Shown here: one piece after another, positions 1 to 64,000 of the stretch
How positions within the stretch are numbered: position 1 is the first letter of the stretch
How the letters are laid out: every line of letters starts with the position of its first letter
Assembly: GCF_000238915.1 (NCBI RefSeq)
Contig: NZ_BAEG01000085.1
Location: forward strand, 62,001-126,000
Direction of reading: 5' to 3'
DNA: 64,000 bases
Source of the DNA: Arthrobacter globiformis NBRC 12137
GTDB lineage: Bacteria > Actinomycetota > Actinomycetes > Actinomycetales > Micrococcaceae
The notes under the pieces: generated by a model
Database searches by the model: none
The model's input: the letters and a program-made list of their open reading frames with translations, nothing else
Told to the model about the DNA's origin: nothing
Program-made: the position numbers and the translations under genes

Positions 1-42
1 TTTCGCCATAAATCGGACGGTACATGATTTGGGTCACGCTTA

Positions 43-73
43 TTGGCAGTTAACCCGGAACGGTCACTAGACT
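43..73 (+). promoter_or_regulatory. possible kgd promoter
   Basis: TTGGCA (43-48) and TAGACT (68-73) are separated by 19 bp, about 105 bp upstream of the chosen kgd start. The -10 fits the actinobacterial TANNNT pattern. The spacer is long, so this is only a candidate. Confidence 0.35.
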
Positions 74-178
74 GGCAAAGGTCTGGGTTCATAGGACACA
101 GAAACTGGTTCGATTGTTGTGCCGTGGCACCGAAGGCGACCAGAGGGAAATCAAACTCATGGAAGAGGCGTATTTCAA

Positions 179-3100
179 GTGCCAGAGCAGCCTAGCCACC
201 GTCTGCCAGAGGAATTTGGTGGAAACGAGTGGCTCGTTGACGAACTGTACGAGCGTTACCAACAGGACAAGAATACGGTCGATGCCAAATGGTGGCCCCT
301 GTTCGAATCATTTGACAGCGGCAACGGTCCATCTTCCAACGGCGTGCCGGCAGCAACGGCTCCGGCGGCCAACCCGGCTACCCGCGAACTGCCCGTAGTC
401 ACTCCCCCGGCGCCCGCGAAGGCACCGGCATCCGCTACTCCCGCGGCCCAGGCGCCCGCGGCAGCTCCGGCACCGGCGCCGGCAGCAGCCCCCGCCCAGC
501 CCGCACCCGCCAAGAAGGCGCCGGCCACGGTGGCCCGCGACGGCGCGAAGAAGACCGAGGCGGGCACCGGCGCCCAGCCTATCCCGGCCCAGTTGCCGAA
601 GAACGTGAAGGCTCCGACCGCGCCCGAGGAAGACGTCGTGTCCGTCCTCCGCGGCCCGGCCAAGGCCATTGCGTCGAACATGGTCACGAGCCTTGAGGTG
701 CCCACCGCTACCAGCGTCAGGGCAGTTCCGGCCAAGCTCTTGATCGACAACCGGGTTGTCATCAACTCCAACCTGGCCCGCGCACGCGGCGGCAAGGTCT
801 CCTTCACCCACCTCATCGGCTACGCCGTCGTCCGGGCGCTGTCCCAGTTCCCGTCCATGAACGTGTACTACGACGAGGTCGACGGCAAGCCTGTGGCGGT
901 CCAGCCGGCACACGTGAACTTCGGCATCGCCATTGACATGCCCAAGCCCGACGGCACCCGCCTTCTGATGGTTCCCAACATCAAGAAGGCCGAAACCATG
1001 AACTTCGCGGAGTTCTGGCACACCTATGAAGACCTCATCAAGCGTGCCCGCAACGGCAAGCTGACGGCGGACGACCACGCCGGCACCACCGTGTCGCTGA
1101 CCAACCCGGGTGGCATCGGTACCGTGCACTCCGTGCCCCGGCTGTCGAAGGGCCAGGCCGCCATCATCGGCGTCGGCGCCCTCGACTACCCCGCCGAATG
1201 GCAGGGCGCGAGCGAGAAGATCATCGCCCAGAACGCCATCAGCAAGATCCTCACCCTGACCTCCACCTATGACCACCGCGTCATCCAGGGTGCCGGCAGC
1301 GGCGAATTCCTCAAGCTCGTCCACTCGCTGCTCCTCGGCGCGCAGGACTTCTACGACGAAATCTTCGAGGCCCTGCGCATTCCGTACGAGCCCGTGCGCT
1401 GGAGCCCGGATCTGCAGGTGGACCCGTCCGACCAGATCAACAAGGTCGCCCGGATCCAGCAGCTGATCCACTCCTACCGCGTTCGCGGCCACCTGATGGC
1501 GGACACCGATCCCCTCGAGTATGTCCAGCGCAAGCACCCCGACCTCGACGTGCTCACCTACGGCCTGACCCTGTGGGACCTCGACCGCGAGTGGCCCACG
1601 GGCGGCTTCGGCGGCAAGCCGATGCTCAAGTTCCGCGACATCCTTGGCGTGCTCCGGGACGCCTACTGCCGCACCACGGGCATCGAATACATGCACATCC
1701 AGGACCCGGCCGAGCGCAAATGGTTCCAGGACCAGCTGGAGCACCCGTACTCCAAGCCGAGCCGCGACGAGCAGCTGCGCATCGTCTCCAAGCTGAACGC
1801 TGCAGAGGCCTTCGAGACGTTCCTGCAGACCAAGTTCGTGGGCCAGAAGCGCTTCTCGCTTGAGGGCGGCGAATCGCTGATTCCGCTGCTGGACGCCATC
1901 ATCTCCGATGCTGCCGACGACGCACTGGACGAGGTTGCCATCGGCATGGCCCACCGCGGCCGCCTGAACGTGCTGACCAACATCGCCGGCAAGACCTACG
2001 CCCAGGTGTTCCGCGAGTTCGAAGGCACCCAGGACCCGCGTTCCGTGCAGGGCTCCGGCGACGTCAAGTACCACCTCGGCACCGAAGGCACGTTCACGTC
2101 GGACAACGGCAAGGAGACCAAGGTCTACCTCGCCGCCAACCCGTCCCACCTCGAGGCCGTGGATTCGGTCCTGGAGGGCATCGTCCGTGCCAAGCAGGAC
2201 CGCCTGGACCAGGGACAGTCCTTCCCCGTGCTGCCCATCATGGTTCACGGTGACGCAGCGTTCGCCGGCCAGGGTGTTGTGGCGGAAACGCTCAACCTGT
2301 CCCAGCTTCGCGGCTACCGCACCGGCGGAACCATCCACATCGTGGTCAACAACCAGGTCGGCTTCACCACTGCGCCGTCCTCCTCGCGTTCGTCCACGTA
2401 CTCCACGGACGTCGCCAAGATGATCCAGGCTCCGGTGTTCCACGTGAACGGCGACGACCCCGAGGCAGTGGTCCGCATCGGCCAGCTCGCCTACGAGTTC
2501 CGCCAGCGGTTCCACAAGGACGTCGTCATCGACATGGTCTGCTACCGCCGCCGCGGGCACAACGAGGGCGACGACCCCTCGATGACGCAGCCGCTGATGT
2601 ACAACCTCATCGAGGCCAAGCGGTCCGTGCGCAAGCTCTACACCGAGTCCCTGATCGGCCGTGGTGACATCACCGAGGAAGAAGCCGAGCAGCTGCTCCG
2701 CGACTACCAGGAACGCCTTGAGCGCGTCTTCGCCGAAACCCACGCGGCCCAGACCTCGCCCATTCCGATCATCACCGCCGACTCGGCAGCGGTCTCGGAC
2801 ATCGAGCGCCCCCACGCACAGCAGTCGGACATCGGAACGAATGCCCCGGTGTCAACCGCGATCTCAGCCGACACCCTGGCCCGCATCGGCAAGGCGCACG
2901 TTGAGATCCCCGAAGGCTTCACGGTCCATGCCAAGCTCAAGCAGTTGCTGGAGAAGCGCGAACAGATGTCCCGTGAAGGCGGCATCGACTGGGGCTTCGG
3001 CGAAATCGCCGCGTTCGGCTCCCTGATCATGGAGGGCGTGCCCGTACGCCTTGCCGGCCAGGATTCCCGCCGCGGCACGTTCGTCCAGCGCCACGCCGTG

Positions 3101-4006
3101 TTCCACGACCGCGCCAACGGCAACGAGTGGCTGCCGCTCGGCAACCTGTCGGACAACCAGGCCAAGCTCTGGATCTACGACTCCCTGCTGTCCGAATACG
3201 CGGCCATGGGCTTCGAATACGGCTATTCTGTGGAGCGTCCCGACGCCTTGGTCCTGTGGGAAGCGCAGTTCGGCGACTTCGTCAACGGCGCGCAGACCAT
3301 CATCGATGAGTTCATCTCGTCCGCCGAGCAGAAGTGGGGCCAGCGTTCGTCGCTCGTGCTGATGCTTCCGCACGGCTATGAGGGACAGGGCCCGGACCAC
3401 TCCTCCGCCCGCATCGAGCGCTTCCTGCAGCTGTGTGCCGAGGAAAACATCATCGTCGCCAACCCGACGACGGCGGCCTCGCACTTCCACCTGTTGCGCC
3501 GCCAGGCCTACAGCCGGCCCCGCAAGCCCCTCATCATCTTCACGCCGAAGCAGCTCCTGCGCCTCAAGGCCGCTGCCTCGTCCGTGGAGGACTTCACCAC
3601 CGGCGGTTTCCGCCCGGTGATCGGTGAGCACGAGTTGCTGAGGGCGGAGGACGTTGACCGCGTACTCCTGGTCTCAGGACGCCTGTACTACGACCTGCTG
3701 TCCACGCGGCAGAAGACGGGCGACAAGTCGACGGCGATCATCCGCGTCGAGCAGCTGTACCCGCTGCCGCAGGCGGAGATCGAAGCCGAACTGGCCAAGT
3801 ACCCGAACGCCGAAGTTGTGTGGGCGCAGGACGAGCCCGCCAACCAGGGTCCGTGGCCGTTCATGGGCCTGCACCTGCCGACCGCCCTCGACCGGAAGGT
3901 GCGCCTGGTTTCACGCCCGGCCTCAGCTTCCACCGCGGCGGGTTCCATGAAGCGCCACGCTGTGGAGCAGGACGCGCTGCTGAAGCAGGCTTTCGCCCGT
4001 AAGTAG
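179..4006 (+). CDS. kgd: multifunctional 2-oxoglutarate dehydrogenase (Kgd), E1 plus succinyltransferase-like E2 domain
   Basis: TCA-cycle enzyme that decarboxylates 2-oxoglutarate with thiamine diphosphate. The 1275-residue protein has the layout of mycobacterial Kgd and corynebacterial OdhA: a short helical E1 N-terminus ([12 protein letters not shown]), an Ala/Pro-rich linker (about residues 45-125), an E2-type acyltransferase domain ending in YDHRVIQG (His near 366), then the E1 core with the thiamine-binding [10 protein letters not shown] motif (Asp near 692). The GTG at 179 is preferred because GGAAGAGG lies at 161-168 and the protein then begins MPEQPSH; the frame is open further upstream but without a good ribosome site. 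In relatives the activity is inhibited by the FHA protein GarA/OdhI binding the E1 part; that is family knowledge, not visible here. The gene appears monocistronic, with a hairpin after the stop. Confidence 0.97.
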
Positions 4007-4012
4007 CAGAAC

Positions 4013-4066
4013 AGCTGCCCGGCCGGACGGTGACATACCGTTCCAGCCGGGCAGTTCTGTTTAATC
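4013..4066 (+). terminator. kgd terminator
   Basis: CTGCCCGGC (4015-4023) pairs with GCCGGGCAG (4046-4054), with a further inner stem ACGGT/ACCGT, followed by TTCTGTTTAAT. It lies just after the kgd stop. Confidence 0.75.
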
Positions 4067-4150
4067 GGCGTGAGTTAATGGACCTTTAGTGTTGGCCATG
4101 CATACGGTCCTTATCCGGGACACACCCTCCCAACAAGTGAAGAGGTAGTA

Positions 4151-4750
4151 GTGGAAGACAGGAAGCTGCGGATTGCAGCTGTTGGAGATGAACTGCTCGC
4201 CGGGCTCGGCGATCCCCGGGCGCTGGGGTGGCTTGGCCGGGTGCTCGCCCGCACTCCGCAAGACGGCGTCACGGTGGAGAGCTTTTCGCTTCCGTGCCCG
4301 CAGGAAGGCACCGAGGGCCTGTCGGCACGCTGGCTCGAGGAGGCCGGCCGCAGGTTCAGCGACGCTCACGAGAACCGCCTGGTCATCGGGCTTTCCGGCC
4401 GGGACATTGAGTTCGGGCTGTCCACTGCCCGGAGTCGGCTCAATCTCGCCAACATCCTGGATTCCGCCACCCAGAAGCGGCTGGAGGTCTTCGTCGTGGG
4501 TCCGCCGCCCACGCTGGACCCGGTGCAGAACCGCCGTTTGGGTGAGCTGAACACCGCCTTTGCCGATGTCACCACCCGGCGCAAGCACCTCTACGTCGAC
4601 ACATTTTCACCGCTGCTCAATCATGAGCAATGGCGCCAGGACCTCGCGGCCAACGGCGGCACCCCCGGGCAGGCGGGCTACGGGCTGATGGCATGGCTGG
4701 TCCTGCACCGGGGCTGGTTCCAATGGCTCGGGATGGACACCCCGGACTAG
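4151..4750 (+). CDS. SGNH/GDSL-hydrolase-like protein with degenerate catalytic motifs
   Basis: A 199-residue protein whose overall pattern resembles GDSL/SGNH acylhydrolases: an N-terminal GDELLAGLGD block (residues 12-21) and a C-terminal TPGQAGYGLMAW block. The expected catalytic serine of GDS(L) is a glutamate (E14), and the C-terminal Asp-x-x-His is not present (Thr occupies the His place). A clear GxND block is also missing. An ordinary serine esterase mechanism therefore looks unlikely; a binding or non-catalytic role is possible. The GTG start at 4151 follows GAAGAGGTAG. No predicted signal peptide or membrane segment. It sits alone between kgd and the DUF4097-PadR operon. The family assignment is from pattern only. 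Confidence 0.75.
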   Translation: MEDRKLRIAAVGDELLAGLGDPRALGWLGRVLARTPQDGVTVESFSLPCPQEGTEGLSARWLEEAGRRFSDAHENRLVIGLSGRDIEFGLSTARSRLNLANILDSATQKRLEVFVVGPPPTLDPVQNRRLGELNTAFADVTTRRKHLYVDTFSPLLNHEQWRQDLAANGGTPGQAGYGLMAWLVLHRGWFQWLGMDTPD

Positions 4751-4760
4751 AAAAACCACT

Positions 4761-4824
4761 CACGATATATCTTGATCTTCCGGCGACAACGGACTAGCGT
4801 GGCTTCCACGGACACGATATATCG
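4761..4824 (+). promoter_or_regulatory. promoter with two flanking PadR-type operator palindromes
   Basis: CACGATATATC occurs at 4761-4771 and again at 4813-4823; the second copy is a perfect palindrome, CGATATATCG (4815-4824). Between them are TTGATC (4772-4777) and TAGCGT (4795-4800) with a 17-bp spacer, a good promoter for the DUF4097-PadR operon. One copy abuts the -35, the other lies just after the expected transcription start, and the 52-bp offset is about five helical turns. That is the geometry expected of repression by a dimeric regulator, most simply the PadR encoded downstream. Confidence 0.75.
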
Positions 4825-4839
4825 CAAGTGGAGGGGATT

Positions 4840-5667
4840 ATGGAAGAGAATTCCTGGACCGTCACCGGCCCGCAGACCATGGACGTCGACGGCGTCTCGC
4901 ACCTGAAAGTGGGCATTGTCCGCGGCAGGCTGGACATCGTCACGCACGAGGAGGCCGTGGTCCGCATCGAGGTGTCGGAGGTGCAGGGTGATCCGCTGGC
5001 GATCTCCGTGGCCGGCGGCCGCCTCGAAATCCGCCACCAGCTGCACGGACCGCAGGGCTGGTTCAAGAACCTGATGAATTCGGTCAGCAACAGCAGCAAC
5101 AACTCCCTGGTCATCAGCATCGCCCTCCCTGCCGGCGTCGACGTCGAGGCGGGCACTGTCAGCGGGGACGGACTGGTTTCGGGCATCCACGGACGGACCC
5201 GGCTGAGCACCGTGACGGGATCCCTGCTGGCCGACGGGACCTCCGGTGAGCTGCACGTCAACACCGTCAGCGGCGAAGTAATCGCCCGAAACCACAATGG
5301 CGTCCTGACGGCCAAGAGCGTCTCGGGCGAGGTCACGGCGTCCGGCGACTTCACCAACATCCGGGCCAACACTGTCAGCGGCGACATGAGCTTTGACCTG
5401 CGCGGCTTCACCCACGACTTCGGCGCGAACTCGGTGTCCGGGGACCTGACCGTCCGCGTACCGCACGACGTCGGGGTGGACATCGTGGCCCAGTCCGCCA
5501 GCGGGCCAGTGGTCATCGACGACCGGAAGTACGGCCACCCCGGCGGCAAGGTGCAGACCATCTCGGGACCGGACACCAAACTCATGCTGGTCCGGACCAA
5601 CTCGGTATCCGGGAAGACGTCCATCTTCCACGGCCAGGCGCCGGCCACCGCAGAACAGGCGCTCTGA
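4840..5667 (+). CDS. DUF4097-family beta-strand repeat protein
   Basis: A 275-residue protein built from repeated short beta strands with recurring TVSGD/SVSGE motifs through the middle and C-terminal half (for example NTVSGEV, KSVSGEV, NTVSGDM, NSVSGDL), typical of DUF4097/DUF4098 beta-solenoid proteins. No signal peptide or membrane segment is evident. The ATG at 4840 is chosen because GGAGGGG lies 5-6 bases before it; a GTG 12 bases upstream overlaps that ribosome site. Its stop overlaps the start of the PadR gene by one base (TGATG), so the two are translationally coupled. Genes of this family often accompany PadR or anti-sigma regulators; their biochemical role is unknown. Confidence 0.88.
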   Translation: MEENSWTVTGPQTMDVDGVSHLKVGIVRGRLDIVTHEEAVVRIEVSEVQGDPLAISVAGGRLEIRHQLHGPQGWFKNLMNSVSNSSNNSLVISIALPAGVDVEAGTVSGDGLVSGIHGRTRLSTVTGSLLADGTSGELHVNTVSGEVIARNHNGVLTAKSVSGEVTASGDFTNIRANTVSGDMSFDLRGFTHDFGANSVSGDLTVRVPHDVGVDIVAQSASGPVVIDDRKYGHPGGKVQTISGPDTKLMLVRTNSVSGKTSIFHGQAPATAEQAL

Positions 5668-6272
5668 TGCCTCCCGTCTTTGCCCATGGCGCGCTCCGGC
5701 TCTATCTGCTGGCGCTCCTTGAGGCCGGGCCGAAGCACGGGTATGAGCTCATCAAGGCGCTCAGCGACCGGTTCGGCGGCACCTACTCCCCCAGTGCCGG
5801 CACCATCTATCCGCGTCTGGGCAAACTGGAGGAGGAAGGCCTGGTGGCGACGGAATCCCAGGGGCGCCGCACCAACTACCGCATCACGGCCGCGGGCCTG
5901 GCCGAACTGGACAGCCGGCGCGAGGAACTGGAACACGTAGAGAACGACATCGCGGCATCCGTCCGCCGGCTGGCCGATGACCTCCGCGCCGATATCCGCA
6001 GCAACATGCGCGGACTGCGCGCGGACCTGGCGGCCACAGCGGAAGCGGCACGCACAGCCGCCAGATCGGCGGACCTGGCCGGCCAGGGCCGCTACACCTC
6101 CGAGGGGCAGCGCATGCTCATGGAGGCCGAGATGCTCCTTCAGGCGTTCCGCGATGACATGCGCACCGAGCTGCGCCTGCAGACCAGCGCCCGGCCCATG
6201 ACGCCGGTGGCCCTGGAAACGGTGCGGACTGTCCTGGACCAGGCCCGGGTCTCGATCCGCAACTCGCAGTAG
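5667..6272 (+). CDS. PadR-family transcriptional regulator
   Basis: A 201-residue regulator. Residues 1-85 form a PadR winged helix: LLALLEAGPKHGYEL, then SAGTIYPRLGKLEEEGLV and a wing with TNYRIT. The rest is an Arg/Ala-rich helical C-terminal region likely for dimerisation. It is coupled to the DUF4097 gene (shared TGATG). The CGATATATCG palindromes upstream of the operon are the probable binding sites, implying negative autoregulation. The ligand is unknown. Confidence 0.92.
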   Translation: MPPVFAHGALRLYLLALLEAGPKHGYELIKALSDRFGGTYSPSAGTIYPRLGKLEEEGLVATESQGRRTNYRITAAGLAELDSRREELEHVENDIAASVRRLADDLRADIRSNMRGLRADLAATAEAARTAARSADLAGQGRYTSEGQRMLMEAEMLLQAFRDDMRTELRLQTSARPMTPVALETVRTVLDQARVSIRNSQ

Positions 6273-6413
6273 GGCCGGACACACCGCTGCAAGGCCCTGC
6301 CGTGCCCGCCGCGTCTCCCTGCCCCCCCAAACTGGCCCCGGTTCGCGGCCTGTCCCCTGATATGGGAGACTGGAGGGTAACTCTTTTGGGTAACGAAATT
6401 AAGGAGGCCAGCT

Positions 6414-6488
6414 ATGAGCAAGCGTGCACGTAAGCGTCGTGACCGTAAGCGTGGCGGCGCGAACCACGGGAAGCGCCCCAACACCTAA
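6414..6488 (+). CDS. large-subunit ribosomal protein bL37 (24 aa)
   Basis: A tiny, very basic protein, MSKRARKRRDRKRGG followed by ANHGKRPNT, 24 residues. It has a perfect AAGGAGG site (6401-6407) seven bases before the ATG. The composition and the ANHGKRPN ending match bL37, the small 50S protein found in mycobacterial ribosome structures. Its place next to sigH/rsrA also matches what I recall of mycobacterial gene order. It is short enough that automatic gene callers often miss it. A direct repeat GGGTAAC (6375-6381, 6388-6394) lies in the upstream region; its meaning is unclear. Confidence 0.88.
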   Translation: MSKRARKRRDRKRGGANHGKRPNT

Positions 6489-6510
6489 GCCACGGCTTGA
6501 ACCGAAGCTT

Positions 6511-6557
6511 AAACGCGATGCCCCCGCTACCAGCAAGGTAGCGGGGGCATCGCGTTT
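6511..6557. terminator. bidirectional terminator between bL37 and rsrA
   Basis: A perfect 20-bp stem (6511-6530 with 6538-6557) with a 7-base loop. The stem ends are A-rich on one side and T-rich on the other, so it can end transcription of bL37 (+) and of sigH-rsrA (-). Confidence 0.88.
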
Positions 6558-6572
6558 ACGTCAGGAATGCCG

Positions 6573-6833
6573 TCAGGCCTCCACCGGCCGGATGGCGTGG
6601 ATCCGGTCCAGAATCGCGTTCTTAAGGTTTTCCGGCGCCGCCTCGGTACAGGAGCGCTTCACCACTTTCCGGATGACGCACTCAAGATCGTACTGCTGCG
6701 CGCATTCCGGGCACTCGTCAAGGTGGTGCTTGATCTCCGCAAGGTCGCTGCGGGTCAAAGCTCCGTCCAGATACTCGTAGATGCGCTGCATCCTTGTGTC
6801 ATCGCAATCGCCCAATCCCTGGCAGTCGCTCAT
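6573..6833 (-). CDS. rsrA: mycothiol-system anti-sigma factor RsrA/RshA (zinc-binding, redox-sensitive)
   Basis: An 86-residue ZAS-family anti-sigma factor. It has the His-x3-Cys-x2-Cys zinc motif as H37, C41 and C44, plus C10, the counterpart of the conserved N-terminal cysteine in Streptomyces RsrA. In that family thiol oxidation forms a disulphide, releases zinc and frees the sigma factor. The ATG overlaps the end of sigH by 4 bases (ATGA), which keeps anti-sigma synthesis tied to its sigma factor. It is the last gene of the transcript, ending at the strong bidirectional hairpin. Confidence 0.96.
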
Positions 6834-7558
6834 TTCCCGTTCTCCTGTTTGTTGCTTTCCGTTGCCGCCGTGGCGTCTGCAGCAGCCCTGAATCCCCGGT
6901 CGGCGGCGTAGTCCGCCAGCATGTCCCGCAGCATCTTCCGTCCCCGGTGGAGCCGGGACATCACAGTGCCGATGGGGGTGTTCATGATGTCCGAAATTTC
7001 CTTGTACGCGAAGCCCTCGACGTCGGCGAAGTACACGGCCAGCCGGAACTCCTCCGGGATGGCCTGCAGCGCCCGCTTGACGTCCGAATCCGGCAGGTGG
7101 TCCAAAGCCTCGGCCTCCGCGGACCGCAGGCCGCTGGAGGTGTGGGACTCGGCACGGGCAAGCTGCCAGTCCTCGATGGTGTCCGAATTGGACTGCAGGG
7201 GTTCCCGCTGCCGCTTCCGGTACAGGTTGATGTAGGTGTTCGTCAGGATCCTGTACAGCCAGGCCTTCAGGTTGGTACCCGGCTTGTACTGATGGAACGC
7301 CGAGAACGCCTTGGTATAGGCCTCCTGCACGAGGTCCTCGGCATCGGCCGGGTTCCGCGCCATGCGCATGGCCGCTGAATACAGCTGGTCCACGTATTGC
7401 ATGGCGTCGCGCTCAAACCGGGCCCGGCGCGCTTCCGCGTCCTCCGAGCCCACGTCGATATCCTCTGCCGCATCAGCGGCGCGTGACGTGCCATTATCCG
7501 GGATGCCGTTGGCGGCATCCTCCTGTGTGGCCTGTAAGGCCGGATCCACGGTGCTCAT
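6830..7558 (-). CDS. sigH: ECF sigma factor SigH/SigR (oxidative and thiol stress)
   Basis: A 242-residue group IV sigma factor. Region 2 ([34 protein letters not shown]) and region 4 ([29 protein letters not shown]) are clear and match the SigH/SigR subfamily controlled by RsrA. The ATG at 7558 (MSTVDPALQ) follows GAAGG. The frame stays open for more than 100 codons upstream, including an ATG at 7813 that would add 85 residues. A SigH-type promoter lies at 7886-7911, suggesting autoactivation and perhaps a longer stress-induced isoform, as is known for SigR of Streptomyces. Confidence 0.95.
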
Positions 7559-7885
7559 TGCCTTCAAGTCTACTTTGACCGGCGCCGGCCGCCCCTGACG
7601 GCGTGCCGCACCGTAGTCCGTGCCGGGGAAGCCGTCGCCCGGGAAGGCACGCCCTGCCTCAAGCGCGTCGGTTTCAGGCACCACAAACGGCCCCATCCTG
7701 GCGGGACTTCGCACCCCCACAGCTTCCTTCACCAAAGTCAATGCTCCATCTCCACTCCGCCTAGTAAGGCCCGCGTTCGAGGTACGGTCCGCGCTCTTGA
7801 CGGTTCCGGCCATGCCCCAGCCGCCGCTACGTGCCGGAAACCGCACAGGACACCGTCCACAGGCTGCTTCCGGTCTGAAGAGCAC

Positions 7886-7911
7886 AACGGCGTGCGGTGG
7901 GCAAATATTCC
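7886..7911 (-). promoter_or_regulatory. SigH/SigR-type promoter of sigH-rsrA
   Basis: On the minus strand GGAAT (7911-7907) and GTT (7888-7886) are separated by exactly 18 bases, matching the Streptomyces SigR consensus GGAAT-N18-GTT. Transcription would start near 7878, about 320 bases before the usual sigH start. Confidence 0.75.
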
Positions 7912-7978
7912 GCAAAAGTGCAAGACTAGAACCGACTCCGCCGCGGCCACCGCGGCTCGGCCATCCAGGAGGAAATTC

Positions 7979-8548
7979 ATGTCCGTTGTCCGCTTTTTTG
8001 CCCGGCCGATGCTGGCCTCAAGTTTCATCCTCGCCGGAACGGACAAGCTTAGGAATGCGGACGACACCGCGCAGCAGCTGTCGCCCCTCCTGCGCCGTGC
8101 CTCTGAGGCCCTCCCGTTCCAGACGGACGAAAAGGTTCTGGCACGCATCATCGGCGGAACGCAGGTGGGTGCCGGCGTCCTCTTCGCGCTCGGCAAGTCT
8201 GCGCGGCTGGCGGCCTCGGTGCTGGCCGTCATCTCGGCACTGAACGCCTTCGTTGAATGGCGCAGCGCCGACATCAGCAGCAAGGAGGGCCGGGAAGCCC
8301 GCCGCAACCAGCTGCTCAAGAACATCACTCTCACCGGCGGTGTGCTGCTCGCCTCTGTGGACACAGCCGGCAAGCCCGGCCTGGCCTGGCGCGCAGAGCA
8401 CCTCGCCGCCGACGCACGGAAGACCGCGACCCACTTCGCCGCGGATGCGCGCAAGACCACCGGCAAGAAGCTGCACACTGCCGACAAGGCCGTCCGCAGG
8501 GCCGACAGGGCAGTCCGCAAGGCTGTTGACCACGCGGTGGGGGCATAA
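7979..8548 (+). CDS. DoxX-family membrane protein with basic C-terminal tail
   Basis: A 189-residue protein. Residues 1-130 show the DoxX pattern: [19 protein letters not shown], then hydrophobic helices around [34 protein letters not shown] and [16 protein letters not shown], four segments in all. The last 50-60 residues are a Lys/Arg/Ala tail with a repeated ADARKT unit, probably cytoplasmic and helical. The ATG at 7979 follows AGGAGG at 7967-7972. DoxX proteins are linked to redox and thiol homeostasis in mycobacteria; the adjacent divergent SigH system is compatible, but that role is inference. Confidence 0.88.
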
Positions 8549-8554
8549 GCAAGA

Positions 8555-9976
8555 ATGACGGCATCACCCATGGGCGCGTCCGCTGAAGCCTCCGGCGCTG
8601 CTCCGCACTGGCCTGCACCGTTTGCGGAGCAGCCGGTTGACGCTACGGTCCGCGTGCCGGGCTCAAAGTCGCTGACCAACAGGTACCTCGTGCTCGCCGC
8701 GCTGGCCGACGGGCCGTCCCGGCTCCGGGCACCGCTGCATTCCCGTGACTCAGCCCTGATGATCGCAGCCCTGCGCCAGCTGGGCGCGGACATCCGGGAG
8801 GTGCCGGGCGATGGCGCCTTCGGCCCGGACCTGGAGGTGACGCCGGTTCCGGCCAACTCCAGCGGTGACGACGTCGCCATCGACTGCGGCCTTGCCGGAA
8901 CGGTGATGAGGTTTGTTCCGCCGATGGCGGCACTGCGCCGTGTCGCAACCGTTTTCGACGGCGATCCGCACGCCCGGGAGCGTCCGATGGGGACCATCAT
9001 TGAGGCGCTTGCAGGGCTCGGCGTAACGGTCAGCGGAGAGGACGGCGGAATGCCGGCTTCGCTGCCGTTCCGCGTTGAAGGCACGGGGCAGGTCCGCGGC
9101 GGGCACCTCGTCATCGACGCCAGCGCGTCCTCCCAGTTTGTCTCCGCCCTGCTGCTGGTGGGAGCGCGGTTCACGGAAGGACTGCATCTGGAACATTCCG
9201 GCAGCACCGTGCCGAGCCTGGACCACATCAACATGACTGTTGCCGTGCTGCGCGGGGCGGGCGTGGTGGTGGACGACTCCACGCCCAACCACTGGATTGT
9301 CAGCCCCGGCCCGATCCGTGCGTTCGACCAGCGCATCGAACAGGACCTGTCCAACGCCGGCCCGTTCCTGGCCGCTGCCCTCGCAGCAGGCGGCACAGTG
9401 CGGATTCCGGACTGGCCCGAACACACCACGCAGGTCGGTGACATGTGGCGCAGCATCCTCAAAGACATGGGTGCTGCGGTGACCCTGCAGGACGGCACCC
9501 TGACGGTGACCGGCGGCAGTGAAATCAAAGGCGCTGATTTCGCCGAAACCAGTGAGCTGGCACCCACCGTCGCGGCACTGTGCGCGCTGGCCTCCGGCCC
9601 TTCGCGGCTGAGCGGCATCGCCCATCTGCGGGGACACGAGACGGACCGGCTCGCCGCGCTTGTCACGGAGATCAACCGCCTCGGCGGCGATGCCGAGGAA
9701 ACCGCCGATGGCCTCATCATCCGGCCATCGGAACTGCACGGCGGCGTCGTGCACAGCTACGCCGACCACCGGATGGCCACCGCCGGGGCCATTCTCGGCC
9801 TGGCGGTCAGGGGTGTCGAAGTGCAGGACATCGCCACGACATCCAAGACCATGCCGGACTTCCCCCAGCTGTGGGCGGACATGCTCGGCCAGCGGAGCAG
9901 TGCTGTCACCGACACGGCAGCGCCTGACACTGCAAGGGCCAACACCGCGGGGACCGCCGGTGGCCCGCAGCACTGA
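8555..9976 (+). CDS. aroA: 3-phosphoshikimate 1-carboxyvinyltransferase (EPSP synthase)
   Basis: Sixth step of the shikimate pathway, joining shikimate-3-phosphate and phosphoenolpyruvate. The 473-residue protein has PGSKSLTNR near the N-terminus (substrate-binding Lys and Arg), [10 protein letters not shown] in place of the more common [18 protein letters not shown], and DHRMA near the C-terminus. It begins six bases after the DoxX gene. The end overlaps the start of rsgA by 17 bases, so aroA and rsgA form an operon, an arrangement seen in other actinobacteria. The C-terminus ends in a Thr/Ala-rich tail. Confidence 0.96.
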
Positions 9977-11075
9977 TTCCTGGGACGAGTCCGACGTCCG
10001 GATCCGGCCGAACAAAAAAGGTTCCCGGCCCCGGACGAAGGACCGCCCCAGCCATGAGGATGCCGTCACCGGACGGATCATCACTGTTGACCGGGGCCGG
10101 TACACGGCCGTCGTCGGCGAGGACTCCGGGCACGAGCGGACGGTCATCGCCGCCCGCGCCCGGGAGCTGCGCCGCTCCCCCGTGGTGGCCGGCGACTTCG
10201 TGTCCCTCGTGGGCGACGTCTCCGGCGAGCCGGACACCCTCGCCCGGCTCGTGAAAATCCAGGACCGCAAGACCCTGCTGCGCCGCAGCGCCGATGACAC
10301 CGACCCTGTGGAACGCGCTGTTGTTGCCAACGCGGACCAGCTGGTGGTGGTGGTTGCTGCCGCAAATCCGGAACCCCGCACCGGCTTCATCGACCGGGCG
10401 CTGGTGGCAGCCTACGACGCCGGTATCGAACCACTGCTGCTGGTCACCAAGGCGGATGTCAAAGATCCCACCGAGTTGCTCGACAACTACCGCCACCTCG
10501 ACTTTCCGGTCATCATCAGCCGCACGGCTGACTCGGAAGCATCCGGCATCGACGCCCGGTCCGACGACGGCCTCTCCGCCCGGCTCGACGTTGCCGCGGT
10601 GTCCGAACTCCGCGCCCATCTGGACGGCAAGGTGACTGTGATGCTGGGCCATTCCGGCGTCGGAAAATCCACCATGGTCAATGCGCTGACGGGGGCCGAA
10701 CGTGCCACCGGCGGCGTCAACGCCGTGACGGGCCGCGGACGGCACACGTCGTCGTCGGCCCTCGCGCTCAAGCTCGCTGACGCCCCGGCCGGGAGCTGGA
10801 TCATCGACACGCCGGGCATCCGCTCGTTCGGGCTGGCCCACGTCGACCCGGACCGCATCCTGCACTCCTTCCCCGACCTTGAGCCGGGCACCGAGGCCTG
10901 CGAACGCGGCTGCAAGCACGACGCCACCGCCGTCAACTGCGGCGTGGATGCGTGGGTCGCGGCAGGCCATGCCGGGCCCACCGGAGCAGCCAGGCTGGCG
11001 TCCCTGCGCCGCCTGCTGGGCACCGACCCGCGCATGGAGGCCCAGGAAACCAAGGAACTCGGCAGCGTCGGCTAG
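9960..11075 (+). CDS. rsgA: ribosome small-subunit-dependent GTPase A
   Basis: A late 30S assembly GTPase. Order of parts in 371 residues: OB-fold ([17 protein letters not shown]), then the circularly permuted GTPase with TKAD (G4) before GHSGVGKS (G1) and DTPG (G3), then a zinc knuckle ([16 protein letters not shown]). GTG at 9960 gives [17 protein letters not shown], a usual start for actinobacterial RsgA, and lies inside the end of aroA (17-base overlap). Earlier in-frame starts fall deep within aroA and are unlikely. Confidence 0.95.
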
Positions 11076-11089
11076 CCTTCCCCGGCGCA

Positions 11090-11123
11090 GCCCGGCCCCC
11101 GCCTCCCCGCCCCGCCGGGCCTT
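11090..11123 (+). terminator. weak hairpin after rsgA
   Basis: GCCCGGC (11090-11096) pairs with GCCGGGC (11114-11120), then CTTTG. The loop is 17 bases and there is no real U tract, so termination may be partial. Confidence 0.35.
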
Positions 11124-11129
11124 TGAGGG

Positions 11130-11144
11130 TAGTTTGGAACCATG
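11130..11144 (+). promoter_or_regulatory. -10 box for a probable leaderless hisN transcript
   Basis: TAGTTT at 11130-11135 lies six bases before the hisN ATG at 11142, and there is no Shine-Dalgarno sequence. Transcription would start at or next to the ATG. Confidence 0.55.
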
Positions 11145-11954
11145 ACCCAACCCGCTTCAACCTACAACGATGACCTGCGTCTGGCCCATGTGCTGGCCGA
11201 TTCCGTGGACGACCAGACCATGAGCCGGTTCAAGGCGCTGGACCTCCAGATCGAGACGAAGCCGGATCTGACGCCGGTCACCGATGCGGACAAGGCCGCC
11301 GAGGAGTCCATCCGCGGCCAGCTGTCCCGCTCCCGTCCCCGCGACGCCGTGCTCGGTGAGGAGTTCGGAAGTTCCGGCCACGGTTCCCGCCGCTGGATCA
11401 TCGACCCCATCGACGGCACCAAGAACTTTGTCCGCGGGGTGCCGGTCTGGGCCACCCTGATCGCCCTCGTCGACGAGGGCGAACCCGTGGTGGGCGTCGT
11501 CAGCGCCCCTGCGCTGGGCAAGCGCTGGTGGGCGGCCAAGGGCGCCGGCGCCTACTCGGGCCGGTCCCTCGCCGCCGCCACGAGGCTCAAGGTATCCAAC
11601 GTGTCCAGCCTCGCCGATGCCTCATTGTCCTACTCCAGCCTCGGGGGCTGGAAGGACCGCGGCAACCTCGATGAGTTCCTCCAGCTCACCGAGGACGTGT
11701 GGCGCACCCGCGCTTTCGGCGATTTCTGGTCCTACTGCATGGTGGCAGAAGGCGCGGTGGACATCGCCTGCGAACCGGAGCTGAACCTTTATGACATGGC
11801 GGCACTGGTGCCGATCGTGACGGAGGCAGGCGGACGTTTCACCTCCCTCGAAGGCACCGACGGCCCGTTCGGTGGCAACGCTCTGGCGACCAACTCGATC
11901 CTGCACTCCGAAGTCCTGAAGCGCCTGAATCCGCAGTTGGACGATTTGCTCTAG
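11142..11954 (+). CDS. hisN: histidinol-phosphatase, inositol-monophosphatase fold
   Basis: A 270-residue member of the IMPase superfamily, which removes phosphate with Mg2+/Li+-sensitive chemistry. The metal sites are visible: [10 protein letters not shown] (early Asp/Glu), [14 protein letters not shown], and a C-terminal [19 protein letters not shown] where the usual WD is YD. The [12 protein letters not shown] segment and size match the actinobacterial HisN type (histidine biosynthesis, histidinol phosphate to histidinol). A broader inositol/sugar phosphatase role cannot be excluded. It seems to be expressed from a leaderless transcript. Confidence 0.88.
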
Positions 11955-11993
11955 TTCCTGTCTCCTCCCCCCGGCGCTTCGGCGCTGAATATT

Positions 11994-12033
11994 ACGACGG
12001 CGGGCGCCCCCTTTTGGTGGCGACCGCCGTCGT
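11994..12033. terminator. hairpin after hisN
   Basis: ACGACGGCGG (11994-12003) pairs perfectly with CCGCCGTCGT (12024-12033), with partial inner pairing (GCGCC with GGTGGCG). No U tract. Probably ends or stabilises the hisN message. A second short inverted repeat, AGCCCG/CGGGCT, follows near 12046-12061. Confidence 0.5.
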
Positions 12034-12097
12034 ATATTCGGCCGTAAGCCCGATATCCGGGCTGCGTAACAATCCGCTTAACATTCCTGTCCGGCTT

Positions 12098-12126
12098 TTT
12101 CATCGCCCGTCCGGATGTCCTAGTCT
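12098..12126 (+). promoter_or_regulatory. promoter of the SAM-IV riboswitch transcript
   Basis: TTTCAT (12098-12103) and TAGTCT (12121-12126) are 17 bp apart. The expected start near 12133 coincides with the first base of the riboswitch aptamer. Confidence 0.55.
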
Positions 12127-12131
12127 CGTAA

Positions 12132-12242
12132 CAGGTCACGAGTGCCAGCGCTAAACCCCGGTTAGCTGGCCGGCAACCCTCCATTCGCGGTGGGGTGCCC
12201 CGGGTGACGACCAGGCCGATCCGGAACGGACCCGGCAAGCGC
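12132..12242 (+). ncRNA. SAM-IV riboswitch
   Basis: The segment from GGTCACGAGTGCCAGCG (12134) to GGTGACGACC (12212) matches the SAM-IV aptamer. P1 is GGTC (12134-12137) with GACC (12209-12212). A P2-type arm pairs GCCAGC (12144-12149) with GCTGGC (12165-12170). The CGGCAACCCTCC and GGTGGGGTGCCCCGGG core is present, followed by the 3' pseudoknot region to about 12242. SAM-IV is known from actinobacteria and senses S-adenosylmethionine to lower expression of sulphur-amino-acid genes. It precedes a cysteine-desulfurase-like gene. Confidence 0.92.
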
Positions 12243-12270
12243 GGATCCCCGTCACACGGGGTCCTTTCTC
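12243..12270 (+). terminator. riboswitch expression-platform hairpin
   Basis: GGA(T)CCCCG (12243-12251) pairs with CGGGGTCC (12257-12264) with one bulged T and a 5-base loop, followed by TTTCTC. It sits between the aptamer and the GAGG ribosome site at 12274-12277, so it could act as a SAM-dependent terminator or affect ribosome access. Confidence 0.55.
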
Positions 12271-12281
12271 AGTGAGGTCCC

Positions 12282-13688
12282 ATGACGACTGCAATCATCT
12301 CTTCCACCACCGACGCCGGCGTGCTGGACGGCCGATTTGCCGCCGCCGGACGTCCCCTGGCCGCCGTTACCGGCGCAGAAATCCAGGCTCCGCTGATCCA
12401 GGGCGGCCACGTCCGCTACGCCAACCTCGATTACGGCGCCTCCGCGCCTGCACTCTCTGTGGTTTCTGCGTACCTCAACGAGATCCTGCCGTACTACGCC
12501 AGCGTGCACCGCGGTGCCGGCTATGCCTCGCAGATCAGCACGTCCGTGTACGAGAACTCGCGGAGCATCGTGCGGGAGTTCGTGGGCGGCCGCGCCGATG
12601 ACGCCGTCATCTTCACCCGGAACACCACCGACTCCCTCAACCTTCTGGCCGGTTGCCTGCCGGTGAAGGACCACCACCACACCGGTGAAGTGCTGTACCT
12701 GGACATCGAACACCACGCCAACCTGCTGCCGTGGCAGGGCGTGCCGCACCGCAGCGTCGTGGCCTCGGAAACGCTGGAAGCCACCATCAGCAGCCTGCGC
12801 ACCGAACTTTCGCACGGCGATGTCAGCCTCCTTGCCGTGACCGGCGCCTCCAACGTCACCGGCGAAATCCTTCCCATCCGGCGCCTTGCTGCACTGGCCC
12901 ATGAATACGGCGCCCGGATAGTGGTGGACGCCGCCCAGCTGGCGCCGCACCGCCGAATCAACATCGCCGCGGACGACGTCGATTACCTCGCCTTCTCCGG
13001 CCACAAGCTCTACGCCCCCTTCGGGGCCGGCGTCCTGATCGGCCGCCCCGACTGGCTCGACGCCGGCACCCCGCACCTCGCCGGAGGCGGCGCCGTGAGC
13101 GAGGCCCGGCTCGACGGCGTCAGCTGGGCCACCGGCCCCGCGCGCCACGAGGGCGGCTCACCCAACGTGCTCGGCGCTGCCACCCTGGCCCGGGCAACCC
13201 AGGTGATCGCTGCCCTTGATCCGCAGCACTGGCACGCCCATGAGGCCGCCATCCGGTCCTTCCTCGTCGAGGGGCTGCGCAAGATCGACGGCGTCACCGT
13301 CCACCAGATCTTCGAGGACAGCGACCCGGACGATGCCATTGGAGTGGTCAACTTCTCCGTGGAGGGTTACGACGCCGGCCTGGTGGCCGCCTACCTGTCG
13401 GCCGAACACGGCGTGGGCCTGCGCGACGGCCGCTTCTGCGCGCACCCGCTGCTGAAGCGCCTCGGCCTGCCGTCCGGTTCCCTGCGCGCCAGCTTCGGCG
13501 TGGGATCACGGCTCGAGGACGTCCAGCGGCTGCTCGCCGGCATCGAGGAGCTCCGCCGCTCCGGCCTCGGCTGGGACTACGTGGTGGACGCCGGGCGCTG
13601 GGTTCCGGCGAACGACACCCGCACCTACCCCGAGTGGGCACCCAACACCCCCGGCACCGCCGGCGCCGCACCCTGCACGCAGGACTGA
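12282..13688 (+). CDS. class V aminotransferase, cysteine-desulfurase/selenocysteine-lyase-like
   Basis: A 468-residue PLP enzyme of the NifS/SufS/CsdA fold. The PLP lysine is K242 in SGHKLYAPFGAG, the cofactor aspartate is in VVDAAQLAPH, and C386 in RDGRFCAHPL matches the persulphide-forming cysteine of desulfurases. The segment HRGAGYASQISTSVYE is typical of the actinobacterial subgroup that stands apart from the suf cluster. Expression is under the SAM-IV riboswitch, so it is expected to act in sulphur amino-acid metabolism. The exact substrate (cysteine, selenocysteine or another thio-amino acid) is not known. Confidence 0.88.
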   Translation: MTTAIISSTTDAGVLDGRFAAAGRPLAAVTGAEIQAPLIQGGHVRYANLDYGASAPALSVVSAYLNEILPYYASVHRGAGYASQISTSVYENSRSIVREFVGGRADDAVIFTRNTTDSLNLLAGCLPVKDHHHTGEVLYLDIEHHANLLPWQGVPHRSVVASETLEATISSLRTELSHGDVSLLAVTGASNVTGEILPIRRLAALAHEYGARIVVDAAQLAPHRRINIAADDVDYLAFSGHKLYAPFGAGVLIGRPDWLDAGTPHLAGGGAVSEARLDGVSWATGPARHEGGSPNVLGAATLARATQVIAALDPQHWHAHEAAIRSFLVEGLRKIDGVTVHQIFEDSDPDDAIGVVNFSVEGYDAGLVAAYLSAEHGVGLRDGRFCAHPLLKRLGLPSGSLRASFGVGSRLEDVQRLLAGIEELRRSGLGWDYVVDAGRWVPANDTRTYPEWAPNTPGTAGAAPCTQD

Positions 13689-13771
13689 TCTCCACCCCGC
13701 CTGCTACGGCAGCGGTCCCCGTACGGTAAATTCGAAAGGTAATTTTCGACGTCGGGCTAAGGAGACTGTGC

Positions 13772-14551
13772 GTGGCACGGGGCGGTCCCAAACTTCATCA
13801 CGGGCGGCGGCTGGAGCTCGGGCAGAGCTTCCAGGACGGTGGCGAGCACTACCACCGCGTCCGTCCCGGCTACCCAGGCGATTCCGCGGACTGGCTCATC
13901 CCAGCCGGGGCCAGCGCTGTCGCCGACATCGGCGCCGGAACCGGTAAATTCACGGCATTGCTGGTGGAACGCGGGCTGAGCGTCAGTGCCGTGGACCCTT
14001 CCGTGGATATGCTGGAGCAGCTCGGCCGCACCTACCCCGGGGTTCAAGCCCTGGTGGGAACCGCGGAGGAGACCGGCCTGCCTGAGGCCTCGTTCGACGT
14101 CGTCAGCGTTGCCCAGGCGTGGCACTGGTGCGACCCGCTGCGCGCCAGTACCGAGATCTCCCGGATCCTCAGGCCCCACGGGGTGCTGGGCCTGATCTGG
14201 AACCAGCTGGACACGTCAGTGCCCTGGGTGCACCGGCTGTCCCGCATCATGCACGCCGGCGACGTCCACAAGCCCGACTTCCGCCCCAAAATCGGCCCGG
14301 AATTCACGTCCCTGGAGAGCCATTTAACGCGGTGGGAAGACGCTGTTACTCCGGACGACATCCTCGAACTGGCCAAGTCCCGCAGCTATTACCTCGCGGC
14401 CAACGACGCCACCCGCGCCAAGGTGGCCGGCAACCTGAACTGGTACCTGCACGAGCACCTGGGCCATGCCGAGGGTGAACTGCTGCAGCTCCCTTACCTC
14501 ACCCAGACCTGGCGGGCTGTCAGGGCGGAGGGCCGTGGTGGCAGCAGGTAG
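13772..14551 (+). CDS. class I SAM-dependent methyltransferase
   Basis: A 259-residue protein with a Rossmann SAM-binding motif VADIGAGTGKFT (about residues 50-61), acidic strand-2 end VDPSVDMLEQL, and the QAWHWCD segment in place of motif IV, as in many methyltransferase type 11 (ubiE/tam-like) proteins. GTG start at 13772 follows AAGGAGA. It lies 83 bases after the riboswitch-controlled aminotransferase and could share its transcript, which would link a SAM user to SAM sensing, but no direct evidence supports this. Methyl acceptor unknown. Confidence 0.88.
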   Translation: MARGGPKLHHGRRLELGQSFQDGGEHYHRVRPGYPGDSADWLIPAGASAVADIGAGTGKFTALLVERGLSVSAVDPSVDMLEQLGRTYPGVQALVGTAEETGLPEASFDVVSVAQAWHWCDPLRASTEISRILRPHGVLGLIWNQLDTSVPWVHRLSRIMHAGDVHKPDFRPKIGPEFTSLESHLTRWEDAVTPDDILELAKSRSYYLAANDATRAKVAGNLNWYLHEHLGHAEGELLQLPYLTQTWRAVRAEGRGGSR

Positions 14552-14564
14552 GCTTGAAACTGTG
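14549..14564 (+). promoter_or_regulatory. -10 box for a probable leaderless mntR-like transcript
   Basis: TAGGCT at 14549-14554 is seven bases before the GTG at 14562 and overlaps the methyltransferase stop codon. No clear Shine-Dalgarno lies in between. Confidence 0.4.
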
Positions 14565-15275
14565 AAGACCAGTACGCCCTCCTCCTCGATCGAGGACTAC
14601 GTTAAGGTCATCTATTCCTTCACGGAGTGGCAGGACAAGCCCATCACCTCCACCCAGCTTGCGCAGCGCCTCGGCGTGGCCAATTCCTCGGTCTCCGAGA
14701 TGGTGCGCAAACTCAAGGACCAGGGCCTGGTCCTCCACAAGCCGTACAGCGCCATTACGCTCACGCCCCAAGGGGTCCGGCTGGCCCTCTCCATGGTCCG
14801 GCGGCACCGGCTCATCGAGACGTACCTGGTGAAGGACCTGGGATACAGCTGGGACGAAGTCCACGACGAGGCCGAACAGCTGGAACACGCGGTCTCGGAC
14901 ACGTTCATAGAGAGGCTGGCAGCCCGGCTGGGCAACCCGTCACGGGACCCGCACGGCGATCCCATCCCCGCGGCTGACGGAACCGTCCGGATGCCGTCGG
15001 CCCACCGGATGATCGAACTCGACGACGGCCACACCGGCAGGATCACCCGGATCAGCGACGAGAACCCGGAGCTGCTGCGCTATCTCGCCGCCGAAAAGAT
15101 CAGCCTCGACGCCGACGTCGAGGTGCGCGGCCGCAAGCCCTTCGGTGGTGCGCTCGTGGTCCGCATCGGTTCCCCCGGGACCAGCCGCGACGTTGACCTC
15201 GCCGACGAAGTGGCCTCCGCGCTGTGGATCCACAGCGACTCCGCGCATCCCGGCTGCCGCATGGCCGGCCTGTAG
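14562..15275 (+). CDS. DtxR/MntR-family metal-dependent transcriptional regulator
   Basis: A 237-residue regulator. Winged helix in residues 5-65 (TSTQLAQRLGVANSSVSEMVRKL), dimerisation and metal-binding domain 65-140 with RRHRLIE and DEAEQLEHAVSD supplying the conserved His, Glu, Glu and His ligands, and a C-terminal SH3/FeoA-like domain (HTGRITRISDENPELLRYL...). In Micrococcaceae this architecture is usually MntR, repressing Mn uptake, but an iron-responsive IdeR role cannot be ruled out. GTG at 14562 is chosen because the protein then starts directly before the winged helix; the frame extends upstream into the methyltransferase gene. Confidence 0.88.
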   Translation: MKTSTPSSSIEDYVKVIYSFTEWQDKPITSTQLAQRLGVANSSVSEMVRKLKDQGLVLHKPYSAITLTPQGVRLALSMVRRHRLIETYLVKDLGYSWDEVHDEAEQLEHAVSDTFIERLAARLGNPSRDPHGDPIPAADGTVRMPSAHRMIELDDGHTGRITRISDENPELLRYLAAEKISLDADVEVRGRKPFGGALVVRIGSPGTSRDVDLADEVASALWIHSDSAHPGCRMAGL

Positions 15276-15281
15276 TCGCAG

Positions 15282-15773
15282 GTGCGGGCTCCCCTGGCCG
15301 GCGGCACTGGCACCGCCCACAAGACGGACTCCGGCTACGGTTGGCGGGTCTGGACTGCGGTGGCAGCCGGCGGGCTGCTCGGCACGGAGCTCCGGTACAT
15401 GCTGGGACTGCTGTTCCCGGACCAGCCGGGAGAAATGCCGTGGGCCACTCTGGGCATCAACATCGTTGGCAGCTTCGTGCTGGCGGCCCTCACCACCATC
15501 TGGATCGCGCGGCCGCAGACCGCGTTCTGGCTCCGTGCGGCCATCGGGCCGGGCGTGCTGGGCTCTTTCACCACCTTTTCCGCCGTCGTCTTTTCCACGG
15601 ACCAGCTGACCCGATCCGGACTCCCCGGGGTGGGACTGCTCTATCTGGGGCTGTCCGTCCTGCTGGGGCTGGCGGCGGCCGCCGCCGGTTGGCGGACCGG
15701 CAGGGTGCTGGGCGCTTCCCGTGGCTTCGGCGGCACCGGGCCCTTCGGCGGTACTGACGGGACCGGACCGTGA
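15282..15773 (+). CDS. crcB: fluoride channel subunit CrcB/Fluc, first of a pair
   Basis: A 163-residue membrane protein with four hydrophobic helices and the CrcB motifs GGLLGTELRY, GINIVGSF and GVLGSFTTFSAV (the TTFS stretch carries the fluoride path). About 20 extra residues precede the first helix and a Gly-rich tail follows the last. GTG start, six bases after the mntR-like gene. It overlaps the second crcB by four bases (GTGA). Paired crcB genes in actinobacteria usually make heterodimeric channels with inverted topology. Confidence 0.93.
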   Translation: MRAPLAGGTGTAHKTDSGYGWRVWTAVAAGGLLGTELRYMLGLLFPDQPGEMPWATLGINIVGSFVLAALTTIWIARPQTAFWLRAAIGPGVLGSFTTFSAVVFSTDQLTRSGLPGVGLLYLGLSVLLGLAAAAAGWRTGRVLGASRGFGGTGPFGGTDGTGP

Positions 15774-16135
15774 CGGCACTCCTCGTGGGCCTCTTCGGCA
15801 TCGCCGGCGCCCTCACCAGGTTCGCCGTGGATGGCTGGCTGGCCGGGTTCCCGTCGCCGCGGCGGCACTGGCCTTGGGCTACCCTGCTGGTCAACGTGGC
15901 CGGCTCGTTCGTGATCGGGCTGTCGGTGGGCGTCACTTCGGTGTTCGGCCCGGAATGGCACGCTGCCCTGGCCGCCGGGTTCGCCGGCGGCCTGACCACA
16001 TTCAGCTCGTGGACCACTGCGACGGTGCGGCTGGCGAGCGAACGGCGCTACGTCGCCGCCGCCGCCAACATCCTCGCCAACCTGCTGCTGGGGCTGGCTG
16101 CCGCCGCGGCAGGGCTTGCCATTAGCGGCGGCTAG
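15770..16135 (+). CDS. crcB: fluoride channel subunit CrcB/Fluc, second of a pair
   Basis: A 121-residue, four-helix partner with GIAGALTRF, NVAGSFVIG and GFAGGLTTFSSW. GTG start inside the stop of the first crcB (GTGA), so the two subunits are made in a fixed ratio. Its stop is only five bases from the stop of the convergent MFS gene, with no obvious terminator between them. Confidence 0.93.
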   Translation: MTALLVGLFGIAGALTRFAVDGWLAGFPSPRRHWPWATLLVNVAGSFVIGLSVGVTSVFGPEWHAALAAGFAGGLTTFSSWTTATVRLASERRYVAAAANILANLLLGLAAAAAGLAISGG

Positions 16136-16140
16136 CCGGA

Positions 16141-17526
16141 TCAACGGGGGCTAGCCGGCACCGGGTTGCGGATTCCGACGGCGGAACAGGCCCCACCCAG
16201 CAACAGCAGTACCGCCGTGGCCAGCAGCGCGCGGTGCAGGCCCGGCGTCGTCAGCTCGGGACCCACGATGAACCCCGCAAACGCGATGCAGACCAGGCCG
16301 GCGATTCGTGAGACCGCATTGTTCACCGCGGAGCCCACGCCCGCCTGCTTCTCAGGAACGGATCCCAGGATGGCGGCTGTCAGCGGTGCCACCGTCATGG
16401 AAAGGCCGAGGCCGAAAACCAGCTGCCCGGGCAGGACCTGGGTCCAGTAGTTCAGGGAGCCGCCAACGGACAGCGTGAGCAGGAATCCGGCCGCACACAG
16501 CACCGGCCCGGCAGTCATGAACCACCGCGGCCCGTGCTTGCCGGCGAGTCCCCCGAAAAACGATGCCAGCAGCATCAGGATCACCGTGGAGGGCAGCAGA
16601 GCCAGGCCGGCGGTGGTCGCCTTCATGCCGCCCACCTGCTGGATGTAGATGCCCAGTGCAAAAAACCCAAGGGAAAATCCGCCATATATCGCGGCGGTGG
16701 CGATGTTGCCCCAGCCGAAGTTGCGGACAGTGAACATGCGCAGGGGCAGAAGCGGCGCGGCTGTCCGAGATTCATGGACGAGGAAAAGCACGGTGGCGAC
16801 GAGACCTGCGGCCAGCGGCAGCCAGACCTGCGGGCTGCCCCACCCCACGCTCCCCTGCTCGATCAGTCCATAGACCGGTCCGCCAAGTGCAACGACGGCC
16901 AGGAGTGCTCCCGCAATGTCGATGCCGGCAGAGCTGGAGGCAGCATCCGCCTTCCGCAGCCTGGTCAGGACTGGCCAGATGGCCGCCGCCGGCAGGACGT
17001 TGACGAAGAAGATGACCCGCCACGAGAGCAGGTCCACCGATATGCCGCCAATCAAAGGGGCCACGATGGCGGCGGCGCTTGTCCACGCCGACCATTTGCC
17101 GATGGCCGCCCCCTGCGCAGCACTGTCGAAGTGGCTGACGATCAGCGCCAGCGAGCTGGGCACCAGGAGTGCTCCCGCCACTCCCTGCAGCCCCCGGCTG
17201 ACCACCAGCATTTCGCCGGTCCACGCTGCCCCGCAGAGGACCGAGGTGAGGGCAAACCCGCCCAGCCCCCACTGCAGCACACGCACCCTCCCGAAATGGT
17301 CCGACAGCGAGCCCGCCGCCAGGATGAGGGCACCCAGAGTCAGGAGGTAGGCGTCCACCACCCACTGCTGGATGCGGAGGCCGCCGCCGAGTTCCCTGCC
17401 GATGGCGGGCAGTGCCAGACTGACCACGAAGCTGTCGAGGATCGCCATGAAGGACGCCACGATCGCGACCGCCAGTACCTGTCGCTGGAGGCGCGTGGGC
17501 GCGGTGGTCTGGCTGGCATCGCTCAT
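16141..17526 (-). CDS. MFS drug-resistance-type transporter (DHA2-like)
   Basis: A 461-residue major facilitator with 12-14 predicted helices. Features: LDSFVVSLALPAIGREL after helix 1, as in EmrB/QacA-type proton-drug antiporters, GSLSDHFGRVRV (motif A), RGLQGVAGALLVPSSLALI (motif B/C region). Substrate unknown. The ATG shares a CATG with the start of the divergent gene at 17525, and neither side has a good ribosome site, so either may start elsewhere. No regulator sits beside it. Confidence 0.9.
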   Translation of the reverse strand: MSDASQTTAPTRLQRQVLAVAIVASFMAILDSFVVSLALPAIGRELGGGLRIQQWVVDAYLLTLGALILAAGSLSDHFGRVRVLQWGLGGFALTSVLCGAAWTGEMLVVSRGLQGVAGALLVPSSLALIVSHFDSAAQGAAIGKWSAWTSAAAIVAPLIGGISVDLLSWRVIFFVNVLPAAAIWPVLTRLRKADAASSSAGIDIAGALLAVVALGGPVYGLIEQGSVGWGSPQVWLPLAAGLVATVLFLVHESRTAAPLLPLRMFTVRNFGWGNIATAAIYGGFSLGFFALGIYIQQVGGMKATTAGLALLPSTVILMLLASFFGGLAGKHGPRWFMTAGPVLCAAGFLLTLSVGGSLNYWTQVLPGQLVFGLGLSMTVAPLTAAILGSVPEKQAGVGSAVNNAVSRIAGLVCIAFAGFIVGPELTTPGLHRALLATAVLLLLGGACSAVGIRNPVPASPR

Positions 17527-17911
17527 GACTTACCGTATCGTGGACTGGGTGATCAGCAGACGTGATGCGGCAATTGCCCTGGATGTACCACTGGAAATGG
17601 CGCAGCGCCACGGCATTCCCAAGCTTCTGACCGAAGCCGAGCTGGGTGAGCTGCTGGACAATCCCCCCGCCTGGCTCGTTCAGTCCCGCGCCAACCGGAC
17701 AGGGAAAAGGCCGGTGTGGGTGCATCTCGTCTGCGCGGTCTGTGGTTACGAGGAGGCGGCCCGGCCAAAGAAGTGGTGGCCCGAGTTCACGTATGTCGTT
17801 TGCGATCATCACCGGCCCTCAGAAGTTCCCCGGCCGGCGCCCGGGTTCATACGGAGCGAGTTCGACGGTGTGGGCACCAGGTTTGTGGGAATCGCCGACG
17901 TCGCTGGCTGA
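17525..17911 (+). CDS. hypothetical protein with a putative Cys/His metal site
   Basis: A 128-residue protein I do not recognise by name. The C-terminal half has CAVCGYEEAARPKKWW and then VVCDHH, a Cys-x2-Cys...Cys-x-His-His arrangement that could bind zinc. The N-terminal half is helical and polar (DVPLEMAQRHGIP; LLTEAELGELLDNPPAW). No signal or membrane segment. The ATG overlaps the start of the divergent MFS gene in one CATG. Codon use and GC match the neighbours. No function is proposed. Confidence 0.7.
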   Translation: MTYRIVDWVISRRDAAIALDVPLEMAQRHGIPKLLTEAELGELLDNPPAWLVQSRANRTGKRPVWVHLVCAVCGYEEAARPKKWWPEFTYVVCDHHRPSEVPRPAPGFIRSEFDGVGTRFVGIADVAG

Positions 17912-17963
17912 CGCGGCAGTCGCTGGCTGACGGATGGCCTGTGCAGAGGGCGTAGCCGGGCAG

Positions 17964-17992
17964 TTACATTTGGGCTGGAACAGGCGTAATTT
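17964..17992 (+). promoter_or_regulatory. promoter of the 44-residue basic protein
   Basis: TTACAT (17964-17969) and TAATTT (17987-17992) are 17 bp apart, about 50 bases before the ATG at 18039. An 8-bp inverted repeat GAGGGGCA/TGCCCCTC (18000-18007, 18014-18021) lies in the leader. Confidence 0.5.
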
Positions 17993-18038
17993 ACGTAGGG
18001 AGGGGCATCCTCCTGCCCCTCTGACGAGGGAGCACGCC

Positions 18039-18173
18039 ATGCCGGACAAGTCGCCGCACCAGCAACAGCACAAAAAAGCAGCCAAGACCATTAAACAGAA
18101 ACGCGCGGACAAGAAAGCCAAGGCCCCGATTGAGGGAGCCCCGGACCCTGTGGCGCATCTGAAGAAGCGCTGA
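18039..18173 (+). CDS. small Lys-rich protein of unknown function (44 aa)
   Basis: A 44-residue, strongly basic protein (HKKAAKTIKQKRADKKAKAP, ending in HLKKR). Short proteins of this type are common in Micrococcaceae genomes but I know of no function; nucleic acid binding is a guess from charge. The ATG follows GACGAGGGAG. Its leader contains an 8-bp hairpin, and a strong terminator follows. Confidence 0.7.
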   Translation: MPDKSPHQQQHKKAAKTIKQKRADKKAKAPIEGAPDPVAHLKKR

Positions 18174-18193
18174 TTGCCGGAAAACATAGGTTA

Positions 18194-18229
18194 GGGGTGG
18201 CCAGGGAGCTCCTGGCCACCCCGTTGTTT
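18194..18229. terminator. terminator between the small basic protein and the S1C protease
   Basis: A perfect 12-bp stem (GGGGTGGCCAGG, 18194-18205, with 18211-18222), 5-base loop, then GTTGTTTG. It lies between convergent genes and could serve both. Confidence 0.85.
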
Positions 18230-18244
18230 GTCTCCGGTTCCTGC

Positions 18245-19228
18245 CTATCCCCAGTCCGCCATTTCGCCGGGAACCGCCGATACGTCAGTGAGGTGTCCGT
18301 CGCGAAGGACGGATATGTTCATCGGGACACCGATGGCCTCGGCGAAAAGCAGTTTCTGCAGGCTCTCGGCATTGCTGACAGCACGCGAGCCTACCCGCAG
18401 CAGCACATCGCCGGTCCGCAGACCTGCCTGCTCCGCCGGGGAACCGGACAGGACCTCCACCACTCGCAGCCCCTCCCGCTGGCCGGTGCGGACCACTTCG
18501 CTGGCACCCAGGCGGATCGGGGTGCTGACCACTCCAAGATATGCGCGCCGGACCCGGCCGTCCGACAGGAGCGCGGAGATGATCCGGCGCGACGTGCTGT
18601 TGACGGGAACCGCCAGCCCCAGCCCGGCGCCGGCCACCGCAGTGTTGATTCCCACGATCCGGCTTCGTGAGTCGGCCAGTGCCCCGCCGGAACTGCCGGC
18701 GTTCAAGGCGGCGTCGGTTTGGATGACATCCTCAATGACCCTGCGGTTGCGTCCGGCCCAGACGGGGATGGCGCGTCCCAGTCCGCTGACCACACCTGCC
18801 GTCACCGAGCCCGACAGTCCGAGCGGGTTCCCGACGGCTATCACCAGCTGCCCCACCTGCAGAGACTCGGCGTCACCGAACTCCGCCGGCGCGACATGCG
18901 GGGCACGGCCCCGGACCACAGCAAGATCGGACAGCGGATCCGCGCCCACCACCTCCAGATCAGTACCGGAGCCGTCAGCGAAGACGGCACGTCCTTTCCG
19001 GGTCCCGGCCACCACGTGGGCGTTGGTCAGCAGGTAGCCATCCTCGGTAAAAAGGACCGCTGATCCGGCGCCGACCCGGAACCGTCCGTTGCGCCGGTTC
19101 CCCGTCATCTCAATGGCGGCCACATGGGGTGTGACCGTCCTGGCCACCCTGATGACCGTCTCCGAATAGGCGTCGAGCGCCGCGCCGTCGTCGACCGGAC
19201 CCGTTTCGTTTGCAGCCGCCGTGGACAT
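18245..19228 (-). CDS. S1C trypsin-like serine protease with PDZ domain (HtrA/DegP-like)
   Basis: A 327-residue protease. Residues 25-215 hold the chymotrypsin fold with the triad in TNAHVV (His), DPLSDLAVV (Asp) and NAGSSGGAL (Ser). Residues 230-320 form a PDZ domain (AYLGVVS; GSPAEQAGLRTGDVLLRVG). The ATG at 19228 follows GGGAGG and gives MSTAAANET. Unlike DegP or mycobacterial HtrA it shows no signal peptide or transmembrane anchor, so it may work in the cytoplasm or use an unusual export route. Monocistronic. Substrates unknown. Confidence 0.92.
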   Translation of the reverse strand: MSTAAANETGPVDDGAALDAYSETVIRVARTVTPHVAAIEMTGNRRNGRFRVGAGSAVLFTEDGYLLTNAHVVAGTRKGRAVFADGSGTDLEVVGADPLSDLAVVRGRAPHVAPAEFGDAESLQVGQLVIAVGNPLGLSGSVTAGVVSGLGRAIPVWAGRNRRVIEDVIQTDAALNAGSSGGALADSRSRIVGINTAVAGAGLGLAVPVNSTSRRIISALLSDGRVRRAYLGVVSTPIRLGASEVVRTGQREGLRVVEVLSGSPAEQAGLRTGDVLLRVGSRAVSNAESLQKLLFAEAIGVPMNISVLRDGHLTDVSAVPGEMADWG

Positions 19229-19362
19229 GGCATGCCTCCCTACCGCTGGGTTTCGAATCGCTGGATTCGTGATACCTGTCACAACCCCGTCGGCAGGGCG
19301 GGTAGTCCCGTGCGGGCTACGCCGTGGGTGAACAGCAACAGTTGCCGCACCTGGGCCAGCAG

Positions 19363-19400
19363 CTTAAACGAAGAACGCCCGGACCGAGGTCCGGGCGTTC
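19363..19400 (-). terminator. ssrA terminator
   Basis: GAACGCCCGGAC and GTCCGGGCGTTC (19373-19384, 19389-19400) form a 12-bp stem with a 4-base loop. On the minus strand it is followed by the T-rich TTCGTTTAAG. It lies about 25 bases after the tmRNA 3' end. Confidence 0.82.
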
Positions 19401-19422
19401 CCCGTCAGGTAACGGGATTTAG

Positions 19423-19788
19423 TGGAGATGGGGGGAATTGAACCCCCGTCCGATGTCGTGTTGTCAGGGCTTCTCCGGGCGCAGTTTGCGTCGGATTTTC
19501 TCGGCCCCAGCCGTCCTGCAAACAGGCGGCTGATCCGGGCCCAGTCATCTAAGAGTCCCGTTTACTCCGATGACGGGAGCAAACAGCAGTGGCTATCTAA
19601 ATGACGCCAGGATCCGGGGCGATAGCATCCCCGGGCTGACGGACTGAACTACTGCTTAGGCAGCGAGTTCGAAGTCAGTGCGCTTAGATTCGGCACTTAT
19701 TGGTTTGCAGACAGCGTTTACGAGATAATTCTGCATCCTCGGCCCGCTTCACCTGTCGCGACTAACATCGTCGAAACCGATCATCCCC
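19423..19788 (-). ncRNA. ssrA: transfer-messenger RNA (tmRNA)
   Basis: Rescues stalled ribosomes with SmpB. The 5' end GGGGATGATCGGTTTCGACG (from 19788) and the 3' T-arm (GGGGGTTCAATTCCCCCC) with acceptor strand CATCTCC (19430-19424) are diagnostic. GGGGATG pairs with CATCTCC apart from one G-T. The tag frame (19694-19656) encodes AESKRTDFELAA and a stop, with the usual LAA degradation signal. The gene does not encode the CCA end (ACTA instead), so it must be added. Length about 366 nt. It lies downstream of smpB. Confidence 0.97.
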
Positions 19789-19904
19789 GTATTTTGTTAC
19801 CAAACCGGCGGAGCGCAGGTTCAGAACCTGATCCCTGCCGGACTACCAAGCATAACGCATCGGAACGGCATTTCATTCCAGCCGGCGCACGCGCGTCGGC
19901 AGCC

Positions 19905-20375
19905 CTAGCGCCGGTTGCGTTCCCGCATGACGCGGAGGGCCTCGCGCTTGTCCTGCTGTTCGCGAAGGGTCTGGCGCTTGTCGTAGTCCTTCTTACCGCG
20001 GGCGATGCCGATCTCCACCTTGGCCCGGCCGTCCACGAAATACAGCTGCAGCGGGACAATGGTGAAACCTGATTCGCGGATCTTGTGCGAGATCTTGATG
20101 AGTTCTTCGCGGTGCAGCAGGAGTTTCCGCCGCCGGCGGGCCGCATGGTTGGTCCAGCTGCCCTGGTTGTACTCAGGGATGTGGATGCCTTCCATCCACA
20201 GCTCGTCGTTGTAGAAGGTGCAGAACCCGTCGACCATGGAGGCGTGGCCTTCGCGGAGGGACTTCACCTCAGTCCCCATGAGCGCGATGCCCGCCTCGTA
20301 GGTGTCCATGACGTGGTAGTCGTGCCGGGCCTTCCGGTTGGTGGCCACGACTTTACGGCCACTTTCTTTGGGCAC
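19905..20375 (-). CDS. smpB: SsrA-binding protein SmpB
   Basis: The 156-residue partner of tmRNA in trans-translation. It starts MPKESGRKVVATNRKARHDYHVMDTYEAG, has GTEVKSLREGHASMVDGFC and ends with the basic tail KKDYDKRQTLREQQDKREALR typical of the family. GTG start at 20375. It follows the M23 peptidase gene with a 114-base gap and precedes ssrA by 116 bases. Confidence 0.98.
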   Translation of the reverse strand: MPKESGRKVVATNRKARHDYHVMDTYEAGIALMGTEVKSLREGHASMVDGFCTFYNDELWMEGIHIPEYNQGSWTNHAARRRRKLLLHREELIKISHKIRESGFTIVPLQLYFVDGRAKVEIGIARGKKDYDKRQTLREQQDKREALRVMRERNRR

Positions 20376-20489
20376 GGTTCAACTCCTCAGTTCTCGGTAC
20401 TGGCTGTTCCGGCGGCACCGGAACAAAGTCTTACTATTCTACGCAGGTGCGCCGGCTGCCCCGCGTCGCCAGGCGGCCGGCGCCCTACG

Positions 20490-21878
20490 TCAGAGCAGGC
20501 GCATCGGGTCAACCGCCTCGCCGTTCAGCCAGGTCTCAAAGTGCGAGTGGCAGCCCGTGGAGTTCCCGGTGGTACCCGAGTAGGCGATGAGCTGCCCCTG
20601 GCTGACCTGCTGTCCGACGGAGACCACCACGCTGGTGTTGTGGTAGTAGATCGTGGTCAGCGAGTTGCCCTGGACCACGCCATGCGAGATTTTGACGTTG
20701 TTTCCGCCGCCGTCGTCCGCCCATCCGGCTGAGAAAACGGTGCCGGCTGCGGCGGCGTACACCGGCGTGCCGCAGGCGGCACCGAAGTCAATGCCGGTGT
20801 GCATGTATCCGCCTGCACCGTAGAAGTCGATGGTGCCGGGCGGCGTCGCCCGCCACCCGAAACCGGACGTGATGGGTACGCTGCCGGGGAATGGGTGGCG
20901 GAGGCCAAAGGCCGACGGCGGACCTGCCACCGGAGGCACGTAAGGCTTGGGCTGCTCGCCCTTGGCCTTCGCCGCTGCCGCGGCTGCGGCTGCGATCCGC
21001 CGCTGCTCGGCGAGCCACGCCTCGCGCAGCCTGCGGTCGCGCTCTTTGATTTCGGCGGCGACGGCGTCCTGGCGCGCCTTGACGCCAGCCAGCTTCTTCT
21101 GAATTCCGGGCTTGGCTGCCTCGAGTTCGTTGTTCAGGCGCGTGGTGTCCGCGATGAGCTTGTCCACCTTGGCCTTCTTGGCGGCGGCCTCGTCGCGGGC
21201 GGCTTTCTCTTTGGCAAGCGCCGCGTCAGCCTTGGCCTTGAGCTCCTTGATCTCCGCTTCGACAGCCTGCAGGCGGGCCTGCGAGTTGACGTTGGTGGCG
21301 TTCTGCTGGGTCAGCTTTTCCATTGCGGAGTTCTGGCTGCGCAGCGCCTGGTCGGCCATGTCCATCGTGTCCGTGAGGCTGCCGGTGTTGTTGGAGCCGA
21401 AGAACAGCGTGAGGTCGGAGGGCACGCCGCCCGATTTGTATGCTTGGGTGGCGATCTGGCCGATCAGCTTCTTGGTGCTGGCGATCTTTTGCTTGTCTGC
21501 GTCCAGCTGCTGGGTGATCTTCGCCTTGTTCTGCTGCGCGAGATCCACCCTGGCAGCGAGGGCTTCCACTTCCTTGACGGCACTCGCCACGCGGCCCTGG
21601 GCCTCGAGCAGCGCCTGCTGCGCGGCCGGAAGCTGTCCGCGGTAGATCACGAGGTCCCCGGCTGCCTTGGAAATTTTTGCATCGACGAATTCGAGCGACT
21701 GCTGGACCCGGGCGGCTTCGGCCTTCAGGGCGGCCTGCTGGTCCTCAAGGTCGTCCGCGAAGGCGGCCGGCGCTGACGCACCCAGGCTCGCGGCCAGCAT
21801 GAGTGCCACGGCGGCACTGAGAATCCTGCGCTGGCGCCCCGCCGGGCTCTTTCGAATGGGCCTGCCGGAACTCGTCAT
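20490..21878 (-). CDS. secreted M23 (LytM) endopeptidase with coiled coil, FtsEX-associated
   Basis: A 462-residue exported protein. It has a signal peptide (RRILSAAVALMLAASLGASAPAAFA), a long coiled coil (about residues 45-290, many heptads, Ala/Lys/Glu-rich), and a C-terminal LytM domain with HTGIDFG and HSHFETW supplying the zinc His/Asp ligands. This is the EnvC/RipC plan: FtsEX uses ATP to activate a periplasmic or extracellular cell-wall hydrolase. The location right after ftsX supports that. The ATG at 21878 (MTSSGRP) has GAAGGA six bases before it; an ATG at 21899 is possible. Confidence 0.93.
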   Translation of the reverse strand: MTSSGRPIRKSPAGRQRRILSAAVALMLAASLGASAPAAFADDLEDQQAALKAEAARVQQSLEFVDAKISKAAGDLVIYRGQLPAAQQALLEAQGRVASAVKEVEALAARVDLAQQNKAKITQQLDADKQKIASTKKLIGQIATQAYKSGGVPSDLTLFFGSNNTGSLTDTMDMADQALRSQNSAMEKLTQQNATNVNSQARLQAVEAEIKELKAKADAALAKEKAARDEAAAKKAKVDKLIADTTRLNNELEAAKPGIQKKLAGVKARQDAVAAEIKERDRRLREAWLAEQRRIAAAAAAAAKAKGEQPKPYVPPVAGPPSAFGLRHPFPGSVPITSGFGWRATPPGTIDFYGAGGYMHTGIDFGAACGTPVYAAAAGTVFSAGWADDGGGNNVKISHGVVQGNSLTTIYYHNTSVVVSVGQQVSQGQLIAYSGTTGNSTGCHSHFETWLNGEAVDPMRLL

Positions 21879-21902
21879 GTGCATTCCTTCGGTGAGCATG
21901 GC

Positions 21903-22817
21903 CTACACCCTCAAGTATCGGCGGAGCGTGAGCAGAGATGAAGTGCCCGCCAGAACAACACCCAGCCCCACCAGGGCCGGGGCGAGGAGCAGGGTCTGTG
22001 CTGGCGAGATGAACGCTGTATCCGGATATTGCTTGGACAGGTATTCGCCCAGGAAGAAGTGGGCCACGGCCCACAGCGTTCCGGACGCGAGGGCTGCGCC
22101 GATGACCGCCGCGATCACGCCTTCGAGGATGAAGGGCAGCTGGATCACTGTCTTTGACGCTCCCACGAGCCGCATGATCCCCGTTTCCCGGCGCCGGCTG
22201 AACGCCGAGAGCCGGATTGTGGTGGCGATGAGCAGGATGGCGCACACCGTCATCACTCCGGCAATGATCACTGCGACGAGGGACGCCGCGTTCATCACGG
22301 AGAAGAGCCGCTCCAGGACCTGGCGCTGGTCGATGACGGTTTCCACGCCCGGCTGCGAGGCGAAGGTCTCGCTGATTATCTGGTACTTCTCGGGGTCCTT
22401 CATGTTGATCCGGAATGAGGCGGGAAGCTGGTCCGGCGTGACCGAATCGACGATGGGAGAGTTCGAGAACTGCTCCTTGAAGTGCTTGTAGGCGTCGTCC
22501 TTGGACTCGAACTGGAAGTCGTTGATGTACTGGGCGACTGCGGGCGATTCCAGCAGGGTCCGCACGTTGTCCTGCTGTTCGGCCGTCACCGGACCCGAGG
22601 CGCAGCCGGCCGCCGTCGACCCTTCACCGCAAAGGAAGATGGCCACCTGGACCTTGTCGTACCAGTAGCCCTTCATCTGGTTGATCTGCAGCTGGAGCAT
22701 CCCCGCCGCACCCACGAAGGTCAGGGACACGAAGGTGACCAGGATGACGGAGACGACCATCGACAGGTTTCGCCGCAGGCCGCCGCCGATCTCGCCGAGG
22801 ATGAACTGGAGCCTCAC
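21903..22817 (-). CDS. ftsX: cell-division ABC-type permease FtsX
   Basis: A 304-residue membrane protein with the FtsX topology: an N-terminal helix ([20 protein letters not shown]), a large extracellular loop that contains two cysteines ([10 protein letters not shown]), then three helices near the C-terminus. It couples FtsE ATP hydrolysis to activation of the wall hydrolase encoded next. The ATG overlaps the end of ftsE by four bases (ATGA). Confidence 0.97.
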
Positions 22818-23608
22818 AGCCGGCCCTCCCCTGCCTGATCGCGGACCGTCTCGCCACGCGGGTCCGCGGCGTCGTCGCGTCCGCTGGCGTCCTTGAGCCT
22901 TCGGGACTGGCCGACGACGGGGATCATCGACGTGTAGAGGGCCCTGGCTTCGTCGCGGATGACCCTGCCGTTCTTGAGCTCCACCACTCGCTTGCGCATC
23001 TCGTTCACGATGTCGTCGTCGTGAGTGGCCATGACCACGGTGGTGCCGTTCTGGTTGATCTTGTCCAGCACCCCCATGATGCCCATCGACGTGGTGGGGT
23101 CCAGGTTGCCGGTGGGCTCGTCGGCCAGCAGGATGCCGGGGCGGTTGACCACGGCACGGGCAATGGCAACGCGCTGCTGCTCACCGCCGGAGAGCTCGTG
23201 GGGCATGCGCTTTTCCTTGCCCTCCAGGCCTACGGTCTTAAGCACTTCGGGGACAGTGTCGCGGATGACGCTGCGGCTCTTGCCGATCACCTGCATGGCA
23301 AAGGCAACATTGGCGAAGACGTTTTTCTGCGGCAGCAGGCGGAAGTCCTGGAACACCACGCCGATTCCGCGGCGCAGTCGGGGCACGCGCCAGCTGGAGA
23401 TGTTGGCTACGTTCTGGCCGGCGACGTAGACGGTGCCGGAGGTGGCGCGGTCCTCCTTGAGGACCAGGCGCAGGAACGTGGACTTGCCGGATCCTGACGC
23501 GCCGACGAGGAAGGCGAATTCACCACGGTCAATTTCAAGGCTCACAGAATCCAGGGCGGGCCTGGCCTTCTGGTCGTAGACCTTGGTGACATTTTCGAAA
23601 CGGATCAT
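22814..23608 (-). CDS. ftsE: cell-division ATP-binding protein FtsE
   Basis: A 264-residue ABC ATPase: Walker [11 protein letters not shown]-loop [10 protein letters not shown], signature LSGGEQQR, Walker [14 protein letters not shown]-loop ATHD. It carries a 35-residue polar C-terminal extension ([18 protein letters not shown]...) beyond the usual end. First gene of the ftsE-ftsX-M23-smpB-ssrA group, downstream of prfB. Confidence 0.97.
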
Positions 23609-23701
23609 GACCCTAAAACCCTGCAGGACACGGCTTTAAGGGCATGGTCTGCAACCGGTGCGGGGGCTTTCGCTAGGGGGAAGTAGAGCTCCGGCCTCTC
23701 G

Positions 23702-23707
23702 ACTATA
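23702..23707 (-). promoter_or_regulatory. possible ftsE promoter -10 element
   Basis: In the 172-base gap between prfB and ftsE the minus strand has TATAGT (23707-23702), preceded by TGCG. No convincing -35 was found, so this is tentative. Confidence 0.3.
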
Positions 23708-23780
23708 CGCACGGGCTGCCATGCTCAGGCGGGACTCAGGGGGGCGTGTCGCGGGATTGCGTCCCTTGCCCCTGGCGCGT

Positions 23781-24896
23781 CTAGCGTTCGGCGTTGCGGT
23801 TGTCGGTGCGCCAGCGGATCCCGGCTTCGATGAAGTCGTCAATGGCACCGTCCAGCACGGCGGAGGTGTTTCCCACCTCATGCTCAGTGCGGAGGTCCTT
23901 GACCATCTGGTACGGGTTCAGGACGTAGGAGCGCATCTGGTCGCCCCAGGACGCCTTGACGTCGCCGGCGAAGGCCTTCTTCTCGGCGTCTTCCTGCTCC
24001 TTCTTGAGCAGCAGGAGCCGCGACTGGAGGACCCTCATCGCGGCGGCGCGGTTCTGCAGCTGCGATTTCTCGTTCTGCATGGATACCACCGTGCCGGTGG
24101 GTATGTGCGTCAGGCGGACCGCGGAGTCGGTGGTGTTCACCGATTGGCCGCCGGGGCCGGACGAGCGGAAGACGTCCACGCGGATTTCGTTGTCCGGGAT
24201 GTCAATGGAGTCTGTCTGCTCGATCAGCGGAATGACTTCCACGGCAGCAAACGACGTCTGCCGGCGCCCCTGGTTGTCGAACGGGCTGATCCTGACCAGC
24301 CGGTGTGTTCCCGCCTCGACGCTGAGCGTGCCGAACGCATACGGCGCATTAACCTCGAAGGTGGCGGACTTGAGGCCCGCTTCCTCCGCGTAGGAGGTGT
24401 CCATGACGGTGGTCGGGTAGCCGTGGCGTTCCGCCCACCGGAGGTACATGCGCAGCAGCATCTCGGCAAAGTCCGCGGCATCAACGCCGCCGGCACCGGA
24501 GCGGATGGTGACCACGGCCTCGCGCTCGTCGTACTCGCCGGACAGCAGGGTGACGACTTCAAGGTCCTTCAGCGACTTGCGGATGGACTCCAGCTCCGCC
24601 TCCGCCTCCCCCATGGAGTCGGCGTCGTCCTCGTCCTGGCCGAGCTCCACCAGCACCTCAAGGTCATCGATGCGGGAAGCCAGGGTGTTCAGCCGCTCCA
24701 GTTCGGACTGCCGGTGCGACAGCCGAGAGGTGATGACCTGCGCAGCCGCAGGGTCATCCCAGAGGTCCGGCTCGCCGGCACGCTCGCTCAGTTCTGCGAT
24801 CTCTTCCTTGAGCGCCTCGACATCGGTGACCTGTTCGATGGAGGTATAGGTGCCGCGCAACGCGCGGATTTCTGCAGCAAAATCAATTTGAGCCAT
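23781..24896 (-). CDS. prfB: peptide chain release factor 2
   Basis: A 371-residue class I release factor recognising UGA and UAA. It has the SPF anticodon-like tripeptide ([10 protein letters not shown]) and the catalytic GGQ loop ([10 protein letters not shown]). The reading frame is continuous: there is no in-frame TGA near codon 25, so the autoregulatory frameshift found in many other bacteria is absent. The ATG starts [10 protein letters not shown]. It is the gene before ftsE, as in many actinobacteria. Confidence 0.98.
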
Positions 24897-24962
24897 GGTT
24901 GTTTAAGCGTACGCTATCCGCCCTAACCGGCTGCGCCCGGCGCGGGGTGCCGGCGGACCAGG

Positions 24963-25442
24963 CTATCGGGTCAGCCGCGAGCGCGCGGTGGATGACGCCG
25001 CAATGGTGATGCCGTCCGGGATGAGGAAATTGACCACCGGCGGGTGCACCGTGGCGCTGAGAACCACGACGGCGGTGGAACCGTCGGGCGTGCCCGTTCC
25101 GGATGCTACGGCCAGCCCGGCAACCCGGCCGAAGGCGCCGTTGCGGCTGAGATAGTCGGCTGCGACGTTCCGGACCCGGTCACCGTTCAGCAGTGCCGAG
25201 GGAGTGCCGCCGGCCGTTTCGACCTGGCCGAGCGTGTAGGAGTCGGCGGCGGCCACCGAAGCGCCTTCCGCGAGCGACAGGAGTTTCTTGTGCTCTATGT
25301 AAAGGCTGGAGGCCGCCATGACCACGGTGCTGACCAGCAGGGCCAGCATGACGAATCCGATGATGAGGACTGTCATTTGCCCATCCTCGTCACGACCCGC
25401 TCGCGCTGATCGGGCGGGGGTGCGGCCAGCTGCAGGAAGCAT
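24963..25442 (-). CDS. TadG-like pilus assembly protein
   Basis: A 159-residue protein with a polar N-terminus, one hydrophobic helix (MTVLIIGFVMLALLVSTVVM) right after DEDGQ, and a pseudopilin-like remainder (EHKKLLSLAEGASVAAADSYT). This is the Rv3658-3654-type small TadE/G family of actinobacterial Tad loci. The ATG shares TGATG with the stop of the TadE gene upstream, so the two are coupled. Last gene of the tad operon. Confidence 0.82.
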   Translation of the reverse strand: MLPAAGRTPARSARAGRDEDGQMTVLIIGFVMLALLVSTVVMAASSLYIEHKKLLSLAEGASVAAADSYTLGQVETAGGTPSALLNGDRVRNVAADYLSRNGAFGRVAGLAVASGTGTPDGSTAVVVLSATVHPPVVNFLIPDGITIAASSTARSRLTR

Positions 25443-26044
25443 CAACGGAACCTGCCCACAACCTGAGTGGCCGAGGCGCTCAGCTGGCCGGCGTTGAGCC
25501 GAAGTGCCTCCCCAAAGGGCACGAAAGGCAACGGCACGGTAAGCCGCACGGTGACGGTGACAGCTGAGCCCGCCGCCATGCAGTCGCCTCCGTAGTCACA
25601 ATTGATCTCAACGCTGGCGTTCCCGGCGGGATGGCCGTAATCGGCAAGGGCCACCATGGTGGCCTGCTCTGCTGCCGCCCGGCCAGACGATGCATCGGGC
25701 CGGGTTACGAAGACCTTGGCCGCCTGGTCAGCTGCACCCACCACGGCGAAGGAGCCGCCCTGGATCTGCCCAACAGTGATGATGAAGTAGACCACGGGCA
25801 CCATGAGGAGCAGTCCAAGGAACGTGAACTCGACCACCGCACTCCCCCGCTGCCCGCCGTCGCACCCAGAGTTTTCCGGGTCGCGGGTGCTTTCCGGGTC
25901 ACGGGTGCTTTCCGCGTCTCGGGCGCGGTGGGCGCCGAGAGTGCCGGGGCGGGCACGGCCGTCAAGGCACAGAGCTTCCCGGAGCCTGCCCGCAACCCTG
26001 CTGGTGAGGTGCCGTCGGCCGCGGTCAGCCGGTGATCGCGGCAT
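25442..26044 (-). CDS. TadE-like pseudopilin with extended N-terminus
   Basis: A 200-residue protein. After about 65 polar residues with two ESTRDP repeats comes GQRGSAVVEFTFLGLLLMVPVVYFII, the TadE signature: Gly, a conserved Glu five residues into the mature part, and a hydrophobic helix. The globular remainder contains CDYGGDC, possibly a disulphide. The start overlaps the preceding gene by 20 bases. It is likely a minor pilin processed by a TadV-type peptidase, which is not in this window. Confidence 0.82.
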   Translation of the reverse strand: MPRSPADRGRRHLTSRVAGRLREALCLDGRARPGTLGAHRARDAESTRDPESTRDPENSGCDGGQRGSAVVEFTFLGLLLMVPVVYFIITVGQIQGGSFAVVGAADQAAKVFVTRPDASSGRAAAEQATMVALADYGHPAGNASVEINCDYGGDCMAAGSAVTVTVRLTVPLPFVPFGEALRLNAGQLSASATQVVGRFR

Positions 26045-26420
26045 GTCCGGTGACCTCCAGCCCTTCGCGGGGACCGATCAGACCGATGACCGGCAAGGGG
26101 GCCCTGACAGTAACTTCCAGCGTCCGCAGCCCTTGGAATGTGACTTCGCGCGTTTCGATGTCCCGGGCGAAGTCCGCGTTGAGCGCCGTACCGATGAGCT
26201 CGCCGGTGCGGCGCCGGGCGTCGTCCGCGCTGCGGTCCGCCAGGGTTCCGTACCGGGCGCCGGAAGCCGCAGCATCGATGAGTGTGTTCCGGACGTGCAG
26301 GATGAGCGCGAGCTGGATGATGGACACAAAAAACATGGTCAGCAGGGCACCCACGAGTACAAAGTCGACCACAGCAGCACCGCTCTCGCGCCCGGAGGTG
26401 TCCGCGCCGGTCCCGTTCAC
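26025..26420 (-). CDS. TadE-like pseudopilin
   Basis: A 131-residue protein with the same signature in shorter form: SGAAVVDFVLVGALLTMFFVSIIQLALIL, where Asp replaces the usual Glu, followed by VRNTLIDAAASGARYGTLAD, typical of TadE. GTG start at 26420, four bases after the preceding gene's stop. Confidence 0.85.
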   Translation of the reverse strand: MNGTGADTSGRESGAAVVDFVLVGALLTMFFVSIIQLALILHVRNTLIDAAASGARYGTLADRSADDARRRTGELIGTALNADFARDIETREVTFQGLRTLEVTVRAPLPVIGLIGPREGLEVTGHAAITG

Positions 26421-26423
26421 AGG

Positions 26424-26672
26424 CTACTTTCCGACCGTGTCCATTGCCTGGTTGAACATGGCTTCCAGGGCCGGACCGGCCAGGGCCAGCAGCGCGGCGA
26501 CAAGGACCGCCGACATCAGGGTGATCATGACCCAGCCGGGCACATCCCCGCGCTCAGGATGGTCCGCCGACGTCGCGATCTTCCAGGGGCGCAGGACTGC
26601 AGCCAAGCAGTGGCCGATCAGGGCCGTCACCGCGGCGACAAGTGCTAGTCCGTGCCTGGCTATGAATGTCAT
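26424..26672 (-). CDS. small two-helix membrane protein of the tad locus (possible Flp-type subunit)
   Basis: An 82-residue protein with two hydrophobic stretches: ARHGLALVAAVTALIGHCLAAVL near the N-terminus and PGWVMITLMSAVLVAALLALAGPALEAMF at the C-terminus. The second resembles the C-terminal helix of an Flp pilin, but the Glu-Tyr normally after the prepilin cleavage Gly is missing. It lies between tadC and the tadE genes where the pilin gene usually sits. The role is inferred from position only. Confidence 0.6.
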   Translation of the reverse strand: MTFIARHGLALVAAVTALIGHCLAAVLRPWKIATSADHPERGDVPGWVMITLMSAVLVAALLALAGPALEAMFNQAMDTVGK

Positions 26673-26744
26673 GTGCTTCCCTTTTCTGCGAGTTTGTTTG
26701 TTGTTGGGCAGGGCCGCTGCCGGCGGTTGCCGGAGCAGCGGGGG

Positions 26745-27704
26745 TCAAAAATTCAGGCTGAGTGCCGCTATTCCGGGGAACACGGCAAACACCACGGTCA
26801 GGGGCAGCACGCCAAAGACAAGCGGCACCATCATTGCGATTTCCTTCTTGCCGGCGGACTCCATCAGCTCACGCTTGGCCGTATCCCGGACGTCCTGGGC
26901 CTGGGCTCTCAGGACTTCGGCCAGTGGCGTTCCGCGCTCCACCGCGACGATGATGCCGTCAACGAAGCGGATCAGCGGCCCGAGATCCGTGCGCGCGGAA
27001 AACTCCTGAAGCGCCTCCACCAGGGGCTTCCCCGCCCGGGTTTCGGCCAGGACGCTGCTGAATTCTTTGGAGAGCTCACCCTTGGCAGTCCTGCAGACGC
27101 GGTCGAGGGCGCCGGTGGCGCTTTCCCCGGCGCCCACCGCGAGCGCAATCATCTCCGCCAGGCTCGGGAACTCTGCCAGCATCCGTTCCTCGCGCCGCCG
27201 GATCTGCACGCCCAGCCAGTAATCACGGAAGAGGAAGCCGCCGATCCCGCTGCCGACTGAGATCGCCACGGCCAGGACGGGACTGAACCTCCCGGCCAGC
27301 GCTGCCACCACGATGACGCTGACGGCAGCAATGAACGCGCAGAGTGCCCAGAAGAGCTGCTGGGCCCTGAAGTCCAGGGGCGACTTGTCGATGCGTGCCT
27401 GGGCGAGCCTGCGGCTGAGGGCTGCGGAGCCAAGGTTGAACCGGGCCAGTTTGGCGGTGGCTTCCCTGATCAGCGGGCGGAGTATGCGTTCGAGGGGACC
27501 AAACGGGGTGAGGATGTGTTCCTCCGCCCGCAGGAGTCTTGATTCGAGGTTTTGGGACCTGAGCTGCGGTTCGATGCGTTCCACGAAACTGACGGACCGC
27601 ATGAACGGGAGCCTGACAAGGAGCAGCCACAGACCGGCACCGAGGAGTGCGCCGCAGAGCATCGCTGCCGCTGGCACTGGGGTTATGGCAGCAACGGTGG
27701 TCAT
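26745..27704 (-). CDS. tadC: Tad secretion membrane protein TadC
   Basis: A 319-residue inner-membrane platform protein of the T2SSF/GspF family. It has an N-terminal helix, two helices around LFWALCAFIAAVSVIVVAALAG and LAVAISVGSGIGGFLF, a cytoplasmic domain (FPSLAEMIALAVGAGESATGALDRV), and a final hydrophobic pair. The ATG at 27704 overlaps the tadB stop by four bases. Partner of TadB in the Flp pilus assembly complex. Confidence 0.9.
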   Translation of the reverse strand: MTTVAAITPVPAAAMLCGALLGAGLWLLLVRLPFMRSVSFVERIEPQLRSQNLESRLLRAEEHILTPFGPLERILRPLIREATAKLARFNLGSAALSRRLAQARIDKSPLDFRAQQLFWALCAFIAAVSVIVVAALAGRFSPVLAVAISVGSGIGGFLFRDYWLGVQIRRREERMLAEFPSLAEMIALAVGAGESATGALDRVCRTAKGELSKEFSSVLAETRAGKPLVEALQEFSARTDLGPLIRFVDGIIVAVERGTPLAEVLRAQAQDVRDTAKRELMESAGKKEIAMMVPLVFGVLPLTVVFAVFPGIAALSLNF

Positions 27705-28555
27705 CGCAATACCCGCTCTTCCTCCGGGAGGGCTCCGATCTTCAGCATGACCGAATAGCACACCAGCGACACCACCAGGCCTCCCAACAGCACGGCCGCT
27801 CCAATGGGGGTGTTGTACGCAGCCACGGCCTCCGGACGACTGACCAGTAGCAGCATGACAATCCATGGGGCCGCGACTGCCAGCCGGGCAGCGTTGACTG
27901 TCCACGACTGCCGCGCTTCAAGCTCGCTGCGGGTCCGGGCGCTTTCGCGCAGGAACTCTGCGAGCGTCCCGAGCAGCTTGCCGAGATCGGAGCCGCCCAC
28001 CTCCCTGGTGAGCCGGAGTGCCTCGATGATGCGGTCGGCTACCGGGTCTGCCAGCCGGTCTTTGAGCCTGTTCAGGGACGCGTCGAACTGGCCACCTGAG
28101 CGGTAATCCGAGCCGAAGTCGCGGAACACGTGCCGCAGTTCCTCGGGTCCCTTGTCGCCCAGCTGTATCAGTGCCTCCGGCAAAGACAGCCCGGCCCGAA
28201 TAGCCGACCGCAGGTGATCGACGACGTCGGGCCAGACCCGCCGCAGAATGGCACCGCGTCTCTTGGCCCGCCATTTGACCACCGCCACCGGAAGCCAGCC
28301 GCCGAACAGGCCAAAGCAAACCGAAATGGGCCAGGACCTGCTCACGGCGAAAAAGGCCAGGGTCGCAAAGGCGCCAAGGCCCAGGCAGCTGCCGATGAGA
28401 CCGGCACCGGTGACCTTTTCAATGCCGGCAGACAACAAGAGGTCATGGAGACGGCTTGTCCGCCGTCCACGTTTGGGGCGCGCGGGCTGGTCCCAGGCCG
28501 ACCACCAGATGAGCAACAGCCCTGCACCCGTCAGAACTCCCAGCAGCGCAGCCAT
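27701..28555 (-). CDS. tadB: Tad secretion membrane protein TadB
   Basis: A 284-residue T2SSF-family platform protein: helices at both ends and the domain WPDVVDHLRSAIRAGLSLPEALIQLG. The start overlaps the tadA stop by one base (TGATG) and the end overlaps tadC by four, so tadA, tadB and tadC are coupled. Confidence 0.9.
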   Translation of the reverse strand: MAALLGVLTGAGLLLIWWSAWDQPARPKRGRRTSRLHDLLLSAGIEKVTGAGLIGSCLGLGAFATLAFFAVSRSWPISVCFGLFGGWLPVAVVKWRAKRRGAILRRVWPDVVDHLRSAIRAGLSLPEALIQLGDKGPEELRHVFRDFGSDYRSGGQFDASLNRLKDRLADPVADRIIEALRLTREVGGSDLGKLLGTLAEFLRESARTRSELEARQSWTVNAARLAVAAPWIVMLLLVSRPEAVAAYNTPIGAAVLLGGLVVSLVCYSVMLKIGALPEEERVLR

Positions 28556-29778
28556 CAGCGCGGGTCCAAAAGCGCCGCGACTTCATAACCGGCCCTCGCG
28601 AATTTCTCCTCCGCCGGCATGGTGTTGGCCGTCGGCTCCAGCAGGCCGCCGATCATGGAAAAAATCATCGAGGACTCGATAATTCCGTTCTCGACCCGCC
28701 TGCCCAGAGAGAGGATTTCCGTCACCTGCCTGCGCCCGTTTGCCATGCGGCTGCAGTGAACCACCAGATCAATGCACGAGGCCACGGTCGGAACCACAAA
28801 CGCGCTGGAAATGTTGTCGCCGGCGAGCAGCGGGAGCGTGCACATCTTGGTTACGGCGTCGTGCGCTGAATTTGCGTGGACGGTGCACATCCCCGGCAGC
28901 CCGCTGTTGAGGGCGATCAGCATGTCGAGGCTCTCTGCTTCCCGGACCTCGCCCACCACCAGGCGGTCAGGCCGCATCCGGAGGGCTTCCTTGACCAGCC
29001 GCCGGAGCGGGATTTCTCCTTCGCCTTCCAGATTGGGCTGCCGGCATTGCAGCCCGACAACATCGCGCAGCGGAAACTGCAGTTCGAAGATCTCCTCGAC
29101 CGTCACGACGCGCTCCCGGCTGCCTATGCTGGCCGCGAGGCAGTTCAGGAGTGTGGTCTTTCCCGCCTGTGTGGCACCGGAGACCAGGATGTTGAGTCCG
29201 CTCGCGACGGCGGCGCCCAGGAATCGCCCGGACTGCGGCGTCAGCGTGCCCAGCTCCACGAGATGCTCCAACCGCGTTGCCTTCACAACGAATTTGCGGA
29301 TGTTGACGGCCCAATGACGCCTGGTGACATCCGGAATCACCACGTGCAGGCGGGATCCGTCAGGCAGTGACGCATCCACGAAGGGCGATGAGATGTCCAG
29401 CCGCCGCCCCGAGCTCTTCAGCATGCGCTCAACCAGGTCCCGGACCTGCTGATCCGTCAGACTCAGTGATGTGAGTTCGGATTCGCCGTTCCGTGCGACA
29501 TAGATTTCCGTCGGTGCGTTGATCCAGATTTCCTCAATCCCCGGATCATCGAGCAACGGTTGGAGGGCGCCGAACCCGGCCACAGCGTCGAAGACAAACC
29601 GCCGTGCCGACTCCAGGGGCCCGAGCGGCGGAAGCGGACCCATAAGGGCACGCTCGTCATAGTCGGTCACGGCCGCTTCCACGAGCCGCCTGACCTCGGC
29701 AGCCTGGTGCAACGGATCGAGACCCCGCCTCCGGATCAGCTCCCGGACTTCATCCTCGACAATGCGTACTGCATCCAT
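28555..29778 (-). CDS. tadA: Tad/Flp pilus assembly ATPase TadA (CpaF family)
   Basis: A 407-residue secretion ATPase of the T2SSE superfamily. The N-terminal domain (IWINAPTEIYVARNGE) is followed by the Asp box VTVEEIFELQF, Walker A GATQAGKTT, Walker B DRLVVGEVREAE and His box CTVHANSAHDAV. It powers Flp pilus assembly. First gene of the operon; no tadZ/cpaE gene lies immediately upstream, where an acyltransferase gene is instead transcribed divergently. Confidence 0.95.
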   Translation of the reverse strand: MDAVRIVEDEVRELIRRRGLDPLHQAAEVRRLVEAAVTDYDERALMGPLPPLGPLESARRFVFDAVAGFGALQPLLDDPGIEEIWINAPTEIYVARNGESELTSLSLTDQQVRDLVERMLKSSGRRLDISSPFVDASLPDGSRLHVVIPDVTRRHWAVNIRKFVVKATRLEHLVELGTLTPQSGRFLGAAVASGLNILVSGATQAGKTTLLNCLAASIGSRERVVTVEEIFELQFPLRDVVGLQCRQPNLEGEGEIPLRRLVKEALRMRPDRLVVGEVREAESLDMLIALNSGLPGMCTVHANSAHDAVTKMCTLPLLAGDNISSAFVVPTVASCIDLVVHCSRMANGRRQVTEILSLGRRVENGIIESSMIFSMIGGLLEPTANTMPAEEKFARAGYEVAALLDPR

Positions 29779-29944
29779 GAATTCCCCCGAATGACTGCCG
29801 GCCCCAGCGGAGGCAGAACATCTGGGTTAAAGCTAAGTGATTGCTTCCGACGAATACAGAGAAAAAGAGCAAATGTGGATAACTTGGTGTCCGCTGGTCA
29901 TCTGCCGCGATCCCCCTTATTCGCAGCGGCAGGCGGTTTCGCGA

Positions 29945-29961
29945 TAAAATTGGTCGTTGTG
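29945..29961 (+). promoter_or_regulatory. -10 box for a probable leaderless acyltransferase transcript
   Basis: TAAAAT at 29945-29950 is eight bases before the GTG at 29959, with no ribosome site. The 180-base divergent region to tadA also contains an A/T-rich stretch (29825-29885). Confidence 0.5.
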
Positions 29962-32079
29962 CCTGCCATCCGAACCCTCGAGACGTCCAGGAAGCACCCA
30001 TCAGCGGTCCGCGAGGCCCCGGCAACAAGCCAGTTCCAGCCAGAGATCCAAGGCCTCCGAGCTGTCGCCGTCCTCCTGGTGGTGCTTTATCACCTCTGGC
30101 CTGAGCGCCTTACAGGCGGCTATGTCGGTGTCGACGTTTTCTTCGTCATCTCAGGCTTCCTCATCACTTCCCACATGTACCGCGAGGTCCAGGACGGTTC
30201 AACCCTGGGGCTGACCCGGTTCTGGGCGAGGAGAATCCGAAGGCTGCTTCCGGCATCGCTCCTGGTCCTGCTGGTGTCCCTGGTCGCGGCCTTCCTCTGG
30301 ATTCCGTCCACACTGTGGGAGGTTGCGGCCCGCCAGATCGGCGCCAGCGCCCTGTACGTTCAGAACTGGGTCCTGGCCACTGACTCCGTCGACTATTCAG
30401 CCCAGCACAATGACGCCTCTGCGGTTCAGCACTACTGGTCACTCTCGGTTGAGGAGCAGTTCTATTTCGTGTGGCCCCTGCTGGTGGCCCTGCTCCTGTA
30501 CATCGCCCGACGGCCAGCCGTGGCATCCAAACTGGGTCCGCTGTCCTCCCCTCGGGGCATGATGATCGCCGGGATAGCGTTCGTCGGCGCAACCTCGCTG
30601 ATCTACTCGGTCGTTCTGACGGCGCAGAGCCCGTCTGTTGCCTACTTTGTTACCCCAACCCGCGTCTGGGAGTTCGCCGCGGGCGGCCTCGCCGCCCTCA
30701 TTTTCAATGGACGGCAATACTCCGGACGGCTGGCGACAAGTCTCGCCTGGGCCGGCGTCGCCCTGATCGCATATGCTGCCCTGACGTTCGACAGCGGCAC
30801 CCCGTTCCCTGGCTGGACGGCCATGCTTCCGGTGCTTGGCACCGCCTTGGTCTTCATTTGCAGCGGAAACCCCGCCCGGATGACACCCCGCTGGTGGCTC
30901 TCGCGCCGCCCGGCCATCTTTTTGGGCGACGTCTCCTACGGCGTATATCTTTGGCACTGGCCGCTGATCGTCGTCCTTCCGTTCGTCCTTCGCCATGATC
31001 TTGGGACCTGGGAGAAGCTGCTTATTTTGCTGGCCTCCACGTTGCTGGCGTGGATCACAAAACTGACGGTTGAGGATCCGTTGCGGCGCGGCCGGCTGCT
31101 GAAAAAATCCCTGCGGGCATACCTGTTCGCCGCCGTAGGCATGGTGCTCACGGTGGCCATGTGCTTCGGGCTGACTTCGGCAGCATATTCAGAGTCAAGC
31201 CCGGATCGTTCCGCAGAGCTCGGTGCCTGCTACGGGCCCGGGGCTCTGGATCCGGCCAACGGCTGTGGCCCTGTCATCGGCAAGGAAACACCCAGTCCTG
31301 CGCCCGCCCTGGTCGCCAAGCAAAATACGCAGCCGCTGCATCCCGGGTGCCAGGCTGACGCCGCAGGTACCGACATCGTGAGCTGCGACCTTGGTGTTGA
31401 CGCTTCCCAGGCGAAGGAAACCGTGGCCATCGTCGGCGACTCCCATGCCACTGCCTGGTACCCGGCCCTGGAGACTCTGGCAAAGGATCGCAGCTGGCAT
31501 ATCAAGACCTACACGAAGAGTTCCTGCCCTGTTACGGCGGCCGTCAGGATCCAGGCCTCTGAGAAGACTGACTCAAACCAGCGGGATTGCCTGGCATGGG
31601 GTCAAAAAGTGGCCCGGGAGCTGGCCGGGAACAAGTCCGTGGGTACGATCTTCGCGGCATCCTATTCGACCGCGTTTTCGTTCGAATCCCCGGACAATGA
31701 GTCGTTCAAGGATCCGGCCGTTGACGGATTCGCAAAGGTGTGGCGCCAGTGGCTCGCCGCGGGAAAAAAGGTCGTGGTGTTCGACGACGTTCCGCGGACA
31801 ACCGGTGAATACGTTCCGACGTGCCTCGCACGCCAGCAGGACGCTCTCGCCTGCGCAGTTCCAGTGAACAAGGCGATTCCGCCGAACACCGCCATCACGA
31901 ACGCGGCGAAAGCCATGTCCGCAGAAGGCGTGAAGCGAGTCGTCCTGCGGAACCAGTTCTGTGACAACAAGCTGTGCTATCCCGTGGTGGGATCCATGAT
32001 CGTGTACCGGGACTTCTCGCACATCAGCGCAGAATATGCTCGCGCACTGGCACCCTACATCGCCAAACAGCTTCCATAA
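29959..32079 (+). CDS. OafA/YrhL-type membrane acyltransferase with C-terminal SGNH domain
   Basis: A 706-residue protein. The N-terminal part (about 30-390) is acyltransferase family 3: EIQGLRAVAVLLVVLYHL (catalytic His), GGYVGVDVFFVISGFLI, HYWSLSVEEQFYFVWP, ten or so helices. The C-terminal extracellular part is an SGNH domain: VAIVGDSHATAW holds the Ser nucleophile and DFSHISAEYA the Asp/His pair. Such proteins O-acetylate cell-surface polysaccharide or peptidoglycan. The GTG at 29959 is chosen from the nearby -10 box and the usual distance to the first motif; the frame is open further upstream within antisense tadA. It stands at the border of the polysaccharide region. Confidence 0.9.
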   Translation: MPAIRTLETSRKHPSAVREAPATSQFQPEIQGLRAVAVLLVVLYHLWPERLTGGYVGVDVFFVISGFLITSHMYREVQDGSTLGLTRFWARRIRRLLPASLLVLLVSLVAAFLWIPSTLWEVAARQIGASALYVQNWVLATDSVDYSAQHNDASAVQHYWSLSVEEQFYFVWPLLVALLLYIARRPAVASKLGPLSSPRGMMIAGIAFVGATSLIYSVVLTAQSPSVAYFVTPTRVWEFAAGGLAALIFNGRQYSGRLATSLAWAGVALIAYAALTFDSGTPFPGWTAMLPVLGTALVFICSGNPARMTPRWWLSRRPAIFLGDVSYGVYLWHWPLIVVLPFVLRHDLGTWEKLLILLASTLLAWITKLTVEDPLRRGRLLKKSLRAYLFAAVGMVLTVAMCFGLTSAAYSESSPDRSAELGACYGPGALDPANGCGPVIGKETPSPAPALVAKQNTQPLHPGCQADAAGTDIVSCDLGVDASQAKETVAIVGDSHATAWYPALETLAKDRSWHIKTYTKSSCPVTAAVRIQASEKTDSNQRDCLAWGQKVARELAGNKSVGTIFAASYSTAFSFESPDNESFKDPAVDGFAKVWRQWLAAGKKVVVFDDVPRTTGEYVPTCLARQQDALACAVPVNKAIPPNTAITNAAKAMSAEGVKRVVLRNQFCDNKLCYPVVGSMIVYRDFSHISAEYARALAPYIAKQLP

Positions 32080-32118
32080 GAGCCGCCATAGGCGCGGGCG
32101 GATCCCCAGAACTGCGAA

Positions 32119-32155
32119 GACCCCGCGCCGCCTCCCAAAGAGGCGGCGCGGGGTC
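32119..32155. terminator. terminator between acyltransferase and galE
   Basis: A perfect 16-bp stem (32119-32134 with 32140-32155) and 5-base loop between two convergent genes. Very GC-rich, no U tract. Confidence 0.85.
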
Positions 32156-32195
32156 AATGCTTCACCCGGCGCCGGGCAGTTTCGCAGGAAGGTGT

Positions 32196-33215
32196 TTAGT
32201 CGTTGCCCGCGTAGCCGTAGGGGTTTGCGCTCTGCCAGCGCCAGTGGTCAGCGCACATCTGCGCCAGGTCACGGTGCGCGGACCAGCCCAGGTCCGCCAA
32301 GGCCGCCGAGGCGTCGGCGTAGCTGACGGCCGCATCCCCCGGCCGGCGGGGTGCGAACTCATAGGGAACCGGATGCCCTGCAGCAGCGCCAAAGGCGTCG
32401 ATGACCTCCAGGACGGACGACCCACGGCCGGTCCCAAGGTTCCAGCGGAAGGCGCCCGTCTTCATCTGCAGGTAGTTCAGCGCCGCAAGGTGGCCGGCTG
32501 CGAGGTCCATGACATGGATGTAGTCGCGGACTCCCGTGCCGTCGGGGGTAGGGTAATCGTTCCCGAACACCATGACCTTCTCGCGCCGTCCCACGGCGAC
32601 CTGCGCAACGAAGGGCAAGAGGTTGTTGGGGATCCCGTGCGGGTCTTCGCCGATGCGACCTGATTCGTGCGCACCCACGGGATTGAAGTAGCGCAGCAGC
32701 GCGATGCTCCACCGGGGGTCGGCGTCGCTCAGGTCGGACAGGATGTCCTCGATCTGCTCTTTGGTCCTGCCGTAGGGGTTCGTTGCGTCCAGCGGCGACT
32801 TCTCGATCAGGGGAACGTGCTCCGAGGCGCCGTAGACCGTGGCCGATGAGCTGAAGACCAGCCGCCGAACACCGGCCTTCTCCATGCTCTCGAGGAGGTT
32901 GATCGTGCCCACCACGTTGTTTTTGTAGTACCAGAGTGGCTTCGCCACGGACTCGCCGACGGCCTTCAGGCCCGCGAAGTGGATGACGGCGTCGAACCCG
33001 CCCTCCGCGAAGACCTGGTCGACAGCCTCAGCGTCGAGCAGGTCCGCTTCGCGGAACTCCACCTTCTTGCCGGCGAGCTCTTCAACACGGCGGACTGCCT
33101 CGATGTTCGAGTTCATGAGGTTGTCCAGCACGACGACGTCGTGCCCGTCCTCGAGCAGGCAAAGAGCCGTGTGTGAACCGATATAGCCGGCGCCGCCGGT
33201 AACCAAAACCTTCAT
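32196..33215 (-). CDS. galE: UDP-glucose 4-epimerase
   Basis: A 339-residue extended SDR that interconverts UDP-glucose and UDP-galactose. NAD-binding VTGGAGYIGSHT at the N-terminus, SSSATVYG (catalytic Ser/Thr) and YGRTK (Tyr-x3-Lys), then GVRDYIHVMDLA. It could feed UDP-galactose to the UDP-galactopyranose mutase at 55.8 kb. The ATG at 33215 (MKVLVTGG) is preferred; a GGGGG run before it may act as a weak ribosome site, and a -10 box stands seven bases upstream. Confidence 0.95.
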   Translation of the reverse strand: MKVLVTGGAGYIGSHTALCLLEDGHDVVVLDNLMNSNIEAVRRVEELAGKKVEFREADLLDAEAVDQVFAEGGFDAVIHFAGLKAVGESVAKPLWYYKNNVVGTINLLESMEKAGVRRLVFSSSATVYGASEHVPLIEKSPLDATNPYGRTKEQIEDILSDLSDADPRWSIALLRYFNPVGAHESGRIGEDPHGIPNNLLPFVAQVAVGRREKVMVFGNDYPTPDGTGVRDYIHVMDLAAGHLAALNYLQMKTGAFRWNLGTGRGSSVLEVIDAFGAAAGHPVPYEFAPRRPGDAAVSYADASAALADLGWSAHRDLAQMCADHWRWQSANPYGYAGND

Positions 33216-33222
33216 GGCCCCC

Positions 33223-33252
33223 ATTTTATGCGGGGGCCGGCAGCGCAGCTAA
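33223..33252 (-). promoter_or_regulatory. galE promoter, probably leaderless
   Basis: On the minus strand TAAAAT (33228-33223) lies seven bases before the ATG, with TTAGCT (33252-33247) 18 bp upstream as a weak -35. Confidence 0.5.
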
Positions 33253-33465
33253 CTAAGACGGGCGACGCTGTCCGCGTTTGCGGTAAGTCGGGGAACGCGG
33301 GTCCCTTTGGTTACAGGGATCACACAAGCACCATTAGTAACATCAGCACCTTAAGTGTTAGAATGGGCCGCCTACATCGCCGCCGGCGTGATGGGACTCA
33401 AGACGGCGAAGACGTCAGCCACGAGCCGGCTCTCTGCCCGGAATTTGAAGGCTACGGAGTATCAC

Positions 33466-36400
33466 ATGAATTGTTCCCCGAATAGCAGAATCTCCGCGGC
33501 TCTCGCCTTGAAGGCAAGGCGCGTTGCCCTCCTCAGCGGCACGGCCCTCTTATCCACGATGCTTTGCCTGGGCGGCGGCCTTCCGGCCCAGGCAGCTCCC
33601 GCTTCCCCGACAGCTCCGCCCGCTCCCGAAGCGCCGGCGACAACCGCTCCTGCGTCACCCACCGCTGCTGCAACGGAGCCCGAGCCGGGCCAGATTGACA
33701 TGGCTGCCCTGCGCGCCGAAATCGGAAAAGACGGCGCCTACCTAGGGCAGGGCGTCAAGCGCCGGGCCGCGACGTTCGCAAAGCAGTCCACGGCATCGTC
33801 CCTGAATGCGATCTCCACCGAAGCGGCCAACACCTGGATGGCACCGGGTGTGCAGGGCCTGGACGTCAGCAGCCACCAGACAACTGTCAACTGGGCGGCC
33901 CAGTACAGCATGGGTGCACGGTTTGCCTATGTGAAAGCCACCGAGGGGACCACGTACAAGAACCCCTACTTCGGGACCCAGTACGGCGGGGCGCTGGCCT
34001 CGGGCATGATCCGCGGGGCCTACCACTTTGCCCTCCCCGGGGTTTCAACCGCCGCGGCCCAGGCCGACTATTTCGTCAACAACGGCGGCGGCTGGACCGG
34101 CGACGGGAAAACCATGCCGCCGCTTCTGGATATCGAGTACAACCCCTACGCCTCGCTGGGAAACACCTGCTACAACATGAGCCAAACGGCGATGGTCAAC
34201 TGGATCGCGGCTTTCTCCAACAGGGTGCTGGCCAGGACCGGGCGCCTGCCAATGATCTACACGACCACCGACTGGTGGACCCAGTGCACCGGCAACTCCG
34301 GCGCCTTCAGCCGCCAGCCACTGCACTTGGCCTCCTACTCACGCTACGTGGGCTCCATGCCCAACGGCTGGGGTACATACAGCGTCTGGCAGTACAGCGC
34401 CACCGGCCCGTTCGCCGGCGACTCCAATGCGTGGAACGGAACTCTCGCCGGCCTGCAGAAGTTTGCCGCGACGGCCGACGGCGCCGTGCCCACGCCCTCC
34501 ATTACGTCGCTGGGCGATGTGGTAGCCGCCGACTCCTCCGGCATCCTCTGGGATTATCCGGCCACCGGCAGCGGGACGTTCCGCACGCGGAAGCAGATCG
34601 GCGTGGGCTGGAGCGGGCTGCGGTCCATCAACGCCATCGACTGGAACGCCGACGGCGTTCTTGACCTCATTGCCCAGTGGAACACGGGGCGGGTCAATGT
34701 CTATCTGGGGGTCGCCGCTGGCGGGTTTGCCACCGGCCCCGTGCTCGCGGCGTCGGGGTGGGAAGACAACCAACTGACAGTGGGCTACTGGTACAACAGC
34801 AGCTATTACCCGCAAATCATCAGCCGTGACGACTCAGGCGTGCTGCGCCTGTGGCGGAACACCTCGGGTGCCGGTGTCAGCGGCGGAACAGCCATCGCCC
34901 AGGGATGGGGCGGCCTGAACCTCACCATGATCGACTTTGACGGTGACGGCAGCCAGGACATCCTGGCCCAGAATCCGGCCGGCCAACTGTTGCTGTACCG
35001 CACTAACGGCAGCGGGACGTTCGTGGCCGAGGCCCGCAGGACCATCGGCAGCGGCTGGCACAACATGACAAGCGTCACCGTCACCACGAACTTCAAGGGT
35101 GCCGCAACAAACGGCCTCATGGCCCGCAACACCAGCGGACAGCTCTACTACTATCCGGTGCCCGGCAACTCCGCATGGGGACCTGTCAGCGCCATCGGAA
35201 CGGGCTGGAACAACTACCTCATCGCCGGCGGCGAAACCGTCAACGTCGCCACGGCCCCGCCCACACCGCCGGCCGTGACGCCTTCGATCACCTCGGCCTC
35301 CGACGTCGTCACCGTTGATCCGTCCGGCAACGTCTACCGCCGCAGCTCGGGAACCGGCACATTGGGGACCGCCGCCAAGATCGGCACCGGCTTCACCGGC
35401 CTGGCATCCGTCCACGTCACCGACTGGAACGCCGACGGCATTCAGGACCTTGCCACGCTCAGCACCACCGGGGTTCTGGGAATCCAAACCGGGCTGCCCG
35501 CCGGCGGCTTTGCCGCACGGACGGTTCTCGCCTCGGGTCTCACCGGAGCCGATGTCACCTTCGGCCCGTGGCTCAAGGCCGCCAAATATCCGGGCGTCGT
35601 GGTCCGCCGGGCGGACGGCTCGGTCCAGTTCCATGCGAACCCCTCCGGCGGCGCGCCCGCCCCCGCGACCACACTCGCCTCAGGGTTTGCCCGGACGGAC
35701 ATCTCCATGGCAGATGCCGACGGCGACGGGAACCAGGACCTTGTGGCGGTCGATTACCTGGGCCGGATGACGCTCCACCGTTCCGGCGGAACGGGCACGC
35801 TGGTTTCCGAAGCCCGCAAGCTTCTGGCCGGCGGATGGAACACCATGAACAGCATCAGCCCGGCCAGGGGCTTCGCGGCCGCCGGATCGAACGGGCTTCT
35901 CGCCCGCGACCGCTCGGGACAGTTGAGCTACTATCCGCTGACGGCGGGCACCCTCGGTGCCAAGTCGGTTCTGCCGTCCGGCTGGAATGGCCTGCTCATC
36001 GGGGGCAGCGGGCTCCTCGTGCCGGGGCGGGCCATCACCGGCACCGCGGACATCCTGACCGTTGACGCCGCCGGCGGGCTCTGGAACCGCCCGGCAGGGA
36101 ACTCCTCCGTCGGCAGCCCCTACCAGATCGGGGTGGGCTGGTCCGGGATGAAGTCCCTGAACGTTGTGGACTGGAACAGCGACGGCGTCGCCGACGTCCT
36201 GGCCCAGAGGTCCAATGGCATGTTATCGCTGTACCCGGGGTCGGCGTCCGGCGGGTTTGCGGCACCGTTCACGGTTGCTTCTACGGGTTTCGCCCAGACC
36301 ACCCTGGTCACCGGCAAATGGGTCTCCGGCTCCCGGTATCCGGGCCTGGTGGGTTATGGCACGGACGGTGCCCTCTACTTCTGGGCGAATGCCACCGGAC

Positions 36401-36777
36401 GGACCGTCAGCGCGCCGGTACGCATCGGAGCAGGCTGGTCAGGCCTTAAGCTCGCCATGATCGACTACGATTCCGACGGCAAGCAGGACCTGCTGGCCGT
36501 CAACAGCACAGGAGCGATGCGGCTCTACCGCTCCACCGGCGCCAACAGGTTCATCTCGGAAGCCAGGAAAACCGTCGGCAGCGGCTGGCAGTCATTCCGC
36601 CAGTTCTCCGCCAACAAGGGCTTTGCCGGAACCACCAGTAAAGGCGTGATGGCCGTCCAGAGCGACGGACAGCTGCGTTACTACCCGGTGGTGGCCGGAA
36701 GCCGGTGGGGCACCTCCTTCATCGCAGGCTCGGTGGGAACGGCCTCCACCGTGTCATCCACCTCCGGCGCCAGCTAA
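33466..36777 (+). CDS. secreted GH25 muramidase with three FG-GAP/VCBS-type modules
   Basis: A 1103-residue exported protein. A signal peptide (VALLSGTALLSTMLCLGGGLPAQA) and Pro/Ala linker lead to a glycoside hydrolase 25 domain (about residues 128-335) with VQGLDVSSHQ, FAYVKATEGTTYKNPYF and the acidic LLDIEYN, as in Streptomyces and phage lysozymes that cut peptidoglycan. The rest is three related modules of about 250 residues, beginning near bases 34490, 35278 and 36031. Each contains two calcium-loop motifs of the DWNADGVLDL or DFDGDGSQDI type. They may fold as a beta-propeller and bind wall glycan. The ATG at 33466 follows ACGGAG; upstream in-frame starts would hide the signal peptide. 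Confidence 0.9.
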   Translation: MNCSPNSRISAALALKARRVALLSGTALLSTMLCLGGGLPAQAAPASPTAPPAPEAPATTAPASPTAAATEPEPGQIDMAALRAEIGKDGAYLGQGVKRRAATFAKQSTASSLNAISTEAANTWMAPGVQGLDVSSHQTTVNWAAQYSMGARFAYVKATEGTTYKNPYFGTQYGGALASGMIRGAYHFALPGVSTAAAQADYFVNNGGGWTGDGKTMPPLLDIEYNPYASLGNTCYNMSQTAMVNWIAAFSNRVLARTGRLPMIYTTTDWWTQCTGNSGAFSRQPLHLASYSRYVGSMPNGWGTYSVWQYSATGPFAGDSNAWNGTLAGLQKFAATADGAVPTPSITSLGDVVAADSSGILWDYPATGSGTFRTRKQIGVGWSGLRSINAIDWNADGVLDLIAQWNTGRVNVYLGVAAGGFATGPVLAASGWEDNQLTVGYWYNSSYYPQIISRDDSGVLRLWRNTSGAGVSGGTAIAQGWGGLNLTMIDFDGDGSQDILAQNPAGQLLLYRTNGSGTFVAEARRTIGSGWHNMTSVTVTTNFKGAATNGLMARNTSGQLYYYPVPGNSAWGPVSAIGTGWNNYLIAGGETVNVATAPPTPPAVTPSITSASDVVTVDPSGNVYRRSSGTGTLGTAAKIGTGFTGLASVHVTDWNADGIQDLATLSTTGVLGIQTGLPAGGFAARTVLASGLTGADVTFGPWLKAAKYPGVVVRRADGSVQFHANPSGGAPAPATTLASGFARTDISMADADGDGNQDLVAVDYLGRMTLHRSGGTGTLVSEARKLLAGGWNTMNSISPARGFAAAGSNGLLARDRSGQLSYYPLTAGTLGAKSVLPSGWNGLLIGGSGLLVPGRAITGTADILTVDAAGGLWNRPAGNSSVGSPYQIGVGWSGMKSLNVVDWNSDGVADVLAQRSNGMLSLYPGSASGGFAAPFTVASTGFAQTTLVTGKWVSGSRYPGLVGYGTDGALYFWANATGRTVSAPVRIGAGWSGLKLAMIDYDSDGKQDLLAVNSTGAMRLYRSTGANRFISEARKTVGSGWQSFRQFSANKGFAGTTSKGVMAVQSDGQLRYYPVVAGSRWGTSFIAGSVGTASTVSSTSGAS
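34490..36774 (+). repeat. three tandem FG-GAP-like modules in the GH25 gene
   Basis: Three modules of roughly 785, 755 and 745 bases start at 34490, 35278 and 36031. Each runs from an SITS..DVV or ITGTADIL motif to a GSGW or GGW...GQL.YYP block. The repeat is clear in protein but diverged in DNA. Confidence 0.85.
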
Positions 36778-36790
36778 GGGCCTCCTACAC

Positions 36791-36835
36791 AAAGGCGGCT
36801 TCCCCGAACACCCGGGGAAGCCGCCTTTTCTGTTT
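36791..36835. terminator. terminator after the GH25 gene
   Basis: AAAGGCGGCTTCCCC (36791-36805) pairs with GGGGAAGCCGCCTTT (36814-36828), followed by TCTGTTT. Convergent with the glycosyltransferase gene ending at 36878. Confidence 0.9.
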
Positions 36836-36877
36836 GGTTGCCCGTACCGGCTTGTTTGTCCGTACCGGCGCTACGCC

Positions 36878-38029
36878 TCAGGCACGCGCTGTCTGGGACG
36901 TCACAATCTCCTCCACAGCCTTCTGCCACGCCAGCACCTGCGATTCGGCCGAGAGCGGACGGGCTGCTGCGGCTGCCGCCCGCTTCCACTCCGAAATTTT
37001 CTCCGCCGTCAGTCCGTGCAGGGTGGTCCGCAGCGAGTCCGCCGAGAAATCAGCCGTCACTGCACCCAGTCCGTGCTGCTCCACGAGCGCGACCATCGCC
37101 GGGGACGGGCCCACAATGAGTCCAATGCGCGCCTGGACGGCTTCGAAGAACTTGTTCGGCAGGGCGTTCTTGAGGTTGAAGTTCGTCGGGGGAAGGAACA
37201 CCAGGGAGACGTCGTACTCACTGAGCGTAGCTACCAGCTGGCTGTAGGGCACCGGGTCGCGGAACCGGATGGCGGGCACCGAAGCGGCCTTCTCCTTCAG
37301 CTCGGCCACGTAGTCGGGCTCGTTGGGCATTACGATCATGTCCAGCGTCAGCCAATCGGGCGCATCCCGCATGGCCTCAATGAAGTTTTCGAGCTTGCGG
37401 TAACGCTGGCCGGCAGCGCTGTGGATGAGGCGGACCGGCGTGCCCACAGGCCGGACGTCACGTTCGGAGTAGGGCGCAGCGTTGGTCACCACACCGGCGG
37501 CCACGCCGTAATCCTTTGTGTATTCGTCGGCTATTCCCTGGGAGACGGTGGTGACGGATTCGGCCAGGGGCAGGTACCGACGGCAGAGCCAGCGCATGAA
37601 TGGTGCCACGAACAGCCTCCACTTGAGGTCATCCTCTTTTTCACGGGGGGCAAATTCGTGCAGGTCGGCGTGGACGCCCAGGCGGGGCTGAAGTTCCAGT
37701 GCCAAGGGAAGCGTGTTCAGGTCGTTGGCCAGAATAACGTCGAACTCCCCGCGCGGAAGGATGCGACGCGCAGCCGCAACGGCGGTCAGGCCGTTATAGA
37801 CACGGGGATAGCGGCGCGTGACGAGGCCCAGCTTGTCCGAAGGCCAGCCACGGGAATCTGCAGGCAGCGCGAAATGGTTGTCCACGCCCTCCGGGGCGTC
37901 ACCGTAGCCGCACGTTGAAACGCGGTACTTGCCTTTGAACAGCTCAACCTGCTTGAGGACCCTGGGATCCGAGCGAATGGGTGAAAAGGTCAGGATCAAC
38001 AGCGAGGGCAGCTCAGTCATATGATTCAT
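36878..38029 (-). CDS. glycosyltransferase, GT4-like (GT-B fold)
   Basis: A 383-residue cytoplasmic glycosyltransferase. N-terminal domain starts LLILTFSPIRSDPRVLKQVE, as in GT-B enzymes; C-terminal domain has VRLIHSAAGQRYRKLENFIEAM and PNKFFEAVQARIGLIVGPSPAMV, the E-x7-E-like nucleotide-sugar region. Start is MNHMTELP at 38029 (near GGGATA); MTELP at 38020 is almost as good. First of the minus-strand polysaccharide genes on this side. Sugar donor unknown. Confidence 0.85.
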   Translation of the reverse strand: MNHMTELPSLLILTFSPIRSDPRVLKQVELFKGKYRVSTCGYGDAPEGVDNHFALPADSRGWPSDKLGLVTRRYPRVYNGLTAVAAARRILPRGEFDVILANDLNTLPLALELQPRLGVHADLHEFAPREKEDDLKWRLFVAPFMRWLCRRYLPLAESVTTVSQGIADEYTKDYGVAAGVVTNAAPYSERDVRPVGTPVRLIHSAAGQRYRKLENFIEAMRDAPDWLTLDMIVMPNEPDYVAELKEKAASVPAIRFRDPVPYSQLVATLSEYDVSLVFLPPTNFNLKNALPNKFFEAVQARIGLIVGPSPAMVALVEQHGLGAVTADFSADSLRTTLHGLTAEKISEWKRAAAAAARPLSAESQVLAWQKAVEEIVTSQTARA

Positions 38030-38113
38030 TATCCCAGACAGCAGTGGACGAAAGTGGACGTGCCGGCATCCGTCCGGCGACGGGGGCACCGGAAAGGCGG
38101 TAGGGTCGGGGCC

Positions 38114-39211
38114 CTAGAAAATGCTCCGCAACACAGGAACACGGCGGGCAGCAGCTGAGACCGCGAAGCTTCCCACCAGTGTGGCGGCGTAGGCGAGCAC
38201 CATGGCCTTGATCGACATCCCGGCCGCCACCGCCGGAAACTGCAGCCGGATGGCTTCGAAGATCACCAGGTGCACAAGAAAGACCCCGAAGGTTGCGTTC
38301 GACAGTACCGTCAGGGGCTTCCCTGCCCGCCTGACCCTCAGGTTCGAAGCCAGGGACAGGGTTACGACAAATACGCCCAGCGCCGCCAAGGCCACTCCGA
38401 CTCCAAGGTAGGAGACAGAAACCACGGCATCCAGAAGGCGAAGCTCTCCCTTGTTGCCGTAATGCCAAACCGTTCCGGCGATGATAGCGGCAGTTGCCAG
38501 GGCGGTCACGGTCAGTTTTGCCCCGGTGAGGCGGACGTTCCGCAGCGCGTACCCGGCCAGGAAGTAGCCCACGTACGGCATCCAGTGCGTCAGGAAGTTG
38601 AGCCGGACTGGACTCGCGACACCGAAAAGGCCAAGTATCCCGGGAAGCATGTAAAAGAGCAGCGACGCGGCAAGGAAAGCGGCAGCCGCCTTCGTGGCCC
38701 GGGGCTGACCGCCGCCGCGCAGGAATCCGGCGAGTACCGGGGCAACCCCGTACAGCCCCGCAATGAGCCAGAGAAAGTACAGTTGCGTGAACACCGAGCC
38801 GTCGACCAGCAACTGGAGTGTCCGCTGCGGAGTCAGGTCCTCGCCTCGCATCCAGATGCGCACTCCGACGAGGTAAATGAGGTTCCAGGCGACGAGCGCC
38901 GGAATGAGCCGCACTGCCCGGCGGCGGTAGAACAGGCCCGGCTGTTCCGCCACCACCCGGGAACCGAGGATGAGCGCCCCGGAAATCATCACAAAGACGG
39001 GAACGACCCAGATCCAGCTCACGTCCAGCACCACAGCGGTCCACCACGGCCGGCTCTCGCGCGGTGCCCGGCCCAGTACGTGGCCGAAGACGTGGATCGC
39101 GACCACCCCGCAGATGCTTACGACCCGAAGAATGTCCAGGCCGTATTCGCGCGTGGGCGACGATTCCGGAACGGGGGGCGCGGTATGGGCTGTACCGGAC
39201 AGGACCGGCAC
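38114..39211 (-). CDS. membrane acyltransferase, family 3
   Basis: A 365-residue integral membrane protein with about ten helices. EYGLDILRVVSICGVVAIHVFGH gives the conserved Arg/His, and WVVPVFVMISGALILG the second motif, as in OafA/ExoZ-type acyltransferases that add acetyl or succinyl groups to surface glycans. It has no SGNH domain. GTG start overlaps the DUF2304 stop by one base, so it is coupled to that gene and probably acts on the same glycan. Confidence 0.87.
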   Translation of the reverse strand: MPVLSGTAHTAPPVPESSPTREYGLDILRVVSICGVVAIHVFGHVLGRAPRESRPWWTAVVLDVSWIWVVPVFVMISGALILGSRVVAEQPGLFYRRRAVRLIPALVAWNLIYLVGVRIWMRGEDLTPQRTLQLLVDGSVFTQLYFLWLIAGLYGVAPVLAGFLRGGGQPRATKAAAAFLAASLLFYMLPGILGLFGVASPVRLNFLTHWMPYVGYFLAGYALRNVRLTGAKLTVTALATAAIIAGTVWHYGNKGELRLLDAVVSVSYLGVGVALAALGVFVVTLSLASNLRVRRAGKPLTVLSNATFGVFLVHLVIFEAIRLQFPAVAAGMSIKAMVLAYAATLVGSFAVSAAARRVPVLRSIF

Positions 39212-39621
39212 TACTGCCCTCCGTGCGCCGGAGGGGTCAGGCGCCGGTCAGGCTCCGCATCCTTGCGCTGCAGGGGACCGTCAACGCCGGGTGCCGGCGT
39301 TTCGTCCAAGGCAATCCGTCGGGAGAGTTTGGTAAGCGTGGATTCCATGTGCCGGAACCGCTGGTAGGTCGTTGCCATGAAAACCAGGAAACTCACGATG
39401 AGGCCATACAGCACCAGGTCCGTTCCGCGGCCGATGCCGAGCAACCGGGCCACGCGGGTCAGCAGTTCAGGGAAGAAGATCGAGAGCGCCGCCAGGAATG
39501 CGAAGAGAACCAGCATGATGCGGCGGATGGCAAGGTGCCTGGCATTGGAGCCGCCGCGCATCAGCGCCAGCGAGACGGTGATGACGGCAAGGACAAGTGC
39601 TACTTGGACAATGATCTGCAC
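39211..39621 (-). CDS. DUF2304 membrane protein
   Basis: A 136-residue protein with three hydrophobic helices (IIVQVALVLAVITVSLALM; IMLVLFAFLAALSIFFPELL; DLVLYGLIVSFLVFMATTY) and a charged C-terminal tail. DUF2304 proteins are usually encoded next to a dolichyl-phosphate-mannose-synthase-like GT2, as here (gap of four bases), and are thought to anchor it or act as its membrane partner. Confidence 0.9.
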   Translation of the reverse strand: MQIIVQVALVLAVITVSLALMRGGSNARHLAIRRIMLVLFAFLAALSIFFPELLTRVARLLGIGRGTDLVLYGLIVSFLVFMATTYQRFRHMESTLTKLSRRIALDETPAPGVDGPLQRKDAEPDRRLTPPAHGGQ

Positions 39622-39625
39622 AATT

Positions 39626-40291
39626 TCACCTAAAGAAGAGGTCAGCGACGATATTGACCGAGTTCAGCAACGACTGGCCTTTGGATTTCGAGTAGTCCGT
39701 GTAGATGATCTCGACCGGGTGCTCCACCCAGCGCGGATTCATCTCGGCAAGCTGATGGACCAGTTCGGAGGCGTGGGCCATCCGGTTCTGCTGCAGGTTG
39801 ATGCCGCGGGCAACGGTCGGGCTGAAGGCCCGCAGGCCGTTGTGGGCATCCGTCAGGGCCATGCCGGTGGACATCCGGGACTGCACCGCGGCCGTCCGCA
39901 GTACCAGCCGCTTCAGGGGCGAGAGCTTGGTGCGGTCGTCAAGGAACCTGGACCCGAGGACGACGTCGGCCTCGCCCGAACGGATCCGGTCGGCCATGGC
40001 CAGTGCGTCGACGACGCGGTGCTGGCCGTCGGCGTCGAAAGTAACGATGCAGTCCAATTGCGGGTCCTGCAGCGAATATTCGATGCCTGTCTGCAGCGCC
40101 GCACCCTGGCCCAGGTTCACGGGGTGCTGAACAACAACGGCCCCGGCCTGCCGTGCTATGTCCTGCGAGCCGTCGGTGCTGCCATCATCAACACAAACAA
40201 CGTGCGGAAATTCCTTCCGCAGCCCCTCGATGACGGTGCCGACGACGGACGCTTCGTTGTACATGGGTATGACTATCCAGGTTCGACTCAC
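39626..40291 (-). CDS. GT2 glycosyltransferase, polyprenyl-phosphate sugar synthase-like
   Basis: A 221-residue GT-A enzyme similar to DPM1-type synthases. WIVIPMYNEASVVGTVIEGL and VCVDDGSTDGSQDIA at the start, FDADGQH as the DxD metal motif, and GSRFLDD. It probably moves a sugar from a nucleotide onto polyprenyl phosphate, giving a lipid-linked donor for GT-C enzymes such as the DUF6541 protein at 50 kb. GTG start. Confidence 0.9.
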   Translation of the reverse strand: MSRTWIVIPMYNEASVVGTVIEGLRKEFPHVVCVDDGSTDGSQDIARQAGAVVVQHPVNLGQGAALQTGIEYSLQDPQLDCIVTFDADGQHRVVDALAMADRIRSGEADVVLGSRFLDDRTKLSPLKRLVLRTAAVQSRMSTGMALTDAHNGLRAFSPTVARGINLQQNRMAHASELVHQLAEMNPRWVEHPVEIIYTDYSKSKGQSLLNSVNIVADLFFR

Positions 40292-40349
40292 CCGTCAAGT
40301 ATTCCACAGGCGACATGCCATGGACTCATCGGCGGGACCTGACGGACGA

Positions 40350-40844
40350 TCACTTCCGCAGTGACTCCCGGAGGGCATGCAGCATGGCAATCGGGCCGTG
40401 CACCAGCCCAGCACCGGTGCTGTTGCGCAAATGCCAGACGGAGCGGTCCGCGGTGAGGTCAGCGGCAACAATGACATCCGAACTCCGGAACTTTTCCTGA
40501 AGATCCACCCGGCCGGACAGGGTGCGCGCGAGGCTCCTGGACTCAAGGTTGTCCCTGAGAAGCCGTCCGGCAACACCCACCGGGCCCGGTTTCCCTGCGG
40601 CGGCTGAAACCAGCGACGTGAACCGGCCGCCGCGGGCCTTGGCCAACGGCACCACCGTCAGGCGGTGGTCCCCGGCCGCGACGGTCGGGGCGCCGTCGTG
40701 CGCGTAGACGGCCGTCCCGGTCATCTGGCCGGCCTGCTGGCCCACCGCGCCCAAGGCACGGTTCCACAAATCATCAATGACGGCCTGCGGGTGGCTGCTG
40801 CGGCCGACGACGATACTTACGTGCAGCGGTTTGGCGGAAGTCAC
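40350..40844 (-). CDS. hypothetical protein in polysaccharide locus
   Basis: A 164-residue protein that I do not recognise. It is probably cytoplasmic alpha/beta, starting MTSAKPLHVSIVVGRSS, with FRSSDVIVAADLTADRSVWHL in the C-terminal half. No signal or membrane segment. The GTG overlaps the preceding glycosyltransferase by four bases (GTGA), so it is coupled to it and probably serves the same pathway. Confidence 0.7.
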   Translation of the reverse strand: MTSAKPLHVSIVVGRSSHPQAVIDDLWNRALGAVGQQAGQMTGTAVYAHDGAPTVAAGDHRLTVVPLAKARGGRFTSLVSAAAGKPGPVGVAGRLLRDNLESRSLARTLSGRVDLQEKFRSSDVIVAADLTADRSVWHLRNSTGAGLVHGPIAMLHALRESLRK

Positions 40845-42183
40845 GCCTGGCTCCTTTCTTCGGTGGCCGGCTGCGGCTTCGCCGCGCCGTACCCTGCAAT
40901 TCCCCGCAGCTCGGCGATGACCGGCTCGAGGATGGTGCTGCGGAGGAACTGCTGGCCGTAGGCCCAGGCAGCGGCCCAGCGCTTTTCGTCCGGTTCCTGC
41001 AGTGCCTGGGCGCAGTCACGCAGCGCATTCGCAATGCCTTCAGGGGTGAGCTCCTTCGCAGGGAACCACAGCGGATAATCCCGGAGGAGGTCCGTGGCTG
41101 CGTTTTCCATGTCGTGCACGGAGACAATGGGCAGACCGGTGGCCAGGTACTCCGTGGTCTTGCCGCCGGTCACGTATTTGCCGCTGGACAGCAGGAGTAT
41201 CAAGGCATCCATGCTGCCGTAGAAGCCGGCGACGTCGCGTTTGGAGATCGGCCCGTCGTAGCGGAGGCCGTTCTGGCGCCCGCTTCCAAAAATCTCGAGG
41301 ATCTCGGCGCCTGCCGCCCCGGAAGCGCTCAGCTTCCCGCGGAACACCGCCTCCGCCTGCGGGCTGTCCGGACCGAAGGCGGCACTCCACCCGTCGAGGA
41401 ATTCCTGCAGCGGCATGTTCACGTACTGCAGTGTGCCGAGATAGCCGAAGCTTGGGCGTTCCGCAGGCTGCACAGCCGGCCTGGCGTGGCCGGGCTGGGG
41501 GTCAAAGCCGTTGGCCACCACCCGCATCAGGTGGGCCGACTCGGGATAGCGGCGGGCGTATTCGTCCCTGATCTGGCTGTTGACGAACCAGATCTGAGCG
41601 GCCTCGTTCAGATATTCGGCTTCGCGCTTCCCCACGGCACTGTCCGGCGTGAAATCTTCGGCCCCGGAAATGGTGTTGAAAGCCCACGCGTCGCGGTAGT
41701 CCATAACGTACGGAACACCCTCAATCGCCCGGGCAACGCCGAATGCCACGTAGGGGCTGGCGGAGGCCATGACCAGGTCGACGGGCTTCTCCGCATGGAT
41801 GCTTCGGGCAGCCTCGCTGGCGGGCTTCAGCCACGCCCCGTGGAAGTCCTCGGGGAAGTTCCGCCGGCTGCGGCGGCGCAGGGCATCCTTCCACAGGTAG
41901 GGAGCCTCGATCCTGAACCGCGAGTACCGGCGCAGGTCTCCCTTGGCCGGTTCTTCCGCGCCGCCGTCGTCCACTGCGACAACCCGGATGTCCGGGTGAA
42001 CCGATTCCGCCAGCTTCTCATCCACTCCGGAAATCTGAGACCAGACCTGCGGGTCGACAGTGAGGACCGTGACGTCCCATCCGTCCTCGGCGAACGCATT
42101 GGCCACCGCGGTGCAGCGGTATACGGATGATGCGGTGCTGGGGGAAAGGCGAAAGCGATGTAGAGCAGGTGGGGCTTGGTCAC
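40841..42183 (-). pseudogene. GT4-like glycosyltransferase, frameshifted near its N-terminus
   Basis: The gene should start at GTG 42183 (MTKPHLLYIAFAFPP) and continue as STASSVYRCTAVANAFAEDGWDV. The two halves are in different frames: at 42140-42144 the minus strand has five C where six would restore one frame. The large downstream part (421 codons from GTG 42106) is intact and has the GT-B C-terminal domain (GKYVTGGKTTEYLATGLPIVSV). Without repair the FPP glycine/proline loop, part of the N-terminal Rossmann fold, is lost. Either a real mutation, a switchable tract, or an assembly error; see findings. Confidence 0.85.
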
Positions 42184-42398
42184 TCAGTGGCTCCTAAAAC
42201 CTTGGCGTAGCCTGCTTCCAGTTTGGCAGCAGGACCGATGCAGTGTGGTTGTTCCGGACGCAGGCTGGCCCATTCACTGCGTGGGCAGCACCAATGGGCC
42301 AGCCAGAGACTCGGCCATTGCCGGTCGCACCCATCCGGGCGAGTCCTCCGCGCCAGTTACCCAGTTTATGCCAACGCCCCCGCCCTACTGGCGGCGCG

Positions 42399-42404
42399 TA
42401 GTAT
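42399..42404 (+). promoter_or_regulatory. possible -10 element for the ABC flippase gene
   Basis: TAGTAT at 42399-42404, about 38 bases before the TTG start, in the 258-base divergent region between two polysaccharide genes. No clear -35. I saw nothing else in this region. Confidence 0.35.
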
Positions 42405-42441
42405 GGGGATGGATTCCGTCCCTTCCGTTCTGGAGTAATTC

Positions 42442-44250
42442 TTGAGACACCTGCGCCGTACCATGCGCGAACTGCTGCCCCTTCTGCCGTCGAATGCGCG
42501 GAGATTTCTCCTGCTCTTCGGCGTGCTGTCAGCTCTTCTGGCGCTGCTCGATGCAGGTGCCCTCGGCGTATTCGCCCTGGTTCTTAACCAAATCCTCAAG
42601 GGCGGAACCATGGTTCTGCCCGTCTTCGGCTCCGTAAGCCAGGAGTTCGGATTGGCGTTGCTCGTCGGGGCAGCGATGGTCATGATCCTCAAGTCCGTAC
42701 TCAGCATCTGGCTCCAGTGGGTTTCGACCCGACGGTTTGCCGAGTACGAGATGGAGATCGGAACCGTCCTGTTCGAAAGCTATATCCGCGCGCCGTGGAC
42801 GGAACGCATGAAGCGGTCCACCACCGAACTGGTGCGCATGATCGACGTCGGAATCGCCAATACCGTGTCCGGAGTCCTCTTCCCTGCGGTGATCCTGCCT
42901 GCCCAGGCGCTGACATTCGCTTCCGTCCTGGTGGTCCTCGTCGGCGCATCCTGGCAGACGGCGTTGGCCACCCTTGTTTACCTTGGCGCCATCGCCGCGT
43001 TCCTCTACCTCTGGCTTTCCAAGAAGTCCTACGAAGCCGGCAAGGTGAACCGCGACGCCGCCATGCGCATGTCCACGCTGGTTTCGGAAATGCTGGCAGC
43101 CTTGAAGGAAATCACGCTGCGGGACAAGGCCGACGAGGTCGGCGGCATCGTGATGCAAAGCCGCGAGCGGGCCGCACGTTCCCGGTCCAATATCCGCTTC
43201 ATGGGTTCGGTCCCCAAGTTCGTGATCGACATGGCGCTGATTGGCGGCTTCCTTCTTATCGGCACGGTCGGCTACCTCATCGGCGGTATCGAGGCTGCGA
43301 TGTCTTCTGTGGCGATCTTCGGCCTGGCCGGCTTCAAGATGGTCCCGGCCCTGACCCAGATGCAGTCCCAGCTGACGCTGGTCCAGTCAACGCTTCCCTA
43401 CACTGAGACGGTAATGGGCGACATCAAGGACGCCGCAGAATTCCGGAAGCATGCGGAAACGCTGGGCAGGACGCCCATCCGGGACGAGCCGAAGATGCTG
43501 GAGCTCAAGAACGTCGAGTTCACCTATCCCGGTGCCGGACAGCCCGCCGTCCAGAACATCAACCTGCAGTTGCCCATGGGCTCTTCCATTGGTGTGGTGG
43601 GACAGTCGGGTGCCGGCAAGTCCACCCTGATCGACATCTTCCTGGGCCTGCTGACGCCTTCAGCCGGAACCATGACCCTCGACGGCGTTCCGCTCGAGGA
43701 TGTGCTGGCCGACTGGCGCAAGCGCGTGGGCTACGTGCCGCAGGAAGTCGCCATCTTCGACGGCACCGTGGCGCAGAACGTCGCGCTGACCTGGGGCAGC
43801 GACATCGATGAGGACCGGGTACGCAGCGCATTGCAGCGCGCCCAGCTCCTGGAAACCATTGAATCCCGCAAGGACGGCATCAACGGCCGGGTTGGCGAAC
43901 GGGGGCTGGCGCTGTCCGGCGGCCAGCGCCAGCGGCTCGGAATAGCCCGTGCCCTGTACATGGATCCGCTCGTCCTGGTGCTCGACGAGGCAACGAGCGC
44001 ACTCGACACCGCCACCGAGGCGGCGGTAGCCCAGGCGATCAGTGAACTGCACGGCGAGATTACCGTCATCTCTGTGGCGCACCGCCTGTCGACCATCCGC
44101 AACAACGACCAGGTGTGCTTCATGAAGGAAGGCACCATCCTCGCCCAGGGCACCTTCGACGAGGTTGTCCGCGCGAACCCGGACTTTGCCCAGCAGGCAG
44201 CCCTGGCCGGACTGCACTCCCCCGCCGGAGCTACCGCCGCCGGCAGCTAG
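42442..44250 (+). CDS. ABC transporter, fused permease-ATPase (MsbA/PglK-like flippase)
   Basis: A 602-residue half-transporter. Six helices in residues 20-330, then an ATPase with Walker A GQSGAGKST, Q-loop GYVPQEV, signature LSGGQRQR, Walker B LVLVLDEATSALD and H-loop VAHR. PglK-like exporters flip lipid-linked oligosaccharides, which suits the glycosyltransferases around it. TTG start at 42442 has TGGAG six bases before it; an ATG at 42463 is the alternative. It is transcribed opposite to the frameshifted glycosyltransferase. Confidence 0.9.
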   Translation: MRHLRRTMRELLPLLPSNARRFLLLFGVLSALLALLDAGALGVFALVLNQILKGGTMVLPVFGSVSQEFGLALLVGAAMVMILKSVLSIWLQWVSTRRFAEYEMEIGTVLFESYIRAPWTERMKRSTTELVRMIDVGIANTVSGVLFPAVILPAQALTFASVLVVLVGASWQTALATLVYLGAIAAFLYLWLSKKSYEAGKVNRDAAMRMSTLVSEMLAALKEITLRDKADEVGGIVMQSRERAARSRSNIRFMGSVPKFVIDMALIGGFLLIGTVGYLIGGIEAAMSSVAIFGLAGFKMVPALTQMQSQLTLVQSTLPYTETVMGDIKDAAEFRKHAETLGRTPIRDEPKMLELKNVEFTYPGAGQPAVQNINLQLPMGSSIGVVGQSGAGKSTLIDIFLGLLTPSAGTMTLDGVPLEDVLADWRKRVGYVPQEVAIFDGTVAQNVALTWGSDIDEDRVRSALQRAQLLETIESRKDGINGRVGERGLALSGGQRQRLGIARALYMDPLVLVLDEATSALDTATEAAVAQAISELHGEITVISVAHRLSTIRNNDQVCFMKEGTILAQGTFDEVVRANPDFAQQAALAGLHSPAGATAAGS

Positions 44251-44271
44251 CGGAGCAACCGCGGCCGGCCC

Positions 44272-45276
44272 TTAACCCCGGCCGGCCGCGATTCCGGCAT
44301 ACAGCGCCGTCAGGCGCGGTATGAAGGCCGCCGCGTCATAGCGGGGCAGCGCCCACTCGCGTCCGCCCAGCCGGTTGGTGGCCGCAACGGGGTCATCCAG
44401 AGCCGCCACGACCTGCTCCACCACGTCCTCATCGGTTCCCTCCATCACCGGCGGCGTGGTGCCGTCGTCGGGCCGCGGAAGCCGGGATCCCAGGGCGGCG
44501 AGCGGCGCACCCATGCAGAGGGCCTCGAACTCGCTGGTGGCGAAGTTGTTGGTGGCCTGGCCAATGGTCATATGTGCCTGCGCCATGATCCGGTGGAAGT
44601 CATCCTGCGGCATCCGTTCCAGCAGGGTCACCCCGTTCTGGCGCGCAGCTTCGGCGCCGGGCCCCCAGTTCAGGCCGAGGATGTCTGCCCGGTTCCCTAC
44701 GGCGGCGCTGAGCTTTCGAGCCAGCTCCAGCTGCCGCTCCACACCCTTGTCGTCATCCCAGCGTGAGACGAAGAGGATGGAGGGCCGGCCGCCGGGGTGC
44801 CACGCGGGCAGCGCTGCGGCATCCACGAGTGCGGGGAGGAACTCGGCGTCGGGCCGGGCCCGGCGGGCATTCTCTGCGGTGTCGTTATTTGCGAAAAAGA
44901 CATGGGCCGCCCCGTCGATCGCCTGCTGGATCTCACCGTGGAACTGCGGATCCGCCCACTGCTTCCGGATATCGGTCCCGTGCAGGGTGAGCGCGTACGG
45001 CCGGCGCGGCATGCCGCGCTCCCGAAGCAGCCGTGCGCTGGTTCCGTAGTGGACATGCACGACGTCAGCGGCACGGAGCCGGAGTGCCCGGCGCGCGACG
45101 AAGGGAACGAACCGCGCCCGGGCAAGGAGGGGGTTCCTCGGAGCAGCGGTCATGGGCCGGACCTGCTCCGGCGGCAGGTACGACCACTCGATGCCGGCCC
45201 GCGCCGCGGCCCGCACCATGTTGCGGGCCACGAAGGCACAGTCGTTGAACTGAAGAACCCTGGGTTCGGACCTCAA
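44272..45276 (-). CDS. glycosyltransferase, GT4-like
   Basis: A 334-residue GT-B enzyme. HVHYGTSARLL and YALTLHGTDIRKQW in the N-terminal domain; ILFVSRWDDDKGVERQLELA and the FATSEFEALCMGAPLAALG acceptor/donor segment in the C-terminal domain. TTG start at 45276, with AAGGGA upstream. It follows the next glycosyltransferase in the same direction, 39 bases downstream of its stop. Confidence 0.87.
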   Translation of the reverse strand: MRSEPRVLQFNDCAFVARNMVRAAARAGIEWSYLPPEQVRPMTAAPRNPLLARARFVPFVARRALRLRAADVVHVHYGTSARLLRERGMPRRPYALTLHGTDIRKQWADPQFHGEIQQAIDGAAHVFFANNDTAENARRARPDAEFLPALVDAAALPAWHPGGRPSILFVSRWDDDKGVERQLELARKLSAAVGNRADILGLNWGPGAEAARQNGVTLLERMPQDDFHRIMAQAHMTIGQATNNFATSEFEALCMGAPLAALGSRLPRPDDGTTPPVMEGTDEDVVEQVVAALDDPVAATNRLGGREWALPRYDAAAFIPRLTALYAGIAAGRG

Positions 45277-45315
45277 GAATTTCCCTTCGCCTGGCTCGTT
45301 GCAGTTGGTCGGTTG

Positions 45316-46437
45316 TCAGGCACGTGCCAACGCCGCCGTATAGGCACGGTCGAACAGCTCGCCGACGGCCACCGGTGAGAACCTCTCCCGGATGGGCCGC
45401 GCGATGTCCTCGGCGGGAACGCCCTTGAACGCATCCCTGGCGTCCAGTACCGCACGTCCCAGCGATTCCGGCGTCACGTCCTCCACCAGCCTGCTGTTGG
45501 ACGCGTCCGCGTAGTCGCTGAAGCCACCCACCCGGGTGGCAACCACGGCGCGGCCGGCAGCAAGGGCCTCCGCCGCGGACGTAAAGAAATTCTCCTGGGC
45601 CGTGGGAAGGAAGAAGAGATCGGCGGCCGACAGGTGCCGGGCCACCTCGGCGGGCCGGACCGAGCCAGCCAGCGTCACGTGGCCTCCCAGTCCGAGCTCC
45701 GCAACACGGGACTCCACCGCGGGCCGCAGCGGCCCATCCCCCACCCAGGTCAGATGGGCTTCCGTGCCGTGGTCCCTGAGCCAGGCGATGGTTTCAACCG
45801 CCTCCAGCGGCCGCTTCCTGGCAACCAGTCCTCCGACGGCGGCCAGCCGGAGCGGATTTCCGAATGATGCAGGAACGACGGCGTCCCGCCCCTTGACCAC
45901 GCACGGCACCACCATCGCGGCGCCCGGCCGCGCAAACCGCTGCATCTCCGTGGCCAGCTGCCCGGTCACGCCGGTGACCACATGCGGCAGCCGCAGAACC
46001 GCCCGGACTCCGGCCAGCTTTTCCCACAGCGGGGAAACACTCGCCGGGTTAACCACGCCGTTCCAGTGTTCCGTGTGCACCCACGCCCGTCCCTGGCCGG
46101 CAAGGGTCCGGGCGGCCCATGGCAGCATTGTGACGAGGATGGAGGAGAACGCCATGGTGTGGACGGCGTCCGCCCAGGCCATTTCCCGCGCCAGCCTCAG
46201 TGCCGCCTGCACGAGGGTGACGGGGCGTTTGGGATCGGCAGCAATGCGCCGCACCGGCGTTCCCTCCCACAGGCCGGACGCTTTCCCTGGCATGCCGAGC
46301 GCGCTTCCGAGCCTCACATGGACCACCCGCACGTCGTGTCCCCGGCCACGGATGGCTTCCACATGTTCGGCGTTGAAGGGCGCCTCGGTGGGGTTTTCGT
46401 CATGGGGGTACCACGTGGCAACTACCAGGATCTTCAT
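45316..46437 (-). CDS. glycosyltransferase, GT4
   Basis: A 373-residue GT-B enzyme: MKILVVATWYPHDENPTEAPF (N-terminal domain, WYP loop), WVHTEHWNGVVNP, LRLAAVGGLVARKRPLEAVE and FFLPTAQENFFTSAAEALAAGRAVVATRVGG, the last being the E-x7-E region. Starts 39 bases after the GT2 gene's stop. Donor and acceptor unknown. Confidence 0.9.
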   Translation of the reverse strand: MKILVVATWYPHDENPTEAPFNAEHVEAIRGRGHDVRVVHVRLGSALGMPGKASGLWEGTPVRRIAADPKRPVTLVQAALRLAREMAWADAVHTMAFSSILVTMLPWAARTLAGQGRAWVHTEHWNGVVNPASVSPLWEKLAGVRAVLRLPHVVTGVTGQLATEMQRFARPGAAMVVPCVVKGRDAVVPASFGNPLRLAAVGGLVARKRPLEAVETIAWLRDHGTEAHLTWVGDGPLRPAVESRVAELGLGGHVTLAGSVRPAEVARHLSAADLFFLPTAQENFFTSAAEALAAGRAVVATRVGGFSDYADASNSRLVEDVTPESLGRAVLDARDAFKGVPAEDIARPIRERFSPVAVGELFDRAYTAALARA

Positions 46438-46476
46438 GTGTTCCTTCGACGTGTCTGGGAAATGTGCGGGTGGGGC

Positions 46477-47583
46477 CTAGACGAGGGCCGAGGCGCTCAT
46501 GAACCGGAAGGGGGCTTCCGGGTGCAGCACCCTGGTGAGGTCGCGGGGCACCCACGTCTGCGGGCTGACAAAGCGGCGACGGGCCAGTGCCAGCGACTTC
46601 ATGACTTCCACGTCTGATTCCTCGCGCGCGACGGCGTCGAGCAGTTTTCTGTCCGCCAGCGAGAGCGGACGGGCAGCATTCGGCGCCCCGAACAGCAGCT
46701 TCCGCAGCTCCTGGGCCATCTCCCGGGCGTCTTCCCTGTCCCAGGTTCCGGCTTCGGCGCGCAGCAGGACATGCCCGAAGACATGTACGCGGATGATCTT
46801 CGTGACGATCGCTTCCCTGGCCCGCGGCGGAAGCCCCGCAAACCATTCGGACAGCACGAGGTCGGTGGCGAAGGCCAGGTCCTCCGTGACCGGCCGCGGC
46901 GTGTGGGTCACCCGGACAGCGGCGTCGGCGTGCACCAGGTAGCGGGGCAGGCCCCGGCCGTAGCTGATCTTCGCTCCGGAAAACCACAGCTTCGCGGAAA
47001 AGGACTGGTCCTCCCCCGTGGCGTAGCGCGGCGGAAACGTGAGGCCGAGTTGCCGGACAAGCGAGAGTCGCAGGAGTCCCAGCGGCGCGGTGCGGTAGGT
47101 GAGGCGGTCCGCCACCGGGTCCAGGTGGCCGCGCCGGGTGCGCCGGAGCACGGGGGTGCGGATCGTGCCGCCCCCGGCATGCGCCATGGGGGCGATCAGG
47201 ACGTCGGATCCGTCCCGTTCCGCAGCCTCCACCCACTGCGCCAGGGCCCCGGGTTCGACGGAATCGTCGCTGCCCATGATGGCCACCCAGGTGCCGGTGG
47301 CTTTGGCGATACCGTGGTTGAAGGGGCCCGCGGGGCTTTTGATGCCGTCCACGTAGTGCAGGAAGCGGACCAGCCCCCGGTGCTCGGGGGCCACACGCTC
47401 CCGGATGGGCTCCACGTCCGTGTTGTGGCAGATCACGTTGATCCGCAGGCGCCGCGGCGCGCCGTCCGCCGCTGCCAGCCCGCCCTCCAGCAGGGACGCC
47501 ACGGCCCGCCCTACCGGCCGGTCCGGGGTGTGCACGGCAATTACCACGTCGAGCAGCACGGAGTCCTGTGTTTCGTTGTCCAC
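46477..47583 (-). CDS. glycosyltransferase, GT2
   Basis: A 368-residue GT-A enzyme. LLDVVIAVHTPDRPVGRAV, then SPAGPFNHGIAKATGTWVAIMGSDDSVEPG with SDD in place of DxD. The C-terminal part is helical, with no membrane segment. It resembles the frameshifted GT2 gene that starts divergently at 47639 (both share the pattern RSPAGPRN/KSPAGPFN), so the two are probably paralogues from a duplication. GTG start. Confidence 0.88.
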   Translation of the reverse strand: MDNETQDSVLLDVVIAVHTPDRPVGRAVASLLEGGLAAADGAPRRLRINVICHNTDVEPIRERVAPEHRGLVRFLHYVDGIKSPAGPFNHGIAKATGTWVAIMGSDDSVEPGALAQWVEAAERDGSDVLIAPMAHAGGGTIRTPVLRRTRRGHLDPVADRLTYRTAPLGLLRLSLVRQLGLTFPPRYATGEDQSFSAKLWFSGAKISYGRGLPRYLVHADAAVRVTHTPRPVTEDLAFATDLVLSEWFAGLPPRAREAIVTKIIRVHVFGHVLLRAEAGTWDREDAREMAQELRKLLFGAPNAARPLSLADRKLLDAVAREESDVEVMKSLALARRRFVSPQTWVPRDLTRVLHPEAPFRFMSASALV

Positions 47584-47638
47584 CCAGTAAGGTTATCGCG
47601 GGTCCAATGAAACCTTGCCGAGGAGCACGCACACCCCC

Positions 47639-48795
47639 ATGAGCCAAAGCATCGAAGTGGTCATTCCCGTCCATGATGTACAACGACCCTTCAAACGCGC
47701 CGTCGGCTCCGCCCTGGAACAGCGCGCCGAGCTGTCCCGGCTGGGCGTTGAACTCCGGGTGACAGTGGTACTGCACAACCTGGGTGCCGCCGCCGGGGAG
47801 GTCAGCAAGGGTCCCCAGGCCGGTTCTGAGTCTGCGGCCAGCACTGCGTTGGACGGCGTCACCTGGCTGACGTGCGACGACGGCGTCCGGTCCCCCGCCG
47901 GACCCCGGAACCGGGCGCTGGACGAAAGCACGGCAACGTTTCTGAGCTTCCTTGACTCGGATGACCATCTGGAACCCGGGTCGCTGGCCGCCTGGTGGAA
48001 GGCCGCCCAGCCGGACAGTGCTTCGGCAGTCATCGCACCGCTGCGCACGCCGGAGGGAACCATCCTGCCGGCCCCCGCATCCGGCCCTCTAAGCCCGCCG
48101 TCCTGGATGCCCTCAAGGACGGACTGGCCTACCGGAGCGTGCCGTACGGGCTGCTCCGCCGGTCAGTGCTCACAGACATCGGTTTCAGGTACGCGGAGGG
48201 GCTGCGGACCGGCGAGGACATCGAGGCCACCCTAAAGCTCTGGTTCCGCTCCGGCCCCGTCTGCTACCCCTATGGTTCACCCGCCTATCACCAGACCGAC
48301 GATTCCGGTGCCGGCCGCGTCACCAGCTCGCTCAGCAACCTGGCGGACGAATTCAGGTGGCTGGAACGGCTGCTCGGGTCCGAGTGGCTGCAGCAGGCCC
48401 AGGTCGCCGAGCGGCGCGCCGTGGCACTGAAGGTCCTGCGCGTCCACGGCATAGGCGCGCTGCTCCGCCGTGCCGGCGCGTCCGGCGTCCCGGACGATGC
48501 CCTGTGGAACGAGGCGGAACGCGCCTACTGGTCCGATATCTCCTCGCGGCTGTACGCCTTTGCCGGCGGCTCTCTGCCGGAACTGAGCCGCCGGGACGCG
48601 GAACTGACGCAGGCGGCCGCCGCGGCGGCCGATGTCCAGTCGCTGCGCACCGCCGTCGAACGCCACCGGGCGGCGGGCCGCCTGGGCGACCTTGTCCCGG
48701 CGAGCCCCGCGGCGATCCTGTCCCGGGACTCGGTGCTGCGGCATTACCTGACGGAACGGCTGCGCGCCCGGGCCGGCGTCTTCTCCCGGTCCTGA
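47639..48795 (+). pseudogene. GT2 glycosyltransferase, frameshifted in the middle
   Basis: The N-terminal half (MSQSIEVVIPVHDVQ; SPAGPRNRALDESTATFLSFLDSDDHLEPG) and C-terminal half (PAVLDALKDGLAYRSVPYGLLRRSVLTDIGFRYAEG) are in different frames. Five C at 48072-48076 need to be six to join them (TILPAP-RIRPSKPAV). The joined product would be about 385 residues and similar in plan to the GT2 at 46477-47583. ATG 47639 is preceded by GAGGAG. As it stands the protein would stop after about 198 residues with a scrambled tail. Confidence 0.85.
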
Positions 48796-48839
48796 TGGTG
48801 CGCAGGCCGTCCCGGGCGGAAATCTTCGCGGCCTGCAAC

Positions 48840-48855
48840 TAAACTGGAACCCATG
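48840..48855 (+). promoter_or_regulatory. -10 box for a probable leaderless epimerase transcript
   Basis: TAAACT at 48840-48845 is seven bases before the ATG at 48853; no GGAGG-type ribosome site intervenes (GGAACCC only). Confidence 0.5.
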
Positions 48856-49917
48856 CGAATTCTCAGCGTCGTTGGCGCACGTCCCCAGTTTGTGAAACTT
48901 GCGCCGATTGCGGCGGCCATGGAGGGCCAGGCGGAACACCTGATCGCCCACACGGGCCAGCACTATGACGAGCTCATGAGCGATGTGTTCTTCCGCGATC
49001 TCGGCATTCCCGCCCCCGACTTTAACCTTGGCGTGGGTTCAGGCAAGCACGGAGCCCAGACCGGTGCCATGCTGCACGGGCTGGAGGAAATCCTCGAACA
49101 GTCTGCCCCTGACTGCGTCCTCGTGTACGGTGACACCAACTCCACCCTCGCCGCGGCCATCGCCGCCATCAAGATGCACATCCCCGTTGCGCACCTCGAG
49201 GCGGGGCTGCGGTCCTTCAACCGCCGAATGCCCGAAGAGCACAACCGCGTCCTGACCGACCACAGCGCCGACCTCCTGCTGGCCCCCACGGAGGTGGCCG
49301 TCAAGCACCTCGCCACCGAGGGCCTCGCCGAGAGGACCGTCCTGGTGGGCGATGTCATGACGGACGTTCTCTTCAAGGTCCGCGACATGCTCGACGGCGG
49401 TGACCAGCCGCTGCCGGTCGACGCGGCACCGGGCGAATATTACGTCTGCACCATCCACCGTCCGGACAACACCGACTCCCCGGAACGCCTGGCCGCCATC
49501 GTCGGGTCCCTGGCCAGCCTGGAGAAGCCGGTATTCCTGCTGGCCCACCCCCGGCTCGTCAACCTTGCCGCCAAGCACGGCATTGAGCTGGAGCAGGGAG
49601 CGGTGCGTGTTGCGTCGCCGCTCGCCTACCCGCAGCTGGTCCACGCTGTCCGCAACAGCGCCGGCGTCATCACCGACTCCGGCGGACTGCAGAAGGAAGC
49701 TTTCCTGCTCCGGACCCCCTGCACGACGATTCGCCCTGAAACCGAATGGGTGGAGACCGTGGAACTCGGCTGGAACGTGCTGGTGAGCAAGGACCTGAGC
49801 ATCCTGGCCGACACGGTGCAGCGGCCGGCACCGGTGGCGACGGATGCCACCCCCTACGGCGACGGCCACGCCGCCGAACGTACCGTGGAAGCCCTGATTC
49901 AGGCTTTCGGAAGCTGA
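48853..49917 (+). CDS. wecB: non-hydrolysing UDP-N-acetylglucosamine 2-epimerase (WecB/WbpI family)
   Basis: A 354-residue epimerase. MRILSVVGARPQFVKLAPIA, HTGQHYD, VYGDTNSTLAAAIAAIK, HLEAGLRSFNRRMPEEHNR, HRPDNTD and TDSGGLQKEA are the family motifs for the catalytic and UDP-binding residues. The plain reaction is UDP-GlcNAc to UDP-ManNAc. Because wbpA, wbpB, wbpD and wbpE homologues lie 9-13 kb away, it may instead act like WbpI on UDP-GlcNAc3NAcA to give UDP-ManNAc3NAcA. Sequence alone does not decide. Confidence 0.92.
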   Translation: MRILSVVGARPQFVKLAPIAAAMEGQAEHLIAHTGQHYDELMSDVFFRDLGIPAPDFNLGVGSGKHGAQTGAMLHGLEEILEQSAPDCVLVYGDTNSTLAAAIAAIKMHIPVAHLEAGLRSFNRRMPEEHNRVLTDHSADLLLAPTEVAVKHLATEGLAERTVLVGDVMTDVLFKVRDMLDGGDQPLPVDAAPGEYYVCTIHRPDNTDSPERLAAIVGSLASLEKPVFLLAHPRLVNLAAKHGIELEQGAVRVASPLAYPQLVHAVRNSAGVITDSGGLQKEAFLLRTPCTTIRPETEWVETVELGWNVLVSKDLSILADTVQRPAPVATDATPYGDGHAAERTVEALIQAFGS

Positions 49918-49939
49918 CACACAGACCGCTTAACAACAG

Positions 49940-49990
49940 AGACCTCCGGAACAGGCGCCCACAGGACGCCCCGTTCCGGAGGTCTTTTGC
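49940..49990. terminator. terminator after the epimerase gene
   Basis: AGACCTCCGGAAC (49940-49952) pairs with GTTCCGGAGGTCT (49973-49985), with inner GGCGCC/GGACGCC pairing, followed by TTTGC. Between convergent genes. Confidence 0.85.
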
Positions 49991-50004
49991 TTGTGGTGTT
50001 GCCC

Positions 50005-51999
50005 CTAGCCGCAGGCCACCACTTTGAACAGTTTGGCGTTGCCTTGCTGGTCCACGAGCTGCACGGCTCCCGAGGACGCGAGGTTCTGCAGCCCGGGATA
50101 CGTCTTGCTCTCCGGATGGTTCAGGAGGTACTGCGTGCCAAAGTCGAGCGCATAAGACACTTTGGTTTCCCGTACGGCATCACAAACTGCGGGTGAGGTG
50201 TCTGCCTTGGCGAGCGATTCCGCCACGACCCGCATGCTCTTGGTCTCCCGCTGGCCCATGTGGAATTCCAGTACCTTCCGGTCCGCGAAAGCATAGGCTA
50301 GCGCCCCGCCGTTCCAGGGATTCACCGCAATGACCGCATCCGCCGGAACTTCCGAACCGAGGCGGGCCAAAAGGGCGTACTCGTCGGAGGAGACAATCGA
50401 GTCCTTCGTGTCCCGTTCGAAGAAGTACTGGCTGGACGCAACGTATCCGCGGACCGGGCCTGTCTGGGTAGCCCAGCCAAGAGCGAGGCAGACCGCCAAA
50501 ATACCGGCGAAACCCGCAACGCCGCCCAGCCGCATCCCGGCCCGCGGCACCTTGAGCGCCAGGACGCCGCCGGCCGCTTTCACGGTGTCGGCCGTTGCCA
50601 GCACACCCAGGGCCGCAAGCACCACAGCGAAGATGGGAAGGTAGGCCGCGAGGCGGTACGTGTCCTGGTACCAGGTGCCCGTGAAGAACGCCCGGGCCCA
50701 GCCGGCCGCAAATCCGGCGTCCACCACGTAAAGGAACCCGGCGACGAGGTAGCACCCCAGCAGCCAGAGCTGTGTGCGCCGGCGGATGATCCGGGCCACG
50801 CCAATGAGGGCCAGCACCGAGATGAGGAGTGTGGCGTCCGTTTTCATGGGCCCGTTCGCAATCACTTCGCCGATGGCACCGGGAACGGTCTGGTGCGGGG
50901 TCCAGCCGTTGTATGGCGCCGGACGAAGTTTCTGCCACGCAACCACTACAGCAACCGCACCTGCCACCGAGGCCAGGGCCACCACGGCAAATTTCCGCGC
51001 TGACGCCCTGGTACGGATCATCTCCCTGACATAGAGGAAGAGCCGGGCCAGGACCACCGGAATGCTGAAGGCGAGAAGCGCGTTGACAGCGCTCATGTGG
51101 GACAGTGCCAGCCCGGGAACTGCCAGCAGCAGGACAAGCCACGCCCGCAGCGGAGGTTCACGCAGCGTCGGGGACAGTCGGCAGACGAAAATCATTGCTG
51201 CGACGCCGGCGGGCAATGCGCTGACGGAGAGCAGGTTGGGGAACAGCGGGCCCCACACCAGCAGCAGGTAGGGGAAGGCAAGGAAGCCCGCCGACATGAC
51301 CCCTGCCGCCATCAGGCCGACCGGACGCGGGCCGATGACAACGCGGGTCAGGAAAACCACGGAAATAGGCCAGATTACCGCCGAGGCAACGAGGTTGATG
51401 ACGTTGACTGATACGGGAACGGACGCGCCGGTCAGCTGCGAGACGAGGGCGGCCAGGGAATGCCACACGGCAGGGTACACGGAGGACAGGCCTCCGGTGC
51501 CGCCGGCCATGCTGCCGAGGTTCAGGGTGGAGGCGTTGCCGGTGTCCAGGATGAAGCGGACGGCGTTCAGGTGAAAGACGTTGTCATAACGCTGGGAGAT
51601 GTTGTCCGGCTCGCCCACCAGCTGGATGACCCGTCGGGCGATGAGCAGCGCACCGACGGCAACGCCGATGGCACCGGCGGCAAGGGTCGGCCAGCCGTCG
51701 CCCTGCTGAACTGCACGCTGCACATCCGTGGCCTCCTGGCGCTGCCACGGCCGGCGCGTCACCGCCCATGCTGCCGCGGACGCCAGGACGGCCGTCACGA
51801 GCACGACGCCGATCCCCCACTCCACACGGACGAACGGTGCCAGCACAGCGCCAACACCGGCGATGGACAGGGACAGCACGGGCGCGAGTCCCAGCAGGCT
51901 GGTCCGCCGGAACCCGAGAGACCAGGCAAGCGCAGCACCGGGAAGGAGCACCACGGCCACTGCCGCTAGCAGGGCCGGCAGCGAGGACAGCCAGGACAA
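50005..51999 (-). CDS. DUF6541 membrane protein, probable GT-C glycosyltransferase
   Basis: A 664-residue polytopic protein with about 13 helices and a C-terminal extracellular domain (from about residue 540). After the fourth helix it has EPDNISQRYDNVFHLNAVRF, an acidic loop like those of GT-C enzymes that use polyprenyl-phosphate sugars. Members of this family in actinobacteria are otherwise uncharacterised. TTG start at 51999 has GGAGGAAATT before it. It sits beside the Wzm/Wzt export genes and far upstream of the GT2-DUF2304 pair that may supply its donor. Confidence 0.8.
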   Translation of the reverse strand: MSWLSSLPALLAAVAVVLLPGAALAWSLGFRRTSLLGLAPVLSLSIAGVGAVLAPFVRVEWGIGVVLVTAVLASAAAWAVTRRPWQRQEATDVQRAVQQGDGWPTLAAGAIGVAVGALLIARRVIQLVGEPDNISQRYDNVFHLNAVRFILDTGNASTLNLGSMAGGTGGLSSVYPAVWHSLAALVSQLTGASVPVSVNVINLVASAVIWPISVVFLTRVVIGPRPVGLMAAGVMSAGFLAFPYLLLVWGPLFPNLLSVSALPAGVAAMIFVCRLSPTLREPPLRAWLVLLLAVPGLALSHMSAVNALLAFSIPVVLARLFLYVREMIRTRASARKFAVVALASVAGAVAVVVAWQKLRPAPYNGWTPHQTVPGAIGEVIANGPMKTDATLLISVLALIGVARIIRRRTQLWLLGCYLVAGFLYVVDAGFAAGWARAFFTGTWYQDTYRLAAYLPIFAVVLAALGVLATADTVKAAGGVLALKVPRAGMRLGGVAGFAGILAVCLALGWATQTGPVRGYVASSQYFFERDTKDSIVSSDEYALLARLGSEVPADAVIAVNPWNGGALAYAFADRKVLEFHMGQRETKSMRVVAESLAKADTSPAVCDAVRETKVSYALDFGTQYLLNHPESKTYPGLQNLASSGAVQLVDQQGNAKLFKVVACG

Positions 52000-52055
52000 A
52001 TTTCCTCCAAGAGTGATTACGGTGGGGCCGGGTTCGGCTGGGACCGTTGCAGCGG

Positions 52056-52089
52056 TGAAGCCTACGGCAGCAGTTGAAGCTTACGGCAG
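52056..52089. repeat. short direct repeat in the gap between wzt and the DUF6541 gene
   Basis: TGAAGCCTACGGCAG (52056-52070) and TGAAGCTTACGGCAG (52075-52089) differ at one base and are 19 bp apart. No function is evident. Confidence 0.6.
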
Positions 52090-52116
52090 TGCAGGTAACG
52101 CTTTCGGGTCAGGACG

Positions 52117-52845
52117 CTAGTTGCCGCGGAGCCGGCTGATCACGTCGCCCACCGGGCCGTCCATGATGACCCGCCCGTGTTCGAGGAGTACTCCGCGTTC
52201 GCAGACATGGGCAACCAGGTCCAGGTCGTGGCTGACCACCACCAGCGTCTTGCCGGCCGCCGCGAGTTCCTTGATCTTGGCGAGGCACTTCTTCTGGAAC
52301 GGTTCGTCACCCACGGCGAGAATTTCATCGACCAGGAAAACATCGGGGTCGGTGTGGACTGCCACCGAGAACGCCAGCCGGAGGTACATTCCCGACGAAT
52401 AAAACTTGACCTCGGTGTCGATGAACTCGCCGATCTCGGCAAATTCGACGATGGAGTCGAACTTTTCCTTGATCTGCGTCTCGGTCATCCCGAGGATCGC
52501 GCCATTGAGGAAGACGTTGTCACGCCCCGAAAGGTCAGGGTGGAAGCCGGCACCGACTTCGATCAGGCCGGCAACCCGTCCGCCGGTGCGGACTGTGCCG
52601 GAATCGGGAAGCATGACGCCGGAGATGTGCTTCAGCAGCGTTGACTTTCCGGAGCCGTTCAGTCCCAGGAGTGCCACCGTCTCGCCGTGTTCGACGTCGA
52701 TGGACAGGTCCCGGAGGGCATGGAACTTCTTCGACAGATCACCTTTGCGGCCCCGCAGGAGCCACACGAGGGCTTCCTTGAGTGACCGGGTATGTCGCAG
52801 GACAAACTGCTTGTTGATGTTGCGGATTTCAATTGCGGTGGTCAA
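52117..52845 (-). CDS. wzt: polysaccharide ABC exporter ATPase (Wzt-like)
   Basis: A 242-residue ABC ATPase: Walker A GLNGSGKST, signature-like YSSGMYLRLAFS, Walker B VFLVDEILAVGDEPFQKK and VVSHD, all characteristic of the ABC-2 lipopolysaccharide/teichoic acid/O-antigen exporters (Wzt, TagH, RfbE). No C-terminal carbohydrate-binding domain. TTG start three bases after wzm. Works with Wzm to export lipid-linked polymer, here probably the galactan made by GlfT2. Confidence 0.93.
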   Translation of the reverse strand: MTTAIEIRNINKQFVLRHTRSLKEALVWLLRGRKGDLSKKFHALRDLSIDVEHGETVALLGLNGSGKSTLLKHISGVMLPDSGTVRTGGRVAGLIEVGAGFHPDLSGRDNVFLNGAILGMTETQIKEKFDSIVEFAEIGEFIDTEVKFYSSGMYLRLAFSVAVHTDPDVFLVDEILAVGDEPFQKKCLAKIKELAAAGKTLVVVSHDLDLVAHVCERGVLLEHGRVIMDGPVGDVISRLRGN

Positions 52846-52848
52846 GAC

Positions 52849-53750
52849 TCACAGCTCCTGTGCGAAGCGGCCCTCGAGCCGGCGGAAAGTCCACTGGCCG
52901 AGGAAAAGGATGGCTAGCGAGACGAGCAGCCCCACGGGTACCCATACCGTGACCAGATTGGGCGGGCTTCCCTCAGCCCCTGCCGTGGTGGGCAGCCAGA
53001 AGGCATGGTGGAAACACTCCACGGCAATCGTGATCGGGTTGAGCTGATAAACGGCGAACCAGGCTTCGCCTGCCTTGTCCAGCACCATCCGCCAGGAGTA
53101 CAGCACCGGGGCTACCCAGGTGGCGATCAGAAGGATCAGGTCAACCAGGTTCTCCGAATCGCGGAAGTACACGTTGACGGACCCAAAAAAGAGGCCCAGA
53201 CCCGTGGCAAGCAGCGCGATCATGACAAAGCCGGCGACGGCGGTGACCGCCTCCAGAGGACCGGGGCGCCAGCCGGTGAACAGGCTGGCCACCACGAGGA
53301 CAAACAGCTGCGGAAAGAAATGGACCGCCGAGACCCACACCGAGGAAACCGGAAACAATTCCCTCGGCAGGTAGATCTTGTTGATCAGCCCGCTGTTGTT
53401 GACGATCGACCGGGTCGCCGTGCTCAGGGACTCCGTGAAGAAGTTCACCAGGATGATCCCGGAAAACAGGTAGACCGCGTAGTTGGGCAGTCCTCCCCTG
53501 TTGGTCGGGCTCTGCTCCAGTCCAAGGAAAACTCCGAGGGCAATGTAGAAGGCGATGAACTGGACCCCGGGCTTGACGTAGGTCCACAGCAGTCCAAGGA
53601 CCGAACCCCGGTACCTGATTCTGAGCTCCTTGCGGACAAGCAGCTTCAGGAGGAACCGGGAACGGAACACGTCAACGAGCCCGTTCCCGGTTCCCGGCGC
53701 CACCAGCGCCCGGCCGGAGTCCTGCTGGGTCGGAGAGGTGCGTCCGTTTG

Positions 53751-53754
<4 letters not shown>
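52849..53754 (-). CDS. wzm: polysaccharide ABC exporter permease (Wzm-like)
   Basis: A 301-residue ABC-2 membrane protein: LLVRKELRIRYRGSVLGLLWTYVKPGVQF at the start, six helices, and YFRDSENLVDLILLIATWVAPVLYS. GTG start overlaps glfT2 stop by four bases (GTGA). In mycobacteria the homologous pair exports galactan across the membrane. Confidence 0.93.
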
Positions 53755-57010
<3,256 letters not shown>

Positions 57011-57126
57011 CTAGACTACCCGAAGTTAAAAAGCGTCCCGCATTCCGGGGCGGCCGCCGCATGCGGCCGAATGCGGTTTCACCCGCGGCGTGGGCGGCCA
57101 TCCCGGCGTTGCTCCGACGCCGCAAA

Positions 57127-58305
57127 CTATGCCCCGGACGGAACGGTGGCCAGCACTTCCGCGGCGGCATGCTGCCCTGACGTTGCCAGCGACGCATGCT
57201 GCAGCACCCAGCCGGCTCTGGCATCCCGGCCGTCCGCGTTGCCTCCGGATTTTTCACCGGCCGCCGCACGGCACATGGCTGCGGCGACGCTGTCCACGTC
57301 GTATCCGGCCGCCTCGCCAAGTCCGTTGCCCGAGACGAGCGCCGCGCCCTCCCCCGTTCCTGCGAAGACAACGGGCGTCCCGCAGCCGGCGGCGGCATAG
57401 ATCTTGGTGGGCTTGGCAAAGTCGTAACCCTGGCCCGGTTTGATGCTGACCAGGGCTGCTGCTGCGCCCCGGATCCAGCGGGCCGCGTCGGCGGGGGGAA
57501 TGACCCCGCCGAACGTCACGCGGCCCGGGGCTGTTTTCTCTGCAAGCTCCCTGAGGTGGGACTCGTCGGCACCCTGGCCGAAGAAACGGATGCTGGCGCC
57601 GGGGTGCTGGGCGAGCACGGCGGGCAGCGCACGGATGAAGATGTCGGCACCCTGCCACTCGGACATGGTTCCGGTGTACACGAAGTACGGTCCATCGGAC
57701 CCAGCGGTCTCCCCCTCGGGCCCGAACACCGAGGTGTCGATCCCGTTGCCGACCACGGTGACGCGGTTCCGCGGGACGCCGAACTGCTCGACCTTTTGGG
57801 CCACGGCATCCGAGATGGCGATGACCCTGGCCGCCCTGCGCAGCGCAAAGCCTTCGGCAGCCCGCATCACGCGGATGACGACGCCGGGCACGTCCGTGGC
57901 GGACAAAGCCTCAGTCCAGATATCGGCCGCGTAGTAGACAAAAGGCCTGCGCCGCAGGGCCGATACCAGCGCCACGACCACGCCGGTGGTCGGCGGCGGC
58001 TCCGAGACCACCACGTCGGCCCGCGAAAACAGCAGCCGAAAAAAGGCTGGAACGTCAAAGCTCATGTACTGCACATAGCCGCGCACATTGCCCCCGGCGT
58101 CCCGCAGCACGGGCCACCGGGAGACCTTATAACGGGGCTTGAACTCCGGCGATCCCTTGGGCGGCCTGGTCGTGACGACGCTGACGTCGGCGCCCTTGGC
58201 CGCCAGGCCGTCCACTAGTGCTTTCAGCCTGAACGAGGCCGCACCCACTTCGGGGGTGAAGAGCCGGGTTGCCACGGTGACCCTGACAGGTCGGTTTTCA
58301 CTCAC
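57127..58305 (-). CDS. glycosyltransferase, GT4 (WbuB-like)
   Basis: A 392-residue GT-B enzyme. RVTVATRLFTPEVGAASFRLKALVDGLAAKGADV at the start, FVYYAADIWTEALSATDV, YFVYTGTMSEWQGADIFIRAL and PTKIYAAAGCGTPVVFAG later. Enzymes of this type often add FucNAc- or ManNAc3NAcA-like sugars to lipid-linked intermediates. GTG at 58305 overlaps the wbpB-like stop by four bases (GTGA), so it is coupled to UDP-diacetamido-sugar synthesis. This makes it the best candidate for the transferase using that sugar. Confidence 0.88.
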   Translation of the reverse strand: MSENRPVRVTVATRLFTPEVGAASFRLKALVDGLAAKGADVSVVTTRPPKGSPEFKPRYKVSRWPVLRDAGGNVRGYVQYMSFDVPAFFRLLFSRADVVVSEPPPTTGVVVALVSALRRRPFVYYAADIWTEALSATDVPGVVIRVMRAAEGFALRRAARVIAISDAVAQKVEQFGVPRNRVTVVGNGIDTSVFGPEGETAGSDGPYFVYTGTMSEWQGADIFIRALPAVLAQHPGASIRFFGQGADESHLRELAEKTAPGRVTFGGVIPPADAARWIRGAAAALVSIKPGQGYDFAKPTKIYAAAGCGTPVVFAGTGEGAALVSGNGLGEAAGYDVDSVAAAMCRAAAGEKSGGNADGRDARAGWVLQHASLATSGQHAAAEVLATVPSGA

Positions 58306-59297
58306 GAAGCAGCAATCTTCACGATCTGCCGGTTGGTGGCGGACTCCAGCACGGCTTCGGCCACGCGGAGCGTGTCCAGGCCTTCGCGCATGGTGACGAC
58401 GTCGCTGCGCAGCCCGAGGACGGCGTCGCGGAATGCTTCGTGTTCGGTCCGCAGCGGTTCCGGCTTGGCGATGGCGAGCCGGGTGACGTTGCCTTCGGAA
58501 ACGCCACGGAACGCGGCCATGGACTCCCATTCGGTGGCGACGGTGCCGTTCTCGAAGAACGTCAGGTCTGCCGTGATGGTGTCAGCGACGAAGGCGCCCT
58601 TCTCACCGGTGACGATGGTGAGGCGTTCCTTCATCGGCGAGAGCCAGTTGACCAGGTGGTTGGTGATGACACCGTTGCCCAGCTGACCTGTCGCGGCCAC
58701 CATGTCCTCGTGCGGTCTGCCGCTGCGGGTGGTGGTGCGGGCGAAGATCGACTCAAAGCGGCTCTGCGCCAGCCATGCGGTCAGGTCGATGTCGTGCGTG
58801 CCGAGGTCCTTGACCACGCCGACGTCGGCGATCCGGGCCGGGAAGGGGCCCTGGCGCCTGGTGGCGATCTGGTAGACGTCGCCCAGCTCGCCGGCTTCGA
58901 TCCGCTTGCGCAGCGACTGCAGTGCCGGGTTGAACCGTTCGATGTGGCCGACGGCGCCGACCAGCCCCTTGGCTTCGAAGGCGTCGACGAGGCGCTGTCC
59001 GGCCTCCGCGCTGGAGGCGATCGGCTTCTCCACGAGGGTGTGGACGCCGGCGTCGGCCAGTGCGAGTCCGACTTCTTCGTGCAGACCGGTGGGGACGGCC
59101 ACCACTGCCATGTCGATGCCGGCGGCGATGAGCTCTTGCACGGACGACAGGACATCCAGCTGGCCGGCAACGCCGTGCGGGTCGCCGAAGGAGTCGGCGA
59201 CGGCGACGAGGTCGACGCCGTCGAGCTCCCGCACCACGCGCGCGTGGTGGCGGCCCATCATACCCAGGCCAATAAGGCCGACGCGCAGGTTAGCCAT
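58302..59297 (-). CDS. wbpB: Gfo/Idh/MocA oxidoreductase, WbpB/WlbA-like 3-dehydrogenase
   Basis: A 331-residue NAD-dependent dehydrogenase: VGLIGLGMMGRHHARV (Rossmann), VVAVPTGLH, LVEKPIASSAEAG (catalytic Lys in EKP), GHIERFNPALQ and LGTHDIDLTAW (His/Asp). WlbA/WbpB enzymes oxidise C3 of UDP-GlcNAcA, with 2-oxoglutarate-linked cofactor recycling. ATG shares TGATG with the aminotransferase stop. Member of the wbpA-D-E-B set. Confidence 0.9.
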   Translation of the reverse strand: MANLRVGLIGLGMMGRHHARVVRELDGVDLVAVADSFGDPHGVAGQLDVLSSVQELIAAGIDMAVVAVPTGLHEEVGLALADAGVHTLVEKPIASSAEAGQRLVDAFEAKGLVGAVGHIERFNPALQSLRKRIEAGELGDVYQIATRRQGPFPARIADVGVVKDLGTHDIDLTAWLAQSRFESIFARTTTRSGRPHEDMVAATGQLGNGVITNHLVNWLSPMKERLTIVTGEKGAFVADTITADLTFFENGTVATEWESMAAFRGVSEGNVTRLAIAKPEPLRTEHEAFRDAVLGLRSDVVTMREGLDTLRVAEAVLESATNRQIVKIAAS

Positions 59298-60388
59298 CAG
59301 GCACCTGCCTGGACGAGCTTGTTGACGGCGGTGACGATGCGGTCCAGGTCGTTCTGGCTCAGGGACGGGTGCACCGGCAGGGAAAGGACTTCCCTGGCAG
59401 CGGTTTCCGTGTTCGGCAGGTCCTCGGTGCGGTTGAACGAGGGCAGCCGGTGGTTCGGAACCGGGTAGTACACGCCGGTACCGATGTTGTATTCCTCGCG
59501 GAGCGCCTTGGCCAGTCCGTCGCGATCCTCCGGCACACGGATCGTGTACTGGTGGTAGACGTGGGATGCGCCCTCGGCGACCTTGGGTGTGCCGACGCCC
59601 TGGAGGTTGGCGGTCAGGAAGGCCGCGTTCTGCTGGCGCTGTTCGGTCCAGCCGAGGACCTTCTTGAGCTGGACCCGGCCGATGGAGGCGTGCAGGTCGG
59701 TCATCCGGGCGTTGAAGCCCACGAGCTCGTTTTCGTACTGCTTTTCCATGCCCTGGTTCCGCAGCAGGCGCAGGTTCCGCTCCACAGTGCTGTCCGGTGT
59801 GGAGACCATGCCGCCCTCGCCGGACGTCATGTTCTTTGTGGGGTAGAGGCTGAACATGGCGAACTTGCCGAACGTTCCGACCTTCTGGCCGTTGAAGCTG
59901 GCGCCGTGGGCCTGGGCGGCGTCCTCGTACAGGTCGATCCCGCGCTCTGCGGCGAGCTTCCCGAGCCCGTCGACGTTGAACGGGTGGCCGTACAGGTGCA
60001 CGGGCATGATGCCCTTGGTCTTGTCCGTGATCAGCGAGGCGACGTGGTCCACATCCAGGGTGTAGTGGTCCAGTTCGATGTCGGCAAACACGGGGGTGGC
60101 CCCGGCCAGCGCCACGGAGTTGCCGGTGGCGGCGAACGTGAACGAGGGAACGATGACTTCATCGCCCGCCCTGACGCCGGCGGCCAGGAGCCCGAGGTGC
60201 AGTCCCGAGGTGCCGGAGTTCACGGCCACGGAGGAGCGGCCGTCGAGGAGTACCTCGGAGAATTCCTTCTCGAATTCGGCGACCTGCTGGCCCTGGGCCA
60301 GCATTCCGGTAGCCAGAACGGCGTCGACGGCGGCCCGCTCGTCGTCGCCGATGATCGGCTTCGCCGCGGGGATAAAGTCGTAGCTCAT
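59297..60388 (-). CDS. wbpE: DegT/DnrJ/EryC1/StrS aminotransferase, WbpE-like
   Basis: A 363-residue PLP sugar aminotransferase. VAVNSGTSGLHLGLLAAGV, DLYEDAAQAHGAS (cofactor Asp), FSLYPTKNMTSGEGGM (Schiff-base Lys) and YYPVPNHRLPSF. WbpE converts the 3-keto sugar to a 3-amino sugar. The ATG overlaps the acetyltransferase stop by four bases (ATGA). Confidence 0.92.
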   Translation of the reverse strand: MSYDFIPAAKPIIGDDERAAVDAVLATGMLAQGQQVAEFEKEFSEVLLDGRSSVAVNSGTSGLHLGLLAAGVRAGDEVIVPSFTFAATGNSVALAGATPVFADIELDHYTLDVDHVASLITDKTKGIMPVHLYGHPFNVDGLGKLAAERGIDLYEDAAQAHGASFNGQKVGTFGKFAMFSLYPTKNMTSGEGGMVSTPDSTVERNLRLLRNQGMEKQYENELVGFNARMTDLHASIGRVQLKKVLGWTEQRQQNAAFLTANLQGVGTPKVAEGASHVYHQYTIRVPEDRDGLAKALREEYNIGTGVYYPVPNHRLPSFNRTEDLPNTETAAREVLSLPVHPSLSQNDLDRIVTAVNKLVQAGA

Positions 60389-60984
60389 GCGTTCTCCTCA
60401 GACTCTTTCAGGGAATTTCCGTCTTCAATGTATTTGGCGCCGGTGGCGGGGCAGACCCAGAAGTCGCCCTCCTGGCGCAGCGGCTCGCCGGCCTTGCCCA
60501 CCCAGCCAAGGCGGCGGGCAGGGACACCGGCCATCAGGGCAAAGGCCGGCACATCCTTGGTGACGACGGCGCCGGCCGCAACCGTGGCCCACCGCCCGAC
60601 CGTCAGCGGGGCGACGCACACGGCGCGGGCTCCGATGGAGGCGCCGTCCTCGATGGTCACGCCCACCGGTGTCCAGTCGTGGGCGCTCTTGAGGGAGCCG
60701 TCGGGGCTGACCGACCGCGGGTAGGTGTCGTTGGTCAGGACTACGGCCGGACCGATGAAGACACCCTTGCCGAGCTTCGCCGGCTCGTACACCAGGGCGT
60801 AGTTCTGGATTTTGGTGTTCTCGCCGATCTGCACGCCGGTCCCGACGTAGGCGCCGCGTCCCACGATGCAGTTCGCGCCGAGGTTCGCCTGTTCGCGCAC
60901 CTGGGCCAGGTGCCAGATCTTCGTTCCCTCGCCGAGGATCGCCTGGTCCGAAACGTCGGCGCTCGGAGCAATGGTCGTCGTCAT
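60385..60984 (-). CDS. wbpD: hexapeptide-repeat N-acetyltransferase, WbpD-like
   Basis: A 199-residue left-handed beta-helix acetyltransferase. Repeats of the LIV-G-x4 type run from LGEGTKIWHLAQVREQANLG to RWATVAAGAVVTKDVP. The residue pattern NDTYPRS and the size match WbpD, which acetylates the 3-amino group to give UDP-GlcNAc(3NAc)A. The C-terminal segment contains WVCPATGAKY. Second gene of the set, 66 bases after wbpA. Confidence 0.9.
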   Translation of the reverse strand: MTTTIAPSADVSDQAILGEGTKIWHLAQVREQANLGANCIVGRGAYVGTGVQIGENTKIQNYALVYEPAKLGKGVFIGPAVVLTNDTYPRSVSPDGSLKSAHDWTPVGVTIEDGASIGARAVCVAPLTVGRWATVAAGAVVTKDVPAFALMAGVPARRLGWVGKAGEPLRQEGDFWVCPATGAKYIEDGNSLKESEENA

Positions 60985-61004
60985 ACTTTGGTTCCTCTCA
61001 GAAG

Positions 61005-61030
61005 TGCCGCTGCGGCCGGCCGCAGCGGCA
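61005..61030. repeat. 26-bp perfect inverted repeat between wbpA and wbpD
   Basis: TGCCGCTGCGGCC (61005-61017) is immediately followed by its reverse complement (61018-61030). It would form a very stable RNA hairpin with almost no loop in the gap between two genes that otherwise look like one operon. No U tract follows, so partial attenuation or message stabilisation are possible. Confidence 0.75.
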
Positions 61031-61050
61031 AAGGCTGCCGCGAAGCGCTC

Positions 61051-62340
61051 TCAGGCCTTGCCGATAACGCGGTAAACGACGCCGTCCCACTGGTCTGCGG
61101 AGCTCACCCGGCGGCCGTCAATGAAGGCCTTGATGCCGGGGAGGTCAGCCGGGGACAGCGTGCGGTATTCGGCGTGGTCGGCCTGGACGATGGCCGCGTC
61201 GACGGGTTCGCCAACGTGGTACGCGCTGAAGCCGAGCTTCTCGAGTTCGGCGTCCGTGTAGAGCGGATCGTGGACCGTCACCGCGGCGCCGCGCTTCTCG
61301 AGGCTGGCGACGGCGTCGAAAACGCCGGAGAAGGCAGTCTCCTTCACACCGCCGCGGTAGGCGGCGCCCAGCACCACCACACGGGCATCGGTGAGGTCGC
61401 CGTATGCGCCTTCAAGGAGGCCAACCGTGTAGTCCGGCATATCTGCGTTGGCGGCACGGGCTGCCCGGACCACCGTCGCCTCGGGGTCGTTCCAGAGGTA
61501 CAGGCGCGGATAGACCGGGATGCAGTGGCCGCCGACGGCGATGCCCGGCTGGTGGATGTGGCTGTACGGCTGCGAATTGGAGGCCTCGATGACCTGGTAG
61601 ATGTCAATGCCCGCGGTTCCGGCGAACCGGGCGAACTGGTTGGCCAGCCCGATATTCACGTCGCGGTACGTGGTCTCGGCCAGCTTGGCCAGCTCGGACG
61701 CTTCCGCGGATCCCAGATCCCACACACCGTTCGGCCGGCGAAGGTCAGCACGCTCGTCGAAGTCCAGCACGGCTTCGTAAAACTCGACGGCCTTGGCTGC
61801 GCCCGCCTCGGACAGGCCGCCCACCAGCTTGGGGTACTTGCGCAGATCCTCGAACACCCGCCCGGTCAGCACGCGTTCCGGGGAGAAGACGAGGTGGAAG
61901 TCCTGGCCTTCAACCAGCCCGGAGCCTGCCTCCAGTGCAGGCTTCCAGCGCGTACGCGTGGTCCCCACCGGCAGGGTTGTCTCATAGGAAACCAGGGTGC
62001 CCGGTGTCAGGTGCTTGGCCAGCTCAGCGGTTGCGCCGTCCATCCAGCCGAAATCAGGCTTGGCGTCAGCGTCCACGAACAGCGGGACAACCAGTACGAC
62101 GGCGTCGGCGCCGGGAACAGCCTCGGCATAGTCCGTGGTGGCGCGCAGTTTGCCCGCCGGCACCAGTTCGGAAAGTTTCTCCTGCAGGTGGGCCTCGCCC
62201 GGAAACGGCTCGGTCCCCGCGTTGATCAGCTCCACGACCTGCTGGTTGACGTCGACGCCGACGACGTCATGGCCCTTGGAAGCAAACTGGACGGCCAGCG
62301 GCAGCCCGATCTTTCCCAACGCAATTACAGCAATCTTCAC
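61051..62340 (-). CDS. wbpA: UDP-N-acetylglucosamine 6-dehydrogenase, WbpA/WecC-like
   Basis: A 429-residue nucleotide-sugar dehydrogenase. MKIAVIALGKIGLPLAVQFA (NAD), VVPLFVD, SYETTLPVGTTR, FSPERVLTGRVFEDL, AETTYRDVNIGLANQFARFA and the catalytic Cys in GGHCIPVYPRLY. It oxidises the C6 hydroxyl to give a uronic acid. WbpA (UDP-GlcNAc) and WecC (UDP-ManNAc) are both possible; the wbpD, wbpE and wbpB neighbours favour WbpA. First gene of the minus-strand operon. Confidence 0.92.
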   Translation of the reverse strand: MKIAVIALGKIGLPLAVQFASKGHDVVGVDVNQQVVELINAGTEPFPGEAHLQEKLSELVPAGKLRATTDYAEAVPGADAVVLVVPLFVDADAKPDFGWMDGATAELAKHLTPGTLVSYETTLPVGTTRTRWKPALEAGSGLVEGQDFHLVFSPERVLTGRVFEDLRKYPKLVGGLSEAGAAKAVEFYEAVLDFDERADLRRPNGVWDLGSAEASELAKLAETTYRDVNIGLANQFARFAGTAGIDIYQVIEASNSQPYSHIHQPGIAVGGHCIPVYPRLYLWNDPEATVVRAARAANADMPDYTVGLLEGAYGDLTDARVVVLGAAYRGGVKETAFSGVFDAVASLEKRGAAVTVHDPLYTDAELEKLGFSAYHVGEPVDAAIVQADHAEYRTLSPADLPGIKAFIDGRRVSSADQWDGVVYRVIGKA

Positions 62341-62579
62341 GAGTCAGAAGCCTTTTCTCTCAGGACTGGCAGGCGGCAGCCACGCTGCCACACCCGGTTT
62401 TGCTTAACACTATCCGCTGACCGGACCTTACGCCGATTCCGCGACCTCGTCGGCGTAGCCGTGCTCTGCAGCCCGGAGGAGCGGGCGGAGTTTTCCACAT
62501 GGACAAATTCACCGCGTCCATTCCGGCCGCGCCGGCACTAGCGTGGTGCCCAGGTTTTCCCGAGGAACGGAGGTCGCCG

Positions 62580-64000
62580 GTGCAGCTGCAATGCACCCTG
62601 GTCCGCGCCCCCGGCGCCGTTTCTGCCGGGGCCGGTTCCCCGGCCGGGCCGGTCGAGCTGACGGTTGCGGCCCCGGACGGCTGCCCGGGCACGGACCTGG
62701 AGGCAGAGATTTCGCGCCGCTTCCAGACGCGCGGACTGACTGTGGCCGGCCTCCCGCTCAAAGGGCTGACCCTCGGCAGGGCGCCCCTGGTCAACGGGGC
62801 TGTCCTGGTGGACGGCCCCGCCAACGGCCCTGGTTCCGGGCCGGGAACTGCCGGCGAACTGCCCGCCGCCATGCTCCTCACGGTGGACAGCGGCCCCGCA
62901 GCAGGTTCTGTTCTTCCCCTGAGCCGGGGAAGCTACCGGATCGGCCGGACCAACGCCGAGCTGACCGTTCCGGATGCCGATCTTTCCCGCGAGCACGCCA
63001 GAATTGAGGTTTCGGATACAGCCCTGACCCTTGTGGATCTTGGCAGCATCAATGGAACTGAGGTGGACGGCAAACGGGTATCAAAAACGGCCGTCGCGAT
63101 CGGTTCCCGCATCCGCTGCGGCAATTCCTCCATGTCTGTTGTGCTGGCTGCGCCGTCGGACGCGCGGGAGGCTGACTTGGGGTTTGCCGGCAGTTCCGTG
63201 GCGGAGCCGCTGACCGTATCGCGCCCGGCCGCACCGGCGGGCCGGTCAGTGCTGGTTCTCGGGGCCGTTCTGCCCGTGGTCATGGGTGTGGGGCTGGCGC
63301 TGGTGACGGGGTCGTGGATGTTTCTGGCCTTCACGGCGGTATCGGCCGTGACGCTCCTTGTCCCCCTGGTCTTGGGCGCACGGCAGCGCCGTGAACTCAG
63401 ATCGGCAGTCGCGGCGGCAGCGGCGCAGGATCTGCAACGACGACGGCGGTCCGCGCCGTCCGCTGCTGTCCTTGCGCTGGGCGCCCGGGTTCCCGGACCG
63501 AGCCCTGCCGCTCCCGTCCGGGAGACCGGACGGGAGCCGTCAGAGTACACGGAAAATCCGGCGCCGATGCCCGCGCCCGGAGTCTGGCTCAGACTCGGCC
63601 TGGCCGATCAACCGGCCAACATACGCCTGGAGCCGGACCAGCCGGGATTCATACCCCCTGGGCTCGGGGCGGTGCCGCTGCTCCTCGACCCGGGCCTTGC
63701 GGTCGTTTCGGTCCGTGGGCCGGACTCAGAGGTTCACGGCCTGGCCCGCTCGATCCTCATGCAGCTCACGGGATATCCGCTGGCCAGGGGTACCCGGATC
63801 GCGGTTCACGGACCGGCTTCCGTCCTTCCGCTCGCAGCGCGGTTTCTGCCAGGGGTGTCGCTTCATTCAAGGATGGCTGACACCCTGGCGGCCCTGACGG
63901 AGACGTCCGGCGGGAGCGGCGGGCCCCGCATCCTGCTGATGTTCGGCGGCACGGCAGACGGCGCCCCCGAAGCCGGCATCATCCCGACCGCATGGGGTCT
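62580..64000 (+). CDS. FHA-domain EssC/EccC-like secretion ATPase, N-terminal part (runs off the window)
   Basis: A reading frame of at least 473 codons that is still open at the window end. Residues 1-100 form a beta-rich ubiquitin-like start; residues 105-185 form an FHA domain (YRIGRTNAELTVPDADLSR, EHARIEV, LGSINGTEVDG) followed by two adjacent membrane helices (about 222-262: SVLVLGAVLPVVMGVGLALV and WMFLAFTAVSAVTLLVPLVL). This is the N-terminal plan of EssC-type FtsK/SpoIIIE ATPases of type VII secretion. The Walker motifs would lie beyond the window. GTG at 62580 has GGAGG at 62569-62573. Confidence 0.85.
   Translation, partial: MQLQCTLVRAPGAVSAGAGSPAGPVELTVAAPDGCPGTDLEAEISRRFQTRGLTVAGLPLKGLTLGRAPLVNGAVLVDGPANGPGSGPGTAGELPAAMLLTVDSGPAAGSVLPLSRGSYRIGRTNAELTVPDADLSREHARIEVSDTALTLVDLGSINGTEVDGKRVSKTAVAIGSRIRCGNSSMSVVLAAPSDAREADLGFAGSSVAEPLTVSRPAAPAGRSVLVLGAVLPVVMGVGLALVTGSWMFLAFTAVSAVTLLVPLVLGARQRRELRSAVAAAAAQDLQRRRRSAPSAAVLALGARVPGPSPAAPVRETGREPSEYTENPAPMPAPGVWLRLGLADQPANIRLEPDQPGFIPPGLGAVPLLLDPGLAVVSVRGPDSEVHGLARSILMQLTGYPLARGTRIAVHGPASVLPLAARFLPGVSLHSRMADTLAALTETSGGSGGPRILLMFGGTADGAPEAGIIPTAWG

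Follow-up and report, generated by a model that had tools for sequence, protein, structure and literature searches.

A frame change at a C5 run in a glycosyltransferase gene of Arthrobacter globiformis NBRC 12137: under-call in the draft, private mutation or phase variation?

In the draft genome of A. globiformis NBRC 12137, two glycosyltransferase genes lying close together change reading frame at runs of five C. Do these frame changes exist in the living strain and, if they do, are they reversible switches, recent losses or sites at which two frames are joined during expression? A sequence-only reading of the 64,000-nucleotide stretch analysed here (the window) had described both breaks as either assembly errors or biologically meaningful, and had leaned towards phase variation. 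In the analysis reported below, an assembly error fits best and a private mutation comes second, and the lean towards phase variation finds no support. The features concerned are the following.

47639-48795, + strand: broken GT2-type gene (family-2-type glycosyltransferase), in two frames that change at a C5 run
47639..48235, + strand: its 5' frame, carrying the DSDD motif; in the correct frame up to about residue 145 and out of frame from there to the stop
48072..48076, + strand: C5 run, the frame-change site; the tract is one base longer in the relative G113
48076..48795, + strand: its 3' frame, within ORF 47995-48795; 239 codons plus stop, under purifying selection
40841..42183, - strand: GT4-type glycosyltransferase gene broken near the N-terminus; the body (40841-42106) is open, and the first codons, starting with GTG 42181-42183, are read in a different frame
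42140..42144, - strand: companion break, a C5 run as read on the gene strand and G5 on +; the G113 tract has one more base and the gene is open there
46477..47583, - strand: open GT2 paralogue, divergently transcribed, sharing 33% identity with a portion of the broken gene's 3' half; family profile score 35.3
36878..62340, no single strand: surrounding locus, with several glycosyltransferases, ABC transporter genes, GlfT2-like, Glf, WecB-type epimerase, Gfo/Idh-type dehydrogenase, DegT-type aminotransferase, hexapeptide acetyltransferase and nucleotide-sugar dehydrogenase

The 5' frame of the GT2-type gene opens at ATG 47639, passes through the C5 run and meets a stop at 48235; from 48076 the second frame is used, through to 48795. 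Three approaches confirmed that the frame changes at the run. When the two halves were searched separately by tblastn against 7 relatives, one of which (G053) has its own copy broken elsewhere, the crossover fell between ILPAP and RIRPSKP, at the C run. An ab initio codon-usage model with frameshift states, for which 61 long ORFs served as training set and which was given no prior information on the break, called three frame changes in the window, at 48073-48075, 55778 and 60388; the last two are 4-nt gene overlaps, leaving 48073 as the sole non-overlap frame change. Moreover, in a 64-kb alignment the window is one base shorter than G113 at this run. The earlier proposal that one added C repairs the gene agrees with G113, in which the tract is one base longer and the gene is open.

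With its out-of-frame tail included, the 5' frame scores 22.7 bits against Pfam PF00535, for a cut-off of 23.3. Residues D106, D108 and D109 (numbering of the G113 orthologue), which we take to be a metal-binding motif of the DXD type, occur without exception in the 14 orthologue rows and also in the window's gene. These rows share 149 invariant residues, and 148 are kept across the two halves of the window's gene, the 149th being the junction codon, which was left out of both pieces. A truncated 5' product would retain the DSDD motif and lose 87 of the 149 invariant residues, for which reason it should be inactive.

To establish the ancestral frame we relied on the orthologues. The 14 rows comprise 10 genomes from a search of 206 genomes of the genus and 4 named Arthrobacter loci. 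In that search, 14 genomes (the source genome included) matched the 3' half at E <= 1e-30; the source genome, G053 (79% complete, its copy disrupted at other sites), G152 and G160 (both 38% identical) were left out of the rows, and so were matches at 29-37% identity. All 14 rows, representing 12 distinct proteins, have an uninterrupted frame across the junction, and a run of at least 5 C occupies the site in G113 only, the other rows having 4 C or fewer. G113 is the closest relative found, colinear with the window over 64 kb at 95.6% identity, and at both 48072 and 42140 its tract is one base longer and its gene open. Its use as a perfect yardstick was rejected, as, among genes called in both genomes, 10 of the 14 isolated single-base differences that shift the frame break the gene in G113, 9 of them by one base more in that genome; two break the source genome (48072 and contig position 244414) and two fall at gene ends. 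The 42140 break does not enter this tally, as it falls outside the called genes. A short way beyond the window, at contig position 126300, it is G113 that has the longer C run and a broken gene. Since G113 is itself often broken, the ancestral frame is decided by the orthologues and not by G113 alone.

Both halves of the gene remain under purifying selection. Compared with G113, dN/dS is 0.195 in the 5' part (9 synonymous and 5 nonsynonymous changes) and 0.063 in the 3' part (23 and 4); polarised with G028, the 3' part shows 7 synonymous and 2 nonsynonymous changes on the source branch and 9 and 1 on the G113 branch. For the body of the GT4-type gene dN/dS is likewise 0.063, with polarised counts of 14/5 on the source branch and 13/2 on the G113 branch. 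Thus, judged from these substitutions, neither broken gene shows a clear sign of decay, and the breaks would be either very young or absent from the cell. Decay of the whole locus was considered and rejected: in 10 other pieces, namely nine other locus genes and the body of the GT4-type gene, dN/dS against G113 ranges from 0 to 0.148, and the polarised synonymous and nonsynonymous counts for all of them together are 125/34 on the source branch and 136/27 on the G113 branch. Some polarised counts lean the opposite way: those of the gene at 45316 (14/9 on the source branch versus 9/2 on that of G113), of the aminotransferase (5/4 versus 6/0) and of the GT4 body given above.

The second break of the same type, which the sequence-only reading had placed in another glycosyltransferase gene nearby, is real: it is the G5 run at 42140-42144 in the GT4-type gene. 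It was found by comparison alone and was not called by the codon-usage model, because the N-terminal piece is short; similar breaks with short tails may therefore be missed elsewhere too. Consequently, the statement that no other long gene in the window is broken stands at the sensitivity of the model and of the comparison with G113, at which short-tail breaks may escape. Within called genes, the remaining length differences from G113 not divisible by three comprise two balanced groups, around 9.9 kb and 15.7 kb, one difference at 16159 and one at 53813. The last is in GlfT2, where two other relatives side with the window and not with G113. At 16159, in the gene 16141-17526 (- strand), the difference is of 37 bases at the very end of the gene, in a stretch that is nearly duplicated in G113.

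The gene content of 36878..62340 suggests that the locus makes a surface polysaccharide. The WecB-type epimerase, Gfo/Idh protein, DegT-type aminotransferase, hexapeptide acetyltransferase and nucleotide-sugar dehydrogenase lie in 48853-49917 and 58302-62340, and together they presumably look like the route by which a diacetamido uronic acid sugar is made; the best match of the Gfo/Idh protein is UDP-GlcNAc 3-dehydrogenase, below the cut-off of that profile. Adjoining the locus, an ORF of 1140 aa at 33355-36777 (+ strand) combines a glycoside hydrolase family 25 domain with FG-GAP repeats. At 42195-42298 (- strand) we observed a weak C-terminal remnant of a glycosyltransferase gene that is whole (321 aa) in G028. 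An older deletion upstream of 42.2 kb was discarded as a cause of the breaks: G113 has the same remnant, with no large length difference from the window there, and being common to G113 this loss probably predates both breaks and does not explain them.

Two breaks within 6 kb in one locus could be taken as a sign that the locus is special. By simple arithmetic, about 0.6 pairs within this distance are expected by chance from 11 breaks in 1.13 Mb (10 model calls plus 42140, found by comparison only), and about 0.03 pairs from the three known C/G-run breaks alone. The clustering is weak evidence, and it is weaker still because the window had been scanned before the locus was picked.

How far can the draft itself be trusted? 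The window is part of a 378-kb contig in a draft of 4.95 Mb and 124 contigs. The contigs go down to 106 bp, as would be expected if the assembler discarded pieces under 100 bp, a threshold used in older flow-based pipelines. Over 354,798 contig bases aligned with G113, taking runs with 4 identical bases on either side, all 1018 matched coding C/G runs that are 4 long in G113 and all 218 that are 5 long have the same length here, so the draft is not generally unreliable at homopolymers. Of the runs 6 long in G113, 4 of 6 are the same and two are shorter here, at 48072 and contig position 126300; the run at 42140, which the model counted as noncoding, is a third 6-long G113 run that is shorter here. 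As to the abundance of such tracts, 660 kb contain 782 coding C/G runs of length 5 and 38 of length 6. In the window CCCCC occurs 99 times and CCCCCC 9 times, against 379 and 115 expected from dinucleotide shuffles that ignore codon structure; the scarcity could reflect avoidance of slippery sites or codon structure only.

The codon-usage model called 10 non-overlap frame changes in 1.13 Mb of the source genome (5 + 5), 4 in 0.48 Mb of G028 (two of them in one gene) and 12 in 0.40 Mb of G113 (likewise with two in one gene). These counts leave out contigs under 3 kb, include 2 kb of filler in contig 41, and exclude as gene overlaps the calls with an upstream stop within 30 nt, a threshold of our own, which removed 29/34 and 18/23 calls in the source genome, 20/24 in G028 and 18/30 in G113. 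Breaks are therefore about as frequent in the source draft as in G028, the one further draft sampled, and ordinary pseudogenes can underlie such a rate. G113, a genome of two contigs, probably carries uncorrected indels, to judge from its 12 calls and from the single-base differences noted above.

Five of the 10 source-genome calls were compared with relatives: 48073, contig 41 position 244398 (with G113 only), and those in murA, a RibD-like and a glyoxalase-like gene, the last two named from reading their translations and not by profile search. The main murA is normally essential. In the source genome it is split in two frames (G000 contig C15:3627-4917; L134, L135), and in G113 and G028 it is one open frame of 441 residues; a murA-like paralogue of 515 or 511 residues is present in all three genomes. 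A real murA null is hard to reconcile with viability, assuming that the 515-aa paralogue cannot replace murA, and the split is probably an assembly error. It consists of a net two bases in a G-rich stretch and, like the one-base loss in the RibD-like gene, is not a simple long-run slip. In the glyoxalase-like gene the C run of the source genome has one base more than that of G113, so that C/G-run slips are neither confined to glycosyltransferases nor one-directional.

Taken together, these data favour, at a probability of roughly 0.5, a homopolymer under-call in the draft: the glycosyltransferase of the living strain would be intact and the frame change would exist in the assembly only, the error having presumably arisen in sequencing or assembly and not in the cell. 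The C5 run would be a one-base contraction, private to the assembly, of a C6 run otherwise found only in the closest relative G113. We counted in favour of an under-call the position of the change at a run, the 14 open orthologue rows, the 148 of 149 invariant residues kept, the lack of a sign of decay, the split murA and the other private indels; against it count the C/G4-5 runs that agree with G113, the break rate like that of G028, the paralogue caveat on murA, and the murA and RibD-like differences that are not simple slips. A C6 run arisen by chance, slipping either in the sequencer or in the cell, is the common root of this explanation and of the next, a very recent loss-of-function slippage private to the strain, which we regard as a serious though less probable candidate. 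In that case the half with the DSDD motif would be kept and the remainder lost, one sugar linkage of the polysaccharide would be missing, and laboratory passage or phage escape could have favoured the loss. It would agree with the break rate like that of G028 and with the fact that both breaks hit tracts of length 6 in G113, none of the 218 matched coding C/G5 runs having changed length. Slippage in the cell is also made credible by the repair genes: the source genome has one NucS match (G000 contig C41:14607-14966; L128) and no match to MutS_III or MutL-type (PF01119) families, in a search that found NucS, MutS and MutL families in 7, 11 and 11 of 14 control genomes, and NucS does not correct short indels (PMC8228993). 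In M. smegmatis, 78.74% of small indels lie in simple repeats such as homopolymers (PMC4938668); the same study gives insertions as 2.1 times as frequent as deletions, which counts against a private deletion, as does the suggestion that proofreading by the actinobacterial polymerase may itself remove most indels (PMC8228993). The same draft also splits murA and, with little sign of relaxed selection, a null mutation must be very young, twice in one pathway. A broader version, namely that in NucS-only actinobacteria chance C6 runs in surface-polysaccharide glycosyltransferase genes are transient, unconserved mutation hot spots giving rise to glycan variants again and again, two of these being captured in the present locus, seems to us doubtful.

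If slippage at the run were instead reversible, it would switch the glycosyltransferase on and off and vary the surface polysaccharide. In favour of such a switch count the pair of breaks in a single polysaccharide locus, the lack of a MutS/MutL match in the source genome and the precedent of a short C6/C7 run in bvgS of Bordetella pertussis (PMC1891110), and a repeat tract within the gene does set the frame (C5 here, longer and open in G113). However, unlike a contingency locus, the tract is not longer or commoner than composition predicts, C runs being scarcer than in dinucleotide shuffles and many equal runs lying in other genes, and it is not maintained in relatives, with at least 5 C in G113 alone among the 14 rows; a similar slip also occurs in a gene that is not a surface gene, the glyoxalase-like one. 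The assembly contained no second-allele contig of the tract (40 of 80 candidates scored in one search), which is weak evidence. A review withholds the term phase variation from a set of M. tuberculosis homopolymer indels without shown reversibility, and applies it elsewhere to glpK (PMC11868660). With a tract that is short, unconserved and not enriched, comparable breaks outside surface genes and no second allele in the assembly, we keep phase variation as improbable. Even less probable is that slippage of the ribosome or of RNA polymerase at the run yields some full-length enzyme from a gene that still functions. Purifying selection in both frames would be expected from it, and within the run a tRNA bound to CCC could shift back by one base and pair again, but the arrangement is absent from all 14 orthologue rows and, by eye, the run taken with the codon before it lacks the pattern of a classical tandem slippery heptamer; programmed frameshifting was rated low on these two grounds.

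The under-call thus remains our preferred explanation, and the locus carries a caution: two C-run breaks in one polysaccharide locus look like phase variation, in a draft that has comparable private breaks elsewhere, murA included. If sequencing reads bore the breaks out, the strain would represent a natural glycan mutant, in which homopolymer instability in bacteria without MutS/MutL could be studied as a test case.

Known systems resemble the locus in part; for Arthrobacter itself, nothing relevant on homopolymeric phase variation was found in the portion of the literature covered. Flow-based draft genomes are prone to homopolymer under-calls, that is, single-base length errors in G/C runs, which split conserved genes as seen here; the difference is that the matched C/G5 runs of the source draft agree with G113. 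The bvgS C6/C7 tract of Bordetella pertussis is likewise a short C run within a gene, where a one-base change truncates the protein; there, however, both lengths occurred in one mixed culture and were tied to a phenotype (PMC1891110), whereas here there is one assembly and no conserved tract. The homopolymer indels of Mycobacterium tuberculosis, such as those in glpK, are the actinobacterial parallel, frame-changing and located in short runs; in the review's account they affect multiple genes at high rates (PMC11868660), whereas here a single private event is seen in each gene.
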